Part shown: piece after piece, positions 1 through 64,000 of the stretch
Layout of the letters: each line of letters starts with the position of its first letter
Position numbering within the stretch: the stretch's first letter is position 1
Source: Scilla litardierei
Taxonomy: Eukaryota > Streptophyta > Magnoliopsida > Asparagales > Asparagaceae
Assembly: GCA_030789695.1 (NCBI GenBank)
Contig: CM061138.1
Location: 178,580,051 to 178,644,050 of the forward strand
Length of the DNA stretch: 64,000 nt
Reading direction: 5' to 3'
Notes under the pieces: model-generated
Databases searched by the model: none
Told to the model about the DNA's origin: nothing
The model's input: only the letters and a program-made list of their open reading frames with translations
Made by a program: the position numbers and the translations under genes

Positions 1-1239
1 GGGGGAGGGGGAGGAGGGAGGGGAATAGTGAATGAAAGAATCCTCAAAGGAAGAGGAGGGTGTGCCTATGGGTGAAGGAGGGGCGACAGGCTGGAGCACG
101 GGAGGATCGATGTGCACCGGAGGGCTGTGGTGGAAAAAAACCGTACTAGGTGGGCCGACAATTGGGTGCCAATCGGGAGGATCCAAGGGTGGTAGATGCA
201 CTAGTGGAGAATACCAAGGATCGGGGTAAAACTCCCAAGGAAGGTGAGACGGGGTATAGGGTACCCGCAAAGGGGCCAAAGGTGGCAGGATTGCGAAAGG
301 CTCGCAGGCGGGGCTGTAGAGGTAGACAGCACGGTCTTCACCGAAGGGAGTGAGCAATTTGATGTCGATCAAGTAATCGCGATCAATACGGCTACGACCA
401 GGTAGAATAGGGAGGTCGGGGGGTACCCTCAAAACACAGCTGACAATAAGAGTGACCATTCCACCACAACAGATGGAACCAGAAGTGGCGCGGCTAACAT
501 CGAAAATTTCGTGGATGATCCAATGAGCGGTGTTTATTGGCATAGGGACGTGCCCGAGGATTCTGTCATCGGACATGGCATAGAGAAAGAAGAGCTCGTC
601 CCTAGATACAGTGGACACATCCACGCGAGCGAAAACAGTGTTGGCGAGGATGCAATGGGCGAGGCGGTAACACGGGTGGATAATGTAAGAGGCAGGAGCC
701 TCGGGTGGAAAGGTAGTGTGCAGTGTAAATCGTTGCCAAACACCATCAGCCCGAAATCGAGAGTAAATGTCAGTTCGATCGTGGGTGGAATGTTCAGTGT
801 TAAGATCGGGGTGACGTAGATTAAGGATATTGTTCAGCTCGATGAAACCCAGAGAAAAGTCACAATTGAAAGCTCAGAAGGAGAAACCTCCATCACACAA
901 CTCGAGGGAACTGAGGAATTCAAGCGTGAGGTTTCTGTGTGTGTGAGCATGGATGTGAGAGAGGGTATGGCACCCGATACAGTTGAAAATTCTGCCGACG
1001 CCGTTCGAAAGCCCTAGAGCTTCGAGCGTGGGGCGATCGGCGAAGAGTGTAGGTCTCATCGGACGATGAAGCAGTGCTCGCAACCGGCCAGACTGCTCTT
1101 CCGTAGAAGGGTTAATGCCAAGGAAAGAGGGGGAAAAGGGGCCATGGATCGGATCACGGCGCGAAGATGATGCAATGTCCTTCCCTTTCTTAGACATGGC
1201 TACTATGCGGGTGGCGAATTTGAGATGAATAAAGGGCAA
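1..1239 (-). pseudogene. Athila ORF1-like / env-position protein, one internal stop, runs off window
   Basis: One minus-strand frame stays open from 1239 to base 1 except for a single TGA at 876-874. The natural start is probably the ATG near 1197 (MSKKGKD). The protein resembles the Athila ORF1 family: an LTLEFLSSLE-type segment around 960-900, then after the TGA a conserved stretch with LAHCILANTVFARVD and DELFFLYAMSDD (about 665-565) and a proline-rich tail. The function of this family is unknown; its place after pol is why it is often called env-like. I see no signal peptide or transmembrane segment. A single stop in about 410 codons suggests recent inactivation or read-through. Confidence 0.75.
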
Positions 1240-1622
1240 GTGAAACAGTTATCACACCAATTTACGATATTACAGGTAAAGTTGAAGATGTGCAGAGTGG
1301 AAGAATGTTACCCATCGATGCAGCAAGATCAAGCGCCTGGGGGTCTCGTGTAGCAGGAGGGAACAACTCGGGAAGCCGCAGCCCGCTGATCCGACAAGAA
1401 CAGAATTTTGAGAATTTTGGGGCTAGGGTTAGGGTTTGGGGGTTTTGATGATGGAATGTCCTCGATGGCGAGGTGGCGGAGGTGGGGAAGTATGGGAGTG
1501 AGTGGGGATGAGGGTTTAGGCACAGTATGTAGGGTCGAGAAGATCGATTCTACAGTTGGAGGGTGTGAAATCGCGTGAAGGGGGTTTTCTGAGGTCGGGT
1601 GGCGGTCGCCGTGTGCCAAGGC
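1240..1622 (-). promoter_or_regulatory. Leader of the env-like ORF, with telo-box motifs
   Basis: This stretch lies between a TATA box (1633-1623) and the env-like ORF. On the minus strand it is C/T-rich and contains AAACCCTAA-type telo-box motifs near 1435-1420, typical of plant gene leaders. A 96-codon minus ORF (1619-1329) has no family likeness and is not called. A 5' UTR intron ending at the AG just before the ATG at 1197 is possible but unproven. Confidence 0.4.
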
Positions 1623-1633
1623 CTATTTATAGG
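1623..1633 (-). promoter_or_regulatory. TATA box of the putative internal promoter for the env-like ORF
   Basis: The minus strand reads CCTATAAATAG. It lies about 6 bp downstream of the last palindrome of the adjacent array and about 400 bp upstream of the env-like ORF. The same array-then-TATA order is found in this element's LTR. Confidence 0.55.
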
Positions 1634-1638
1634 GTCGA

Positions 1639-1992
1639 AAATGAACCGATCGGGTGGAAACCCACCCGATCGGGTAGCCAAAATTCGAAAGTTCTAGTCG
1701 GTCAACAGCTACAGGCGAACCGGTCGGGTGGTAAGTCAACCGATCGGTTGGCCGCTTACCAAGTTTTTCCCGAGAATTGAGAGCTGCCCGCCCGGTTGCC
1801 TCAACCGATCGTGCTCGAACTCAACCGATCGGTTGATATTTCCCCAAAAATTTCCGAGAGTTCTCCCCAGCTCACCCGGTCTTCCACCCGGTCTCTTCAT
1901 TACTCAACCGATCGGTTCATTCGGGGACAGATCTCGGCATGTATCTGATACATCCCAACCGATCGGGTGAGTTATCACCCGATCGGTTGGGG
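1639..1992. repeat. CCGATCGG palindrome array between Athila pol and env-like ORF
   Basis: I count about seven exact CCGATCGG palindromes, mostly in the contexts AACCGATCGGTT or ACCCGATCGGGT, plus variants such as ACCGGTCGGGT and one CTAGTCGGTC (near 1698). Spacing is irregular (15-80 bp). A matching array is in the element's LTR at 6951-7321. Downstream on the minus strand comes a TATA box. Bases 1993-2184, between the array and pol, show nothing recognisable. Confidence 0.8.
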
Positions 1993-2184
1993 CTTGTTTC
2001 CTGCAAAAACCAAGAAATTTGATTAAGTCCCCGAATGGATGTTCTCGCGGCTGATTTTATTTATAGAAATAGATAAAATAAAGTAAAAAATAACGCTAAA
2101 AATTTGAGAAAAAGTCCAGAACATGGGTTGCCTCCCATGAAGCGCACTTGTTTAACGTCGTTGGCTCGACGCCCGCAGCGGTGG

Positions 2185-5100
2185 TCAAGTTGGATCCGGA
2201 GGGTTGGAGGAAGAGTTGTCGCTCGTGGGGGGTCCGACTGGAGAGAATTCTGGTTCTCCTATTGCGTAGTGTTTCAGACGCTGCCCGTTTACTTTAAACG
2301 GCTCATCCCTTCCCATTATCTCGATAGCCCCGTGCGTGAAAACCTTGGTGACGCGGAACGGTCCCGACCATCTTGACTTGAGTTTCCCAGGAAAGAGCTT
2401 CAGCCGTGAGTTGAACAGGAGAACTAAGTCCCCTTCTTTGAATTCCCTCCTTAAGATTCGCTTATCGTGCCATCGCTTCAGTTTCTCCTTGTAGATCTTG
2501 GCGTTCTCATAGGCATTGAGCCGGATTTCGTCGAGTTCGTTGAGTTGTAGCTGCCGGTGCACTCCTACCTTCTTGGTGTCGAAATTCAGATTCTTAACCG
2601 CCCAATATGCCTTATGTTCCAATTCCACAGGAAGATGGCAAGCTTTCCCATAGACGAGCCGGTAGGGAGTTGTGCCGATGGGAGTTTTAAATGCCGTCAT
2701 GTAGGCCCAAAGCGCGTCAGGGAGCTTTGATGACCAGTCCTTCCTGGAGTTGGCCACATTCTTCTCTAGTATGCTCTTAATCTCCCGGTTAGAGACTTCC
2801 GCCTGACCGCTGGTCTGCGGGTGGTAGGCACGCCCCACCCGGTGTTGTACCCCGTATTTTCTTAAGAGGGCCTCAAATTTCTTTTCTATAAAGTGGCTTC
2901 CTTCGTCACTGATCAGGACACGAGGCACACCAAACCGCGGGAAGATGTTGCTTTTAAAGAACTTGGCCACCACTTTAGAGTCATTGGTCGGACTGGCCAC
3001 CGCTTCAACCCATTTCGACACGTAGTCTACGGCCACCAAGATGTACTGGTTCCCTGAGGAAGAAGGGAACGGCCCCATGAAGTCCACTCCCCACACATCG
3101 AAGATTTCTATCTCTAGAATGTAGTGTTGAGGCATCTCATTTCTTTTGGAGATATTCCCGGCTCTTTGGCATCTATCGCAGGCTTGTACATAAACATGTG
3201 TGTCCTTGAAGAGCGTAGGCCAGTAAAATCTGCTTTGGAGGATTTTTGCGGTGGTCTTGTAGGTGCTCGCGTGCCCTCCACATTGCTGTCCGTGGCAGTG
3301 GGAAATGATGGAAGTCGTTTCAGTTTCAGGGATGCATCTTCGTATCACCCCATCATTGCAGGTTTTGTATAGGTGGGGGTCATCCCAATAGAATTTGCGG
3401 ACCTCATGGAAAAATTTCTTCTTCTGCTGAAAGCTCGCATTGTGGGGAACGATGGCACACGCCAAATAATTAGCGATGTCAGCGTACCAGGGGGCCCAGG
3501 AGGAAGATACAGAGAAGAGGTGCTCGTCAGGGAGTGAATCATCAATTGGTGTAGCATTCAAATCGAGAGTGGGCATCCGGGACAGGTGATCGGCAACGAC
3601 ATTCTCCGCCCCCTTTTTGTCTCTGATTTCCAGGTCAAACTCCTGGAGGAGGAGGATCCATCTGATGAGTCGTGGCTTGGCTTCCTTCTTGTTCAATAGA
3701 TATTTAAGGGCCGCGTGATCCGTGTGTACGATCACCTTGGCGCCAACAAGATATTGTCGGAACTTATCCATGGCGTAGATTACCGCGAGCAATTCCTTTT
3801 CCGTCGTAGTATAATTTCTTTGGGCGGCATCAAGGGTTTTGCTCGTATAATATATGACATGAAGGTTTTTATCTTTCCTCTGCCCTAGGACGGCACCAAC
3901 CGCATAATCACTAGCATCACACATCAGCTCAAAGGGGAGTTCCCAGTCTGGTGGTTGTATTATGGGTGCGGAAATCAAGGCTAGCTTCAAAGTGCGGAAG
4001 GCCTCCACACACTCCTCGCCGAAGACGAAAGGTGCGTCCTTCACGAGGAGTTGGGTCAGAGGCCTGGAAATCTTCGAAAAGTCTTTTATAAAGCGGCGAT
4101 AAAATCCCGCATGTCCTAAGAAACCACGGACTCCTCGAAGATTGTGCGATGGTGGAAGCTTTTCAATCACTTCGATTTTAGCCTTATCAACTTCGATTCC
4201 CCTCGAAGAGATGATATGTCCTAGCACAACTCCCTCTTGGACCATGAAGTGACACTTCTCCCAGTTTAGGACTAGTCCCTTTTCCTGACATCTCTCCAGG
4301 ATCTTAGTGAGATTATTGAGGCACGAGTCAAATTCAGTTCCGTAGACTGAGAAGTCGTCCATGAAAACTTCCATGATGTCTTGGGAATAGTCAGAGAAGA
4401 CAGCGGACATGAGTCTCTGGAATGTAGCAGGGGCGTTACAAAGCCCGAACGGCATTCTTCTATAGGCGTACGTCCCGAACGGGCAGGTGAAAGTCGTTTT
4501 CTCCTGGTCATCATTATGAATAGGGATTTGAAGAAATCCAGAATACCCGTCCATAAAACAGAAATAATTATGCTTCGCCAGCCTCTCGAGCATCTGGTCA
4601 ATAAAGGGGAGGGGGTAATGATCCTTTCTTGTAGCCTTGTTCAGCTTCCTATAGTCAATGCACATCCTGTACCCTGTAACGGTCCTCGTTGGTATAAGCT
4701 CGTTCTTTTCATTGCGAACCACCGTCATTCCTCCCTTCTTGGGTACAACGTGTACCGGGCTAACCCAGTGACTATCGGAGATAGGGTATATAATACCGGC
4801 ATGTAGAAGCCTTACAATCTCTTTCTTCACAACTTCCATCATTATGGGATTCAACCTCCGCTGCGGCTCAATCGAGGAGGCTTGCTCATCTTCAAGTAGA
4901 ATTCTATGTGAGCAGAGGCCTAAGCTAACCCCTTTTAAATCCTCAATTGCATATCCGAAAACTCCTTTAAACCTTTTTATAACTCCAAGAAGTTTGGTCA
5001 TTTGGTCCTCAGGTAGTGAAGAGTTAATTACAACTGGAAGGGTCGACCATGCTCCCAAATATTCATATTTAAGTCCCGGTGGTAATTCTTTCATCTCAAC

Positions 5101-5715
5101 TTCTTGGGGCCCTGACGCATACTTTTCAAGCTGAGCATCCTCAAGAGAACAGAGTTCTTCGTGGATTTCACTGAAGCCAGCATCCGGAATCTCCCCCTCG
5201 GCCGTGGCTCCTAGCGGTGAAATTTCGCAGGGTACAGTGGGGACGATCGAGAGATGCACCGGGTCTCTTCCGAGCTCACCATAATTATCCGGGAAGATAG
5301 CTTGTAGGTGAAAACAGGTTTCAGTCATCAATGATTCTCCACAACCGTTTCCAGCTTCTCCATCGTTCAAGGACCGGGGACACTCAATAGAAGTCTGCAA
5401 GGGGTAGATTGATTCCTGTTCAGCGTCGCCTCCAAACCTGGTCGGGTGGTTCTCCTGACACAACTCTGCGGCTGACCCTTCTTCACTACATTCGAGACCA
5501 TGGTTGTCGATACATGCCATTTCTCCGTGGGGAAAGGGAGCTGCCATGGCAAGGTACTCCTGCACATCTCGATATCTTTGGCATTCCACAGCGGCAGACA
5601 GGAGGGATAGTATATTGGAAGTATTCAGTGATTCTGCTAAGCTCTGCGCCAAGCAGCGGATATGGTGAGAGTGATCCCAGATGTCTCCTGAAACTGCGTG
5701 CAACATCTTCTTCAC
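2185..5715 (-). CDS. pol: Ty3/gypsy Pol (reverse transcriptase, RNase H, integrase), Athila-like, no protease seen
   Basis: An open frame of 1176 codons. Residues ~1-330 are not recognisable; I see no gag zinc knuckle and no D-S/T-G protease motif. Reverse transcriptase follows: DYRKLN near 353 and the catalytic FMDD near 450 (about 4372-4340). RNase H has [15 protein letters not shown] near 595 and [10 protein letters not shown] near 665. Integrase has the HHCC zinc finger (about 805-845) and the D,D,E core (WGVDFMGPF ~872, LISDEG ~933, E ~972), ending in a GPF-type C-terminal motif near 1100. There is no chromodomain, as expected for Athila/Tat. Upstream, another frame (5851-5716) continues the N-terminus, so the ATG at 5715 is an ORF-finder start rather than the natural one. 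Confidence 0.9.
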
Positions 5716-5851
5716 TTCGCTTCTCGGCGGCCAAACGCCTAAGGGTGGCGTTAATCTCTGGATCGAGGGGAATCAAGTCGTCAAGACTCCTTGAACTCCT
5801 GCGCATGAAAAACAACAGACACCCGTGAAGCGACAAGTGGGAAAGAAACAT
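5716..5851 (-). pseudogene. Gag-like N-terminal remnant in a different frame from pol
   Basis: This minus-strand frame begins near the PBS and contains [20 protein letters not shown], resembling the start of Athila gag proteins. It is offset by one base from the pol frame (5851-5715 is 136 nt), so a frameshift joins or breaks them near 5715. Most of gag and all of protease appear to be deleted between this remnant and reverse transcriptase. The family assignment of this short piece is an inference. Confidence 0.45.
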
Positions 5852-5983
5852 ATAAAATAAGAAATAAAAATAAGAAAAACAAATAAGAAAAAGAAAAAGG
5901 GGAGAATGCGAAAATTATCGCGAGGTAGGGATGTGAGCTAGACACGAGGGTTCAAGAGATCCTAAAATATCAAGCACGTTGCC

Positions 5984-6001
5984 TCCCCGGCAACGGCGCC
6001 A
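5984..6001 (-). other. Primer-binding site, tRNA-Asp
   Basis: The minus strand reads TGGCGCCGTTGCCGGGGA, complementary to the 3' end of plant tRNA-Asp including CCA. This is the known primer of Athila-group elements. It lies 6 nt from the inner LTR end at 6008, so it fixes both orientation and LTR boundary. Confidence 0.9.
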
Positions 6002-6930
6002 TAAACTTGACCGGCGCCCCGCTTGCATCGCGGCGGCGCGGTGTCGTTTACCGCAAGTTTCACGGTTAGTGTAGGGTGCGGGAATATCGAACTCAGGGAG
6101 GCGAGGTTGTGCTTGGGTCAGGTAGGACCTAAATCACCCCGAGGGGTGAGCTAGCCCGAATCGGCGGATGGTTGTCACGAAAGGGAATAAAAGCGTAAGA
6201 ACGAAAAGAAAGTAAACCCGGGACTTTGGTTTCCAACCCGACGAGAGACTCTCGTCGATACGGCCTACGGGTATGGATAGCGATCGGGATTAGGGTCTAA
6301 TGGTGAGACGTTGCCTCCGAAAGTGGGACCGGCGTCCCATGGGCCCGATATTCCGGTCGGTGCCCAGGATGATACACCGGACTTCCCGGATTCGATCAGT
6401 GGGCACTCCCGTGTCCATTAACACTGATCGATCCCGGGAGCACTAAGTCCGCAACGATATCTCCCAACGTCTCATCCTGCCGCTCCCGCGTGCTAGGATT
6501 TGGCGTCTACGCTAAAGGCGTGAGCTATGGCTAGGGAGTCAACCGCCAAGTTTATTCCCCCTTGGCCCGACGGTCAAAGGCGGTCTTTTTCCCGCCGATG
6601 ACATTGAAACGCCCCGCGTAACCGTTAGATTCCTACTCCCTATCGATTTCCTAACCCTATGGACGCATCAGGAAGAGCCCCCGAAGGGGTTTCCTCCAAA
6701 ATCCCAGATTTGGGAACTACTCACAAAAATTCATGAAAAAGCAATCTAAATGAAATTTAACCGTTGAAATCATAATCGGACAATTGCAATGCGGAAGTAA
6801 AGGAGTAATAAAGATAATACTAAAATTTTAGAAAGATCTGAAAACTTACAAAAGAGTAACAATTACAGCCGTCACAAGGAAATAAAACAGTAGAAAAACA
6901 GCAACTCCCGTTTCTGGAACCCTAGGGGCT

Positions 6931-6940
6931 CTATATATAG
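6931..6940 (-). promoter_or_regulatory. TATA box of the Athila LTR
   Basis: CTATATATAG lies about 10 bp downstream, on the minus strand, of the last palindrome of the 6951-7321 array. It is the only strong TATA motif in the LTR. Confidence 0.65.
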
Positions 6941-6950
6941 GCCGTCGCAT

Positions 6951-7321
6951 CAACCGATCGGTTGACAAGTCAACCGATCGGTTGATCCGTTACAAATAAA
7001 TATCAGAAAACGGCGAGTTTTCACCCGATCACATGAACCGATCGGGTGAGTTCTTGAGCGACCGGTTGGATCTTGGAGCGGTCGGGTGAATCGGTCGGTT
7101 GAATCGTCCGTGTCTTCAGCTCATCTTCTTCAGCTACAGATGAACCGATCGGGTGAGAGTCACCCGATCGGTTGGAATTTTGCTCGAGAAAACAGAGAAC
7201 AGCCGCCCGCAGAACCGGTCTGTGAACCGGTCGGGTGACTTCTTTGTGAGCTGCGGTAGCGACCGGTTGGTGCACGCGTGCATCACCCGATCGGTTGGAG
7301 ATGACGAACCGACCGGGTGAG
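6951..7321. repeat. CCGATCGG palindrome array in Athila U3
   Basis: It contains at least six exact CCGATCGG palindromes flanked by CAACC/GGTTG or CACC/GGGTG, with variants ACCGGTCGG, GACCGGTTGG and ACCGACCGGG between them. This matches the array at 1639-1992 in motif and in placement before a TATA box. The near-palindromic units could form cruciforms or bind dimeric proteins; neither is shown. Confidence 0.8.
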
Positions 7322-7566
7322 GGGCTGAAAGATGAATACTTCGCCGTTTGACCCCCTGGATCACGCGTGACTTCTCCCGTTGCTCCGGGGACTTGGGATA
7401 TCATCATTAAACGTCCCATACGTGGTCAATCCCCTGCAATCATGGACAAACAAAGAAAAGTGAAAGAAAACGGGAAAACATACGAAAACGAATAAGAGAC
7501 GGCGGAGAAACACGGAGAAACACAAAAGAAAATATGCGTGAATATATGAAATATAGACGCACGTCA

Positions 7567-8290
7567 TTTGCGTTCTCTCACCGAGAAATATGAGAACACA
7601 TTAGGCCGAATCAATGAATTCAATAAGGGTAAGGGCCATTTGGATAATATCCTAAGTGTCTTACTCCCGGCCAAACACCATGTTGGTTTGGGGTATACTT
7701 TGGGAAACTCATCCAAGTCGGTCACTACTTTTGTTAGGCCAACTTCCGATGCCTCAACGAGTGGTAGCAAACACTCTATTGGTAGTTCATCTACCAATGG
7801 TGCTTCCACCTCGTCCACACCCTCTTTCGGAAAGAAACCCACTTTGGGTGGACCTCCAAAGAAGGGGCATGCTTATATGTACACCAATACCATGCCACGT
7901 AGGAACACACGTCCTACTCCACCGGCTCACACATATGATGATTTTTATGCAACACATTCTCGAGCACGTGCACACCATGTGAGACACCCTCACGCACGTG
8001 TTCCCACACATGCATATGTTCACCCACAACATCATATGAATAATTCTCGTCGTGCACCATTCCATCATGTTCCTTATGCCTATCCACAACATGCATCACG
8101 TAGAAATCAACGTCGCATGCATGCACCCAATAGGATGAGGGCTCCCAAGATTTTCACAATTTGGAGCCCAAAGGACACAAGCATGGACGAAAAACAAATG
8201 TATATGAATGCTTATTTTTCGGATGTTGTGCATAGTAGAAATTATGTGGGGAAGTCTAAGTCCAATTGGACTTGGCTTCCAAAGGTCTAA
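7567..8290 (+). pseudogene. gag: Sirevirus A Gag, C-terminal fragment
   Basis: It corresponds to the last ~240 residues of the B Gag. It starts in the coiled-coil stretch (SLTEKYENTLG), passes a Ser/Thr-rich linker and ends in a His/Arg-rich tail with repeated HARVPTHAYVH-like segments. It reads through the position where B has a premature TAG (a Trp codon here) and ends at TAA 8288-8290 after WLPKV. The 5' two-thirds, including the zinc knuckle, are absent because of the Athila insertion. Confidence 0.85.
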
Positions 8291-8343
8291 TCTTTTGGAC
8301 CCAATGACCTTGGGTACCATGATATGAAATTCTCTATCTTTAG
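8285..8343 (+). other. Candidate 59-nt gag-pol intron (copy A)
   Basis: The segment starts GT directly after the LPK codons and ends TTTAG directly before GTACTC. Removing it joins the Gag frame to the protease frame. Unspliced, Gag ends at TAA 8288-8290, and the pol frame is closed by the TAG at 8341-8343. Copy B has the same 59-nt segment with the same borders. Against it: the donor (GTCTAA) is weak and 59 nt is short for a plant intron. Confidence 0.4.
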
Positions 8344-11300
8344 GTACTCAAGGAAAAGAAAAAGAAAAGGAGCAACAAATTTAAATTTAGCTCCAAGGGA
8401 AATTAGATACTCGATAGCGGGTGTTCAAAACACATGACGGGTGACGCTAGTTTGCTCTCCGGAGTGGTTCCCATAGCAAATGGAAACCGCGTTGTATTTG
8501 GAGGCAACGAGAGCGGAACCATCATGGGTGTTGGTAAAGTGGGTAACCCATCTAAACCCTTAATTAGTGATGTTTATCTTGTTAATGGCTTAAATCATAA
8601 TCTTATTTCAATAAGCCAACTTTGTGACAAATGTTACAAAGTTAGCTTTGCGAAAGGATTGTGTCATATTTTAAGAAAAGATAATGATAAATTATTATTT
8701 TCCGGCACTCGTCATAAAGATATTTATATTTTGGATCTTCCTAAGTCTTATGAACAATGTCTCGTTGCCAACACAAGTGAACAACACTTATGGCATCGAC
8801 GCTTTGGACATGTGAACTTTGGAACACTTTATAAGCTTTCAAAATTAAATTCCATTAAAGGTTTTCCGAAGCTCGTTTTTTAAAAGAAAAGTTTTTGTGA
8901 TTGTTGTCAACGTGGTAAGCTTCCTAAATCTTCATTTAAACCTAAGAAAAGCATTTCTACTAAACGGCCACCAGAGCTATTACATCTAGACTTATTTGGG
9001 CCAACTAGAGTTGCTTCCTTAGGAAATGCAAGATATGGACTTGTCATCGTAGATGACTATTCGAGATTTACATGGGTATTTTCATTATGTAATAAAAATG
9101 AAGCTTTTGAAAACTTCACAATTTTTGTTAAGAAAGTACAAAATCTCTTAGGAACCACCATTGTCACTATTCGTAGTGATCATGGAGGTGAATTTGAGAA
9201 TGAGTCTTTTGAGACATTTTGTGATGAAGTTGGTATTACACACACCTTCTCTTTCCCTCGTGCACCTCCTCAAAATGGTGTAGTTGAGAGAAAGAATAGG
9301 ACGCTAGTGGAGTGTGCTCGCACTATGCTTGATGATAGCCAACTTGGCCATCAATTTTGGGCGGAAGCGGTACACACCGCTTGCTATGTGTTTAATAGAA
9401 TACTTTTGAGGCCCGGCACTAAACAAACTTGTTATGAATTGTTGTTTGGTAGGTTGCCTCAAGTTAAACATTTTCGTGTTTTTGGTTCGAAATGTTTTAT
9501 TAAGAACACGTATGGTAGTTTGGACAAATTCGATCCAAGATCCGATGAGGGGATTTTTGTTGGATATTCTTCGCGTAGCAAAGCCTACCGGATATTCAAC
9601 AAACGAACCTCAACGATCGAGGAATCGCTTCATGTCTCATTTAATGAAGGATTTGTTCCAACTAGAATTTCAAATGATAATGATTCTATGGATGTTTTAT
9701 GTGATTCGTTTGATAATTCTAAGTCTAATGATTCTATTGATTCTATTGAGACTAACCCACCTAATGAAGTTGTTGAGAATGTTCCTAGTGATCAAGATAT
9801 TCCCAAACGGCTTCATACCGTTCGTGACCATCCTCATGAGCAAGTCATTGGCAATATCTATGATAGTGTCAAGACGAGATCTCAAGTGAACTACTTCGCT
9901 CATTGTGCCTTTGCCTCCTCGATAGAGCCAAAGAATGTTAATGAAGCATGCGAAGATAGCGCTTGGATCTTAGCCATGGAGGAGGAGCTCATTCAATTCG
10001 AGAGGAATGAAGTTTGGGAGCTTGTTCCATTGCCATCGAAGAACCACACCGTCATAGGGACAAAGTGGATCTTCAAGAACAAAACCAACGAAAACCAAGT
10101 CGTCGTCCGGAACAAAGCTCGGTTAGTTGCTCAAGGCTATCGACAAGAGGAAGGTATTGATTTCGAAGAATCCTTCGCTCCGGTAGCTAGATTAGAATCA
10201 ATTAGATTATTATTGTCTTTTGCATGCCATAAGGATTTTAAATTATTTCAAATGGATGTTAAAAGTGCATTTTTAAACGGAGATGTCGTTGAGGAAGTTT
10301 ACGTTTCTCAACCTCCGGGCTTCATAAATGAAAAATTTCCAAATCATGTTTTTAAACTAAAGAAAGCACTTTACGGTTTGAGACAAGCTCCTCGAGCTTG
10401 GTATGATCGCCTAAAGAATTTTCGTTTGGATTTGAATTTTAAAATGTGAGAAGCCGATTCTACACTTTTTGTTAAGCATGCGAATAATGATATAATTTTA
10501 GTTCAAATATATGTTGATGATATCATTTTCGGTGCTACTAACTTTGCTCTTTGCGAAGAGTTTTCTAATCTTATGAAGGAACAATTTGAGATGAGCCACA
10601 TGGGTGAGCTCAAGTATTTCTTAGGTCTCCAAATTCGCCAAATGGACGATGCAATCTTCATCCACCAAACGAAGTACACGGTGGAGTTGCTAAAGCTATT
10701 TGGAATGGAGAGTGCCTCCGGGAAAAAGACTCCAATGAGCACGACTACGCATCTTGACAAGGATACGGGCGGTAAGGATGTAGACATTCGTCTATATTGA
10801 GGTATGATATGTAGTTTACTTTATCTTACCGCAAGTAGGCCCGATATTATGTTTGCCGTATGCGTATGTGCTCGTTATCAGTCTCAACCTAAGAAGTCTC
10901 ACTTAGTTGCGGTAAAACGTATTTTCCGTTATCTAAGTTATACACTTGATTTTGGATTACTTTATCCAAAATCTAGCACGTATGAGTTAATCTTATATAG
11001 TGATGCCGATTATGCGGGATGCAAATCCGACAGGAAAAGTACTAGTGGCACTTGCCATTTTATAGGAAATTCCCTTGTCTCTTGGTTTTCCAAGAAGCTA
11101 AATTCCGTGTCACTTTCAACCACCGAGGCGGAATATATTGCCGCCGGTGTCGCGTGTGCTCAAGTTCTTTGGATGAGACACACACTTAAATACTTTGGTA
11201 TTAATTGTGATACTTGCCCTATCATGGTTGACAACCAAAGTGCAATATGTCTTTCCTAGAACCCGGTACACCATTCCCGTTCGAAACACATAGATGTCCG

Positions 11301-11460
11301 ACACCATTTTTTAGATGATCATGTTGCTAAAAAGGACATCATTTTAGTGTACGTTGAAACCCAAAAGCAAATCGCCGATATTTTCACGAAACCCCTAAAG
11401 GAGGACTCCTTTGTGCGGTTGCGTCGAGAATTGGGGATTATGGGTGAATCCGAGATATAG
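8344..11460 (+). pseudogene. pol: Sirevirus A Pol (protease, integrase, RT, RNase H) with five stops
   Basis: Domains in order: protease ([11 protein letters not shown], ~8410-8445), GAG_pre-integrase ([13 protein letters not shown], ~8788-8826), integrase core ([11 protein letters not shown] near 8975, [10 protein letters not shown] near 9170, then E of VVERKNRTL near 9290), reverse transcriptase with YVDD at 10509-10520, and RNase H ([15 protein letters not shown] near 11000, TEAEYIAAG near 11130). In-frame stops relative to B: TAG 8404-8406 (Trp), TAA 8881-8883 (Glu), TGA 10447-10449 (Gly), TGA 10798-10800 (Arg), TAG 11257-11259 (Lys). There is no frameshift; all five are point changes, so the element decayed after insertion. 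Bases 11461-11703 after pol hold nothing recognised. Confidence 0.92.
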
Positions 11461-11703
11461 GATTCATATTTCATTCAATAATCTTGCATGGTATTATATT
11501 TCGAAATATTTCGTTCATGCTAGACTTATTGGATTTTTCGAGAATTTATGTGATATTTTGAATTTTTGCTCGAATTCATGTTTTGAATGTCGTATTTAAG
11601 ATTTCGATGTTTAATGGGGTAGTTTAGATGATTATTGAGAGTTTTGCGATATATCGTCCAAGTGTATTGAGGAGAGAACTTGATTATCAACTTTTGGACT
11701 CCT

Positions 11704-12090
11704 TTAGTCGGTTTCAGTTCAACCACCAACCGACTAGATGTTCATCTAGTCGGTTAGTAGAAGAACTTAGACCGACTAACTCAAGCTTTTTGAGTTTCCT
11801 CTTCATTTTAACTCTTTAGTCGGTTCATGTTCAGTGACCGACCGACTAGATTGAGATCTAGTCGATCAGTAAATGAACGCAGACCGACTAAATCTTGTCA
11901 ATAAATCTTGGTTTCAGCCACTGTTTGCAACTAGTCGGTTCAAGCTCATTGACCAACCGACTAGATCGTGATCTAGTCGGTCAGTGCTTGAACTGTGACC
12001 GACTAGTTGTGCCAGGGACTGTTTGGTCATTTGCGATCTTAACCGACTTAAACTCAGTTTAGTCGGTTTGTTTTCATTCTAATCGGTTCA
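11704..12090. repeat. CTAGTCGGT/ACCGACTAG inverted-motif array before the Sirevirus A 3' ORF
   Basis: About three full units plus a partial one. Each alternates TAGTCGGTT/C and GACCGACTAG with hairpin loops of 8-10 bp. I count about 13 intact ACCGAC/GTCGGT cores. It is the counterpart of 37098-37462 in B and lies between pol and the 3' ORF. It is followed by a C/T-rich leader with repeated CTAGGGTTT motifs (12091-12345) and no clear TATA box. Confidence 0.8.
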
Positions 12091-12345
12091 AACCCCTTCT
12101 CCCTCAGCTCAAAACCCCGACCCCTCGCAGCCCCTTCGAATTCCGATCGACCTCCGGCCGTTTTCCGGCCATCTCCGTCGATCTCCTCCGTCGGCCCCTC
12201 GTTCTAGGTGATTTCCTCTCCTTCTAGGGTTAGTTTTCCATTCCTAGTGCTAGGGTTAGCTCGGTTTCTAGGGCTTCTAGGGTTTCATTCTCATTTCGGC
12301 TAGGGTTCGTTTGTTCGATATCTTGTGTCGTGTTGTGCCGAGATT
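12091..12345 (+). promoter_or_regulatory. Gene-like leader of the Sirevirus 3' ORF
   Basis: A pyrimidine-rich stretch, then several CTAGGGTT/TAGGGTTT motifs (telo-box class) directly before the ATG at 12346. The sense-strand phrase TTCTAG|GTGATTTC resembles a 5' UTR splice donor, but no splice is proven. The layout is that of an independent transcription unit inside the retroelement. Confidence 0.4.
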
Positions 12346-13658
12346 ATGGCCCGAACACGTATCCCGATCACTCCATCTAGCCCCTCGCTGATGACCGTAG
12401 AACAAAACCCTTCGGATCCCGAGCATCCAACCCCTCCGAAACGTCGAGCCAAGACCACCCAACCTTCGTCGTCTTTGCCTCCTCTCAAGAAGAAGAGGAC
12501 GACGACCGCCAAGCCTAGAGGTCAACCCAAGCCCAAGCCTAAGCCCAAGGCCAAAGTTCTTGCCTCTCATTCTTCATTCCATACTCCTACCGATTCCGAT
12601 ATGGAGTATAACCCCGAGACAGAGACTCATAGGGAACCCACTCCTCCTATCCATCCCGAGTCTAGCACCCACCCTCGTACGTCTACCCGTAAGCCTAAGG
12701 GAAAGGCTCCGATGCCGGTGGGCGGTGTCGATATTTCATTGTGTCGCGACGACCCTTTGTGTCTCGCGGCGTATAACAGTATCGAACATTGCCCGCTGCT
12801 TCTGGAGCATTTCGTCCAGTTTAGCGACTTCCTAGGGTTAGCTGATCTTCTCTCGTCGTCGGGTCTCTTCGATTACCTTCGATATGACCCGAAGGCGAAT
12901 CCTCACCCCTACCCTAGATTAGTAAAGCTTTTCTATGTGAATAGGATCCGGGGTCAGTACGATCAGACCCACTCTATTGAGACGACCGTTTTGGGGACCC
13001 CTATAGTCCTCACAGCGGAAATCTTAGGAGAGATTCTGGGTATCTCTTCGTCTGGCCTCCTCCCCTCTGATATCTCTGTTGACGATATTTCTTCTCTTGA
13101 TCAGACCATCCTTTCAGAGATTTTCCATCAGATCCCTCCTGCCATGATTGGCGTGCATTCTAAATCTTTTAAGCCGAATGCATGGGTCCTAAACTTGATT
13201 CTGAAGTCGTGCTTGCTTCCCAAGTACGGCTCCTCATCTTTACCGTCCCAGCCCTTTCTGAAGCTTATCTATGCTATCTTTATGGGGAGCTCGATTAATT
13301 GGGCTCGCATTATACTCGATAAAATTGATTCTTTCGAGTGTATTCGCAAGTCCTCTAAATCGGCTCATATCCCATTTCCTTGCTTGTTGACCCTCGTGTT
13401 TCGTCACTTCCGTGTCATGTTGCCTCGTGACGATGAGCGTCCCCTTGGTCCTCCACTGAACGCGACGGCCGTCAAGAAATCTCTTGCGGTACTTCGTCAC
13501 ATTCAGAGGACGACACCTTCAGCGTCTGCCCCTGCCTCTGCCAGTGCCTCTGCTGCTCCCTCTGCCACCCTGGATGATGTCGTACGGTTACTTCGTCGTC
13601 ACGAGTCTCGCTTGGCTCGTACCGAGGAGGTAGTTTGCCGTATGGCTCATCTGATGGG
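12346..13658 (+). pseudogene. Sirevirus A 3' ORF (env-position), truncated by element C
   Basis: It starts MARTRIPITPSS, as in B. The N-terminus is basic and proline-rich (PPLKKKRTTTAKPRG, KPKPKPKAK). The central ~220 residues form a predicted globular domain with LVKLFYVNRIRGQYD and VLTAEILGEILGI, reminiscent of the putative plant transposon protein family (PF20167-like, from memory). It is open to codon ~438, where the LTR of C interrupts it after HLMGV; the last residues of the 467-aa ORF are LTR sequence. No enzymatic motif is seen. The function of such ORFs is unknown. Confidence 0.8.
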
Positions 13659-16600
13659 TGTAACGCCCCGCTTCCCAAAGACACCGGAAGCGAGAGCGTT
13701 ACACGGCCCGCTTGAACTGGAGCGGTGAAGCTCAAGTCCAATAAGCGTCTGTGATAAAAACACAGAAGAGGTCCTTGCATTTGCGTATCAGAACAATCAG
13801 AAATATTTCAGAAAAATAAAGCCACAACCAGAGTTAAATAGTTCGTACATGAAATTAATCAACAAGCCTCAGCAGGGCCAAAAAGAAGACTACAACAAAA
13901 CACTAATCCTACTACAAGGTACTAAAACTAAAACTCAGAGTAGTGGCGGAAAGGGGCTCTAGCCTTCCGCAGAAGCGGCTCGGCGTCTACGGCGAACCCT
14001 GGCCCTCTAAGTCAGGCGTCTCGAGCGAATCTTCCTAGTGCTCAAACTCGGGATCTAACATACATCCAAAAACATGAATGTATGTCAGCAAGGTCTGCAA
14101 GAAAAGATTAGTATCCCAAGGCAAGATATACAACTGATATGAATTTAAGAAGCATTTAATAATTTAAAGAAACGACTGCAGCAATTTAACATTTAACAAT
14201 TTATAGAAATGGAAACGAGCATTCCTAACATGCAGTTCTAGACGGTTGCAAGATTAAAGTTAGGATGTCTCTGAGTTCATTAGCATTTCAATTATCAAGA
14301 TGACCAAGTTAGCATTGCAAGTTTTCATGTCAAGAATTCACATCTAATCTAGGGTTCTCGTCTTTAGGTCGTGATGAGAAGGTCGTTCCTCTCACGGGGG
14401 CTTACCGTGATTGACACTAACCCACCGCATCGGGTGGTGCTCTTGAGGAGAGTACCTTTCATATGCCCAATGGCCGCTCAACCCTAACCCCACCCAAAAG
14501 TTTTTGCCGGAACACGAGCCAGCCTAGTCGACTCACACGACATCACGAAAGTCACGAATTCGCCTTCGAGGCGCACGATTTCACGATGTCCATATTGTTA
14601 ATCATGTCAAGACTCACTGAATTTCATTGTTGACCATATTAAAGTTTTATGGTGACAGTTCTGCAAAGCGGAAACGGGTCAAACGACCGTTTCCGTAATT
14701 TCAAATAATGACGATTACGTCCTTTTTGTTCAACTTGCTACAGAAACAATTTCTTTCTCTAGTTGTTTAAATTGGGGATATATCGTATGATATACCGTTG
14801 AATCCCAATTTTCGTCCTAATCATTATGGTGTCACTTTCCTACGTTATTTCACGTCTATTTTTGAGTTACAGAGCAAAACATGAAGGCGGCGTAAACGTG
14901 CCGAAACTTCTAAAATTCATAACAAATCATATACTTGCCTGTTTTTGGCGTTCTTGGTGTCGTTGGATTCGTCTCGACGAGTACTATGATGTGGAGGGTT
15001 TGGTTCGCTGTTTTGGCAGAGCACAAAATCAGAAATCACGTTTCTTGTTCAGGACAGATTTACAAAAAGCCCCTACGACGTCTAGCGATTTGTTTTTATT
15101 AGGTTTTCTGTCTTATGATGGGGGTTAAGAGTTGTTAAAGGGGTAGATCTACTAACCGTAAGTGCAGAGGAGGATCGGAACGTCCCGATGGTAGTGGCGA
15201 CGCATCGGGTCCCGGAACAGCGGCGTCTGGAGATTGTCGACGGTCTGCAGTCAGCGAGGGGAGGTCGACAGCAACTGAAAATCGTTCGGAGGCTGTCTGC
15301 AGGCTGGGGAGATCGATGCGGTCCGTTTTGTGGCACTGTCGGCGTGTGGATGAGAGGGGAAGACCGTCGGGTTCGCGTGTGCAGCTCTCGGGGTTTCTCG
15401 CAAAGAGGAAGGTAGAGCGAGGGGAGATGAACGGTGGTTGCGGCCTCCGCGAGTGGGGTTGCTCGGAGAGGAGGCTGGCGTTGTTGCATGAAGAAGAAAG
15501 TTGGGGGTTGCGGATCTGGGGAGAGGAGAAGAGGAGGAGGAGGCCGGGGAGAAGAGCTTGGGAGGGCTACGGGTTGGTTGCAGTTTGTGGAGGCGCACGG
15601 CGGCGCCGGTGAAGGAGGCCGTCGGGTAGGGCTGTCGTCGCGTGCGAGGGAGATGGCCGCCGGCGTTGCTCGGAGCAAGGTGGTGGTGCACGGTGGAGAT
15701 GATGGCGAGGCTGGTGCTTGGCTTGGGCGGAGGTGACGGATAGGGGCGACAGCTTGCGGACTCTGGGAGGAGAAATGTTAGAGGAGGAGGGTGTTTCGAC
15801 TGGGGGGTTGTGTTGTTGCGCCTGGAAAAAACTAGGGTAGGGAGGCTGACAGCTTTGTTGTAGGGAGAAGCTAAAACCTAGGGTTCTGTTGTGTATAGAT
15901 GCTATAGGGTTTTATTTATAATGTATGTAGGTTATAGGAGCATGTGAGACCTTTAGTTTCTATAGGGTTTTATAAAAACATTGTGAGGGTGATTCACAGC
16001 ACGTGAACAACTCTAGGCCCTAGGTGTTTACCTTCTTATAATAATGATAGGGTGATTCTTGCAAGGACAGCATGTGAGAGCTTCGGGTCTCTTAGGTTTC
16101 AGGTTTCTATTATAATATCATAGTGTGGGGTTGAAAGAATAGCACAGCCCGTGAATAGCCATAGGGTCTAATGTTTCCACTTTATTATTATTATTATATT
16201 ATAAGAAAGCCTCACTCAAGAAACTGTGTGTGAGTACAGGCTGGGTGCGGCCTATGCGAAGGCTAGGGTCTAACACAGAATAAGGAGGTTGTTGTGTTAT
16301 AGGAGCACGTGAGCAAGTCTGTGGGTTCTAAAGCTCTTCTTCCTTTTTTTTACCTACCTACTATAGCAACTTGTGTGTCAGATTTCGGCCAGGGGTAAAT
16401 TCAAAACGTAGGGGGTTTAATGTTAAGTTATAGTAGGGAAGGATTTTGGAATACTATTAATAGGATTTAATAGGTTTGATAATCAATGGATTTAAATCAA
16501 GAGAATTAAGGGTCAATCAATGGGTTTTAAAAGTGTTTTACTCGGAAAATCTCCATTTGAACCTCAAAACATTTAAAAATATTCGAAACCCAAATTTGAA

Positions 16601-16817
16601 TTCTGAAAAAGAAGTTTAACCCATTATATAAAGATATGGAAAATAATTATGTAAGGATTTTATTAGTAGTACTAACAAGTAGGGGAAAAAGGCATGGACA
16701 CGGGCACGGACTCGTGTACGGGACAGAAACGTCTAACTACAAATATTGAGGGAAAAAAAATAATAATAATAAACGAGAGAATACATATAATATAATTGAT
16801 GAAAACCGGTCGTTACA
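13659..16817 (-). repeat. Element C, LTR copy 1 (3' LTR of C1)
   Basis: 3159 bp, TGTAACG (13659) to CGTTACA (16811-16817). It is nearly identical to LTR copy 2 at 19584-22737. Orientation is minus because the purine-rich tract lies just beyond 16817. It contains a TATA-like ATTATAAATA (minus, ~15922-15913) and, downstream of that, a GC-rich block (15120-15740) whose minus strand is open but proline-rich, without family likeness. No structural gene is present. Confidence 0.88.
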
Positions 16818-16856
16818 TCCTACCCACCTTAAAAACGATTCCGTCCTCGGAATCGT
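16818..16856 (-). other. Polypurine tract and adjacent hairpin of element C1
   Basis: The minus strand reads TAAGGTGGGTAGGA directly before TGTAACG, a polypurine tract. Next to it (16835-16856) is a perfect 9-bp stem (ACGATTCCG pairs with CGGAATCGT) with loop TCCT on the plus strand. The same structure occurs at 22738-22776. Element N has a different stem sequence with the same loop. Confidence 0.7.
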
Positions 16857-19583
16857 ATTGGCTAAGGTATCGGGAAAACGTAAGGGTAACGCTCGCATCC
16901 CCTCTTCTAACGTATACGTACCATAGATAACCATCATGCCATATCCAAATAATATTTCTAATACTAACATTAATACTAGAAGTATCACCACTGATAATAC
17001 AAATCAACGTTCATGCTAATAGTACGTTTATTATAACAACATACGTACACACATTACCAAGTACATATTAACATAGTACGTTTATTATAATATCACCCTA
17101 CAAATACAATCCAAATCAATACTACATCTGACGAATAGTAATATTCAACCACACAACCACATCAATTCACTAGCTGTAAGTGTGCTAACACCTTACACAC
17201 TTATGTCATACTAACACACAATATATTACCATATATCTTATACACTCACGATCTATAAAGATATAATACCACAAGTCATCCAGACATACCACTAACATAT
17301 AAATACAACCATTCTTAGTCAATTTAACGCTTCTATCGTACAACCACTTTTCCATACCACATACTACCATATTCACATTACAATGAAATCACTTCACGGA
17401 TATATATGCACGTAATATCTTACACCATTCACAGATTTATACATGCTTTACTCATAGTACTAGGGTCATCGTAATCTACCCACCTTAAGATCAAGTCCGT
17501 CCTCAGACTTCCTTAAATAGGTTGACCTATGGTGAGTGGACTTAGACAATAAGCTCGTTCTACCCAAGTTTTGCATACATTATAATGAGACAAAATACGT
17601 CCATATATACGTAGTCACAAACATACGTTTATGCATACCTCCTGGTATACACACGCTCAGGCATCATCCCATAGGGGTAACACGGTATTATAATCCTACC
17701 ACACATAAAACACACTTACTCATACAATGTTTATATATACCTCTAACTAACCACATACACATATACACACGAGCACACGCCAGTCGTACTAACATATAGA
17801 TCACATGATAATCTGCACACAACTACACATACACCTATTATCATAACACTTAACATGCGCATCACGGTATTAATATATAATTACAACCATCAACAAGTAC
17901 GACAAAGGTATATATACTCCTAATAACTAGCCAAAACCAAATCAATCACGCTCAGGTATTCCTATAGTGATATAGCTAATCGCTTGCCTAAGTATAAATA
18001 TACGCTTACTAATCTATACTCAACTATATACATATACATCACAAATTACCACACATGCACATATGACACAATAGATAATCACACCATACTAGCATATTAA
18101 AGGCAAACACACTTATACATAACGGGTACTTAGAGATTCCCACAAACAGGTCCACACCCACTATCCATATACATATATCATAACCACACTACAATCCATG
18201 CTAACGGTCTCACTAAGCAATGATAAGCACTATTGTGGTAACTAAGTAATAGGGTAGGATTCAGAGTTGAATGAGGCAACGAGTTACTGTTGCGATGGAC
18301 GGTTCCGAAGGTGATATGGTTAAGAGATTAGTTTGGTTGGGTGACATAAAATATTTAAGAGTAATTGAATGGTTAAGATGATAAGGATATGTGTAAAATA
18401 ACATCGTAAAATAGTGAACATATGAAATAAGTTAAAATGTAAAACGTGATTAGTCGAATAATGAGTGAAGAGTAATATGGGCCTAGCGATGCAGTGCTTG
18501 TTTTGCAAATGGAAAATAGGTTTGTAATAAAATTTTTTTTGAAGTTCTCTTTAACTTAGGAAAGTATTTTAAAAGTATGTATCAATGATCGTTTCGAAAT
18601 ACATTAGTAAGGGAGGAGGTGACATTTAAACTAGCGACTTAGAAATAAAGTTTTAAAAGTTCGTTGTCTGAGGAAAATAGAGCAGTTATGTGAATTAGAA
18701 GTACGAAAGATGTATGAGAGGAAATCGTTATAAGATAGTAGTTAAAGATTGCATCAAAAGAGTTTCATAATCAAGTTTGGGTTTAAGTCGACTGAAGTGT
18801 AGAGAATTTAAGTGAAATTTTCGAAAGAATTTAAACATAGCGAAGAATTCAAATAATGAAATATCGAAAACACTTTTGGAAGTCCCGGGATCTGCAATGG
18901 GGAGGTTCAAGGTTAAAGATGGCGGATCTGAAGAGTTTATGTGAATCGAGGACAAGGATCAGGTTCGACGATTGAAACGTAAGTACGATTAAGAAGTACT
19001 CCGTGAATACGCTACGATGGCTTCCTACGATCATTAACACAGAAGTGTATAGATCGAAAAGGTAAAATCAGGGGAAAAATAATCATTGATCGACTAGGGT
19101 TTAGCACTAAGGTTCGTCAAAGAAATAGACTGTGATAGGGAAGCCGAGGTGGTGGTTCATAGAGGATCAAGGTCGGAATCTTATGGGTCTGGGATGTCTT
19201 ACGTCTCGAAGTCTTCTCATTGCAGGTGTCTCAGGTTCGACATGGCTTGGCGACAATCGCTACGCTTGGTTGGGCCCTAGACCCGAGGAACCTAAGTGGA
19301 CGACCAACGAAACTCAAGAATCTAGTAAGGTCAGAGCTGGATGATTCAGTCGATAGGGTGACTCCTAAGGTGATAATACTAAGTCGTGGCAAAGGTGTCA
19401 ACTAGCGAGCACGAGTGTCTAACTATTCCTATTATCCTGGTATTGGGTTTCCTATCGTGCTGAGACTAGGCATTTGAGTAATTTTGCATACGAACTAATT
19501 CTGGATGTCTTGGCTAATGAAAAATGTTCTCATTGTTCTGAATTTCGCAGTTTGCAAGACCTGCATGGGCCACCACTAAAACC
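16857..19583 (-). mobile_element. Element C1 internal region, non-coding
   Basis: About 2.7 kb of AT-rich sequence with no ORF of retrotransposon type, so C is a LARD-like non-autonomous element with very long LTRs. The conserved stretch next to the 5' LTR (19566-19583) is shared with N. A second, degraded copy of the polypurine/hairpin signature is at 17475-17510. The remainder shows short A/T and CA-rich runs only. Confidence 0.75.
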
Positions 19584-22500
19584 TGTAACGCCTCGCTTCC
19601 CAAAGACACCGGAAGCGAGAGCGTTACACGGCCCGCTTGAACTGGAGCGGTGAAGCTCAAGTCCAATAAGCGTCTGTGATAAAAACACAAAAGAGGTCCT
19701 TGCATTTGTGTATCAGAACAATCAGAAATATTTCAGAAAAATAAAGCCACAACCAGAGTTAAATAGTTCGTACATGAAATTAATCAACAAGCCTCAGCAG
19801 GGCCAAAAAGAAGACTAAAACAAAACACTAATCCTACTACAAGGTACTAAAACTAAAACTCAGAGTAGTGGCGGAAAGGGGCTCTAGCCTTCCGCAGAAG
19901 CGGCTCGGCGTCTACGGCGAACCCTGGCCCTCTAAGTCAGGCGTCTCGAGCGAATCTTCCTAGTGCTCAAACTCGGGATCTGACATACATCCAAAAACAT
20001 GAATGTATGTCAGCAAGGTCTGTAAGAAAAGATTAGCATCCCAAGGCAAGATATACAACTGATATGAATTTAAGAAGCATTTAATAATTTAAAGAAACGA
20101 CTGCAGCAATTTAACATTTAACAATTTATAGAAACGGAAACGAGCATTCCTAACATGCAGTTCTAGACGGTTGCAAGATTAAAGTTAGGATGTCTCTGAG
20201 TTCATTAGCATTTCAATTATCAAGATGACCAAGTTAGCATTGCAAGTTTTCATGTCAAGAATTCACATCTAATCTAGGGTTCTCGCCTTTAGGTCGTGAT
20301 GAGAAGGTCGTTCCTCTCACGGGGGCTTACCGTGATTGACACTAACCCACCGCATCGGGTGGTGCTCTTGAGGAGAGTACCTTTCATACACCCAGTGGCC
20401 GCTCAACCCTAACCCCACCCAAAAGTTTTTGCCGGAACACGAGCCAGCCTAGTCGACTCACACGACATCACGAAAGTCACGAATTCGCCTTCGAGGCGCA
20501 CGATTTCACGATGTCCATATTGTTAATCATGTCAAGACTCACTGAATTTCATTGTTGACCATATTAAAGTTTTATGGTGACAGTTCTGCAAAGCGGAAAC
20601 GGGTCAAACGACCGTTTCCGTAATTTCAAATAATGACGATTACGTCCTTTTTGTTCAACTTGCTACAGAAACAATTTCTTTCTCTAGTTGTTTAAATTGG
20701 GGATATATCGTATGATATACCGTTGAATCCCAATTTTCGTCCTAATCATTATGGTGTCACTTTCCTACGTTATTTCACGTCTATTTTTGAGTTACACAGC
20801 AAAACATGAAGGCGACGTAAACGTGCCGAAACTTCTAAAATTCATAACAAATCATATACTTGCCTGTTTTTGGCGTTCTTGGTGTCGTTGGATTCGTCTC
20901 GACGAGTACTATGATGTGGAGGGTTTGGTTCGCTGTTTTGGCAGAGCACAAAATTAGAAATCACGTTTCTTGTTCAGGACAGATTTACAAAAAGCCCCTA
21001 CGACTTCTAGCGATTTGTTTTTATTAGGTTTTCTGTCTTATGATGGGGGTTAAGAGTTGTTAAAGGGGTAGATCTACTAACCGTAAGTGCAGAGGAGGAT
21101 CGGAACGTCCCGATGGTAGTGGCAACACGTCAGGTCCCGGAACAGCGGCGTCTGGAGATTGTCGACGGTCTGCAGTCAGCGAGGGGAGGTCGACAGCAAC
21201 TGAAAATCGTCCGGAGGCTGTCTGCAGGCTGGGGAGATCGATGCGGTCCGTTTTGTGGCACTGTCGGCGTGTGGATGAGAGGGGAAGACCGCCGGGTTCG
21301 CGTGTGCAGCTCTCGGGGCTTCTCGCAAAGAGGAAGGTAGAGCGAGGGGAGATGAACGGTGGTTGCGGCCTCCGCGAGTGGGGTTGCTCGGAGAGGAGGC
21401 TGGCGTTGTTGCGTGAAGAAGAAAGTTGGGGTTGCGGATCTGGGGAGAGGAGAAGAGGAGGAGGAGGCCGGGGAGAAGAGCTTGGGAGGGCTACGGGTTG
21501 GTTGCGGTTTGTGGAGGCGCACGGCGGCGCCGGTGAAGGAGGCCGTCGGGTAGGGCTGTCGTCGCGTGCGAGGGAGATGGCCGCCGGCGTTGCTCGGAGC
21601 AAGGTGGTGGTGCACGGTGGAGATGATGGCGAGGCTGGTGCTTGGCTTGGGCGGAGGTGACAGATAGGGGCGACAGCTTGCGGACTCTGGGAGGAGAAAT
21701 GTTAGAGGAGGGTGTTTCGACTGGGGGGTTGTGTTGTTGCGCCTGGAAAAAACTAGGGTAGGGCGGCTGACAGCTTTGTTGTAGGGAGAAGCTAAAACCT
21801 AGGGTTCTGTTGTGTATAGATGCTATAGGGTTTTATTTATAATGTATGTAGGTTATAGGAGCATGTGAGACCTTTAGTTTCTATAGGGTTTTATAAAAAC
21901 ATTGTGAGGGTGATTCACAGCACGTGAACAACTCTAGGCCCTAGGTGTTTACCTTCTTATAATAATGATAGGGTGATTCTTGCAAGGACAGCATGTGAGA
22001 GCTTCGGGTCTCTTAGGTTTCAGGTTTCTATTATAATATCATAGTGTGGGGTTGAAAGAATAGCACAGCCCGTGAATAGCCATAGGGTCTAATGTTTCCA
22101 CTTTATTATTATTATTATATTATAAGAAAGCCTCACTCAAGAAACTGTGTGTGAGTACAGGCTGGGTGCGGCCTATGCGAAGGCTAGGGTCTAACACAGA
22201 ATAAGGAGGTTGTTGTGTTATAGGAGCACGTGAGCAAGTCTGTGGGTTCTAAAGCTCTTCTTCCTTTTTTTAACCTACCTACTATAGCAACTTGTGTGTC
22301 AGATTTCGGCCAGGGGTAAATTCAAAACGTAGGGGGTTTAATGTTAAGTTATAGTAGGGAAGGATTTTGGAATACTATTAATAGGATTTAATAGGTTTGA
22401 TAATCAATGGATTTAAATCAAGAGAATTAAGGGTCAATCAATGGGTTTTAAAAGTGTTTTACTCGGAAAATCTCCATTTGAACCTCAAAACATTTAAAAA

Positions 22501-22737
22501 TATTCGAAACCCAAATTTGAATTCTGAAAAAGAAGTTTAACCCATTATATAAAGATATGGAAAATAATTATGTAAGGATTTTATTAGTAGTACTAACAAG
22601 TAGGGGAAAAAGGCATGGACACGGGCACGGACTCGTGTACGGGACAGAAACGTCTAACTACAAATATTGAGGGAAAAAAATAATAATAATAAACGAGAGA
22701 ATACATATAATATAATTGATGAAAACCTGTCGTTACA
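19584..22737 (-). repeat. Element C, LTR copy 2 (shared by C1 and C2)
   Basis: 3154 bp, TGTAACG to CGTTACA (22731-22737). It differs from copy 1 by scattered substitutions and small indels only. To its left is the C1 internal region; to its right another internal start (polypurine tract plus hairpin), identical in type to 16818-. So this LTR serves two internal regions, as expected for a tandem LTR-internal-LTR-internal product of recombination. Confidence 0.88.
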
Positions 22738-23162
22738 TCCTACCCACCTTAAAAACGATTCCGTCCTCGGAATCGTATTGGCTAAGGCATCGGGAAAACG
22801 TAAGGGTAACGCTCGCATCCCCTCTTCTAACGTATACGTACCATAGATAACCATCATGCCATATCCAAATAATATTTCTAATACTAACATTAATACTAGA
22901 AGTATCACCACTGATAATACAAATCAACGTTCACGCTAATAGTACGTTTATTATAACAACATACGTACACACATTACCAAGTACATATTAACATAGTACG
23001 TTTATTATAATATCACCCTACAAATACAATCCAAATCAATACTACATCTGACGAATAGTAATATTCTACCACACAACCACATCAATTCACTAGCTGTAAG
23101 TGTGCTAACACCTTACACACTTACGTCATACTAACACACAATATATTACCATATATCTTATA
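22738..23162 (-). mobile_element. Element C2 internal region, first part
   Basis: Homologous to 16818-17241. It carries the polypurine tract and hairpin and ends at the TTATA target site (23158-23162) where Sirevirus B is inserted. It resumes at 45037. Confidence 0.85.
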
Positions 23163-23414
23163 TGTAATGCCCTACAAGCTACTGCACAAGTACTAGAGGG
23201 GGGGGTGAATAGTACTTTAAAAATAACAAGGAGTATAATTCCTAATTATAATGCAAACAACTACCAAATCAATTTGCGGAAGCTTAAATTGAATGACAAC
23301 AACAATAATAACAATGCTAACAAGATATGTTACTGGGTTCGGATCCACCCAAGTCTCCCCGACTTGTTCCCGGTGATCCTACGTCCCAACCACCCGGATC
23401 CCCTCCGGATACTT

Positions 23415-25926
23415 TGTCACGCCCCGCTTCCCAAAAATGTGGAGGCGAGACGTGAGAAGGTCCGCACAGACTTAAAGCCGTGAAGCTCCAAGTCTGATAA
23501 GAGTATAAAAAAATCACTTATTATGGCAAGTCCTTGCAAAGTGAAACGACACAACAATGATAATAAGGAATTGAGACGACATTTCATTGAATCTCCAAAT
23601 GTCCATAAACAAATTACAATATCGCAGAAAAGCCACCAGGCTAAAAGAAAAAGGGATCTAAGGCCCAAACATGGCCAACAAAGAATAACTTACATACAAG
23701 GGTGCCTCGCACCAACGACTAACAGCAAACCTAAACAAAGAAGTGAACACGAGCGGTCTTCAAGACAGGCCCCTGGTGTCCACCCACCACCACAGCAAAC
23801 ATCAGCATCAGCAACACAATATCCCCTGCAACAAAGCTCTGGCTCTGGGTCTAACATGTGACACCCAAAAGAGAGAGGGGCACATGTCAGCAAGTCTGGA
23901 AAGACTTGTGCAAGGAAACTGAAAGTAAGGGGAACTAGCAACCTAGCAGTTATAGTAATAAGCAATGACTTGGCAGTTATACATGAGTGCACAATTTAAA
24001 ACATGGCAAGACAATTTGTACAAGAGAACAATTTATTGGGACAAGGCAAGACAAGACAAGAGTAGCCAAGCTACTATCAATCTCAATCAATTCACATTTT
24101 GTAGGTGTTTATGCCCTTCGCTGAATGGCATAGCATATCAGACCGATCGGCACTAAACACATTTCACGTTTCACGGTTGTTTTGTAGATGTTTGCGCCCT
24201 TCGCTGAATGGCTAGCATGTCAGTCCGATCGGCCCCAAACACTACCCCACCCCAAAGAGTTTACGCCTTACAACTGCAGTTGTTGATCAAACAGACTCCC
24301 AGTTGAATGGCCGCTTAACCCTCACCCCTTATACCCACACGTAATGGAGCCTGGGGTCCCCGCACAATGAACTCAGCTAGTGAGCCTGGGGTTGCCCCGC
24401 ACAATGAGCTCGCATTCTTAGTTCACAATTCAATATCGAGCGTTGGGGTTTCCAACTACAGGGCTCGCTTCTGGAACACGAGCCAGGAACACACAAGTAG
24501 TGTAGCAAAGCTACGCAATCACGGGATCACCAAAACAATGCAATGACATGACATTTAATTTGCGTACCATTAATGGAAAGTAAACATGACATGGTAATTG
24601 TGCAACATGCTATATGTCGGAATTAGCTTCGTTGTCAAGCTAACTCCCCAATTTGCGCCTAGGCGAGTATCATTTCGTCGCCTAGTCTCCTTTATGCCTA
24701 CAACAAGAAAATGGCCTAAAACATGGCCTCAACCCTAAGTGGCAAGTTTCACTTGCCTAGCACCGGGAATGACGACCACTTCGTCACACGGATGCTATCT
24801 ACGGGGGAAATCGCTGTTAAGGGGGAAACAAACACCAAACACATGAAATTAATTAGGGTTTCACCAAAATTATCAATAAGTTATGAAAACAACGGTAGAA
24901 CGATTTCTTACCGAGAGGAAGCGGAAGAAACACTCCGGGGAACCCTAGGATCAGATCTGGAGAAGATTGGAGAAGTTTGGGGAAACTAGGGATTTGGGGG
25001 ATTTGGGGATTTGATGGATTTTGGTGAGATTTTGGGGAAGATGAGAGGTAGATAGAGTAGATGGATGGTTTGGATGATGGATTCAGGGCTTGGAATGAAG
25101 GAATGGAGCTTGGAGGAAGATGGGGGCTCAAGGGGGAGATTTTAGGGTTTTGGGTCGTGTTGGAGGAAGAAGAAACGTTTGGGAGGGGTATAAATAGGTT
25201 GGGCTGGCGGCTGCCCAGAAATTAGGGTTTTAACACAGACTAGTCGGTCAAAGAGCAACCACTGACCGACTAGTTTGACAACTAGTCGGTCAGTCGACCA
25301 ACGCAGACCGACTAAGTGCAAATAGTAACTTCTGAACGAAAATAGGATTTAGAGTTAGTCGGTCCATGAACAAATACTGACCGACTAGTTTGGCATCTAG
25401 TCGGTCGATGAACGTTCTTAGACCGACTAAGAATGAACAGTAACTCGGCTGTACAGAAGGACTAGGAATTAGTCGGTCTGAGTACAAAACTTAACCGACT
25501 AGTTTGAAAACTAGTCGGTCGGAAGATAAACTTAGACCGACTAAACAGATACAGTAACTTAGGTAAAATTAATCCAAGGAACCAGTCGGTTTGAGTAGAG
25601 TTGCCGACCGACTAGATCTCAATCTAGTCGGTTGGTTCCCCTTCTCGAACCAACTAAGATGCACTAAAAGTGCCGATTCGAATCGCAGAACTTCGGGAAG
25701 ATTCCTATGGCTTCTAAGATCACTCTAACTCTAAGATATGAGCAAAATGAAGCTCGTCACGAATGACTTACTCCGAAATCGACGAGCGAAGGAAGAAGAT
25801 AGAAAATCACGACGAAACGATCGAAAGTGAAAGCTATGGCGACGAAAACCACACATCCAAGGAGAAAATCCACCAAGCACATATTATAATATAAATAATC
25901 CAATTACACGAAAACCAGTCGTTACA
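23415..25926 (-). repeat. Element N 3' LTR
   Basis: 2512 bp. On the minus strand U3 begins at 25926 and includes the array (25658-25238), then TATTTATA (about 25197-25188). Open frames in 23523-24989 occur identically in both LTRs but show no family likeness, so they are not called as genes. Confidence 0.88.
25238..25658. repeat. CTAGTCGGTC/GACCGACTAG array in element N 3' LTR
   Basis: Four units of about 105 bp, about 15 intact ACCGAC/GTCGGT cores, ending with the same degenerate GAACCAACTAA unit as in the Sirevirus LTR. Homology to Sirevirus U3 continues past the array to about 25770 (shared words include CTTCGGGAAG and AAGATATGAGC). Confidence 0.88.
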
Positions 25927-28900
25927 TCCTACCCACCTTAGAATAAAGTCCGTCCTCGGACTTTCTAACTATAGCTATATCTAGTCACCCTAGTAACTAC
26001 CCTCAATCAATATCACATCAAAATTTCAACCAAGTACATTCATTTCAAGTGCTTATATATACATGTACTCTAGGTAGTCAATTATTAACACCACGGGAGC
26101 AAATATATATTCACGCACACAGTACACTTATACTTATTGTAATCAAACAACTCCATTCACGTATTCAAATCATTCATATAGGCAAGTATATTCCATATAA
26201 CTATAAAACACTTATTACACACTATATGAAAATAACCAAGTCTCTTACTTATTTGAAAATAATTTCACACTAGAAAATACCATCGGATTCTACACGTATA
26301 AGTAACTACCTATGGACAAGATATCGAGAATACACTAGTCCCTATATCTCCTAGTATGCGCCAAACAATCAACATGCGAAATCACACCATACGATTGTTA
26401 AAACAAGTTCACTATATCTATCTTACATTCACCATCATTATAATTTCACAATTTATAGTCATTCAAATGCATGCACACATTTCACCATATCATCACTCCA
26501 TATATAGTCCTATAGCTATAATCACGACACACCATACATACCATAGTCACCAATTCCTATAACTATCACATACTTACCCGTGCATGGTGCACACACACAC
26601 GCCATTATTTCATTCACATATACACCAATCACACCACTATATGCTTAGCACACCTACGCACCTAGTTTAGCTAGCACACATATATTCACGCAACCAAGTC
26701 CTTAGTGAATAACTATACCACATGACCAACTCACATAACTATATATTGGTATAGCCACCCACAATCGTGTGCGTAACACAACCAGGCACGAACAATCCAA
26801 ACATTATACATATATCATCCATCACTATACACCAACCACATACAATACACCAATGCACATAGAGTGTACCCACTCAAGCTTGAGTGAGACTCAAAATCAT
26901 AGGGGAATAATTCCATATACGTAACGTAGCATCCACACGTATGCCAAAACTAGCTAATGCATACACGTCTACCAACATAACCACATACATATCTAAATGT
27001 CAAACACCCTTAATATCTAACCAGGTAACATCACATATTTCAATCACTTCATATACCATGATATTATTACAAACATCAGCACACCTATAATTACAATACT
27101 CTCCCTAATAAAAGTATTCACCTATAGTCACACCCAAGCATCGTATATATTCATACCATATCCATCCACCTATAATTGGTACATCAATACACATTCACTT
27201 CATACATAAGTTAAGATATGCAGTAGTCGGGTATACCTCATGGTACACATGCATACGACATCTCATAAAAACAATACCAAATCAAACATTATAATCCTAC
27301 TATCATATGTATATCACACTTACACTCATGCAGTTAATACATAACTATCTACACAATATAACAATACCAACCACAAACTACTTCATATGCACCATGAAAT
27401 TAAATACACTACGACGACACATCAAATTACACTAATGGGGCCCACCAAGCTATATTAAGGTCGACACAGCGACGACAAGCTCTATTGGCTAGACAAAAGG
27501 AACGAATTGAAATCAAGAGCGTAACGAATAGAAGGATCGAAAAGCATGAAAACGGTTGTGCAATGATGTAATGATGCTCCATTAGGACACATGGAAAATA
27601 GTGTAAATAACATATTCTAAAATACGAAAAGTTTGAAAACTGTCACACCTCACAGTTGGAGTCCTTTTTCCGTATAAAAATATTTAGGGGTCGACAAAAC
27701 AAATTGTTTGAAATAAGTTTGAGTCGAATATACATAGTAGGAGAAAACGGTTTATTGGCTCACGTAAGGTCATTAAAAGAAAGTGAATCATTCACACGAA
27801 TTTTGAGGTCGTAGTTTTAGAAAATATTATACGGCGGTGATTTAATAATGTTGGCAAAAGTTTTGAAACGAAATTAAATTAACAAAAGAATTTTAAACTC
27901 ATGCCAAATACCTTCAAAGTCTTTAAGCCAAGAAAAGCTCAAATAATCAATATGGAAACTACCTTTTAGTGCAACCAGGATTTGCCAAAAGAAATCGTTT
28001 TACACAAAGCTCTTAACATACGGGCCAATGAGCCTAATGCGGATATAAAAATAATTGAAATTCCATCTAGGTTAGAAATTCTTCTAAGGGCATGTATGGT
28101 GAACGGAAAGATAACTCTAGCTATTAGTAGTATTATCAAAACTTGTAGTGAAACTTTAAAATCAAATTTATGGAGGGTCTAGATCAAAAAGGTTATGAAA
28201 TAATGATTTTTACAAAAACCTGAAATAGGGGAAACGAGGAGCATAACGGTCGTAGTTTTAGTATATAAAAATTAGTTGAAGTTCTACTTTAGAAATCATT
28301 TTTGGAAATATGTATGACGAATGGAAAGATAATAACATCTTAGTGGTATGGAAGTAAGTGGGGGGAAATATATACATATATAGGATTATTAAATTGGTAA
28401 TAAGCTTTAAAACCGAGTTTTGGAGGTCTAAATTAGGAAAGGGTTTCGAAAAGTAATTTTACAAAAAAATCTGATCTAGGGAAAAGTTGAGCATAAAATC
28501 GACTCGTTGGAAGCTGAAGTCCCAAGTGACTTGGAAGGTATGTAAGAAACAAACATGATGCGGTATTCGAATAAGTTTTAATGGCATAAGTAAGGAAAGA
28601 AATTTATAATTCAGGTTAGGAAAAACAAAAGCATGGTTCGGAAGAAAATTGGTATATGAAAAGAGGCAAGTCATTTATATTGATATGAAAATATAGGCTG
28701 AAGAATATTATAAACCAATAATCAAAAATCTCGACAAAAGTTTCAATGTCTAAAAGAACAAATAAATTTAAGTCGCGAAAGAGTACGAAACCTAATATAT
28801 ATATTAAGGGTTCGCGAACAAATTCAAACTTAGCGAAAGAGGAACATCGAAAATACTTTTAGGGGAAACAAGGATTCGCCGCAAGAATAGGTTGGTAAAA

Positions 28901-30028
28901 GACTTGAAGTACGTGTACGACAAACTTGTAATTAGTATATATTCATAAATCAATTGGAGTTCTATTTATCTTGAAAGAAGTATTTTAAAGCACGTATAGT
29001 AAATAGCTAAAATGAATTTCGCAATAGTAGAAAAGGTGGTATATCGAATCATCGAAATAGTAGTAAAGTTTTGAGATCGAGAAGCGAAGATATAGGTTAG
29101 AAAATGGTTTCAAGTTAGTAATTTAAAATTACGGCCAAATAGTTTCTCAAAATCTAAGAATAACTTTTAGCTCAAATGGGAGTAATGGTAATATATTGAA
29201 AGAAGGTTTAAACAAAATTTAAAATCAAGTGGAAACCTTTTTAATAAGGGAAAATTCGAAAATGACCTTGGAAGAATTAAGATTTGCAACGGAAAAGATT
29301 TGAAAGATCAACGATAATAGTAAGGAGGGGATCATGTGAATCGAGGGCAATGAATGTGGTTGTGTGAGGCATGCACCTAAATCACAATGCAAGAAATCCA
29401 TGATGAAGATCTACGGTCAGTAACACCAGAGTGTAGTGACCAGGAAAGGTTGAATCAGGGGGTTCTAATCATCGGGTTAACTAAAGGCCAAGGGATTTGG
29501 TCGGATGATCGAAACATAAATACGCCTAGGTTATGACTTAGGAAAATCTATGGGGAACTCCTACGGTCAACCAGCTAAAGATTATGGAACTAAGCGCTAA
29601 GATTCCCTAAGGGCTAGACAGCGATGAAATGAGTTCAGCTTGGTCTGAAATCGATGAACCCAAGCGAGAGACCAAAGAATTATAGAAGTCTATCCTAGTC
29701 AAAGCTAGACATGAACCACTAAGGTAACTCTTAAGACTATCAAAGAGGTCACTAGCATGGAATCTAGCTAACAATCAAGGAATCCTAACTAGCAAGCACA
29801 GACGTCTATCTAAGTCTAGCTAGGGTCCAGATCTAATGGGTTTCCTACTAAGCAGAGACAGACGCCCTAACACGTCTACCAGCTACTTAAGGCATATGAA
29901 CGCTAAAAACTAGACTCAAGGCTTATAACTTGGATGTTCTAATTCATTTAATGGACATTCTATAATTATTATTGTTGTTCCGATAGTTCGCATTTGCAAA
30001 TGGACCTGCATGGGCCACCACTAAAACC
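25927..30028 (-). mobile_element. Element N internal region, non-coding
   Basis: Begins with the polypurine tract (25927-25940) and the hairpin AAAGTCCG-TCCT-CGGACTTT (25945-25964). The rest is AT-rich and ORF-poor; the longest frames (for example 27982-28182) have no family likeness. It ends with a sequence shared with C directly before the 5' LTR (30011-30028). Confidence 0.8.
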
Positions 30029-32541
30029 TGTCACGCCCCGCTTCCCAAAAATGTGGAGGCGAGACGTGAGAAGGTCCGCACAGACTTAAAGCCGTGAAGC
30101 TCCAAGTCTGATAAGCGTATAAAAAAATCACTTATTATGGCAAGTCCTTGCAAAGCGAAACGAAACAACAATGATAATAAGGAATTGAGACGACATTTCA
30201 TTGAATCTCCAAATGTCCATAAACAAATTACAATATCGCAGAAAAGCCACCAGGCTAAAAGAAAAAGGGATCTAAGGCCCAAACATGGCCAACAAAGAAT
30301 AACTTACATACAATGGTGCCTCGCACCAACGACTAACAGCAAACCTAAACAAAGAAGTGAACACGAGCGGTCTTCAAGACAGGCCCCTGGTGTCCAACCA
30401 CCACCACAGCAAACATCAGCATCAGCAACACAATATCCCCTGCAACAAAGCTCTGGCTCTGGGTCTAACATGTGACACCCAAAAGAGAGAGGGGCACATG
30501 TCAGCAAGTCTGGAAAGACTTGTGCAAGGAAACTGAAAGTAAGGGGAACTAGCAACCTAGCAGTTATAGTAATAAGCAATGACTTGGCAGTTATACATGA
30601 GTGCACAATTTAAAACATGGCAAGACAATTTGTACAAGAGAACAATTTATCGGGACAAGGCAAGACAAGACAAGAGTAGCCAAGCTACTATCAATCTCAA
30701 TCAATTCACATTTTGTAGGTGTTTATGCCCTTCGCTGAATGGCATAGCATATCAGACCGATCGGCACTAAACACATTTCACGTTTCACAGTTGTTTTGTA
30801 GATGTTTGCGCCCTTTGCTGAATGGCTAGCATGTCAGTCCGATCGGCCCCAAACACTACCCCACCCCAAAGAGTTTACGCCTTACAACTGCAGTTGTTGA
30901 TCAAACAGACTCCCAGTTGAATGGCCGCTTAACCCTCACCCCTTATACCCACACGTAATGGAGCCTGGGGTCCCCGCACAATGAACTCAGCTAGTGAGCC
31001 TGGGGTTGCCCCGCACAATGAGCTCGCATTCTTAGTTCACAATTCAATATCGAGCGTTGGGGTTTCCAACTACAGGGCTCGCTTCTGGAACACGAGCCAG
31101 GAACACACAAGTAGTGTAGCAAAGCTACGCAATCACGGGATCACCAAAACAATGCAATGACATGACATTTAATTTGCGTACCGTTAATGGAAAGTAAACA
31201 TGACATGGTAATTGTGCAACATGCTATATGTCGGAATTAGCTTCGTTGTCAAGCTAACTCCCCAATTTGCGCCTAGGCGAGTATCATTTCGTCGCCTAGT
31301 CTCCTTTATGCCTACAACAAGAAAATGGCCTAAAACATGGCCTCAACCCTAAGTGGCAAGTTTCACTTGCCTAGCACCGGGAATGACGACCACTTCGTCA
31401 CACGGATGCTATCTACGGGGGAAATCGCTGTTAAGGGGGAAACAAACACCAAACACATGAAATTAATTAGGGTTTCACCAAAATTATCAATAAGTTATGA
31501 AAACAACGGTAGAACGATTTCTTACCGAGAGGAAGCGGAAGAAACACTCCGAGGAACCCTAGGATCAGATCTGGAGAAGATTGGAGAAGTTTGGGGAAAC
31601 TAGGGTTTTGGGGGATTTGGGGATTTGATGGATTTTGGTGAGATTTTGGGGAAGATGAGAGGTAGATAGAGTAGATGGATGGTTTGGATGATGGATTCAG
31701 GGCTTGGAATGAAGGAATGGAGCTTTGAGGAAGATGGGGGCTCAAGGGGGAAGATTTTAGGGTTTTGGGTCGTGTTGGAGGAAGAAGAAACGTTTGGGAG
31801 GGGTATAAATAGGTTGGGCTGGCGGCTGCCCAGAAATTAGGGTTTTAACACAGACTAGTCGGTCAAAGAGCAACCACTGACCGACTAGTTTGACAACTAG
31901 TCGGTCGGTCGACCAACGCAGACCGACTAAGTGCAAACAGTAACTTCTGAACAAAAATAGGATTTAGAGTTAGTCGGTCCATGAACAAATACTGACCGAC
32001 TAGTTTGGCATCTAGTCGGTCGATGAACGTTCTTAGACCGACTAAGAATGAACAGTAACTCGGCTGTACAGAAGGACTAGGAATTAGTCTGTCTGAGTAC
32101 AAAACTTAACCGACTAGTTTGAAAACTAGTCGGTCGGAAGATGAACTTAGACCGACTAAACAGATACAGTAACTTAGGTAAAATTAATCCAAGGAACCAG
32201 TCGGTTTGAGTAGAGTTGCCGACCGACTAGATCTCAATCTAGTCGGTTGGTTCCCCTTCTCGAACCAACTAAGATGCACTAAAAGTGCCGATTCGAATCG
32301 CAGAACTTCGGGAAGATTCCTATGGCTTCTAAGATCACTCTAACTCTAAGATATGAGCGAAATGAAGCTCGTCACGAATGACTTACTCCGAAATCGACGA
32401 GCGAAGGAAGAAGATAGAAAATCACGACGAAACGATCGAAAGTGAAAGCTATGGCGACGAAAACCACACATCCAAGGAGAAAATCCACCAAGCACATATT
32501 ATAATATAAATAATCCAATTACACGAAAACCAGTCGTTACA
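30029..32541 (-). repeat. Element N 5' LTR
   Basis: 2513 bp, nearly identical to 23415-25926; differences are single bases. It contains the second copy of the motif array (31853-32272) and ends CGTTACA before the target duplication TACTT. Confidence 0.9.
31853..32272. repeat. CTAGTCGGTC/GACCGACTAG array in element N 5' LTR
   Basis: Same four-unit structure as 25238-25658, with a few base changes (for example GTCTGTCT replaces GTCGGTCT near 32090). Confidence 0.88.
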
Positions 32542-33031
32542 TACTTGAGTTAGAAACCCTAACTCAAGATTTCCACTATGAAATACTTGTGAAAATCCTC
32601 CACAAGTCAAATCATACAAAATGTAATTTGTGACTCCCACAACCCGGGATCACAACCACACTCTCACAACCGAGAGTGAAACTTACAAATCAAATATGAA
32701 ATGAAATAAGAAAACTTCTTACCGAACAAAATACCTATGCCTTGAGTATTGCTTACGAATTAGGGCAAGGATGATTTTGGGGGAAGAAGTGGCACCAAAC
32801 CCTAGCTCTAAGATGTAGATCAGCGATGGAGAGCTTTGGGGATGTTGGTGACCTAGAATCAAGCACTTGGCTTGGAAGGCTTCACACTCAATGAATCTCT
32901 CTTTGGAAGTAAGAGTGAGGAGAGATTATTGAATGGAATGAATGAGCTTTGAATGCACTTGGAATGATTTCTCTGGATCTCTAAACTTGTAATAATATCA
33001 GCCTTGGCAGCAATGAATGCAGCCCATCAAG

Positions 33032-33043
33032 TATATATATGAT
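33032..33043 (-). promoter_or_regulatory. TATA box, Sirevirus B 3' LTR
   Basis: ATCATATATATA on the minus strand, about 60 bp downstream of the array. A GA/CT microsatellite lies between array and TATA. Same arrangement as at 43897-43908. Confidence 0.6.
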
Positions 33044-33105
33044 AGAGGAGAGAGAGAGAGAGAAAAACGTTTCAATTAAAGCTCCAACGGCTCTTTTCTG
33101 AACCC

Positions 33106-33770
33106 AACTAGTCGGTCAAAGAACAACCACCGACCGACTAGTTCATCAACTAGTCGGTCGGTCAATTAACGTGAACCGACTAATGAGTAAACAGAGAAAA
33201 GATCAAAGTACAGACTAAGGAACTAGTCGGTCTAAGAAGAGTAGCTGACCGACTAGTTTCACAACTAGTCGGTCGGTTACTCAACGTGGACCGACTAACA
33301 GATAAAACTGAAGTCTGAGAAGAATTAGATTTAGTCGGTCCAAGAACAAATGTTGACCGACTAATTCACCAACTAGTCGGTCACCAAATGAACATAGACC
33401 GACTAACAATAAACAGTAAGTATGGTGAAAATTTTGGCATGTACAGTAAACTAAACTAGTCGGTCTAAGAAGAAAAGTTGACCGACTAGTTCATCAACTA
33501 GTCGGTCGATCAAAGAGCACAGACCGACTAATGATAAACAGTAGCTCAAGCTCAAATGTGCATGAAGAGGGAAAGCTCAACTAGTCGGTCACAGAAGCAT
33601 CACAGACCGACTAGTTTACAAACTAGTCGGTCGGTGAGTCAACTTAGACCGACTAACTGTAAACAGTAAAGAGCTATGAATTAACTGAGAAGAACTAGTC
33701 GGTCCAAGAAGCTTGGCTGACCGACTAGATCACCATCTAGTCGGTCAGTTCTTCTTCTTGAACCAACTAA
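33106..33770. repeat. Inverted-motif array, Sirevirus B 3' LTR
   Basis: Six tandem units of roughly 105-125 bp, nearly identical to 43969-44633. Confidence 0.9.
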
Positions 33771-34173
33771 CATGCACAAGAAGTCCCGAATTGAAGCGCG
33801 ATGCTTCGGGAAGGATTGTATGGACTTCTACTAAGATCCTAGAGCTAAGATATGAGCGTTATGAAGATTTAAAACGTAAGACCTACTCAAGGCTTAACAT
33901 TCTACGAAAGAATCTTAAAGACTATAAATTAAACTTGACGATACCGTCTTCAATAGCTTCAATCGAATCTTCATGACTTCTAAATAGGTCCATAAGCTTC
34001 AACGGAGCTTTAGGCAAACGATCACGTGCTTTGAGAAGTCTTGAGACGTCGTAATTGATATTCATGTGAATTTGGCGACGATCTCCATAACTGCGCTCAC
34101 AAAGTGTTAGATCATATTATATTTATGTTTGTTCATCATCCAAAACCAAATCCGGGGAGTCCAATATCCAACA

Positions 34174-34187
34174 TTCTCCCCCTTTTT
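34174..34187 (-). other. Sirevirus B polypurine tract
   Basis: AAAAAGGGGGAGAA on the minus strand, directly before TGTTGGATATTGG of the 3' LTR. It is typical of Sireviruses. Confidence 0.9.
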
Positions 34188-35138
34188 GGTGATGACAAAC
34201 CAACATAAATAATAATCAAAAATAATAATTCAAATGAAATTTACTTACTCCCCCTGCATTGATGACACGTTAATTCCAATTTAAACAAAAATAATACGCA
34301 TCAAGCAGACGAGTGAAGTATATTAAATGAGAATCGATTATTGAATTATTGAAATACCAAAAGTAGGTTATTGAAATATCGGATTTGAAAATCCATTTAT
34401 ATATCTTAACTCCCCCTGAATCTAACACATCAAGTTAGATTCTTGGAGAATGCTTTAAATTTTCATTTGGCACATCGTTATAATTATATCTCTCCCCCTT
34501 TGGCATAAGCAAAAAGAGCGGGAGGATAACAACGACAACAACAATGGCCTCAAATTGAAAGCACGGGAGTCGTAGATTACGACGATGGTTCAAGTGACAC
34601 CAAAGAGAAAAAATACGAATAGAATCAAGGCGTGTCAATGATACCAAAGTCGAAAAATCGTAAAACGAAATCATCAAAACTCAAATCAATTTAACGGATT
34701 GAGTTATGGAATATACTCTCCAATATCAACATTTCTTGGTTAATTTAGAGCATGGAAAACAATTCTATGTTTCCATAGAAGAAATTTCTATTAAACCAAG
34801 TGAATATCGTCGAGCGACGAAATCAAACATCAGAGACATAAAAAAAATTATAAATTGCACAATATAATGAAATGTCAACTGCGATGTATATATATATATA
34901 ATGTATGAAGCAGAATACATCACCGACATAGAACAGAAATACATCATCATATGACAAAATGTCGGAGTGTCAACAAAAAAATACATCATCATCAAACATA
35001 TCAAAATACATCATCACAGATATCAAAAAAGAAACATCAAAATGATCCAAAAGACACAGCCACCCACACTATCCTACCCAACATCTCTCACAACAAGATA
35101 TATCATCCAATGAGTATCAGGAGAGGCCTCGGAGAAAC
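34188..35138 (-). other. Region between Sirevirus B 3' ORF and PPT, with PPT-like repeats
   Basis: AT-rich and non-coding. It contains at least three further AGGGGGAG-type tracts on the minus strand (34248-34255, 34411-34418, 34491-34502) before the true PPT, and a short TA microsatellite near 34890. Repeated PPT-like tracts are reported for Sireviruses (from memory). The counterpart in A is 45895-46283. Confidence 0.6.
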
Positions 35139-36809
35139 TCAAGAGGCAGCGGGAGGACCAGAAGCAACTGCAGGCTCAGCAGGAGCAGAAGAGGTGACTG
35201 GATCAGCAGGGACGTCCGGAAGATCAGCAGGAGAGACGGCTGAAGTGGAAACCTCTGAAGCAGCAACCGTAGTGGCCTCGGGAGCACCAGTCGGAGTATC
35301 CACCACAGGAGTGGCGGCAACAGGTGTGCTCTCGGGGGCACCAGCAGAAGAAGCAGCAACAGCATCATCGGAAGTGGTAGCACCAGCAGCAGTGCCCTCG
35401 GGGGCACGAGTCGAAGCACGACAAAGCTCCTCAACGTCCTCCTCAGCCATGTCATCTAACTCCTCATCCTCAGAAATGGAAGGAGGAAGATCAACACCCA
35501 TCAGACGAGCTATACGGCAGACTACCTCCTCGGTACGAGCCAAGCGAGACTCGTGACGACGAAGTAACAGTACGACCTCATCCAGGGTGGCAGAGGGAGC
35601 AGCAGAGGCACTGGCAGAGGCAGGGGCAGACGCTGAAGGTGTCGTCCTCTGAACGTGACGAAGAACCGCAAGACATTTCTTGACGCCCGTCGCGTTCAGG
35701 GGAGGACCAAGGGGACGCTCATCGTCACGAGGCAACGTGACACGAAAATGACGAAATACGAGGGTCAATAAGTAAGGAAATGGGATATGAGCCGATTTAT
35801 TGGACTTGCGAATACACTCGAAAGAATCAATCTTATAGAGTATAATGCGAGCCCAATTAATCGAACTCCCCATGAAGATAGAATAGATGAGCTTCAGAAA
35901 GGGCTGGGACGGGAGAGATGAGGAGCCGTACTTGGGAAGCAAGCACGACTTCAGAATCAGATTTAGGACCCAAGCATTTGGCTTGAAAGATTTAGATGGC
36001 ACGCCAATCATGGCAGGAGGGATCTGATGGAAAATCTCAGAAAGGACGGTCTGATCTAAGGAAGAAATATCGTCAACCGAGATATCAGAGGGAAGGAGGC
36101 CAGACGAAGAGATACCCAAAATCTCTCCTAAGATTTCCGCTGTGAGGACTATAGGGGTCCCCAAAACGGTCGTCTCAACAGAGTGGGTCTGATCGTACTG
36201 ACCCCGGATCCTATTCGCATAGAAAAGCTTCACTAATCTAGGGTAGGGGTGAGGATTCGCCTTCGGGTCAAATCGAAGGTAATCGAGGAGACCCGACGAC
36301 GAGAGAAGATCAGCTAACCCTATGAAGTCGCTAAACTGGACGAAATGCTCCAGAAGCAGAGGGCAATGTTCGATACGGTTGTACGCCGCGAGACACAAAG
36401 GGTCATCGCGACATAACGAAATATCGACACCGCCCACCGGCATCGGACCCTTTCCCTTAGGCTTACGGGTAGACGTACGAGGGTGGGTGCTAGACTCGGG
36501 ATGAGTAGGAGGAGTGGGTTCCCTATGAGTCTTTGTCTCGGGGATATACTCCGTATCGGAATCGGTAGGAGTATGGAATGAAGAACAAGAGGCAAGATCT
36601 TTGGCCTTGGGCTTAGGCTTGGGCTTGGGTTGACCTCTAGGCTTGGCGGTCGTCGTCCTCTTCTTCTTGAGAGGAGGCGAAGACGATGAAGGTTGGGTGG
36701 TCTTGGCACGGCGTTTCGGAGGGGTTGGATGCTCGGGATCCGAAGGGTTTTGAGCTACGGTCATCGGCGAGGGGCTAGATGGAGTGATCGGGATACGTGT
36801 TCTTGCCAT
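35139..36809 (-). CDS. Sirevirus B 3' ORF (env-position protein of unknown function), intact
   Basis: An open frame of 557 codons from MARTRIPITPSS (ATG at 36809-36807). It lies downstream of pol and separated from it by the motif array. The N-terminal ~100 residues are basic and Pro/Lys-rich (KRRAK, KKKR, KPKPKPKAK; likely nuclear or RNA-binding, inferred). Residues ~140-380 form a conserved predicted globular domain (LVKLFYANRIRGQYD, TVLGTPIVLTAEILGEILGI). The C-terminal ~150 residues are acidic then Ala/Thr/Ser/Pro-rich low complexity. No signal peptide or transmembrane helix is evident, so env-like refers to position only. I started at the ATG conserved with A; the longer frame up to 36956 translates the leader. 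Confidence 0.8.
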   Translation of the reverse strand: MARTRIPITPSSPSPMTVAQNPSDPEHPTPPKRRAKTTQPSSSSPPLKKKRTTTAKPRGQPKPKPKPKAKDLASCSSFHTPTDSDTEYIPETKTHREPTPPTHPESSTHPRTSTRKPKGKGPMPVGGVDISLCRDDPLCLAAYNRIEHCPLLLEHFVQFSDFIGLADLLSSSGLLDYLRFDPKANPHPYPRLVKLFYANRIRGQYDQTHSVETTVLGTPIVLTAEILGEILGISSSGLLPSDISVDDISSLDQTVLSEIFHQIPPAMIGVPSKSFKPNAWVLNLILKSCLLPKYGSSSLPSQPFLKLIYSIFMGSSINWARIILYKIDSFECIRKSNKSAHIPFPYLLTLVFRHFRVTLPRDDERPLGPPLNATGVKKCLAVLRHVQRTTPSASAPASASASAAPSATLDEVVLLLRRHESRLARTEEVVCRIARLMGVDLPPSISEDEELDDMAEEDVEELCRASTRAPEGTAAGATTSDDAVAASSAGAPESTPVAATPVVDTPTGAPEATTVAASEVSTSAVSPADLPDVPADPVTSSAPAEPAVASGPPAAS

Positions 36810-37097
36810 AGTCGAAGCAAGACACGACACAAGTAGATCAAAAGAAGAAGCCCTAGCCGAAAAAGACTTAAACCCTAAGAACCCTAGAAACCCTAGAAAC
36901 CGAGCTAACCCTAGCTCTAGGAATGGAAATCTAACCCTAGAAGGAGAAGAAATCACCTAGAAGGAGGAGGCCGACGGTGGAGGTCGATGGAGATGGCCGG
37001 AAAACGGCCGGAGGTCGATCGGAAGTCGAAGGGTCTAGAGAGGGATCGGGGTTTCGAGCTGGAGGAGAAACACTTTGGACCGATTAGAAAGAGAACA

Positions 37098-37462
37098 GAC
37101 CGACTAAACTGAGTTTAAGTCGGTCGAGATCGCAAATGACCAAACAGTCCCTGGCACAACTAGTCGGTCACAGTTCAAGCACTGACCGACTAAATCACGA
37201 TCTAGTCGGTCGGTCAATGAGCTTGAACCGACTAGTTGTAAACAGTGGCTGAATCCAAGATTAACTGACAAGATTTAGTCGGTCTGTGTTCATTTACTGA
37301 CCGACTAGATATCAATCTAGTCGGTTGGTCACTGAACATGAACCGACTAAAGAGTCAAAAAGAAGAGGAAACTCAAAAAGCTTGAGTTAGTCGGTCTAAG
37401 TTCTTCTACTAACCGACTAGATGAACATCTAGTCGGTTGGTGGTTGAACTGAAACCGACTAA
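37098..37462. repeat. Inverted-motif array before the Sirevirus B 3' ORF
   Basis: Counterpart of 11704-12090 in A: three-plus units of TAGTCGGTC/T and GACCGACTAG. The leader with CTAGGGTT motifs lies between it and the ATG at 36809. Bases 37463-37706, between array and pol, hold nothing recognised. Confidence 0.8.
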
Positions 37463-37706
37463 AAGAGTCCAAAAGTTGATAATCAAGATCTCTCCCCAAT
37501 TCACTTGGACGATATATCGCAAAACTCTCAATAATCATCTAAACTACCCCATTAAACATCGAAATCTTAAATACGACATTCAAAACATGATTTCGATCAT
37601 AAATTCAAACATATCACATAAATTTCCCAAAAATTCAATAAATCTAGCATGAACGAAATATTTCGAAATATAATAGCATGCAAGAATATTGAATGAAACA
37701 TGAATC

Positions 37707-40700
37707 CTATATCTCGGATTCACCCATAATCCCCAATTCTCGACGCAACCGCACAAAGGAGTCCTCCTTTAGGGGTTTCGTGAAAATATCGGCGATTTGC
37801 TTTTGGGTTTCAACGTACACTAAGATGATGTCCTTTTTAGCAACATGATCATCTAAAAAATGGTGTCGGACATCTATGTGTTTCGAACGGGAATGGTGTA
37901 CCGGGTTCTTGGAAAGACATATTGCACTTTGGTTGTCAACCATGATAGGGCAAGTATCACAATTAATACCAAAGTCTTTAAGTGTGTGTCTCATCCAAAG
38001 AACTTGAGCACACGCGGCACCGGCGGCAATATATTCTGCCTCGGTGGTTAAAAGTGACACGGAATTTTGCTTCTTGGAAAACCAAGAGACAAGGGAATTT
38101 CCTATAAAATGTCAAGTGCCACTAGTACTTTTCCTGTCGGATTTGCATCCCGCATAATCGGCATCACTATATAAGATTAACTCATACGTGCTAGATTTTG
38201 GATAAAGTAATCCAAAATCAAGTGTATAACTTAGATAACGGAAAATACGTTTTACCGCTACTAAGTGAGACTCCTTAGGTTGAGACTGATAACGAGCACA
38301 TACGCATACGGTAAACATAATATCGGGCCTACTTGCGGTAAGATAAAGTAAACTACCTATCATACCTCGATATAGACGAATGTCTACATCCTTACCGCCC
38401 GTATCCTTGTCAAGATGCGTAGTTGTGCTCATTGGAGTCTTTTTCCCGGAAGCACTCTCCATTCCAAATCGCTTTAGCAATTCCACAGTGTACTTCGTTT
38501 GGTGGATGAAGATTGCATCGTCCATTTGGCGAATTTGGAGACCTAAGAAATACTTGAGCTCACCCATGTGGCTCATCTCAAATTGTTCCTTCATAACATT
38601 AGAAAACTCTTCGCAAAGAGCAAAGTTAGTAGCACCGAAAATGATATCATCAACATATATTTGAACTAAAATTATATCATTATTCGCATGCTTGACAAAA
38701 AGTGTAGAATCGGCTTCTCCCATTTTAAAACTCAAATCCAAAAGAAAATTCTTTAATCGATCATACCAAGCTCGAGGAGCTTGTCTCAAACCGTAAAGTG
38801 CTTTCTTTAGTTTAAAAACATGATTTGGAAATTTTTCATTTATGAAACCCGGAGGTTGAGAAACGTAAACTTCCTCAACGACATCTCCGTTTAAAAATGC
38901 ACTTTTAACATCCATTTGAAATAATTTAAAATCCTTATGGCATGCAAAAGACAATAATAATCTAATTGATTCTAATCTAGCTACCGGAGCGAAGGATTCT
39001 TCGAAATCAATACCTTCCTCTTGACGGTAGCCTTGAGCAACTAACCGAGCTTTATTCCGGACGACGACTTGATTTTCGTCGGTTTTGTTCTTGAAGATCC
39101 ACTTTGTCCCTATGACGGTGTGGTTCTTCGATGGCAATGGAACAAGCTCCCAAACTTCATTCCTCTCGAATTGAATGAGCTCCTCCTCCATGGCTAAGAT
39201 CCAAGCGCTATCTTCGCATGCTTCATTAACATTCTTTGGCTCTATCGAGGAGGCAAAGGCACAATGAGCGAAGTAGTTCACTTGAGATCTCGTCTTGACA
39301 CTATCATAGATATTGCCAATGACTTGCTCATGAGGATGGTCACGAACGGTATGAAGCCGTTTGGGAATACCTTGATCACTAGGAACATTCTCAACAACTT
39401 CATTAGTTGGGTTAGTCTCAATAGAATCAATAGAATTATTAGACTTAGAATTATCAAACGAATCACATAAAACATCCATAGAATCATTATCATTTGAAAT
39501 TCTAGTTGGAACAAATCCTTCATTAAAAGAGACATGAAGCGACTCCTCGATCGTTGAGGTTCGTTTGTTGAATATCCGGTAGGCTTTGCTACGCAAAGAA
39601 TATCCAACAAAAATCCCCTCATCGGATCTTGGATCGAATTTGTCCAAACTACCATACGTGTTCTTAATAAAACATTTCGAACCAAAAACACGAAAATGTT
39701 TAACTTGGGGCAACCTACCAAACAACAATTCATAACAAGTTTGTTTAGTGCCGGGCCTCAAAAGTATTCTATTAAGCACATAGCAAGCGGTGTGTACCGC
39801 TTCCGCCCAAAATTGATGGCCAAGTTGGCTATCATCAAGCATAGTGCGAGCACACTCCACTAGCGTCCTATTCTTTCTCTCAACAACTCCATTTTGAGGA
39901 GGTGCACGAGGGAAAGAGAAGGTGTGAGTAATACCAACTTCATCACAAAATGTCTCAAAAGACTCATTCTCAAATTCACCTCCATGATCACTACGAATAG
40001 TGACAATGGTGGTTCCTAAGAGATTTTGTACTTTCTTAACAAAAATTGTGAAGTTTTCAAAAGCTTCATTTTTATTACATAATGAAAATACCCATGTAAA
40101 TCTCGAATAGTCATCTACGATGACAAGTCCATATCTTGCATTTCCTAATGAAGCAACTCTCGTTGGCCCAAATAAGTCTAGATGTAATAGCTCTAGTGGC
40201 CGTTTAGTAGAGATGCTTTTCTTAGGTTTAAATGAAGATTTAGGAAGCTTGCCACGTTGACAACAATCACAAAAACTTTTCTTTTCAAAAACAAGCTTCG
40301 GAAAACCTTTAATGGAATTTAATTTTGAAAGCTTATAAAGTGTTCCAAAGTTCACATGTCCAAAGCGTCGATGCCATAAATGTTGTTCACTTGTGTTGGC
40401 AACGAGACATTGTTCATAAGACTTAGGAAGATCCAAAATATAAATATCTTTATGACGAGTGCAGGAAAATAGTAATTTATCATTATCTTTTCTTAAAATA
40501 TGACACAATCCTTTCGCAAAGCTAACTTTGTAACCTTTGTCACAAAGTTGGCTTATTGAAATAAGATTATGATTTAAGCCATTAACAAGATAAACATCAC
40601 TAATTAAGGGTTTAGATGGGTTACCCACTTTACCAACACCAATGATGGTTCCGCTCTCGTTGCCTCCAAATACGACGCGGTTTCCATTTGATATGGGAAC

Positions 40701-40823
40701 CACTCCGGAGAGCAAACTAGCATCACCCGTCATGTGTTTTGAACACCCGCTATCGAGTATCCAATTTCCCTTGGAGCTAAATTTAAATTTGTTGCTCCTT
40801 TCCTTTTTCTTTTCCTTGAGTAC
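37707..40823 (-). pseudogene. pol: Sirevirus B Pol, one in-frame stop
   Basis: Protease [11 protein letters not shown] near 40755-40725, GAG_pre-integrase [13 protein letters not shown] near 40375, integrase core ([39 protein letters not shown]), reverse transcriptase with YVDD at 38660-38644, RNase H with [10 protein letters not shown] and TEAEYIAAG. The only break is a TGA at 38114-38112 in RNase H (a Cys codon in A). The ATG of MTGD (40733) lies after the protease DSG, so it is not a plausible start for a working protein. The frame needs joining to Gag across 40882-40824. Confidence 0.92.
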
Positions 40824-40882
40824 CTAAAGATAGAGAATTTCATATCACGGTACCCAAGGTCATTGGGTCCAAAAGATTAGAC
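40824..40882 (-). other. Candidate 59-nt gag-pol intron (copy B)
   Basis: Same borders as in copy A (GT after LPK, TTTAG before GTACTC), with one base difference in between. Removing 59 nt puts Gag (start 43129) and Pol (frame of 40733) in the same frame: 2396 minus 59 is divisible by 3. The pol frame has TAG as the last codon of the segment, so one simple frameshift cannot bypass it. Confidence 0.4.
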
Positions 40883-43129
40883 CTTTGGAAGCCAAGTCCA
40901 ATTGGACTTAGACTTCCCCACATAATTTCTACTATGCACAACATCCGAAAAATAAGCATTCATATACATTTGTTTTTCGTCCATGCTTGTGTCCTTTGGG
41001 CTCTAAATTGTGAAAATCTTGGGAGCCATCATCCTATTGGGAGCATGCATTTGACGTTGATTTCTACGTGATGCATGTTGTGGATAGGCATAAGGAACAT
41101 GATGGAATGGTGCACGACGAGAATTATTCATATGATTTTGTGGGTGAACATATGCATGTGTGGGAACACGTGCGTGAGGGTGTCTCACATGGTGTGCACG
41201 TGCTCGAGAATGTGTTGCATAAAAATCATCATATGTGTGAGATGGTGGAGTAGGACGTGTGTTCCTATGTGGCATGGTATTGGTGTACATATAAGCATGC
41301 CCCTTCTTTGGAGGTCCACCCAAAGTGGGTTTCTTTCCAAAAGAGGGCGTGGACGAGGTGGAAGCACCATTGGTAGATGAACTACCAATAGAGTGTTTGC
41401 TACCACTCGTAGAGTCACCGGAAGTTGGCCTAACAAAAGTAGTGGCCGATTTGGATGGACATCCCATCGTATACCCCAAACCAATGTGGTGATTGGCCGG
41501 AAGTAAGTCACTTAGGATTTTATCCAAATGGTCCTTACCCTTATTGAATCTAGTGATTTGGCCTAATATGTTCTCATATTTCTCTTTGAGAGAATGCATA
41601 GAAGTATCTAAAGTAGATACTTGCGATGTGAGCACATAAACACGAGATTTAAGATTCTCGTTCTCAATACTCAAAGTCGAGTTTTGAGAAGTTAAATCCG
41701 CTATCCTATGTTCTTCCAGATCATCAATGCTAACATGTTCAAGTTTAGATTTGAGATTAATAATCTCATTTCTCAACTCTTCAACAACGGTGTCGTTGTT
41801 GGTGATGATAGTCTTAGGCGAGGTTTGAATGCTAGCTAGATCATCTTTTACCTTAGTATATCTATTTACTAATTTAGTGTATTTTGACCATAATTGAGAG
41901 TTAGCATTCCTAAGATCATCCATAGTTACCTCATCGTTGCCTTCGTCATCACTATCATCGGAAGAGGAGGATCCTTGATCACGCTCCTCTCTTGCCATGA
42001 AGCACATGTGCGCTTGCTCCACTTGCTCATCGTCCGACTCTCCGCTTGAAGAATCCTCGGAGTCGGTGAATGTTGCTCCGACAACTCCCTTCTTGTACCC
42101 CTTTTTGTACTTCTTGGACTTATCGAATTTTGGCGCCTTCCACTTCTCCTTTTGCTTATTAAGAGGACACTCCGCTTTCATGTGTCCTGGCTTGTTACAC
42201 TTGAAACACAAAGGAGAGGAAGAGGCGTTAGAAGAACCAAATTTAGCTTTGTTCTTATAGTTACCTTTTCGGAAGAAACGGTTGAACTTCTTGGCCATGA
42301 GTGCCATGGACTCCAAGTCCAACTCGTTTTCCGAGTCTTCATCATCGGTTGATGTGGATGTGGATGGAGCGGCCTTGAAAGCGATGGCCTTCTTCTTTGG
42401 CTCGTCTTGCTTTAGGTAGGACTTCATCTTTTCCTGTAATTTGAGCTTGCTATCCTTGCGTACCTCGTATGACATTAAAGTACCCATTAGTTGAACTACG
42501 GTGTACTTATTCATGTCATTACCTTCCTCGATGGCGAAGGTACGTTTCTCCCAAGAAGAAGGAAGTCCTTCGATAAGCTTCGAGCACTTCTCCTTTTGGG
42601 TGTAGGATTTGCCGAGAGCCTCTAACTCGTTTATGATGTCGACGAAGCGAGCGTAATATTCCTTCATCTTCTCGCCCTGTTGCATATGAAACATTTCGTA
42701 ATCTTTGTTTACAACTACGAGTTTAGAGTCTCTTACCCTACTCGTCCCTTCATGAAGAATGAGGAGGGAATTCCAAATTTGATATGCACTCTTACATGTG
42801 CATATCTTATTGAAGTCCTCGGGCTCCAATGCGCATTGCAAGGCGTTCATTGCCTTGGCATTGCTTACCTCCGCGGCGACCTCCGCGGTTGTCCATTTCT
42901 CAAAGTCTTCTTCTTTGGGCTCGATGTATTCCTTCATTGTGGTCCTCCATAGAGATGCACTCCGGAGGAAGGTTTCCATCCGGCATTTCCAGTACCCGTA
43001 GTTGGTACCGTTGAAAAATGGAGGCCTCGTAGAGGAATGTCCTTCCATCATCGAAGATGCTCCTTCACGGTTCCTGAAGGTGTCATAGTTGGAAGGTGGA
43101 CGCACGGTCTTGTTGTCGTTGGCAGACAT
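40883..43129 (-). pseudogene. gag: Sirevirus B Gag with one premature stop
   Basis: It starts MSANDNKTVRPPS, 12 nt inside the PBS. Residues ~30-220 are the copia gag domain (FFNGTNYGYWKCRMETFL, then UBN2-like helices). The zinc knuckle CFKCNKPGHMKAEC is at about 305-320. Acidic Ser/Asp stretches, a coiled-coil-like segment (~470-520) and a His/Arg-rich tail follow. The long Gag (>700 aa) is typical of Sireviruses. A TAG at 41005-41003 ends the frame early; A has Trp at that codon and runs about 40 residues further to a TAA shared by both copies. Confidence 0.9.
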
Positions 43130-43140
43130 AGCTAAGTATC

Positions 43141-43154
43141 TGGCTCTGATACCA
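43141..43154 (-). other. Primer-binding site, initiator tRNA-Met (Sirevirus B)
   Basis: TGGTATCAGAGCCA on the minus strand, complementary to the 3' end of plant initiator tRNA-Met. It lies 2 nt from the LTR. Confidence 0.95.
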
Positions 43155-43896
43155 AATGTAATGCCCTACAAGCTACTGCACAAGTACTAGAGGGGGGGGG
43201 GGTGAATAGTACTTTAAAAATAACAAGGAGTATAATTCCTAATTATAATGCAAACAACTACCAAATCAATTTGCGGAAGCTTAAATTGAATGACAACAAC
43301 AATAATAACAATGCTAACAAGATATGTTACTGGGTTTGGATCCACCCAAGTCTCCCCGACTTGTTCCCGGTGATCCTACGTCCCAACCACCCGGATCCCC
43401 TCCGGATACTTGAGTTAGAAACCCTAACTCAAGATTTCCACTATGAAATACTTGTGAAAATCCTCCACAAGTCAAATCATACAAAATGTAATTTGTGACT
43501 CCCACAACCCGGGATCACAACCACACTCTCACAATCGAGAGTGAAACTTACAAATCAAATATGAAATGAAATAAGAAAACTTCTTACCGAACAAAATACC
43601 TATGCCTTGAGTATTGCTTACGAATTAGGGCAAGGATGATTTTGGGGGAAGAAGTGGCACCAAACCCTAGCTCCAAGATGTAGATCAGCGATGGAGAGCT
43701 TTGGGGATGTTGGTGACCTAGAATCAAGCACTTGTCTTGGAAGGCTTCACACTCAATGAATCTCTCTTTGGAAGTAAGAGTGAGGAGAGATTATTGAATG
43801 GAATGAATGAGCTTTGAATGCACTTGGAATGATTTCTCTTGATCTCTAAACTTGCAATAATATCAGCCTTGGCAGCAATGAATGCAGCCCATCAAG

Positions 43897-43908
43897 TATA
43901 TATATGAT
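43897..43908 (-). promoter_or_regulatory. TATA box, Sirevirus B 5' LTR
   Basis: ATCATATATATA on the minus strand, about 60 bp downstream of the array, with a CT/GA microsatellite between. It is positioned to drive gag-pol. Confidence 0.65.
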
Positions 43909-43968
43909 AGAGGAGAGAGAGAGAGAAAAACGTTTCAATTAAAGCTCCAACGGCTCTTTTCTGAACCC

Positions 43969-44633
43969 AACTAGTCGGTCAAAGAACAACCACCGACCGA
44001 CTAGTTCATCAACTAGTCGGTCGGTCAATTAACGTGAACCGACTAATGAGTAAACAGAGAAAAGATCAAAGTACAGACTAAGGAACTAGTCGGTCTAAGA
44101 AGAGTAGCTGACCGACTAGTTTCACAACTAGTCGGTCGGTTACTCAACGTGGACCGACTAACAGATAAAACTGAAGTCTGAGAAGAATTAGATTTAGTCG
44201 GTCCAAGAACAAATGTTGACCGACTAATTCACCAACTAGTCGGTCACCAAATGAACATAGACCGACTAACAATAAACAGTAAGTATGGTGAAAAATTTGG
44301 CATGTACAGTAAACTAAACTAGTCGGTCTAAGAAGAAAAGTTGACCGACTAGTTCATCAACTAGTCGGTCGATCAAAGAGCACAGACCGACTAATGATAA
44401 ATAGTAGCTCATGCTCAAATGTGCATGAAGAGGGAAAGCTCAACTAGTCGGTCACAGAAGCATCACAGACCGACTAGTTTACAAACTAGTCGGTCGGTGA
44501 GTCAACTTAGACCGACTAACTGTAGACAGTAAAGAGCTATGAATTAACTGAGAAGAACTAGTCGGTCCAAGAAGCTTGGCTGACCGACTAGATCACCATC
44601 TAGTCGGTCAGTTCTTCTTCTTGAACCAACTAA
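43969..44633. repeat. Six-unit inverted-motif array, Sirevirus B 5' LTR
   Basis: Each unit is CTAGTCGGTC, 15-20 nt, GACCGACTAG, an 8-10 nt loop, CTAGTCGGTC, 15-20 nt, GACCGACTAA, then a 25-50 nt spacer. I count 23 intact motif copies and one degenerate copy (GAACCAACTAA) at the upstream edge. The inner pair of each unit can form a hairpin with a stem of about 10-13 bp. ACCGAC is the DRE/CRT core bound by DREB/CBF factors (established knowledge); binding here is inference. Confidence 0.92.
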
Positions 44634-45036
44634 CATGCACAAGAAGTCCCGAATTGAAGCGCGATGCTTCGGGAAGGATTGTATGGACTTCTACTAAGAT
44701 CCTAGAGCTAAGATATGAGCGTTATGAAGATTTAAAACGTAAGACCTACTCAAGGCTTAACATTCTACGAAAGAAGCTTAAAGACTATAAATTAAACTTG
44801 ACGATACCGTCTTCAATAGCTTCAATCGAATCTTCATGACTTCTAAATAGGTCCATAAGCTTCAACGGAGCTTTAGGCAAACGATCACGTGCTTTGAGAA
44901 GTCTTGAGACGTCGTAATTGATATTCATGTGAATTTGGCGACGATCTCCATAACTGCGCTCACAAAGTGTTAGATCATATTATATTTATGTTTGTTCATC
45001 ATCCAAAACCAAATCCGGGGAGTCCAATATCCCACA

Positions 45037-45894
45037 TTATACACTCACGATCTATAAAGATATAATACCACAAGTCATCCAGACATACCACTAACATATA
45101 AATACAACCATTCTTAGTCAATTTAACGCTTCTATCGTACAACCACTTTTCCATACCACATACTACCATATTCACATTATAATGAAATCACTTCACGGAT
45201 ATATATGCACGTAATATCTTACACCATTCACAGATTTATACATGCTTTACTCATAGTACTAGGGTCATCGTAATCTACCCACCTTAAGATCAAGTCCGTC
45301 CTCAGACTTCCTTAAATAGGTTGACCTATGGTGAGTGGACTTAGACAATAAGCTCGTTTTACCCAAGTTTTGCATACATTATAATGAGACAAAATACGTC
45401 CATATATACGTAGTCACAAACATACGTTTATGCATACCTCCTGGTATACACACGCTCAGGCATCATCCCATAGGGGTAACACGGTATTATAATCCTACCA
45501 CACATAAAACACACTTACTCATACAATGTTTATATATACCTCTAACTAACCACATACACATATACACACGAGCACACGCCAGTCGTACTAACATATAGAT
45601 CACATTATAATCTGCACACAACTACACATACACCTATTATCATAACACTTAACATGCGCATCACGGTATTAATATATAATTACAACCATCAACAAGTACG
45701 ACAAAGGTATATATACTCCTAATAACTAGCCAAAACCAAATCAATCACGCTCAGGTATTCCTATAGTGATATAGCTAATCGCTTGCCTAAGTATAAATAT
45801 ACGCTTACTAATCTATACTCAACTATATACATATACATCACAAATTACCACACATGCACATATGACACAATAGACAATCACACCATACTAGCAT
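45037..45894 (-). mobile_element. Element C2 internal region, second part
   Basis: Continues 23162 after the duplicated TTATA and is homologous to 17237-18105. It breaks off at 45894/45895 and joins the 3' portion of Sirevirus A. No third C LTR is present, so C2's outer part was deleted. Confidence 0.85.
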
Positions 45895-46296
45895 ACGACT
45901 CCCATGCTTTTTTATTTGAGGCCATTGTTGTTGTCGTTGTTATCCTCCCGCTCTTTTTGCTTATGTCAAAGGGGGAGAGATATAATAATAACGATGTGCT
46001 AAATGAAAATTTAAAGCATTATTCTAAGAAACTAACTTGATATGTTAGATTCAGGGGGAGTTAAGATATATAAATGGATTTTCAAATCCGATATTTCAAT
46101 AACCTACATTTGGTATTCGATATTTCAATAATCAATTCTCATTTTATATACTTCACTCGTCTGCTTGATGCGTATTATTATTGTTTAAAATTGGATTTAA
46201 CGTGTCATCAATGCAGGGGGAGTAAGTAAATTTCATTTGAATTATTATTTTTGATTATTATTTATGTTGGTTTGTCATCACCAAAAAGGGGGAGAA

Positions 46297-48169
46297 TGTT
46301 GGATATTGGACTCCCCGGATTTGGTTTTGGATGATGAACAAACATAAATATAATATGAACTAACACTTTGTGAGCGCAGTTATGGAGATCGTCGCCAAAT
46401 TCACATGAATATTAATTACGACGTCTCAAGACTTCTCAAAGCACGTGATCGTATGCCTAAAGCTTCGTTGAAGCTTATGGACCAATGTAGAAGTCATGAA
46501 GATACGATTGAAGCTATTGAAGACGGTATCGTCAAGTTTTATTTATTGTCTTTAGCTTCTTTCGTAGAATGTTAAGCCTTGAGTAGGTCTTACGTTTCAA
46601 ATCTTCATAACGCTCATATCTTAGCTCTAGGATCTTAATAGAAGTCCATACAATCCTTCCCGAAGCATCGCGCTTCGATTCGCGACTTCTTGTGCATGTT
46701 AGTTGGTTCAAGAAGAAGAACTGACCGACTAGATGGTGATCTAGTCGGTCAGCCAAGCTTCTTGGACCGACTAGTTCTTCTCAGTTAATTCATAGCTCTT
46801 CACTGTTTACAGTTAGTCGGTCTAAGTTGACTCACCGACCGACTAGTTTGTGAACTAGTCGGTCAGTGATGCTTCTGTGACCGACTAGTTGAGCTTTCCC
46901 TGTACATGCACATTTGAGCTTGAGCTACTGTTTATCATTAGTCGGTCTGTGCTCATTGATCGACCGACTAGTTGATGAACTAGTCAGTCAACTTTCCTTC
47001 TTAGACCGACTAGTTTAGTTTACTGTACATGCCAAATTTTTCACCATACTTCCAGTTTATTGTTAGTCGGTCTATGTTCATTTGGTGACCGACTAGTTGG
47101 TGAATTAGTTGGTCAACATTTGTTCTTGGACCGACTAAGTCTAATTCTTCTCAGACTTCAGTTTTATCTGTTAGTCGGTCCACGTTGAGTAACCAACCGA
47201 CTAGTTGTGAAACTAGTCAGTCAGCTACTCTTCTTAGACCGACTAGTTCCTTAGTCTGTACTTTGATCTTTTCTCAGTTTACTCATTAGTCGGTTTACGT
47301 TAATTGACCGACCGACTAGTTGATGAACTAGTCGGTCGGTGGTTGTTCTTTGACCGACTAGTTGGGTTCAGAAAAGAGCCGTTGGAGCTTTAATTGAAAC
47401 GTTTTTCTCTCTCTCTCTCCTCTATCCTATATATACTTGATGGGCTGCATTCATTGCTGCCAAGGCTGGTATTATTGCAAGTTTAGAGATCAAGAGAATT
47501 CATTCCAAGCTCATTTAAAAGCTCATTCTTTCCATTCAATAATCTCTCCTCACTCTTACTTCCAAAGAGAGATTCATTGAGTGTGAAGCCTTCCAAGCCA
47601 AGTGCTTGATTCTAGGTCACCAACATCCCCAAAGCTCTCCATCGCTGATCTACATCTTGGAGCTAGGGTTTGGTGCCACTTCTTCCCCAAAATCATCCTT
47701 GCCCTAATTCGTAAGCAATACTCAAGGCATAGGTATTTTGTTCGGTAAGAAGTTTTCTTATTTCATTTCATATTTAATTTGTAAGTTTCACTGTCGGTTG
47801 TGAGAGTGTGGTTGTGATCCCGGGTTGTGGGAGTCACAAATTACATTTTGTATGATTTGACTTGTGGAGGATTTTCACAAGTATTTCATAGTGGAAATCT
47901 TGAGTTAGGGTTTCTAACTCAAGTATCCGGAGGGGATCCGGGTGGTTGGGACGTAGGATCACCGGGAACAAGTCGGGGAGACTTGGGTGGATCCGAACCC
48001 AGTAACATCTCTTGTTAGCATTGTTAATTTTGTTGTTGTCATTCAATTTAAGCTTCCGCAAATTGATTTGGTAGTTGTTTGCATTATAATTAGGAATTAT
48101 ACTCCTTGTTATTTTTAAAGTACTATTCACCCCACTTAGTACTTGTGCAGTAGCTTGTAGGGCATTACA
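46297..48169 (+). repeat. Sirevirus A 3' LTR
   Basis: TGTTGGATATTGG to GGCATTACA. U3 holds the inverted-motif array (46699-47364), then a CT microsatellite and TATA (CCTATATATA, 47427-47436). The C-run near the U5 end is only 4 long, against 7-11 in other copies. Confidence 0.9.
46699..47364. repeat. Inverted-motif array, Sirevirus A 3' LTR
   Basis: Six units in reverse orientation to those of B. Several motifs are degraded (for example CTAGTCAGTC), consistent with A being older than B. Confidence 0.88.
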
Positions 48170-48240
48170 GCTCCTTCACGGTTCTTGAAGGTGCCATAGT
48201 CGGAAGGTGGACGCACGGTCTTGTTGTCGTTGGCAGACAT
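48170..48240 (-). pseudogene. gag: Sirevirus E Gag, first ~24 codons
   Basis: Starts MSANDNKTVRPPS like B and stays collinear for about 24 codons up to REGA, where A's LTR interrupts it. The remainder of E would lie left of the window. Confidence 0.85.
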
Positions 48241-48251
48241 AGCTAAGTATC

Positions 48252-48265
48252 TGGCTCTGATACCA
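48252..48265 (-). other. Primer-binding site, initiator tRNA-Met (Sirevirus E)
   Basis: Same 14-nt match as in B, 2 nt from the E 5' LTR. Confidence 0.92.
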
Positions 48266-48267
48266 AA

Positions 48268-50020
48268 TGTAATGCCCTACAAGCTACTGCACAAGTACTA
48301 GAGGGGGGGTGAATAGTACTTTAAAAATAACAAGGAGTATAATTCCTAATTATAGTGCAAACAACTACCAAATCAATTTGCGGAAGCTTAAATTGAATGA
48401 CAACAACAAAATTAACAATGCTAACAAAAGATTTTACTGGGTTCGGATCCACCCAAGTCTCTCCGACTTGTTCCCAGTGATCCTACGTCCCAACCACCCG
48501 GATCCCCTCCGGATACTTAGGTTAGAAACCCTAACCCAAGATTTCCACTATGCTATCTTGTGAAAAACCTTCACAAGATCGAATCATACATGCAATGGCA
48601 ATAGTGAATCCCACAACCCGGGATCACAACCTTCTCTCACAACCGAGAGAATCAACAAGCAATATAAACAAGTTTATAATGAAATAAACATTCTTACCAC
48701 AAAATCCTATACCTTGAGTTTTCTTACCAAATAGGTGCAAGGAGGGATTTGAGGAAGATGAAGTCTCCAAGACCTAGCACCAAAGAAATGACCAGCAAAG
48801 GGTGCCTAGGAGTGATTTGGAGACTTGAATCAAGCTAGAGCTTGAAGGGCTCACCAAGAACAAACTTCTCTCAAGATGGATTCTAGATCTAGAAAGTGAG
48901 AGAATGGATTTCTTGTGAGGAAGAGAGCTTTAGAAATGAGTGAGAATAGCTATCTCTTTCAATCTCAATGAATCTCTTAATGGCAGCTCTAACCTAGAGA
49001 GAAATGACCTAGGTTCGTATTTATAGGGTCCCATAAAAACAAGTTAGGTCAATTCCCAACGGATAGAAATCTGAGGCAACTAGTCGGTCAAAGAACAACC
49101 ACTGACCGACTAGTTCATCAACTAGTCGGTCAGTCAAACAACATGGACCGACTAAGTGAAGAACTGAGAAAAGATAGAAATTCAGACCTAGAAATCTAGT
49201 CGGTCAAAGAAGACTTTCTGACCGACTAGTTTCACAACTAGTCGGTCAGTCAGTGAACGTAGACCGACTAAGAGGCAAAAGCAAATAGTCTGAATACAAA
49301 TTGACTTAGTCGGTCCAAGAACAAATGTTGACCGACTAGATTATCAACTAGTCGGTCACCAAACGTTCTTAGACTGACTAACGATAAACAGTAGCTTAGG
49401 AGAAATTTGGCATGTACAGTAAATCACAACTAGTCGGTCAAAGAAGCATCACTGACCGACTAGTTCACAAACTAGTCGGTCGGTGAGTCAACGTAGACCG
49501 ACTAACTGTAAACAGTACTGAACAGGAAAAGATTAACTCAAACTAGTCGGTCCAAGAAGCTCTGCTGACCGACTAGATCACCATCTAGTCGGTCAGTACT
49601 TCTTCTTGTACCAACTAACATGCACAAACAAGTCCGAATCGAAGCGCGATGCTTCGAGGAAGTTAGAATGGACTTGAACTAAGATCCTAGAGCTACGATA
49701 TGAGCGTTATGAAGATAGAATCGTAAGATATACTCAAGGCTTAACATTCTATAGATCGAAGCTAAAAGACTATAAATAAAACCTTAATGAATGGTCTTCG
49801 AGAGCTTCGATCAATTCTTCATGACTTCCAACACGGTCCAAAGGCTTCAACGAAGCTTTATGCAATGAATACGAGCTTTGAGAAGTCTTGAGATGTCGCT
49901 TTGATTGTTCTCGTGAATATGGCGACGATCTCCAATACGGCGCTCACAAAGTGTTAGTTCATAAATTATTTATGTTTGCTCATCATCCAAAACCAAATCC
50001 GGGGAGTCCAATATTCAACA
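48268..50020 (-). repeat. Sirevirus E 5' LTR
   Basis: 1753 bp, TGTAATGCCC to CAATATTCAACA on the plus strand. It is more divergent from B and A than they are from each other, mainly in R/U5 (48570-49030). It has a five-unit array (49079-49619) and TATA at 49028-49017 (CCCTATAAATAC on minus). Predicted target duplication agcta at 50021-50025. Confidence 0.88.
49079..49619. repeat. Inverted-motif array, Sirevirus E LTR
   Basis: Five units with about 18 intact motifs, although the R/U5 next to it has diverged. The motifs are better conserved than the spacers. Confidence 0.88.
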
Positions 50021-51451
50021 AGCTAGCCCCACATTTTTCTGGGCCCTATATTTCAAGTTATAGATTTAAAACCGTAAAACCCTATTTATTAATTATTTAA
50101 AATACGAAAATACGAAAATAATTTCTTAATTACAAGTTTGCCATTGAGGGTGTTTACCGTCGCTCCCGTGCATGGGCTCTCCGACGTTGACCGGGGCACA
50201 GCGGCGATCGTCGACGGCGGGTGCAGCGGAGGCGAGGCGGCACGAGGGGGGCGGAGGACTACGGCGAGTGAGGAGGCGACCTCGACGTCCCTGGTAGCGG
50301 CAACTTCGTCGATGTACGGTGCAGAGGCTCGGAATGGTGGCGGCGGGCTCAGTTGCGTCGGAGGCGGTCGACTGATGCGGCGGAGACGATGCTGAGGACG
50401 GCGGCGACTCAGGGAAGCTCTGTCGGGGCGGCGGCGGGTCCAGCTGAGCGGTTGTGGGTGCTGGACGGCGGCGACGTGGGAGATGGCCGGCGTGGGTCGA
50501 TTGCGACAATGGCGGCGTGGACGGCGGTCGAGGGGGGGTGTGCTCCGCTGGAGACGAAGGTGAGATGGCGAGTGATCGAGAGACACAGAGAGAGAGCGAG
50601 TGAAAGAGAGAGGCTGAGTGAGAGTGGGGGGCTCATGTTCGCACAGTGAGGGAGAGAACGAGAAATAGAGGGAAGCTCTGTGTAAGTGTGTTGTGCCTGG
50701 GTTCGAAACTAACAGGGGAGAGAGAGGGGGGGAGAGAGAGTCTGTGGGATATAATACAAGAAGAGGGTGGAAAATATTTATAGGCTTAGGGAATTATTTG
50801 GGTAGTTAGGAGGGGATAGTTAGCTGAGTGCGTGGGTAGATGAAGGGGGTTAGATAATGGGATTAGATGGGTAATTAGAAAGGTAATTAAAGGAGGTTAA
50901 AAACCATTAGAGAAAGTTATTAGTGTAACGAAAATACGAAAATGCCCCTACTAGGAAACATGTCCGAAAAATTACGAAAACATACCCTCGGGATCGTATC
51001 GTCACGAGGATCGCGAATACGAGACCGTTTCAGGGTTTGAGCTACGGAGATACTAGTTTTTGGCCAAAACGTTTAGAAAGCGGGTTTGCGGGTTCTAAAT
51101 TGAAATGATATCTGAAAATTATGAAATTAATCTGGGAAGCCCTAAATGATCGTAGGAGGCTACTGGAGAAGTTTGAAAACATTTTGAATATGTTTGGATA
51201 GAAAATAAATTCGTCGAATCAAAACGGTAATTTTGGGAGATGAATTTTAACAGAATTGTTTTGGGCATTTGAGGAAATCTGAAATTGCTGAAATACAATA
51301 TGATAAGTCTAGTGCTCTAAAATATTTTTATTAGAATTTTTGAAATCAGTTTTGTTATAAAAATCTTTACGACCATTTATAAAGTAAAATTAATTTTTTT
51401 TAAATACGTAAAAATATTTAAATTGAAGTGATGAAATTTCAAGTCGTTACA
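50021..51451 (-). repeat. Gypsy-like LTR fragment O
   Basis: The right end is CGTTACA (51445-51451), directly abutting copia F integrase sequence. On the minus strand it has a TATA box (CCTATAAATATT, ~50784-50773), then a GC-rich, proline-coding block (50640-50130), the same layout as the C LTR (TATA, then a GC-rich block). The left part is cut by the insertion of E. I infer it is an LTR of a C/N-related family; no coding domain is present. Confidence 0.55.
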
Positions 51452-52440
51452 ACCGGCAACTGGGATTTCATCAGCAATGTACGTGCAATCCATTGGAGTC
51501 TTTTAATTAGTGACTCAGCTAACCCGTTCTGGGTGTGAACATGCGGCACCGGATGTTCAATTTCAATTCCCGTTGCCTGGCAATATTCTTGAAATTACTT
51601 AGAGGTAAATTCCCCCGTATTATCCAGACGTATTTTCTTAATTTGGTTGTCGGGAAAATGGGCCCGTAACTTTATTATTTGTGCCAAGAGCTTTGGAAAA
51701 GCTAAGTTGCGGGTTGAAAGTAGACACACATACGAGTATTTCGAAGATGCATCAATCAGTACCATAAAGTACCGAAAGGGCCCACTAGGGGGGTGAATAG
51801 GTCCACATATGTCGTCGTGTATTCTTTCAAGGAAGCTAGGAGACTCGATATCCACTTTAAGTGGTGATGGCCTTGTTATTAATTTTCCCTTAAAGCGGGG
51901 TACACAAGGGAATTCTCCCTTCTGAAGAATCTTCTGGTTCTTCAGGTTATGCCCGTGGGATTGTGATATAATGCGGTGCATCATCACAGATCCGGGGTGG
52001 CCAAGTCTATCGTGCCAAAGTAAGAATTTGGCCGATATCGGGCACTTCAGGTGCTCCGTCAGGTTTGCTTCCTCTCTCTGAATTTTTGTATGGTAGAGGC
52101 CTGATGAGAGGCTCTCAAAATGTTCAAGTATGGTTTTAACTCCATTTTCTTGAGACGTTACATACAGTAATTCATTTTCTTTTACATTTACTGTTTCCAA
52201 GTGTAATCCGTTAAGACGGATATCTTTGAAACTTAGTAAGTTTCGCTTGGAGTTTGGAGAGTAAAGTGCATCTTTAATTTTTATTTCTGTTCCATTGGGA
52301 AGCAATAAGGTTGCATTCCCAGGACCTTCAATTATGTCCGATGGCCCTGAAATTGTGTTTACAGGGCTCTTAAATGCTATGGAAATAGCATTTGTGCTGA
52401 AGGATCGTATGTGTCGACGCGCTGTCCACTAAGCAGTCAT
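51452..52440 (-). pseudogene. pol: Copia F protease-integrase fragment
   Basis: Minus-strand order: protease CLVDSASTHTIL (~52435-52395) in one frame, a frameshift, then from 52305 a frame with LYSPNSKRNLLSF, GAG_pre-integrase HDRLGHPGSVM, integrase with IHDDICGP and IRLDNTGEF, a TAA near 51595, and QNGLAESLIKRLQ up to 51452. There it is cut by LTR O inside a motif (MKSQLP) that normally continues. The zinc-finger cysteine pair is partly lost. RT and RNase H lie outside the window. Confidence 0.85.
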
Positions 52441-52559
52441 GAGAGTATCCCATCTAAAAAGATGAGTAAACATTTGCATTCAGAAAGACTAAATTTTATT
52501 CAACAGAATTCAAATTACATATAAGCTCTCATAAAATAAAATGCTAAAGATGCTAAGAT

Positions 52560-53533
52560 AAATAAAGCTGGCTAATCAAGCATATCATCTGACTCGAAGT
52601 CTTTGGCTGTGAACTTGACAGCATTGTTCGCAGCCACCAGGTTTGATTCAGCATTCTTTTTCTTGCTTTGTTTATAAAGCTCCTGGAGATGCACTGGGGT
52701 CCTGCACACTCTGGACCACTGGCCTTTCTTGCCACAATTGTGGCACTGGTCTTCCCAATTCCTCTTGGGTGGGGGTGCATCATTTTTCTTATTATCATTC
52801 CTGCGCCAGGTGAACTTGCTCTTCCCTTCATTCTTTCTCTGCTGTGGTGGGCCCTTGGCTCTTTTCTGTTGTCCCCCTTTATGTGGTCTTTCTTTTCTTT
52901 TATTATCCCTCTTCTTTTTGGAGGAAGAGGCATGGTGAGCTTCTGGTAGGGGGCAGTACCGGGAGGGCGCATATTGTGAGTGACGAGAAGAAGCTCTCTA
53001 TTTTGCTGGGCCATGAGAAGGCATGACAGCAGCTCCGACTACTTGTTGAACTTGCGTTCACGGTATTGATGCATGAGTATCGCATCTTTTTCATGGAAAG
53101 ACGTATACGTCTTTTCCAGCATGCGATCTTCTGAGACTTTCTCACCACACAACTTCAGGCGTGAGGTGATGCTAAAGAGTGCTGAGTTGTACTCAGCAAT
53201 GGACTTGAAGTCCTGCAGTCTCAGGTTCTCCCACTCATATCTCGCCCTTGGGAGTATAACATCTCTCTGATGTTTATACATATCCTTAAGGGCGGTCCAT
53301 AGCTCAAGTGGATCTTCGACCGTAAGATACTCAGCCTTTAGGGTCTTGTCCACATGGAGGTGAATATAGATGATGGCTTGCGCCTTATCTATATCGCTAA
53401 CATTTTCTTTTTCTGTAACAGCAGTGATTAGAGACTTGGCCCGCATGTGAAACTTTACATCTAGCTGCCAGCTTAGATAGTTTCCACCGGATGCATCCAG
53501 TACTTCGAAATCAACGCTTGCAATTTTAGCCAT
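52560..53533 (-). pseudogene. gag: Copia F Gag
   Basis: Starts MAKIASVDFEVLDASG at 53533. Residues 1-165 match the plant copia gag (GGNYLSWQLDVKFHM, UBN2 helices). After a frameshift near 53030 the zinc knuckle follows as CHNCGKKGQWSRVC, where the usual His is Gln, then RTPVHLQELYKQSKK. The frameshift plus the changed zinc ligand mark a pseudogene. Confidence 0.85.
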
Positions 53534-55401
53534 TTATCTAGCAGAGCACAAACATGCATGAATTAATAATTAATCAGAGAAAACATTTTCATGCGGATGT
53601 AATATTTAACGAAAAGCTAAATGTGTGGATCGGCCAGTCCCACAAGAAAGAGTCCACAGTCCACAGTCCAAATTATACAAATTTGCAGCTTTAAAAATGA
53701 AAATACAACTTTGGAAACCCCGTGGGTCCCATAAGATATCTCCAGCTTCAAGTGTGGCCTTCGACTCCATGGAAGTTGGTCTTCTGTCTTTGACATTTAC
53801 ATAAATTCCTCACTACAATTTCTCTCAAAAATAAAAGAAATTGCCGGAAAATAAACTGTGGGACTAAACGGCCGATCCAAAAAATCACATTTAGCAATTC
53901 ATGCATAAATATTGTGCTCATCAACATTTTCATTCACAGACATCGCGGGTAGTTATATTCACATGAGGATAAAAATATTTAATCACTTAATAATTATTGG
54001 ACCACTGGGCAACGTCATACACCGTTAGGTTAGGTGACTAACGGCAAATCGGTCGCAGGATCTTCCTAATTATTAAGTTTTTAAATATAATGCACAACCA
54101 CTCATATAATATCCACATAATTTGCCATAGATGTAAAGCATGTAAAAGAAAAATTACGATGCATTGGTTGTAAGGTAAATTGGGTTTAATCAATCAAATT
54201 GATTAAGAGCCCAAAATAGACATTTTCGTTGAAGAAGGAAAATGGTTTTTCCTTTTGAATCATCCCAAATATCCCCCAAAAATCCCCAAAAGGCCCTGAT
54301 CTGCCCGGTAATCGCCCCATAATTTACCGTGATTTTTTCACGAAATTAATTGAACTCAGACGCCCTTTTTAAAATTTGTTTTTAGCCCAAAAAATTGCCT
54401 TTTAAGGCTTATTTATAGCCTTGGTCTCCCCCTCCCTTTTTTGAAAAAAAAGGGTGGCCTGCGGGACTGAAGCCCGCAGGCCGGCTGCGGGCTTCAGGCC
54501 CACTGCCAAAAAAAATGTTTTTTTTGTCTTTTGAGAAACGGCCTGTAGGCCTAAAGCCTGTAGACTGCCTGCGGGCTTCGGGACCGCAGGAGGAAATTTT
54601 TTTTTGTGATGGGCTTGGGGCCCATAGATGTGGGGGCGGCGGCGGCTAGGGTTTGCCGCCGCCACCCCGTACTGTAGCTATTTTGGGGGCGACGCCGCCG
54701 TTGGGGTGGCGACCGTGGCCACGGCCACCATCGGGTGGTGACAGCAGGCACCCCCCTGCCGGCGGGGGGGGGGGCAAAGGGCGGGGCAACCGCCCTTTTT
54801 GGGCGGTGGCAGCAGGCACTCCCCCGCTGCCAGTAGGGGGGCAAAGGGTGGGGCAAACGCCCTTTTGGGCGGTTTACAGCGCCCCCCCGGGTTGCCGGCG
54901 GGGGTGGGGCAAGGGGCGGGCAACAGTCCTTTTCGGGCGGTAAAAATAGGTAGCCCCCCGCTACAGGTGGGGGGGGGGGGGCAGAGGGGCGGGGCCGCCA
55001 AGTTTGGCGGCAACAGCAGCGGCCCTCCTCCTCGCTTCAGGCGGGGGGGGGGGGGGAAGGCCGGCGGCAAGCCGTCGGCGGGCTCAAAGTTAGGGTTTAA
55101 CCCTAAAAATTGAATTTTGGGATGGAAAATACGTCGTTTCCAAGGCGACAATGGATCCCCGTATCGATCTTGCGAGGTCTAGGGATAGAGTAATCATACG
55201 TATGATTAAAATACATCGTTTTGATGAATTTTACCTCTATATCCGTCCTGCGGATATAGCGATGGTTGCACGAAGCCCTACGCGGATAACGACGCTCGAT
55301 TGAGGAAGCCTTGCACCGCGCTCGTGGATCTACCGTCTCCTCTCGCCTTCGTCTTCACAACGAACGGAACGAAAAAAATTTGAGGAAAGAAAAATTTTTA
55401 G
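53534..55401 (-). other. Unusually long leader of copia F
   Basis: About 1.9 kb between PBS and gag. It contains an inverted repeat (53618-53650 with 53855-53892), AT-rich sequence (53940-54380), a palindromic GC block with GCCTGCGGGC-type words (54450-54600) and a G-run tandem repeat (54725-55065). No ORF in it resembles a known family. Confidence 0.6.
54725..55065 (+). repeat. G-run tandem repeat in the copia F leader
   Basis: About four degenerate units of 75-90 bp: GCAGGCAC-CCCCC-GCTGCC, a run of 6-15 G, GGGCGGGGCAA, CGCCCTTTT, GGGCGG. The G-runs on the plus strand could form G-quadruplexes; on the element's own RNA they are C-runs. Confidence 0.65.
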
Positions 55402-55419
55402 AGGCTCGTGCTGATAACG

Positions 55420-55582
55420 TGTTATGAATCAACTATTAGGGGAGGCAACTATTAGGGGAGGAGCCCCCATCTCTTTATTTATAGGCAATGGGGAGAATAC
55501 AAGATGGGTTTACAATGATATGGGCCTATCTCTAGGATAGCCCAGAATCTCAACCGACCCGGTTAAATAACCGTTCACAACA
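55420..55582 (-). repeat. Copia F 5' LTR (short)
   Basis: TGTTATGAATC to TTCACAACA, 163 bp, with TATA on the minus strand (CCTATAAATA, ~55484-55475). The adjoining 55419-55402 reads CGTTATCAGCACGAGCC on the minus strand, a PBS-region sequence familiar from short-LTR plant copia elements. The solo-type LTR at 57052-57203 has the same layout. Confidence 0.7.
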
Positions 55583-56515
55583 CAGACCACTTATTTACAA
55601 GTTTAAAATTAAAAAAGTTTTGTTGGGTTCACAAATCATTTATTTACAAGTTTGCCATACTCCTCTCCCTCCCGCTTCGCGTCGCCGTCCCCCTTCTCCA
55701 TCGCCGTCGAGGACTAGTTCATCTTCATCTTCTCTCTCTTAGTCTTCCACCATTTGAATAGTTTAAATGGGACAAAAGGAATTCAAAAAAGTCACACCAT
55801 TGACTTGTGACTTCATCTTCTTCATATTCTTTCAAACATTTTCAGAACTTTGAGCTATACTTTGAGCTTCTGGGCTTGTTAGGTTTGTTGAGTTTTCGAG
55901 GTTCTACTTGGGTTTTAGATTTGAATCTCTCAAATTTTTATCTTTTTTTCCATTTTGTGTATCTGAGTATTATGAATTAAGATGATCCTGTGGTTTGGAT
56001 AATTGAATAGAATAAAAATCAAAATCAGAAGAAGTTGTGTTAGATGCTGACAAAGTAGGGATGGAAGCCCTCTCACCAGCATCAACATACTTCATGAACT
56101 CGAACTAGATCCTTGGAGAGGAGAAGGGTGATGACAATGGCGATAAGTGGACCCATCATGAAAACAAGGTCTTCGAGAATGCCCTAGCCCACATAGACAG
56201 CAAGACCTGACAGGTGGGCCAGGGTAGCCGCCATGCTCACCGGATAGACAGTGATTGACGTCATCTCCCACTACCGGGACCTGAAGGACGACGTCAACCA
56301 TGTCAAGGCCGGCCTCATCACATTCCCCGGCTACATATCCTCCTTCACCCTCGACTGGGAGGCGGTGGAGAAGGTGGACAACGACGTGAAGGGGGAGAGG
56401 GAGGGGAGGGGGGAGTAGGGCAAACTTGTAAATAAGTGGTCCGTGAACTCAGCAAAATATTTTTAATGTCAAACTTGTAAATAAGTGGGATGTGAACTCA
56501 ACAAAAGGGTCTGTG
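55583..56515. mobile_element. Pack-type DNA transposon with long inverted repeats
   Basis: Left inverted repeat 55583-~55715 and right ~56352-56505 match in opposite orientation. Each holds two copies of ACTTATTTACAAGTTT spaced about 45 bp apart, then TTTGCC.TACTCC and a GC-rich inner part. The left repeat is cut by copia F, so terminus and target duplication are not seen; a Mutator-like origin is a guess from repeat length. It carries MYB gene sequence inside. Confidence 0.65.
56061..56418 (+). pseudogene. Captured fragment of a DIVARICATA-like MYB/SANT transcription factor
   Basis: Starts MEALSPASTYF, the family's usual beginning. The SANT domain follows: KWT, ENKVFENALAHIDSKT, a small deletion near 56208, then DRWARVAAML, TVIDVISHYRDL, KAGLITFPGY and SFTLDW. 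It has TAG at 56106-56108, a frameshift near 56208 and TAG at 56244-56246, so no working protein. The preceding 350 bases look like a 5' leader. DIV-like MYBs are nuclear transcription factors in all plants; this copy is transposon cargo. Confidence 0.85.
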
Positions 56516-57051
56516 CAAACAGTAATTCCCAAAAAAATATGAGCAAGATAGGCTTCGGTTAGAATTGGATCATTGCGGGACATTGTACTCATGGGCCCAG
56601 ATGGCTGTCATGATATTCAATCAAGACCCAAATTTTGCACTCAACCGTGATTTTAAATATCAAAGAGCTAAACATTAGCTAATCACATGTACAAAAGAAT
56701 TCAATTAATCAAAAAACGGAATAAAATAAGTGAAGAAATACTCAAGAAGTAAAGAGTTACGAACGAGGACGATCACAAGAGATGGCGGTTACGAACGAGT
56801 GCACGACTGCGAGGTTTTTTGGTCTGAGGAACGGTTGCAGGTTTTTTGGCTGAGCAGCGGAGTGGCTGCTTTTGGCTAAGGTTATATGCGTTGAATTGGC
56901 CAATTTGGTGGCCCTGTGACTTATGATTTGACCTGTGTTGGCAATCCCGACCAAATCAAAGTTTGAACAGGCAACACACAGTCATCACTGCTCAGTGAGT
57001 GACCAAATTTGACCAAATTTGACAAATAATTCCAAAACTAATCAATATTTG
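56516..57051. other. Unassigned spacer
   Basis: No ORF with family likeness. It contains a short direct repeat (GACCAAATTT twice, ~57000-57022) and a repeated GGTTTTTTGG word. Nothing else recognised. Confidence 0.4.
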
Positions 57052-57203
57052 TGTTATGAATCATCGTCTGGTGGAGGAACACACAGCTCTTAATTTATAG
57101 CTGATAGAGGAGCGTACAAAGATAGGATACAATAGATACGGTCTTATCTATAAGATAAGACGTAATCCTAATACAAATCTATCATCAACATCCATTCATA
57201 ACA
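57052..57203 (-). repeat. Copia G 3' LTR (short)
   Basis: 152 bp with perfect ends TGTTATGAAT and ATTCATAACA. The adjoining CTCCCC (57204-57209) is a purine tract on the minus strand, so the internal region lies to the right. TATA on minus: CTATAAATTAAG. Confidence 0.75.
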
Positions 57204-58447
57204 CTCCCCATTATCCAGCCATAGGTGTGAACTCCGCTCATGAATACTTCAGGATTCTGAGTGTATTAGGAGTCTCACATGTGGTGGATACTTCAGGATC
57301 ATGAGTTGATGATGTTTGCCTCGTTAAAACCTTTAGCTATGGAAAACTCTGTGGGAAAACCATAGTTAAGGAAAAAGAATACAAACACTCTCTAACCCCA
57401 TGGTCTGTACGAGCTCTCAGGCTTTCAGATCTCTTAGTCGTATCTCATCACTCCTATTTACAACATTCCGAAAATATAGACATATTACAAATATCATCAC
57501 CATTAAGCAGCTGATGAATCCAAAAACTCTAGAGGGGTGTAAGTAGTTCGTCGCCTCTGATGTGGTCTCCTCAATATGAGGTAAGATGGTCTTCAGACTA
57601 TGTGGTCAGCTTCATAATACCAGTCTCTATCCCAGTCGTCACTGGGATGTGATGTATTACCAGGCGCCCTCAAATACACCATTGGTGTGTTTCTGGACTG
57701 GTGAGGATCTCGGAATGATAGGATGATGTAGCATATCTGCAGTTGATGGTCATCCCATTGTAGGTACACAGTCTGTGATTTCTCATTATAGCGATCGGAC
57801 ATGTAACCTGCATTTGCATAAACATGGAGGATGATATTTTATAATGTAAGCCCAAATCTTTCTACCCTTAGAGGAAGCGCAGAAGATGCTTAACTCCAGT
57901 CTAATGACCCTTTTTAGGTGCCTAACTATCTCTGGCTAATGAGTTTACTGCAACCGCTATATCGGGATGCGTGCAGTTAGCTATAAGTGCCGGATTGCAC
58001 TTAAATAAGGGACTTCAGGGCCAATTATATCATCCCCCTCTTCCAGCAAACAGAAGGGGTCTTTTTGTACATCCATAGAGTGTACTGCCACATGTGTACT
58101 TTGGATGAAAATGGTCCTTGTAATTTCTTCAACGAACTCTGGGCGTATGCATTTTAATGTAACATGATTCTATAAATCTGTGAGCCATGACTTAATTTAT
58201 TTTTGCCTAAGTCTTTCATTTCATGTTTAATAGTCAAGTGTGAATAGATATTTTGGTTTTCTCTTCAGTAGATCTGATGAGATTTAAGTTTGCAACTATG
58301 ATCTCAAATCATGTCATTTGCTCAGATGCAAAGACAACCCTTAGTAGGAATCATTGTGTTGTCAAGTGATTCTGTTGGTTGAACATTTATTATTATTATT
58401 ATTATTCTTCTTCAATAGAATAGATGTCCCGAAGTCTATTCAGGTAT
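57204..58447 (-). pseudogene. Decayed copia G, RT/RNase H remnant
   Basis: The minus strand near 58090-58000 reads SVDVQKDPFCL...GPEVPYLSAIR; 57850-57790 reads YANAGYMSDRYNEKSQTVYL, both matching conserved copia RT-RNase H segments. Many stops and frameshifts. The 57204-57420 part (CCTCGTTAAAACC and GTGGGAAAACC words) is the usual 3' non-coding region of such elements. It ends where LTR H begins. Confidence 0.75.
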
Positions 58448-59568
58448 TGTAACGGCCAGTTTTCATAGTGCACGTTGTTGCGGGGTAAGATCCGCATACA
58501 ATGAATTTGTATTGAGGGGAACCAAGGGCACGGTGGTTACAAGTTGGATGAGGATTGGGTAGGCCGTTTATAGGTAGTGAGGGGGTAATGGGGCTGGGTG
58601 CCCTTCGCAGACGATCTCTGGATTGATCTCGCAAGTCTGCTGCTAGCTCGCTGCTCACTAAGAGTAAGACGTCGATCGTACATTGCTTGGTAGGAGACAA
58701 CCTGCGTACTGAACAGCTCGTTAGAAAGGCCGGGTTGGGTTCCAACCCTTAGCTTCTCTGATGCCTAAGTTAGAATTAGGCTTAGGAAAGGGTGCTGGAT
58801 ACGTAGGTTGAGCTAAAAGCAGATCGACCAGGCGTGGTGAGCTATGGTGGAAGAACAAAGATGTGGATGACATTTGCTCTTATGAGTGTGAGTAAGAGTT
58901 TGACGATCAATTTACCAACCACTCTCTCGATGGAGGTGAAGGGGTATTTATAGTTGATGGAGGCGATTAGGTAGGGCTGACCTGGCATGCTGACCTGGCA
59001 CGTCAGGCTGCGGAAGCTTCGGCCAAGGATGTCAGAGCTGTGTGTGTCAAGCATGCTTTTATCAGACAGCATAACGGCCATGGGCGCTTTGTCAGAGTGT
59101 TAGAGCCGGAAGCACCAAACGGTCAGGGGGCACAGCGGTCAGGGGGTGCTTTATCAGGCTGTCGAGCGGCAGAAGTGTCAGTGGCGTCCTTGTACAATGC
59201 TGTTTGTCGTGTCCGATGAGCTAATGGGTCGTTGAGGTGCATCCGTGGAGCGAGACCACACTTGGGTCACTTGGTCACTCTCGGTAGATAGCGGGTGACC
59301 TGGTTGTACACCTGGCGAGCTTGGAGGGAAACGGGCGCCCAACTGGCGAGGTTCGAGGCGAAGTGCGCCCTTCCCACTGATCGAGATAGATTTCAGGGTT
59401 GACGAGCGACGAGCGGGCTAAGGGGGAACCAGTGATCAACCGACGAGGTTAGGACGAAGAGAGCCCTCCTGCTAGTCGAGGTGGACTTTGCAAATGAGGG
59501 GCGAGCTGGCTGTGTGTCTGGCGAGCTTGGATGGAAGGTCGGAATATCACGATCTTTAGGTCGTAACA
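58448..59568 (-). repeat. Gypsy element H 3' LTR
   Basis: 1121 bp, TGTAACGGCC to GGTCGTAACA. The minus-strand purine tract GACGGGGGCAAT (59580-59569) precedes it, and TATA CTATAAATACC (~58958-58948) reads on the minus strand; both set orientation. Tat-lineage elements typically have this tract (inference). The partner LTR lies outside the window. Confidence 0.7.
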
Positions 59569-60063
59569 ATTGCCCCCGTCGTTCGAGCTTATGGCAGAAG
59601 CCCGGCCTAACTCGGATGAAACACCATCTCTCCATCTATCCAGAAGGGACTGGGCGACCTTCGGCCTGATCTTGGAATTGGCGGGAGTTATTTCGAAAAC
59701 CCCGTCCAACATTTTGCCGTCATCATTTTGATTTGAAGGGCGGGAGGAGATCGAGGCGTCCCAGCCATCCGAGAGGCGACACGTGGCAGATGCGACCGTG
59801 GGTGGCAGCCGAGGCATCAGCGTAGCTCGGATCGGTGCCACGTGGCAGAGCTTTGATGGTGGGGATGGTCCTTTGCTTGCTATAAGTAGGGGTGAGAGCA
59901 TCCGGTGAGAGTCTTCTTCTGATTTTAAGTTTCTTCGAGCTCTTCTTCTTCGCCAATCTTCCGACTGCCGTTGCCGTCGTTGCTGCTGTTACCGAAGCTA
60001 CTGTTCCAATTCCCTCTTCAGTCCATCTCCTTTCTGCTAGGTAATCTCTTGATCTTCGTTTAG
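59569..60063 (+). promoter_or_regulatory. Promoter and leader of accessory gene module 1 in element H
   Basis: Plus-strand TATA box TATAAGTAGG at 59881, about 180 bp before the ATG at 60064. It resembles 62469-62960 before module 2 (shared words CCAGCCATCC, GGCAGNCGAGGCATCAG-like and CACGTGGCAGAG/ACACGTGGAGGG). Transcription from here would run antisense to element H. Confidence 0.5.
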
Positions 60064-61800
60064 ATGACTTCGCATTTCGAGGTCAGAGGTGGCAGTGGCA
60101 CGGTGAGGGGAGGAAGTAGAGGTAAAGGAGGAGGAATTGTAGGAGGAGATGTGACAATGGATGAGGAGAATATTCCAAACGAGGGTGCCGAGGGTGATAG
60201 TGACTACTCGGAGCAGAACGGACATGATCGATATCAGGGAGATCCGTGCGAGGTATGTTCAGTCACCTTGCAAAGTACGCCTACCTGGAGCCGAGGAGAG
60301 GGTATGTTGTCCCGGGGACAATGAGGTCGGGGTCTATGTCCAGACTTTCGAACTAGGGCTTCGATTTCCAATCAACCCTCATCTCCTTCATCTGTTGAAT
60401 TTCCTCGAGCTTCCCCTCTTTGTGCTGGCGCCATGCTCCATTGGTTTAATGATCTGCTTCATCATCCTCTGCCTCGCCAGCGACTTGAGTCCCTCCTTGA
60501 CGCTCTTCCGGTATTTCTTCGAAGTGAGGAGGAAGGGGAAGCATTATCGAGTATAAACGACGAAGGGGCAGTATCTCATCCTTGGGGTGCCGGTCGATGT
60601 GAAAGGGTAGAGGGAGAGATTTGATTTTGTCTTGATGCCAACTGTTGTGGTGTTGATGTCTAACTGGGGGGCATTGAATCTAGCAGTGGATGATGATGCG
60701 ATCTTGGAGGGAGGGGAGTTAATGAATGCCCAGATCTTGGAGGATATTCCTGAGGCAGACCGACAGCTAGCAGACTTGATTAAGTACGACGAGTTCGCCC
60801 AGCAGTTCTGGTCGAAGGTATTTTGATTCTGGCAAACTTCCTCATGTAGGCTTACCCTAATCTTTTTCTTCTTTGCAGGCGAGGACATGATACGCACAAA
60901 GGAGGAGGTGCTGAGGGCAGCTGGGGTGTTGGTGCTGAAGAAGTTGGGCCCCCAAGATAAAGGCAAGAAGGTGGTAGACGAGGAGGGACCAACGAATAAG
61001 ACTGCCCAGAAATGGGGTCACCATTGGGGAGAGGGAGGACAAGAGGCAAAAGACGTCCGAACCGGAAGCCCCCTCCCGTCGGGCTAGTGAGGCCGCACAA
61101 GGCGATCAGGTCAACCAGGGGGAGGCCATCGCAGCTCCTCCTTCGAAGAATCCGACCGTGGAGAAGTCCGGCAGGGCATCTGCGGTTGATCGTTGGTCTT
61201 ACGGGATTCTTTAGCGGGAGACGGGGAGGAAGGTGCATCCAAGCTATGAGAGGTCGCTCGCTTGCTTTCGGTCAAAGAGGGCCAAGGTTGAGGCCTTTCC
61301 AAGGGCGGATATCTTCCAGTCGATCTACTCGATAAGTAGATGGGAGTCCATTTTTGATGAGGCCGAGGTTGCAGCCCATCTGGCGGAGAATAGCTTACTG
61401 CTGTGGGACCGCGAATCTCTGGTTGCAGTGGGTTCGGAGCGACTATGTGCCTTAGTAATTTGGCACGGTGTGCATGTAGGCCGATCTTCTTATTACGCCT
61501 CGCTGGTCCTCTTGGTTACGTGTGTGATTATGTTTTGGTTTTTTTGTAGGCGATGGTGGGGTGGCAACTCTACAGCGCCACACCCCTGTGGCCCTCGTCA
61601 AGGTGGCCCTCGAGAAGGCGAGGGCCGACCTTCATGAGACCAAGGAGAAATTGCGGGATAAGGACGAGGAGATGGGGCGAGCTCTGGGTCTCTGTGATGC
61701 TCAGAAGAAGATCGTTGATGAGTTGTAGGGGAAGCGGGCAGAGCTTGCTCATCATCTTCGAGAGGAAGAGGCCATGTGGGTCGATATTCCTTCTTAAGGT
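60064..61800 (+). pseudogene. Accessory ORF module 1 (Transposase_28-like, putative gypsy-type transposon family)
   Basis: Exon 1 starts MTSHFEVRGG (Gly-rich). After a frameshift (~60200) the conserved domain follows: VRLPGAEERVCCPG, EVGVYVQTFELGLRFP, LFRYFF, YLILGVP, SNWGALNL. Stops: TAA 60554-60556, TAG 60608-60610. A GT-AG intron is likely at 60818-60878 (alternative acceptor at 60883), then a Lys-rich stretch and RAKVEAFPRADIF (61280-61310), a second intron ending at 61549, and a coiled-coil exon (KVALEKARADLHETKEKLRDK) with TAG 61726-61728. I recall such genes as antisense extras of Tat-lineage elements. Confidence 0.65.
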
Positions 61801-61849
61801 CGGCGATCTCCTTTTTTCTTACTGTCTCTTTGCTTGTTCCCTCTGCTAG

Positions 61850-62450
61850 CTGTGCGGAACTGCCCTCTTGCATGGGTATTAATGCCCCCGACATTCTTCT
61901 ACTAACGAGCATTAAGCCGAGGAGAATGAGAATGTTGTGAAGTTGCACGTCCGACCCAGATTTGAAGGCGAGCTTGGATCCAGTTGCCAGCGGTCTGACC
62001 TAACCTGATGGTGACCTATTGAGGGCGACGGATGCTCAAGCGTGCCACGGTGGGTGGAGAGCACTCAGGTGTGCCCCGAAATTCTTTGATGCGAGGAGCT
62101 GAAATTTTAGTTCGCATGATAGGTAGACAAAAATGCGAGCGTACAAGAATATACTTATAGGGTGGAGAAGGAGCGAGACATTGCCCGGTCTTGGTTTGCC
62201 GGAGACCCATCGAGGGCAAAGCTTCGCAAGCTTGCCCCAGACTTTGTAGGAGGGAAGGGTACGAGCTCGTAGCTCGCCCCTATCGGCTTGCCATGGACTT
62301 TGAATGTGGGTACTTGTAGCCTGGGGGCAGTGCACGCTTCGACCTGCCTTGTGGGGGCAAAAGCTCGCTTGGGAAGCCTCGGCATTCTACGATGTGCGGA
62401 GCTAAAAATTTAGTCTGCACAACATGCAAATAAAAACAAAAGTGCAACAG
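61850..62450 (+). other. Region between the two accessory modules
   Basis: No ORF with family likeness. Imperfect repeats of GATGCGAGGAGCTGAAATTTTAG-like and GGGGGCAAAAGCTCG-like words occur near 62088-62130, 62200-62230 and 62345-62410, as in a downstream or upstream control region. Confidence 0.4.
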
Positions 62451-62757
62451 AGTTTACTCGTGGAGTTGGGGCGGAAGTCCGGCCTGGTTCGGATGACGAA
62501 CCATCTCCTTGTCCGCCCAAAAGTGGGGGGAATGGCCCTTTATCGGAGGGTCTAGAAAGGACAGGAGTTATTTTGAAAAGCCCGCCCACCGTTTCGTTGC
62601 CATCATTTCGATTTGAAGGCGAGAGAATATCGAAGCGTCCCAGCCATCCAGCGGGTAACGTGTGGCGGACATGACTACGGGTGGCAGTCGAAGCATCAGA
62701 AGGCTCAGATCTCTGACACGTGGAGGGGCTCCTACGGCGGAGATTGCCTGGTGATTC

Positions 62758-62766
62758 TTATAAATA
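62758..62766 (+). promoter_or_regulatory. TATA box of accessory module 2
   Basis: TTATAAATA followed by GGGGAGGG, about 350 bp before the ATG at 63108. Same position relative to the gene as the module 1 TATA. Confidence 0.55.
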
Positions 62767-63107
62767 GGGGAGGGAGAGATCGATCGAGAGTTTTCCCACT
62801 CCAGATTTCCTTCGAGCTCTTGCCTTCTTCTGAGTTTTCGATCGCCGTTGCCATTGAAGCCGTCGTCGGAGTTCGTGCTATTGTTCTGGTAGCTTCATCC
62901 GACCATCAGCTTCTTATATGTACAGTTCTTTCTCCTTGAAATGGTTTCTTCAGCTTCTTCCCACTTATTTGCTTCAAAGGATATCAAACAAAGGGTTGGG
63001 GTGGCATAGCAACAGACAGCTCCGTCGCGAACACGATGGAGAGGGTGAAAGAGAGATCCCCTGTCAGTTAGGGTCGCATTGAGTGTAGGCCGGTTGCCGA
63101 GCTTGCC

Positions 63108-64000
63108 ATGGGATCGTCGTCAGTGGACCCTAGGGGTCCAAGGAAAGGAAAAGGGCCCGCCGTACTGAAGCCCCGATTGTCCTCTAGGGCCATTGTTACC
63201 GTGGCCGAGTCCGGGGATGTTCCCGCTGAGATCTCAAGCATTTCAGTAGCATAGACCTCCTTCATATCTGATGCCCGCATGAAGTACATCAGGCCGTCCT
63301 ACACAGTCCGTCTTCCGACAGCTGTTGAACGTGTGTGCTTTCCGAAGGATTGCGAAGTAGGTGTCTACATCACCTGCTTCCACCAAGGACTCTGCTTCCC
63401 TATCCCCCCCTTACTCCTCAAAATCCTGAACTTCCTCGAGCTTCCTCTGTTCCAGTTAATGCTGAACTCCATCACAGCGATCGTCGGCTTCCTCGTCCTC
63501 TATGCGGGGAATGATGTCAGTCCGTCCCTCCCCCTTTTTCGGTACTTCTTCACGCTCAAGAAGCTGATGGCGTACTATTACCTATCGGCAAGGAGGAGTC
63601 AGCCTTTCATCTTGGGCTTGCCGGACAAGATTAAAGGTTGGAGGGAGCAGTTTGTGTTCGTCTCGATGCCCAAGGATCTGGCTTTGAGGTCGAAATGGGG
63701 CGCACTGAATCCGGAGGCGAACAAAGAGGTTTCCTTTGACGCGGCCGACGCTGAGTAGGCTAGGATCTTGGAGGCGATCCCTGCAGAGAACATGCAATAT
63801 GACAAGCTGGCCAAGCTGTAGATGATAGTCTGATACATCTGGCCCAAAGGTAATCCGAGCTTTGTAGTTGTTGCTCCTAATTTGCTCACCCTGATCTATC
63901 ACCGGTTTGCAGGTCAGACAATGAGTTTACCAATGGCGGAGCTGATGAAGCTGGCCACGGAGTAGGTGGCCCAGCAACCAGTGAAGGGCGACAAGAAGAG
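63108..64000 (+). pseudogene. Accessory ORF module 2 (Transposase_28-like), runs off window
   Basis: Starts MGSSSVDPRGPRKGKG. The frame holds VRLPTAVERVCFPK, EVGVYITCFHQGLCFP, FLELPLFQLMLNSI, PSLPLFRYFFTLKK, FILGLPDKIKGWREQ and KWGALNPE. Stops TAG 63252-63254 and TAG 63756-63758, then TAG and TGA near 63820-63835. An intron of about 62-64 nt (donor ~63850, acceptor ~63912) sits at the place of the first intron of module 1. Downstream: GQTMSLPMAELMKLATE, with a further stop. It is clearly diverged from module 1, so the duplication is old. Confidence 0.65.

Follow-up and report, generated by a model that had tools for sequence, protein, structure and literature searches.

The window, 64 kb in length, consists mostly of nested plant LTR elements. 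The Sirevirus S2 spans positions 23163-45035 on the minus strand, with the target duplication TTATA, and codes for a copia gag, an RVT_2 pol and a third ORF with PF20167. Its primer site (TGGTATCAGAGC, at 43143) adjoins the right LTR and recurs in the Sirevirus S3; we take this site to be of the initiator-Met type, typical of Sirevirus. Inserted in the left LTR of S2 is a second element, N, whose own LTRs lie at 23415..25926 (left; the 3' LTR in sense) and 30029..32541 (right; the 5' LTR in sense), both on the minus strand. They have the ends TGTCACG...CGTTACA, and a TACTT target duplication flanks them (23410-23414 and 32542-32546). Both these features and the LTR limits were taken directly from the sequence, and the BLAST ends were trimmed by a few bases. 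Because the two LTRs differ at just 19 of 2517 aligned bases (99.2% identity; a few bases beyond the LTR ends are included in the count), we consider this copy of N to be young.

The primer binding site of N (30003..30020, minus strand) begins eight bases inside from the right LTR, and its 18 bases are complementary to the 3' end of a tRNA gene, tRNA-Ile(AAT). The corresponding tRNA pattern has seven sites in the genome, and ARAGORN called the one examined tRNA-Ile(AAT). A polypurine-like tract (AAGGTGGGTAGGA in sense; 25927..25939, minus strand) adjoins the left LTR. N reads on the minus strand, since its primer site is at the right LTR and the tract at the opposite end; S2 reads in the same direction. 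With N fixed as a minus-strand element by its primer site, we abandoned a reading in which a TATAAATA on the plus strand at 25189 preceded the array described below. The longest stop-to-stop frame in the interior of N (25927-30028) is 108 amino acids. We take a LARD to be a large non-autonomous LTR element, with LTRs and an interior of several kb that is non-coding; N, with its non-coding interior and LTRs of 2.5 kb, has these properties.

The U3 of both N LTRs contains a palindromic array of four units, at 25241..25656 in the left LTR (unit starts 25241, 25356, 25470 and 25583) and at 31856..32271 in the right, both on the minus strand. The unit is 74 bases long and consists of four TAGTCGGTC-type arms of alternating strand at offsets 0/23/42/65. 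Arm spacing within units (23/19/23) is invariant, and the spacers between units vary. A four-arm template, allowing up to 8 mismatches in the 36 arm bases, detected 37 units in the window: eight in N, six in the left LTR of S2 (33109..33769, minus strand), six in its right LTR (43972..44632, minus strand), six in the Sirevirus LTR S4 (46700..47360, plus strand), five in the S3 LTR (49081..49617, minus strand) and 3 + 3 in Sirevirus interiors. With this template no unit was found elsewhere in the window, and none in 20 mononucleotide shuffles of one strand. The interior units, at 11705-12005 and 37161-37461, precede the third ORF (PF20167) by 200-320 bases, a placement like that reported for RM boxes ahead of env-like genes. 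The direct arms are 42 bp apart, or about four DNA turns, in all units of the window (for example, 25241-25314).

A TATA-like box (TATTTATA in sense; 25189..25196, minus strand) is positioned 44 bp downstream of the left array. Such a box (TATAAATA, TATTTATA or TATTTAAA) starts 44-48 bp after the array in 21/21 N-type arrays examined, and 55-69 bp after it in 4/4 Sirevirus LTRs examined. The orientation of the array relative to transcription is equal in N and S2, and N and the Sireviruses have it in the same orientation and position, just upstream of the TATA-like box. No similarity between N and the Sireviruses was visible in the stretch between array and TATA box or in the last ~120 columns of the U3 tip; the U3 tip and core promoter of N appear to be its own.

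Sirevirus LTRs are known to contain many palindromic CGG/CCG copies, termed RM boxes, shortly before the TATA box, and RM boxes also occur upstream of the Sirevirus env-like gene (Bousios 2010; PMC2829016). The Sirevirus arrays of the window, with many palindromic CGG/CCG boxes per LTR before the TATA box, are of this known kind. The array of N lies outside that description: it differs in that the boxes occur also in a Ty3/gypsy lineage and are arranged in a higher-order four-arm unit of fixed spacing. The same paper calls the RM motif Sirevirus-specific within its Ty1/copia dataset, a view that our observations bring into question. RM boxes in the U3 ahead of a TATA-like box are the Sirevirus trait that N possesses. 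In place of the Sirevirus-type primer site it has the 18 bases matching tRNA-Ile(AAT), and instead of the RVT_2 pol and copia gag of Sireviruses it has no frame above 108 amino acids, while the coding relatives that were scanned have RVT_1. The claim of the earlier note that N has ends unlike those of Sireviruses held, and extends to the primer site.

Detailed comparison of the units indicated that the likeness between N and the Sireviruses goes beyond the arms. In N, S2 and S4 the odd fourth arm of the edge unit reads AACCAACTA; S3 has TACCAACTA there. The edge unit of N best matches Sirevirus edge units (loop identity 0.59 and 0.62), and its TATA-proximal unit best matches the TATA-proximal unit of S3 (0.74) and S2 (0.68), against 0.27 for shuffled loops. 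The third unit is nearest to the third unit of S3 (0.74), and loop comparison gave no clear Sirevirus partner for the second. An arm-free U3 flank of N (25657..25803, minus strand; the tip-side end is approximate) also matches Sirevirus U3, both pairwise and as a profile. Pairwise local scores of 53-67 compare with shuffle maxima of 33-36 (1000 dinucleotide shuffles in each of three comparisons). A profile built from 20 N-type arm-free flanks matched Sirevirus U3 over ~147 columns (model columns 2 to 147-150) in the four sequences tried, with E values of 1.5e-19 for S2, 3.3e-19 for S4, 1.9e-18 for one LTR of locus L025 and 2.4e-10 for S3. The best of 100 mononucleotide shuffles reached E 7.9, and the LTR of the sister element C was matched at its own tip only (E 0.42).

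Judged on these alignments, the array and flank of N are homologous to Sirevirus U3. The earlier note had reported four Sirevirus-type units with a shared edge unit in both N LTRs, followed by about 110 bp of further homology. All of this was borne out, and the flanking homology, which includes CTTCGGGAAG and AAGATATGAGC, proved to be longer than claimed. The note had placed the module at 25238..25770; the location is correct, and the homology breakpoints of the N-Sirevirus alignment put its extent at ~25234 on the TATA side to ~25800 on the tip side. Convergent expansion of a simple palindromic motif has virtually no chance of accounting for such a match. RM motif cores are similar among unrelated Sireviruses (PMC2829016), as convergence might predict, but the invariant 23/19/23 spacing, the matching edge units and the homology of a flank without arms all argue against it, and the gap between the profile E values and the best shuffle led us to exclude it.

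The array is absent from the LTR of C (13659..16817, minus strand), which has its ends, tract and primer site in common with N; the primer site was found as a 19-base tRNA-Ile match at the second C LTR. The last LTR bases of N and the start of its interior match C at these coordinates, which therefore mark the true LTR; the limits given earlier needed correction, and 13659-17242 corresponds to a longer BLAST repeat. As the earlier note had stated, no array unit was found in the C LTR with the four-arm template; the LTR has one RCCGAC and no ACCGAC. C is a tandem of LTR-interior-LTR-interior that was later split by S2 (16818-19583, 22738-23162 and 45036-45895). Beyond it, the inverted LTR S4 abuts an S3 interior fragment (45895-48300). 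The S4 interior is cut off at 45895 against C, indicating that a deletion or rearrangement occurred.

To place N and C in a wider context, the 3.68 Gb genome was searched for the junction of tract and LTR end that the two elements share. This junction has 3063 exact sites genome-wide (reversed control, 0). We took the 30 sites that come first in chromosome order, which all fall on contig C1, regardless of array. All 18 sites with an N-type tip (ACCA or ACCC) have the array, with 3-5 units each. None of the 12 sites with a C-type tip (ACCG) has it, and no arm with up to 1 mismatch was found within 1500 bases on their U3 side; these 12 sites represent about seven places, as seven of them fall in two tandem sets. 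The arm of the array edge lies 245-275 bases away from this lineage's LTR end at no fewer than 2454 sites, counting all tip types together (reversed control, 0), and the primer-site junction has 9795 sites genome-wide. Array-less C-type junctions recur at even steps of ~5.8 kb (five sites, C1:30661363-30684529; L055-L058) and of ~4.4 kb (three sites, C1:17100172-17108924; L038-L040), which suggests tandem arrays of whole elements.

The module was 95-98% identical in 20 loci elsewhere, a sample picked by module similarity. Recent local gene conversion from the host Sirevirus was considered and rejected, given that loci elsewhere share the module at this level and that N is only ~70% like its neighbours.

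Reading on into the interior from L036 and L042, each an N-type locus of five units, led to coding interiors in the stretches L060 and L061, respectively. In L061, a Ty3-type gag, protease, RVT_1, RNase H, the integrase zinc finger H2C2 and SH3_Tf2-1 scored above the Pfam cut-offs. The rve domain (19.9 bits against a cut-off of 32.6) and a chromodomain, PF00385, at 8908-9414 (22.7 bits against 25.1) fell below theirs. The locus runs from an interior (554 to ~5380) through a six-unit LTR and part of a second interior to the LTR of L042 with its five units; the array of its 5' LTR is outside the stretch read. The LTR of N is 71-78% identical, in pieces, to that of L061, and the first 118 interior bases of N on the primer side are 77% identical. 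L060 has protease, RVT_1, RNase H and H2C2, with gag absent from the frames scanned, and its coding interior adjoins the five-unit LTR of L036. These observations show that a Ty3/gypsy lineage shares the promoter array with Ty1/copia Sireviruses. The gypsy affinity of N suggested by the earlier note thereby gains support through a coding relative, and the lineage is probably a chromovirus. Non-coding N is most likely a member of it that inherited the array.

The idea that N alone gained the module, put forward in the earlier note, was rejected, because the array is present in 18/18 N-type ends examined, two of which adjoin coding gypsy interiors. Nor is the proposal that a non-autonomous element borrows the regulatory input of an unrelated autonomous one supported as it was stated, since the array is common first to N's own lineage.

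The LTR on the other side of the L060 interior (4247-7478) starts like that of N, ends in a tip of the ACCG type (7462-7478) and gives way to N-like interior. No array arm was found in this stretch, and its middle part had no match among the other sequences compared. The presence of an array-less LTR beside a coding interior indicates that U3s with and without the array are mixed in the lineage, even around one interior, and it is possible that this LTR reflects a U3 swap.

The history of the array was approached through a tree of its individual units. One group unites the edge units from 19 N-type arrays with those from two Sirevirus LTR arrays, the N-type units sharing a branch; the 19 N-type arrays also have their TATA-proximal units in one group, beside Sirevirus units. 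The tree was midpoint-rooted and read without regard to branch supports, and it covers the 18 array sites except L041 and L050. This grouping fits a single block transfer that preceded the divergence of the N-type subfamilies. We favour, with a probability of about 0.68, the reading that the promoter array was transferred as a block from a Sirevirus to the gypsy lineage and that N is a non-coding derivative that inherited it. The ~147-base flank and the array, starting from a Ty1/copia Sirevirus, would have entered a Ty3/gypsy lineage (probably of chromoviruses) together, in a single old event before most present gypsy subfamilies arose; the module would then have been carried by coding members and inherited by non-coding N. 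The route may have been template switching between RNAs packaged together, or recombination of DNA where insertions are nested.

The lack of the array in C makes a gain plausible, with a polarity that is unrooted: the comparison covered just two families of Sirevirus LTRs, and a loss of the array from C-type LTRs is conceivable. Transfer may have run the other way, the gypsy lineage having had the array first and the Sirevirus of this plant lineage having taken it in place of an older RM type. The want of a root leaves room for this, and loops vary more within the gypsy lineage (identity down to 0.56) than between the two Sirevirus families (0.84). We nonetheless think this direction distinctly unlikely, because RM boxes with CGG-CCG cores are described for grass, grape and citrus Sireviruses, where they also precede env (PMC2829016), because Sirevirus interiors here have the four-arm unit upstream of the third ORF, and because the array is missing from C-type LTRs, whose ends and primer site mark them as near relatives of N.

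Certain observations point to exchange after the initial event. Locus L029 combines N-like units with an edge unit like that of L030. The TATA-proximal unit of N is nearer to Sireviruses (loops 0.68-0.74) than to five of its own kind (0.47-0.65), although the tree keeps it with its own kind. Together with the mixed U3s around L060, these features suggest that the module may have been exchanged repeatedly, with later uptake of Sirevirus units by N-type arrays, U3 swaps within the gypsy lineage, a common array and a shared host factor. We regard such a history as tentative and unlikely. Were it true, two superfamilies would be evolving one promoter array, and competing for, or riding on, the same host factor. 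Within L029 (794-1210), the second unit shows no difference from the third in either arms or loops, which implies a recent unit duplication, and the edge unit resembles that of another subfamily.

We next considered what the array may do. Over the 171 pairs of 19 N-type arrays, identity was 0.979 in the 8-base arm cores, 0.735 in the loops, 0.831 in the flank and 0.793 on the TATA side. The sample was N (N5) and the 18 junction sites, with the first and last unit of each array compared; the high module identity of the 20 similarity-picked loci was left out of this evidence. The arms are constrained, as their cores are 98% identical between copies against 74% for the loops. CpG in methylated repeats should decay faster, and the arms contain CpG, which makes their conservation more telling. 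Variation within the arms peaks at the ninth base, outside ACCGAC, with 23% non-consensus against 0-6% at other positions; this count covers 52 distinct N-type units of the window and of loci selected for their similarity to N. In 403 bases of the N array (25238-25640) there are 16 RCCGAC, 15 of them ACCGAC, whereas shuffles contain a mean of 0.24 RCCGAC. We take ACCGAC to be the DRE/CRT core. From the motif content, we infer that a host factor may bind the arms and would then drive transcription from the TATA box; the ACCGAC present in each arm makes a DREB/ERF-type protein a possible candidate.

The DRE-like arm cores also invite the idea that both lineages independently captured one host promoter piece, which would explain the shared block without contact between the elements. 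Such a double capture is improbable in our view: gypsy and Sirevirus flanks are 0.73-0.89 identical over 71 bases (without gapped columns; 12 of 35 rows), about as high as S2 and S3 (0.87), and a tandem array with a specialised edge unit resembles the Sirevirus RM array.

Alternatively, instead of providing factor binding sites, the array could be kept as RNA or DNA hairpins, acting in small RNA production, as a silencing or nucleosome signal or in RNA packaging. RNA of the N array folds at -167.5 kcal/mol, far better than shuffles (z -11.2; 0/100 as good), and palindromes of maize Sirevirus LTRs are small-RNA hotspots (PMC5311732). Good folding, however, is expected of any inverted-repeat array. 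The concentration of arm changes at position 9, outside ACCGAC, in N-type units from the similarity-picked loci, and the constant position just upstream of the TATA-like box also speak against it, and we consider the hairpin explanation unlikely.

LTR promoters are usually thought to evolve within families, and here a cis-regulatory block is common to two superfamilies. In the gypsy elements it fills the U3 as far as the bases of their own terminus, and its thousands of copies look as if selection maintains them. Regulatory switches may therefore be able to pass from one transposable element to an unrelated one and then be retained by selection. The situation is akin to a natural promoter-swap experiment, with one array, a different core promoter and a different element, and makes it testable whether one signal wakes unrelated elements of one genome.

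Searches of the open-access literature found no report of the array in gypsy elements and no relevant papers on copia-gypsy chimeras or tRNA-Ile primer sites, and the array and tRNA patterns had no match in IMG/VR. Partial parallels do exist. In wheat centromeres, the autonomous and non-autonomous gypsy partners Cereba and Quinta share ends, primer site and regulatory motifs of the LTR (PMC11302176), but within one lineage, whereas the module described here also matches a different superfamily. For ONSEN of Arabidopsis, LTR elements are described as recombining with one another during transposition bursts (PMC5668417), a possible route for the present case; that recombination is within one family, and ours would be between superfamilies. 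Cassandra is a non-autonomous LTR element with a foreign promoter in its LTR (PMC10853983), the source being the host 5S rRNA gene and not, as here, another retrotransposon.

Finally, we observed a perfect short hairpin beside the polypurine-like tract of N (25945-25964; AAAGTCCG-TCCT-CGGACTTT) and of C (16835-16856; ACGATTCCG-TCCT-CGGAATCGT), with AATTCCG-AGGA-CGGAATT in sense in L061. The stem differs on both sides across N, C and L061, indicating that the pairing has been kept.
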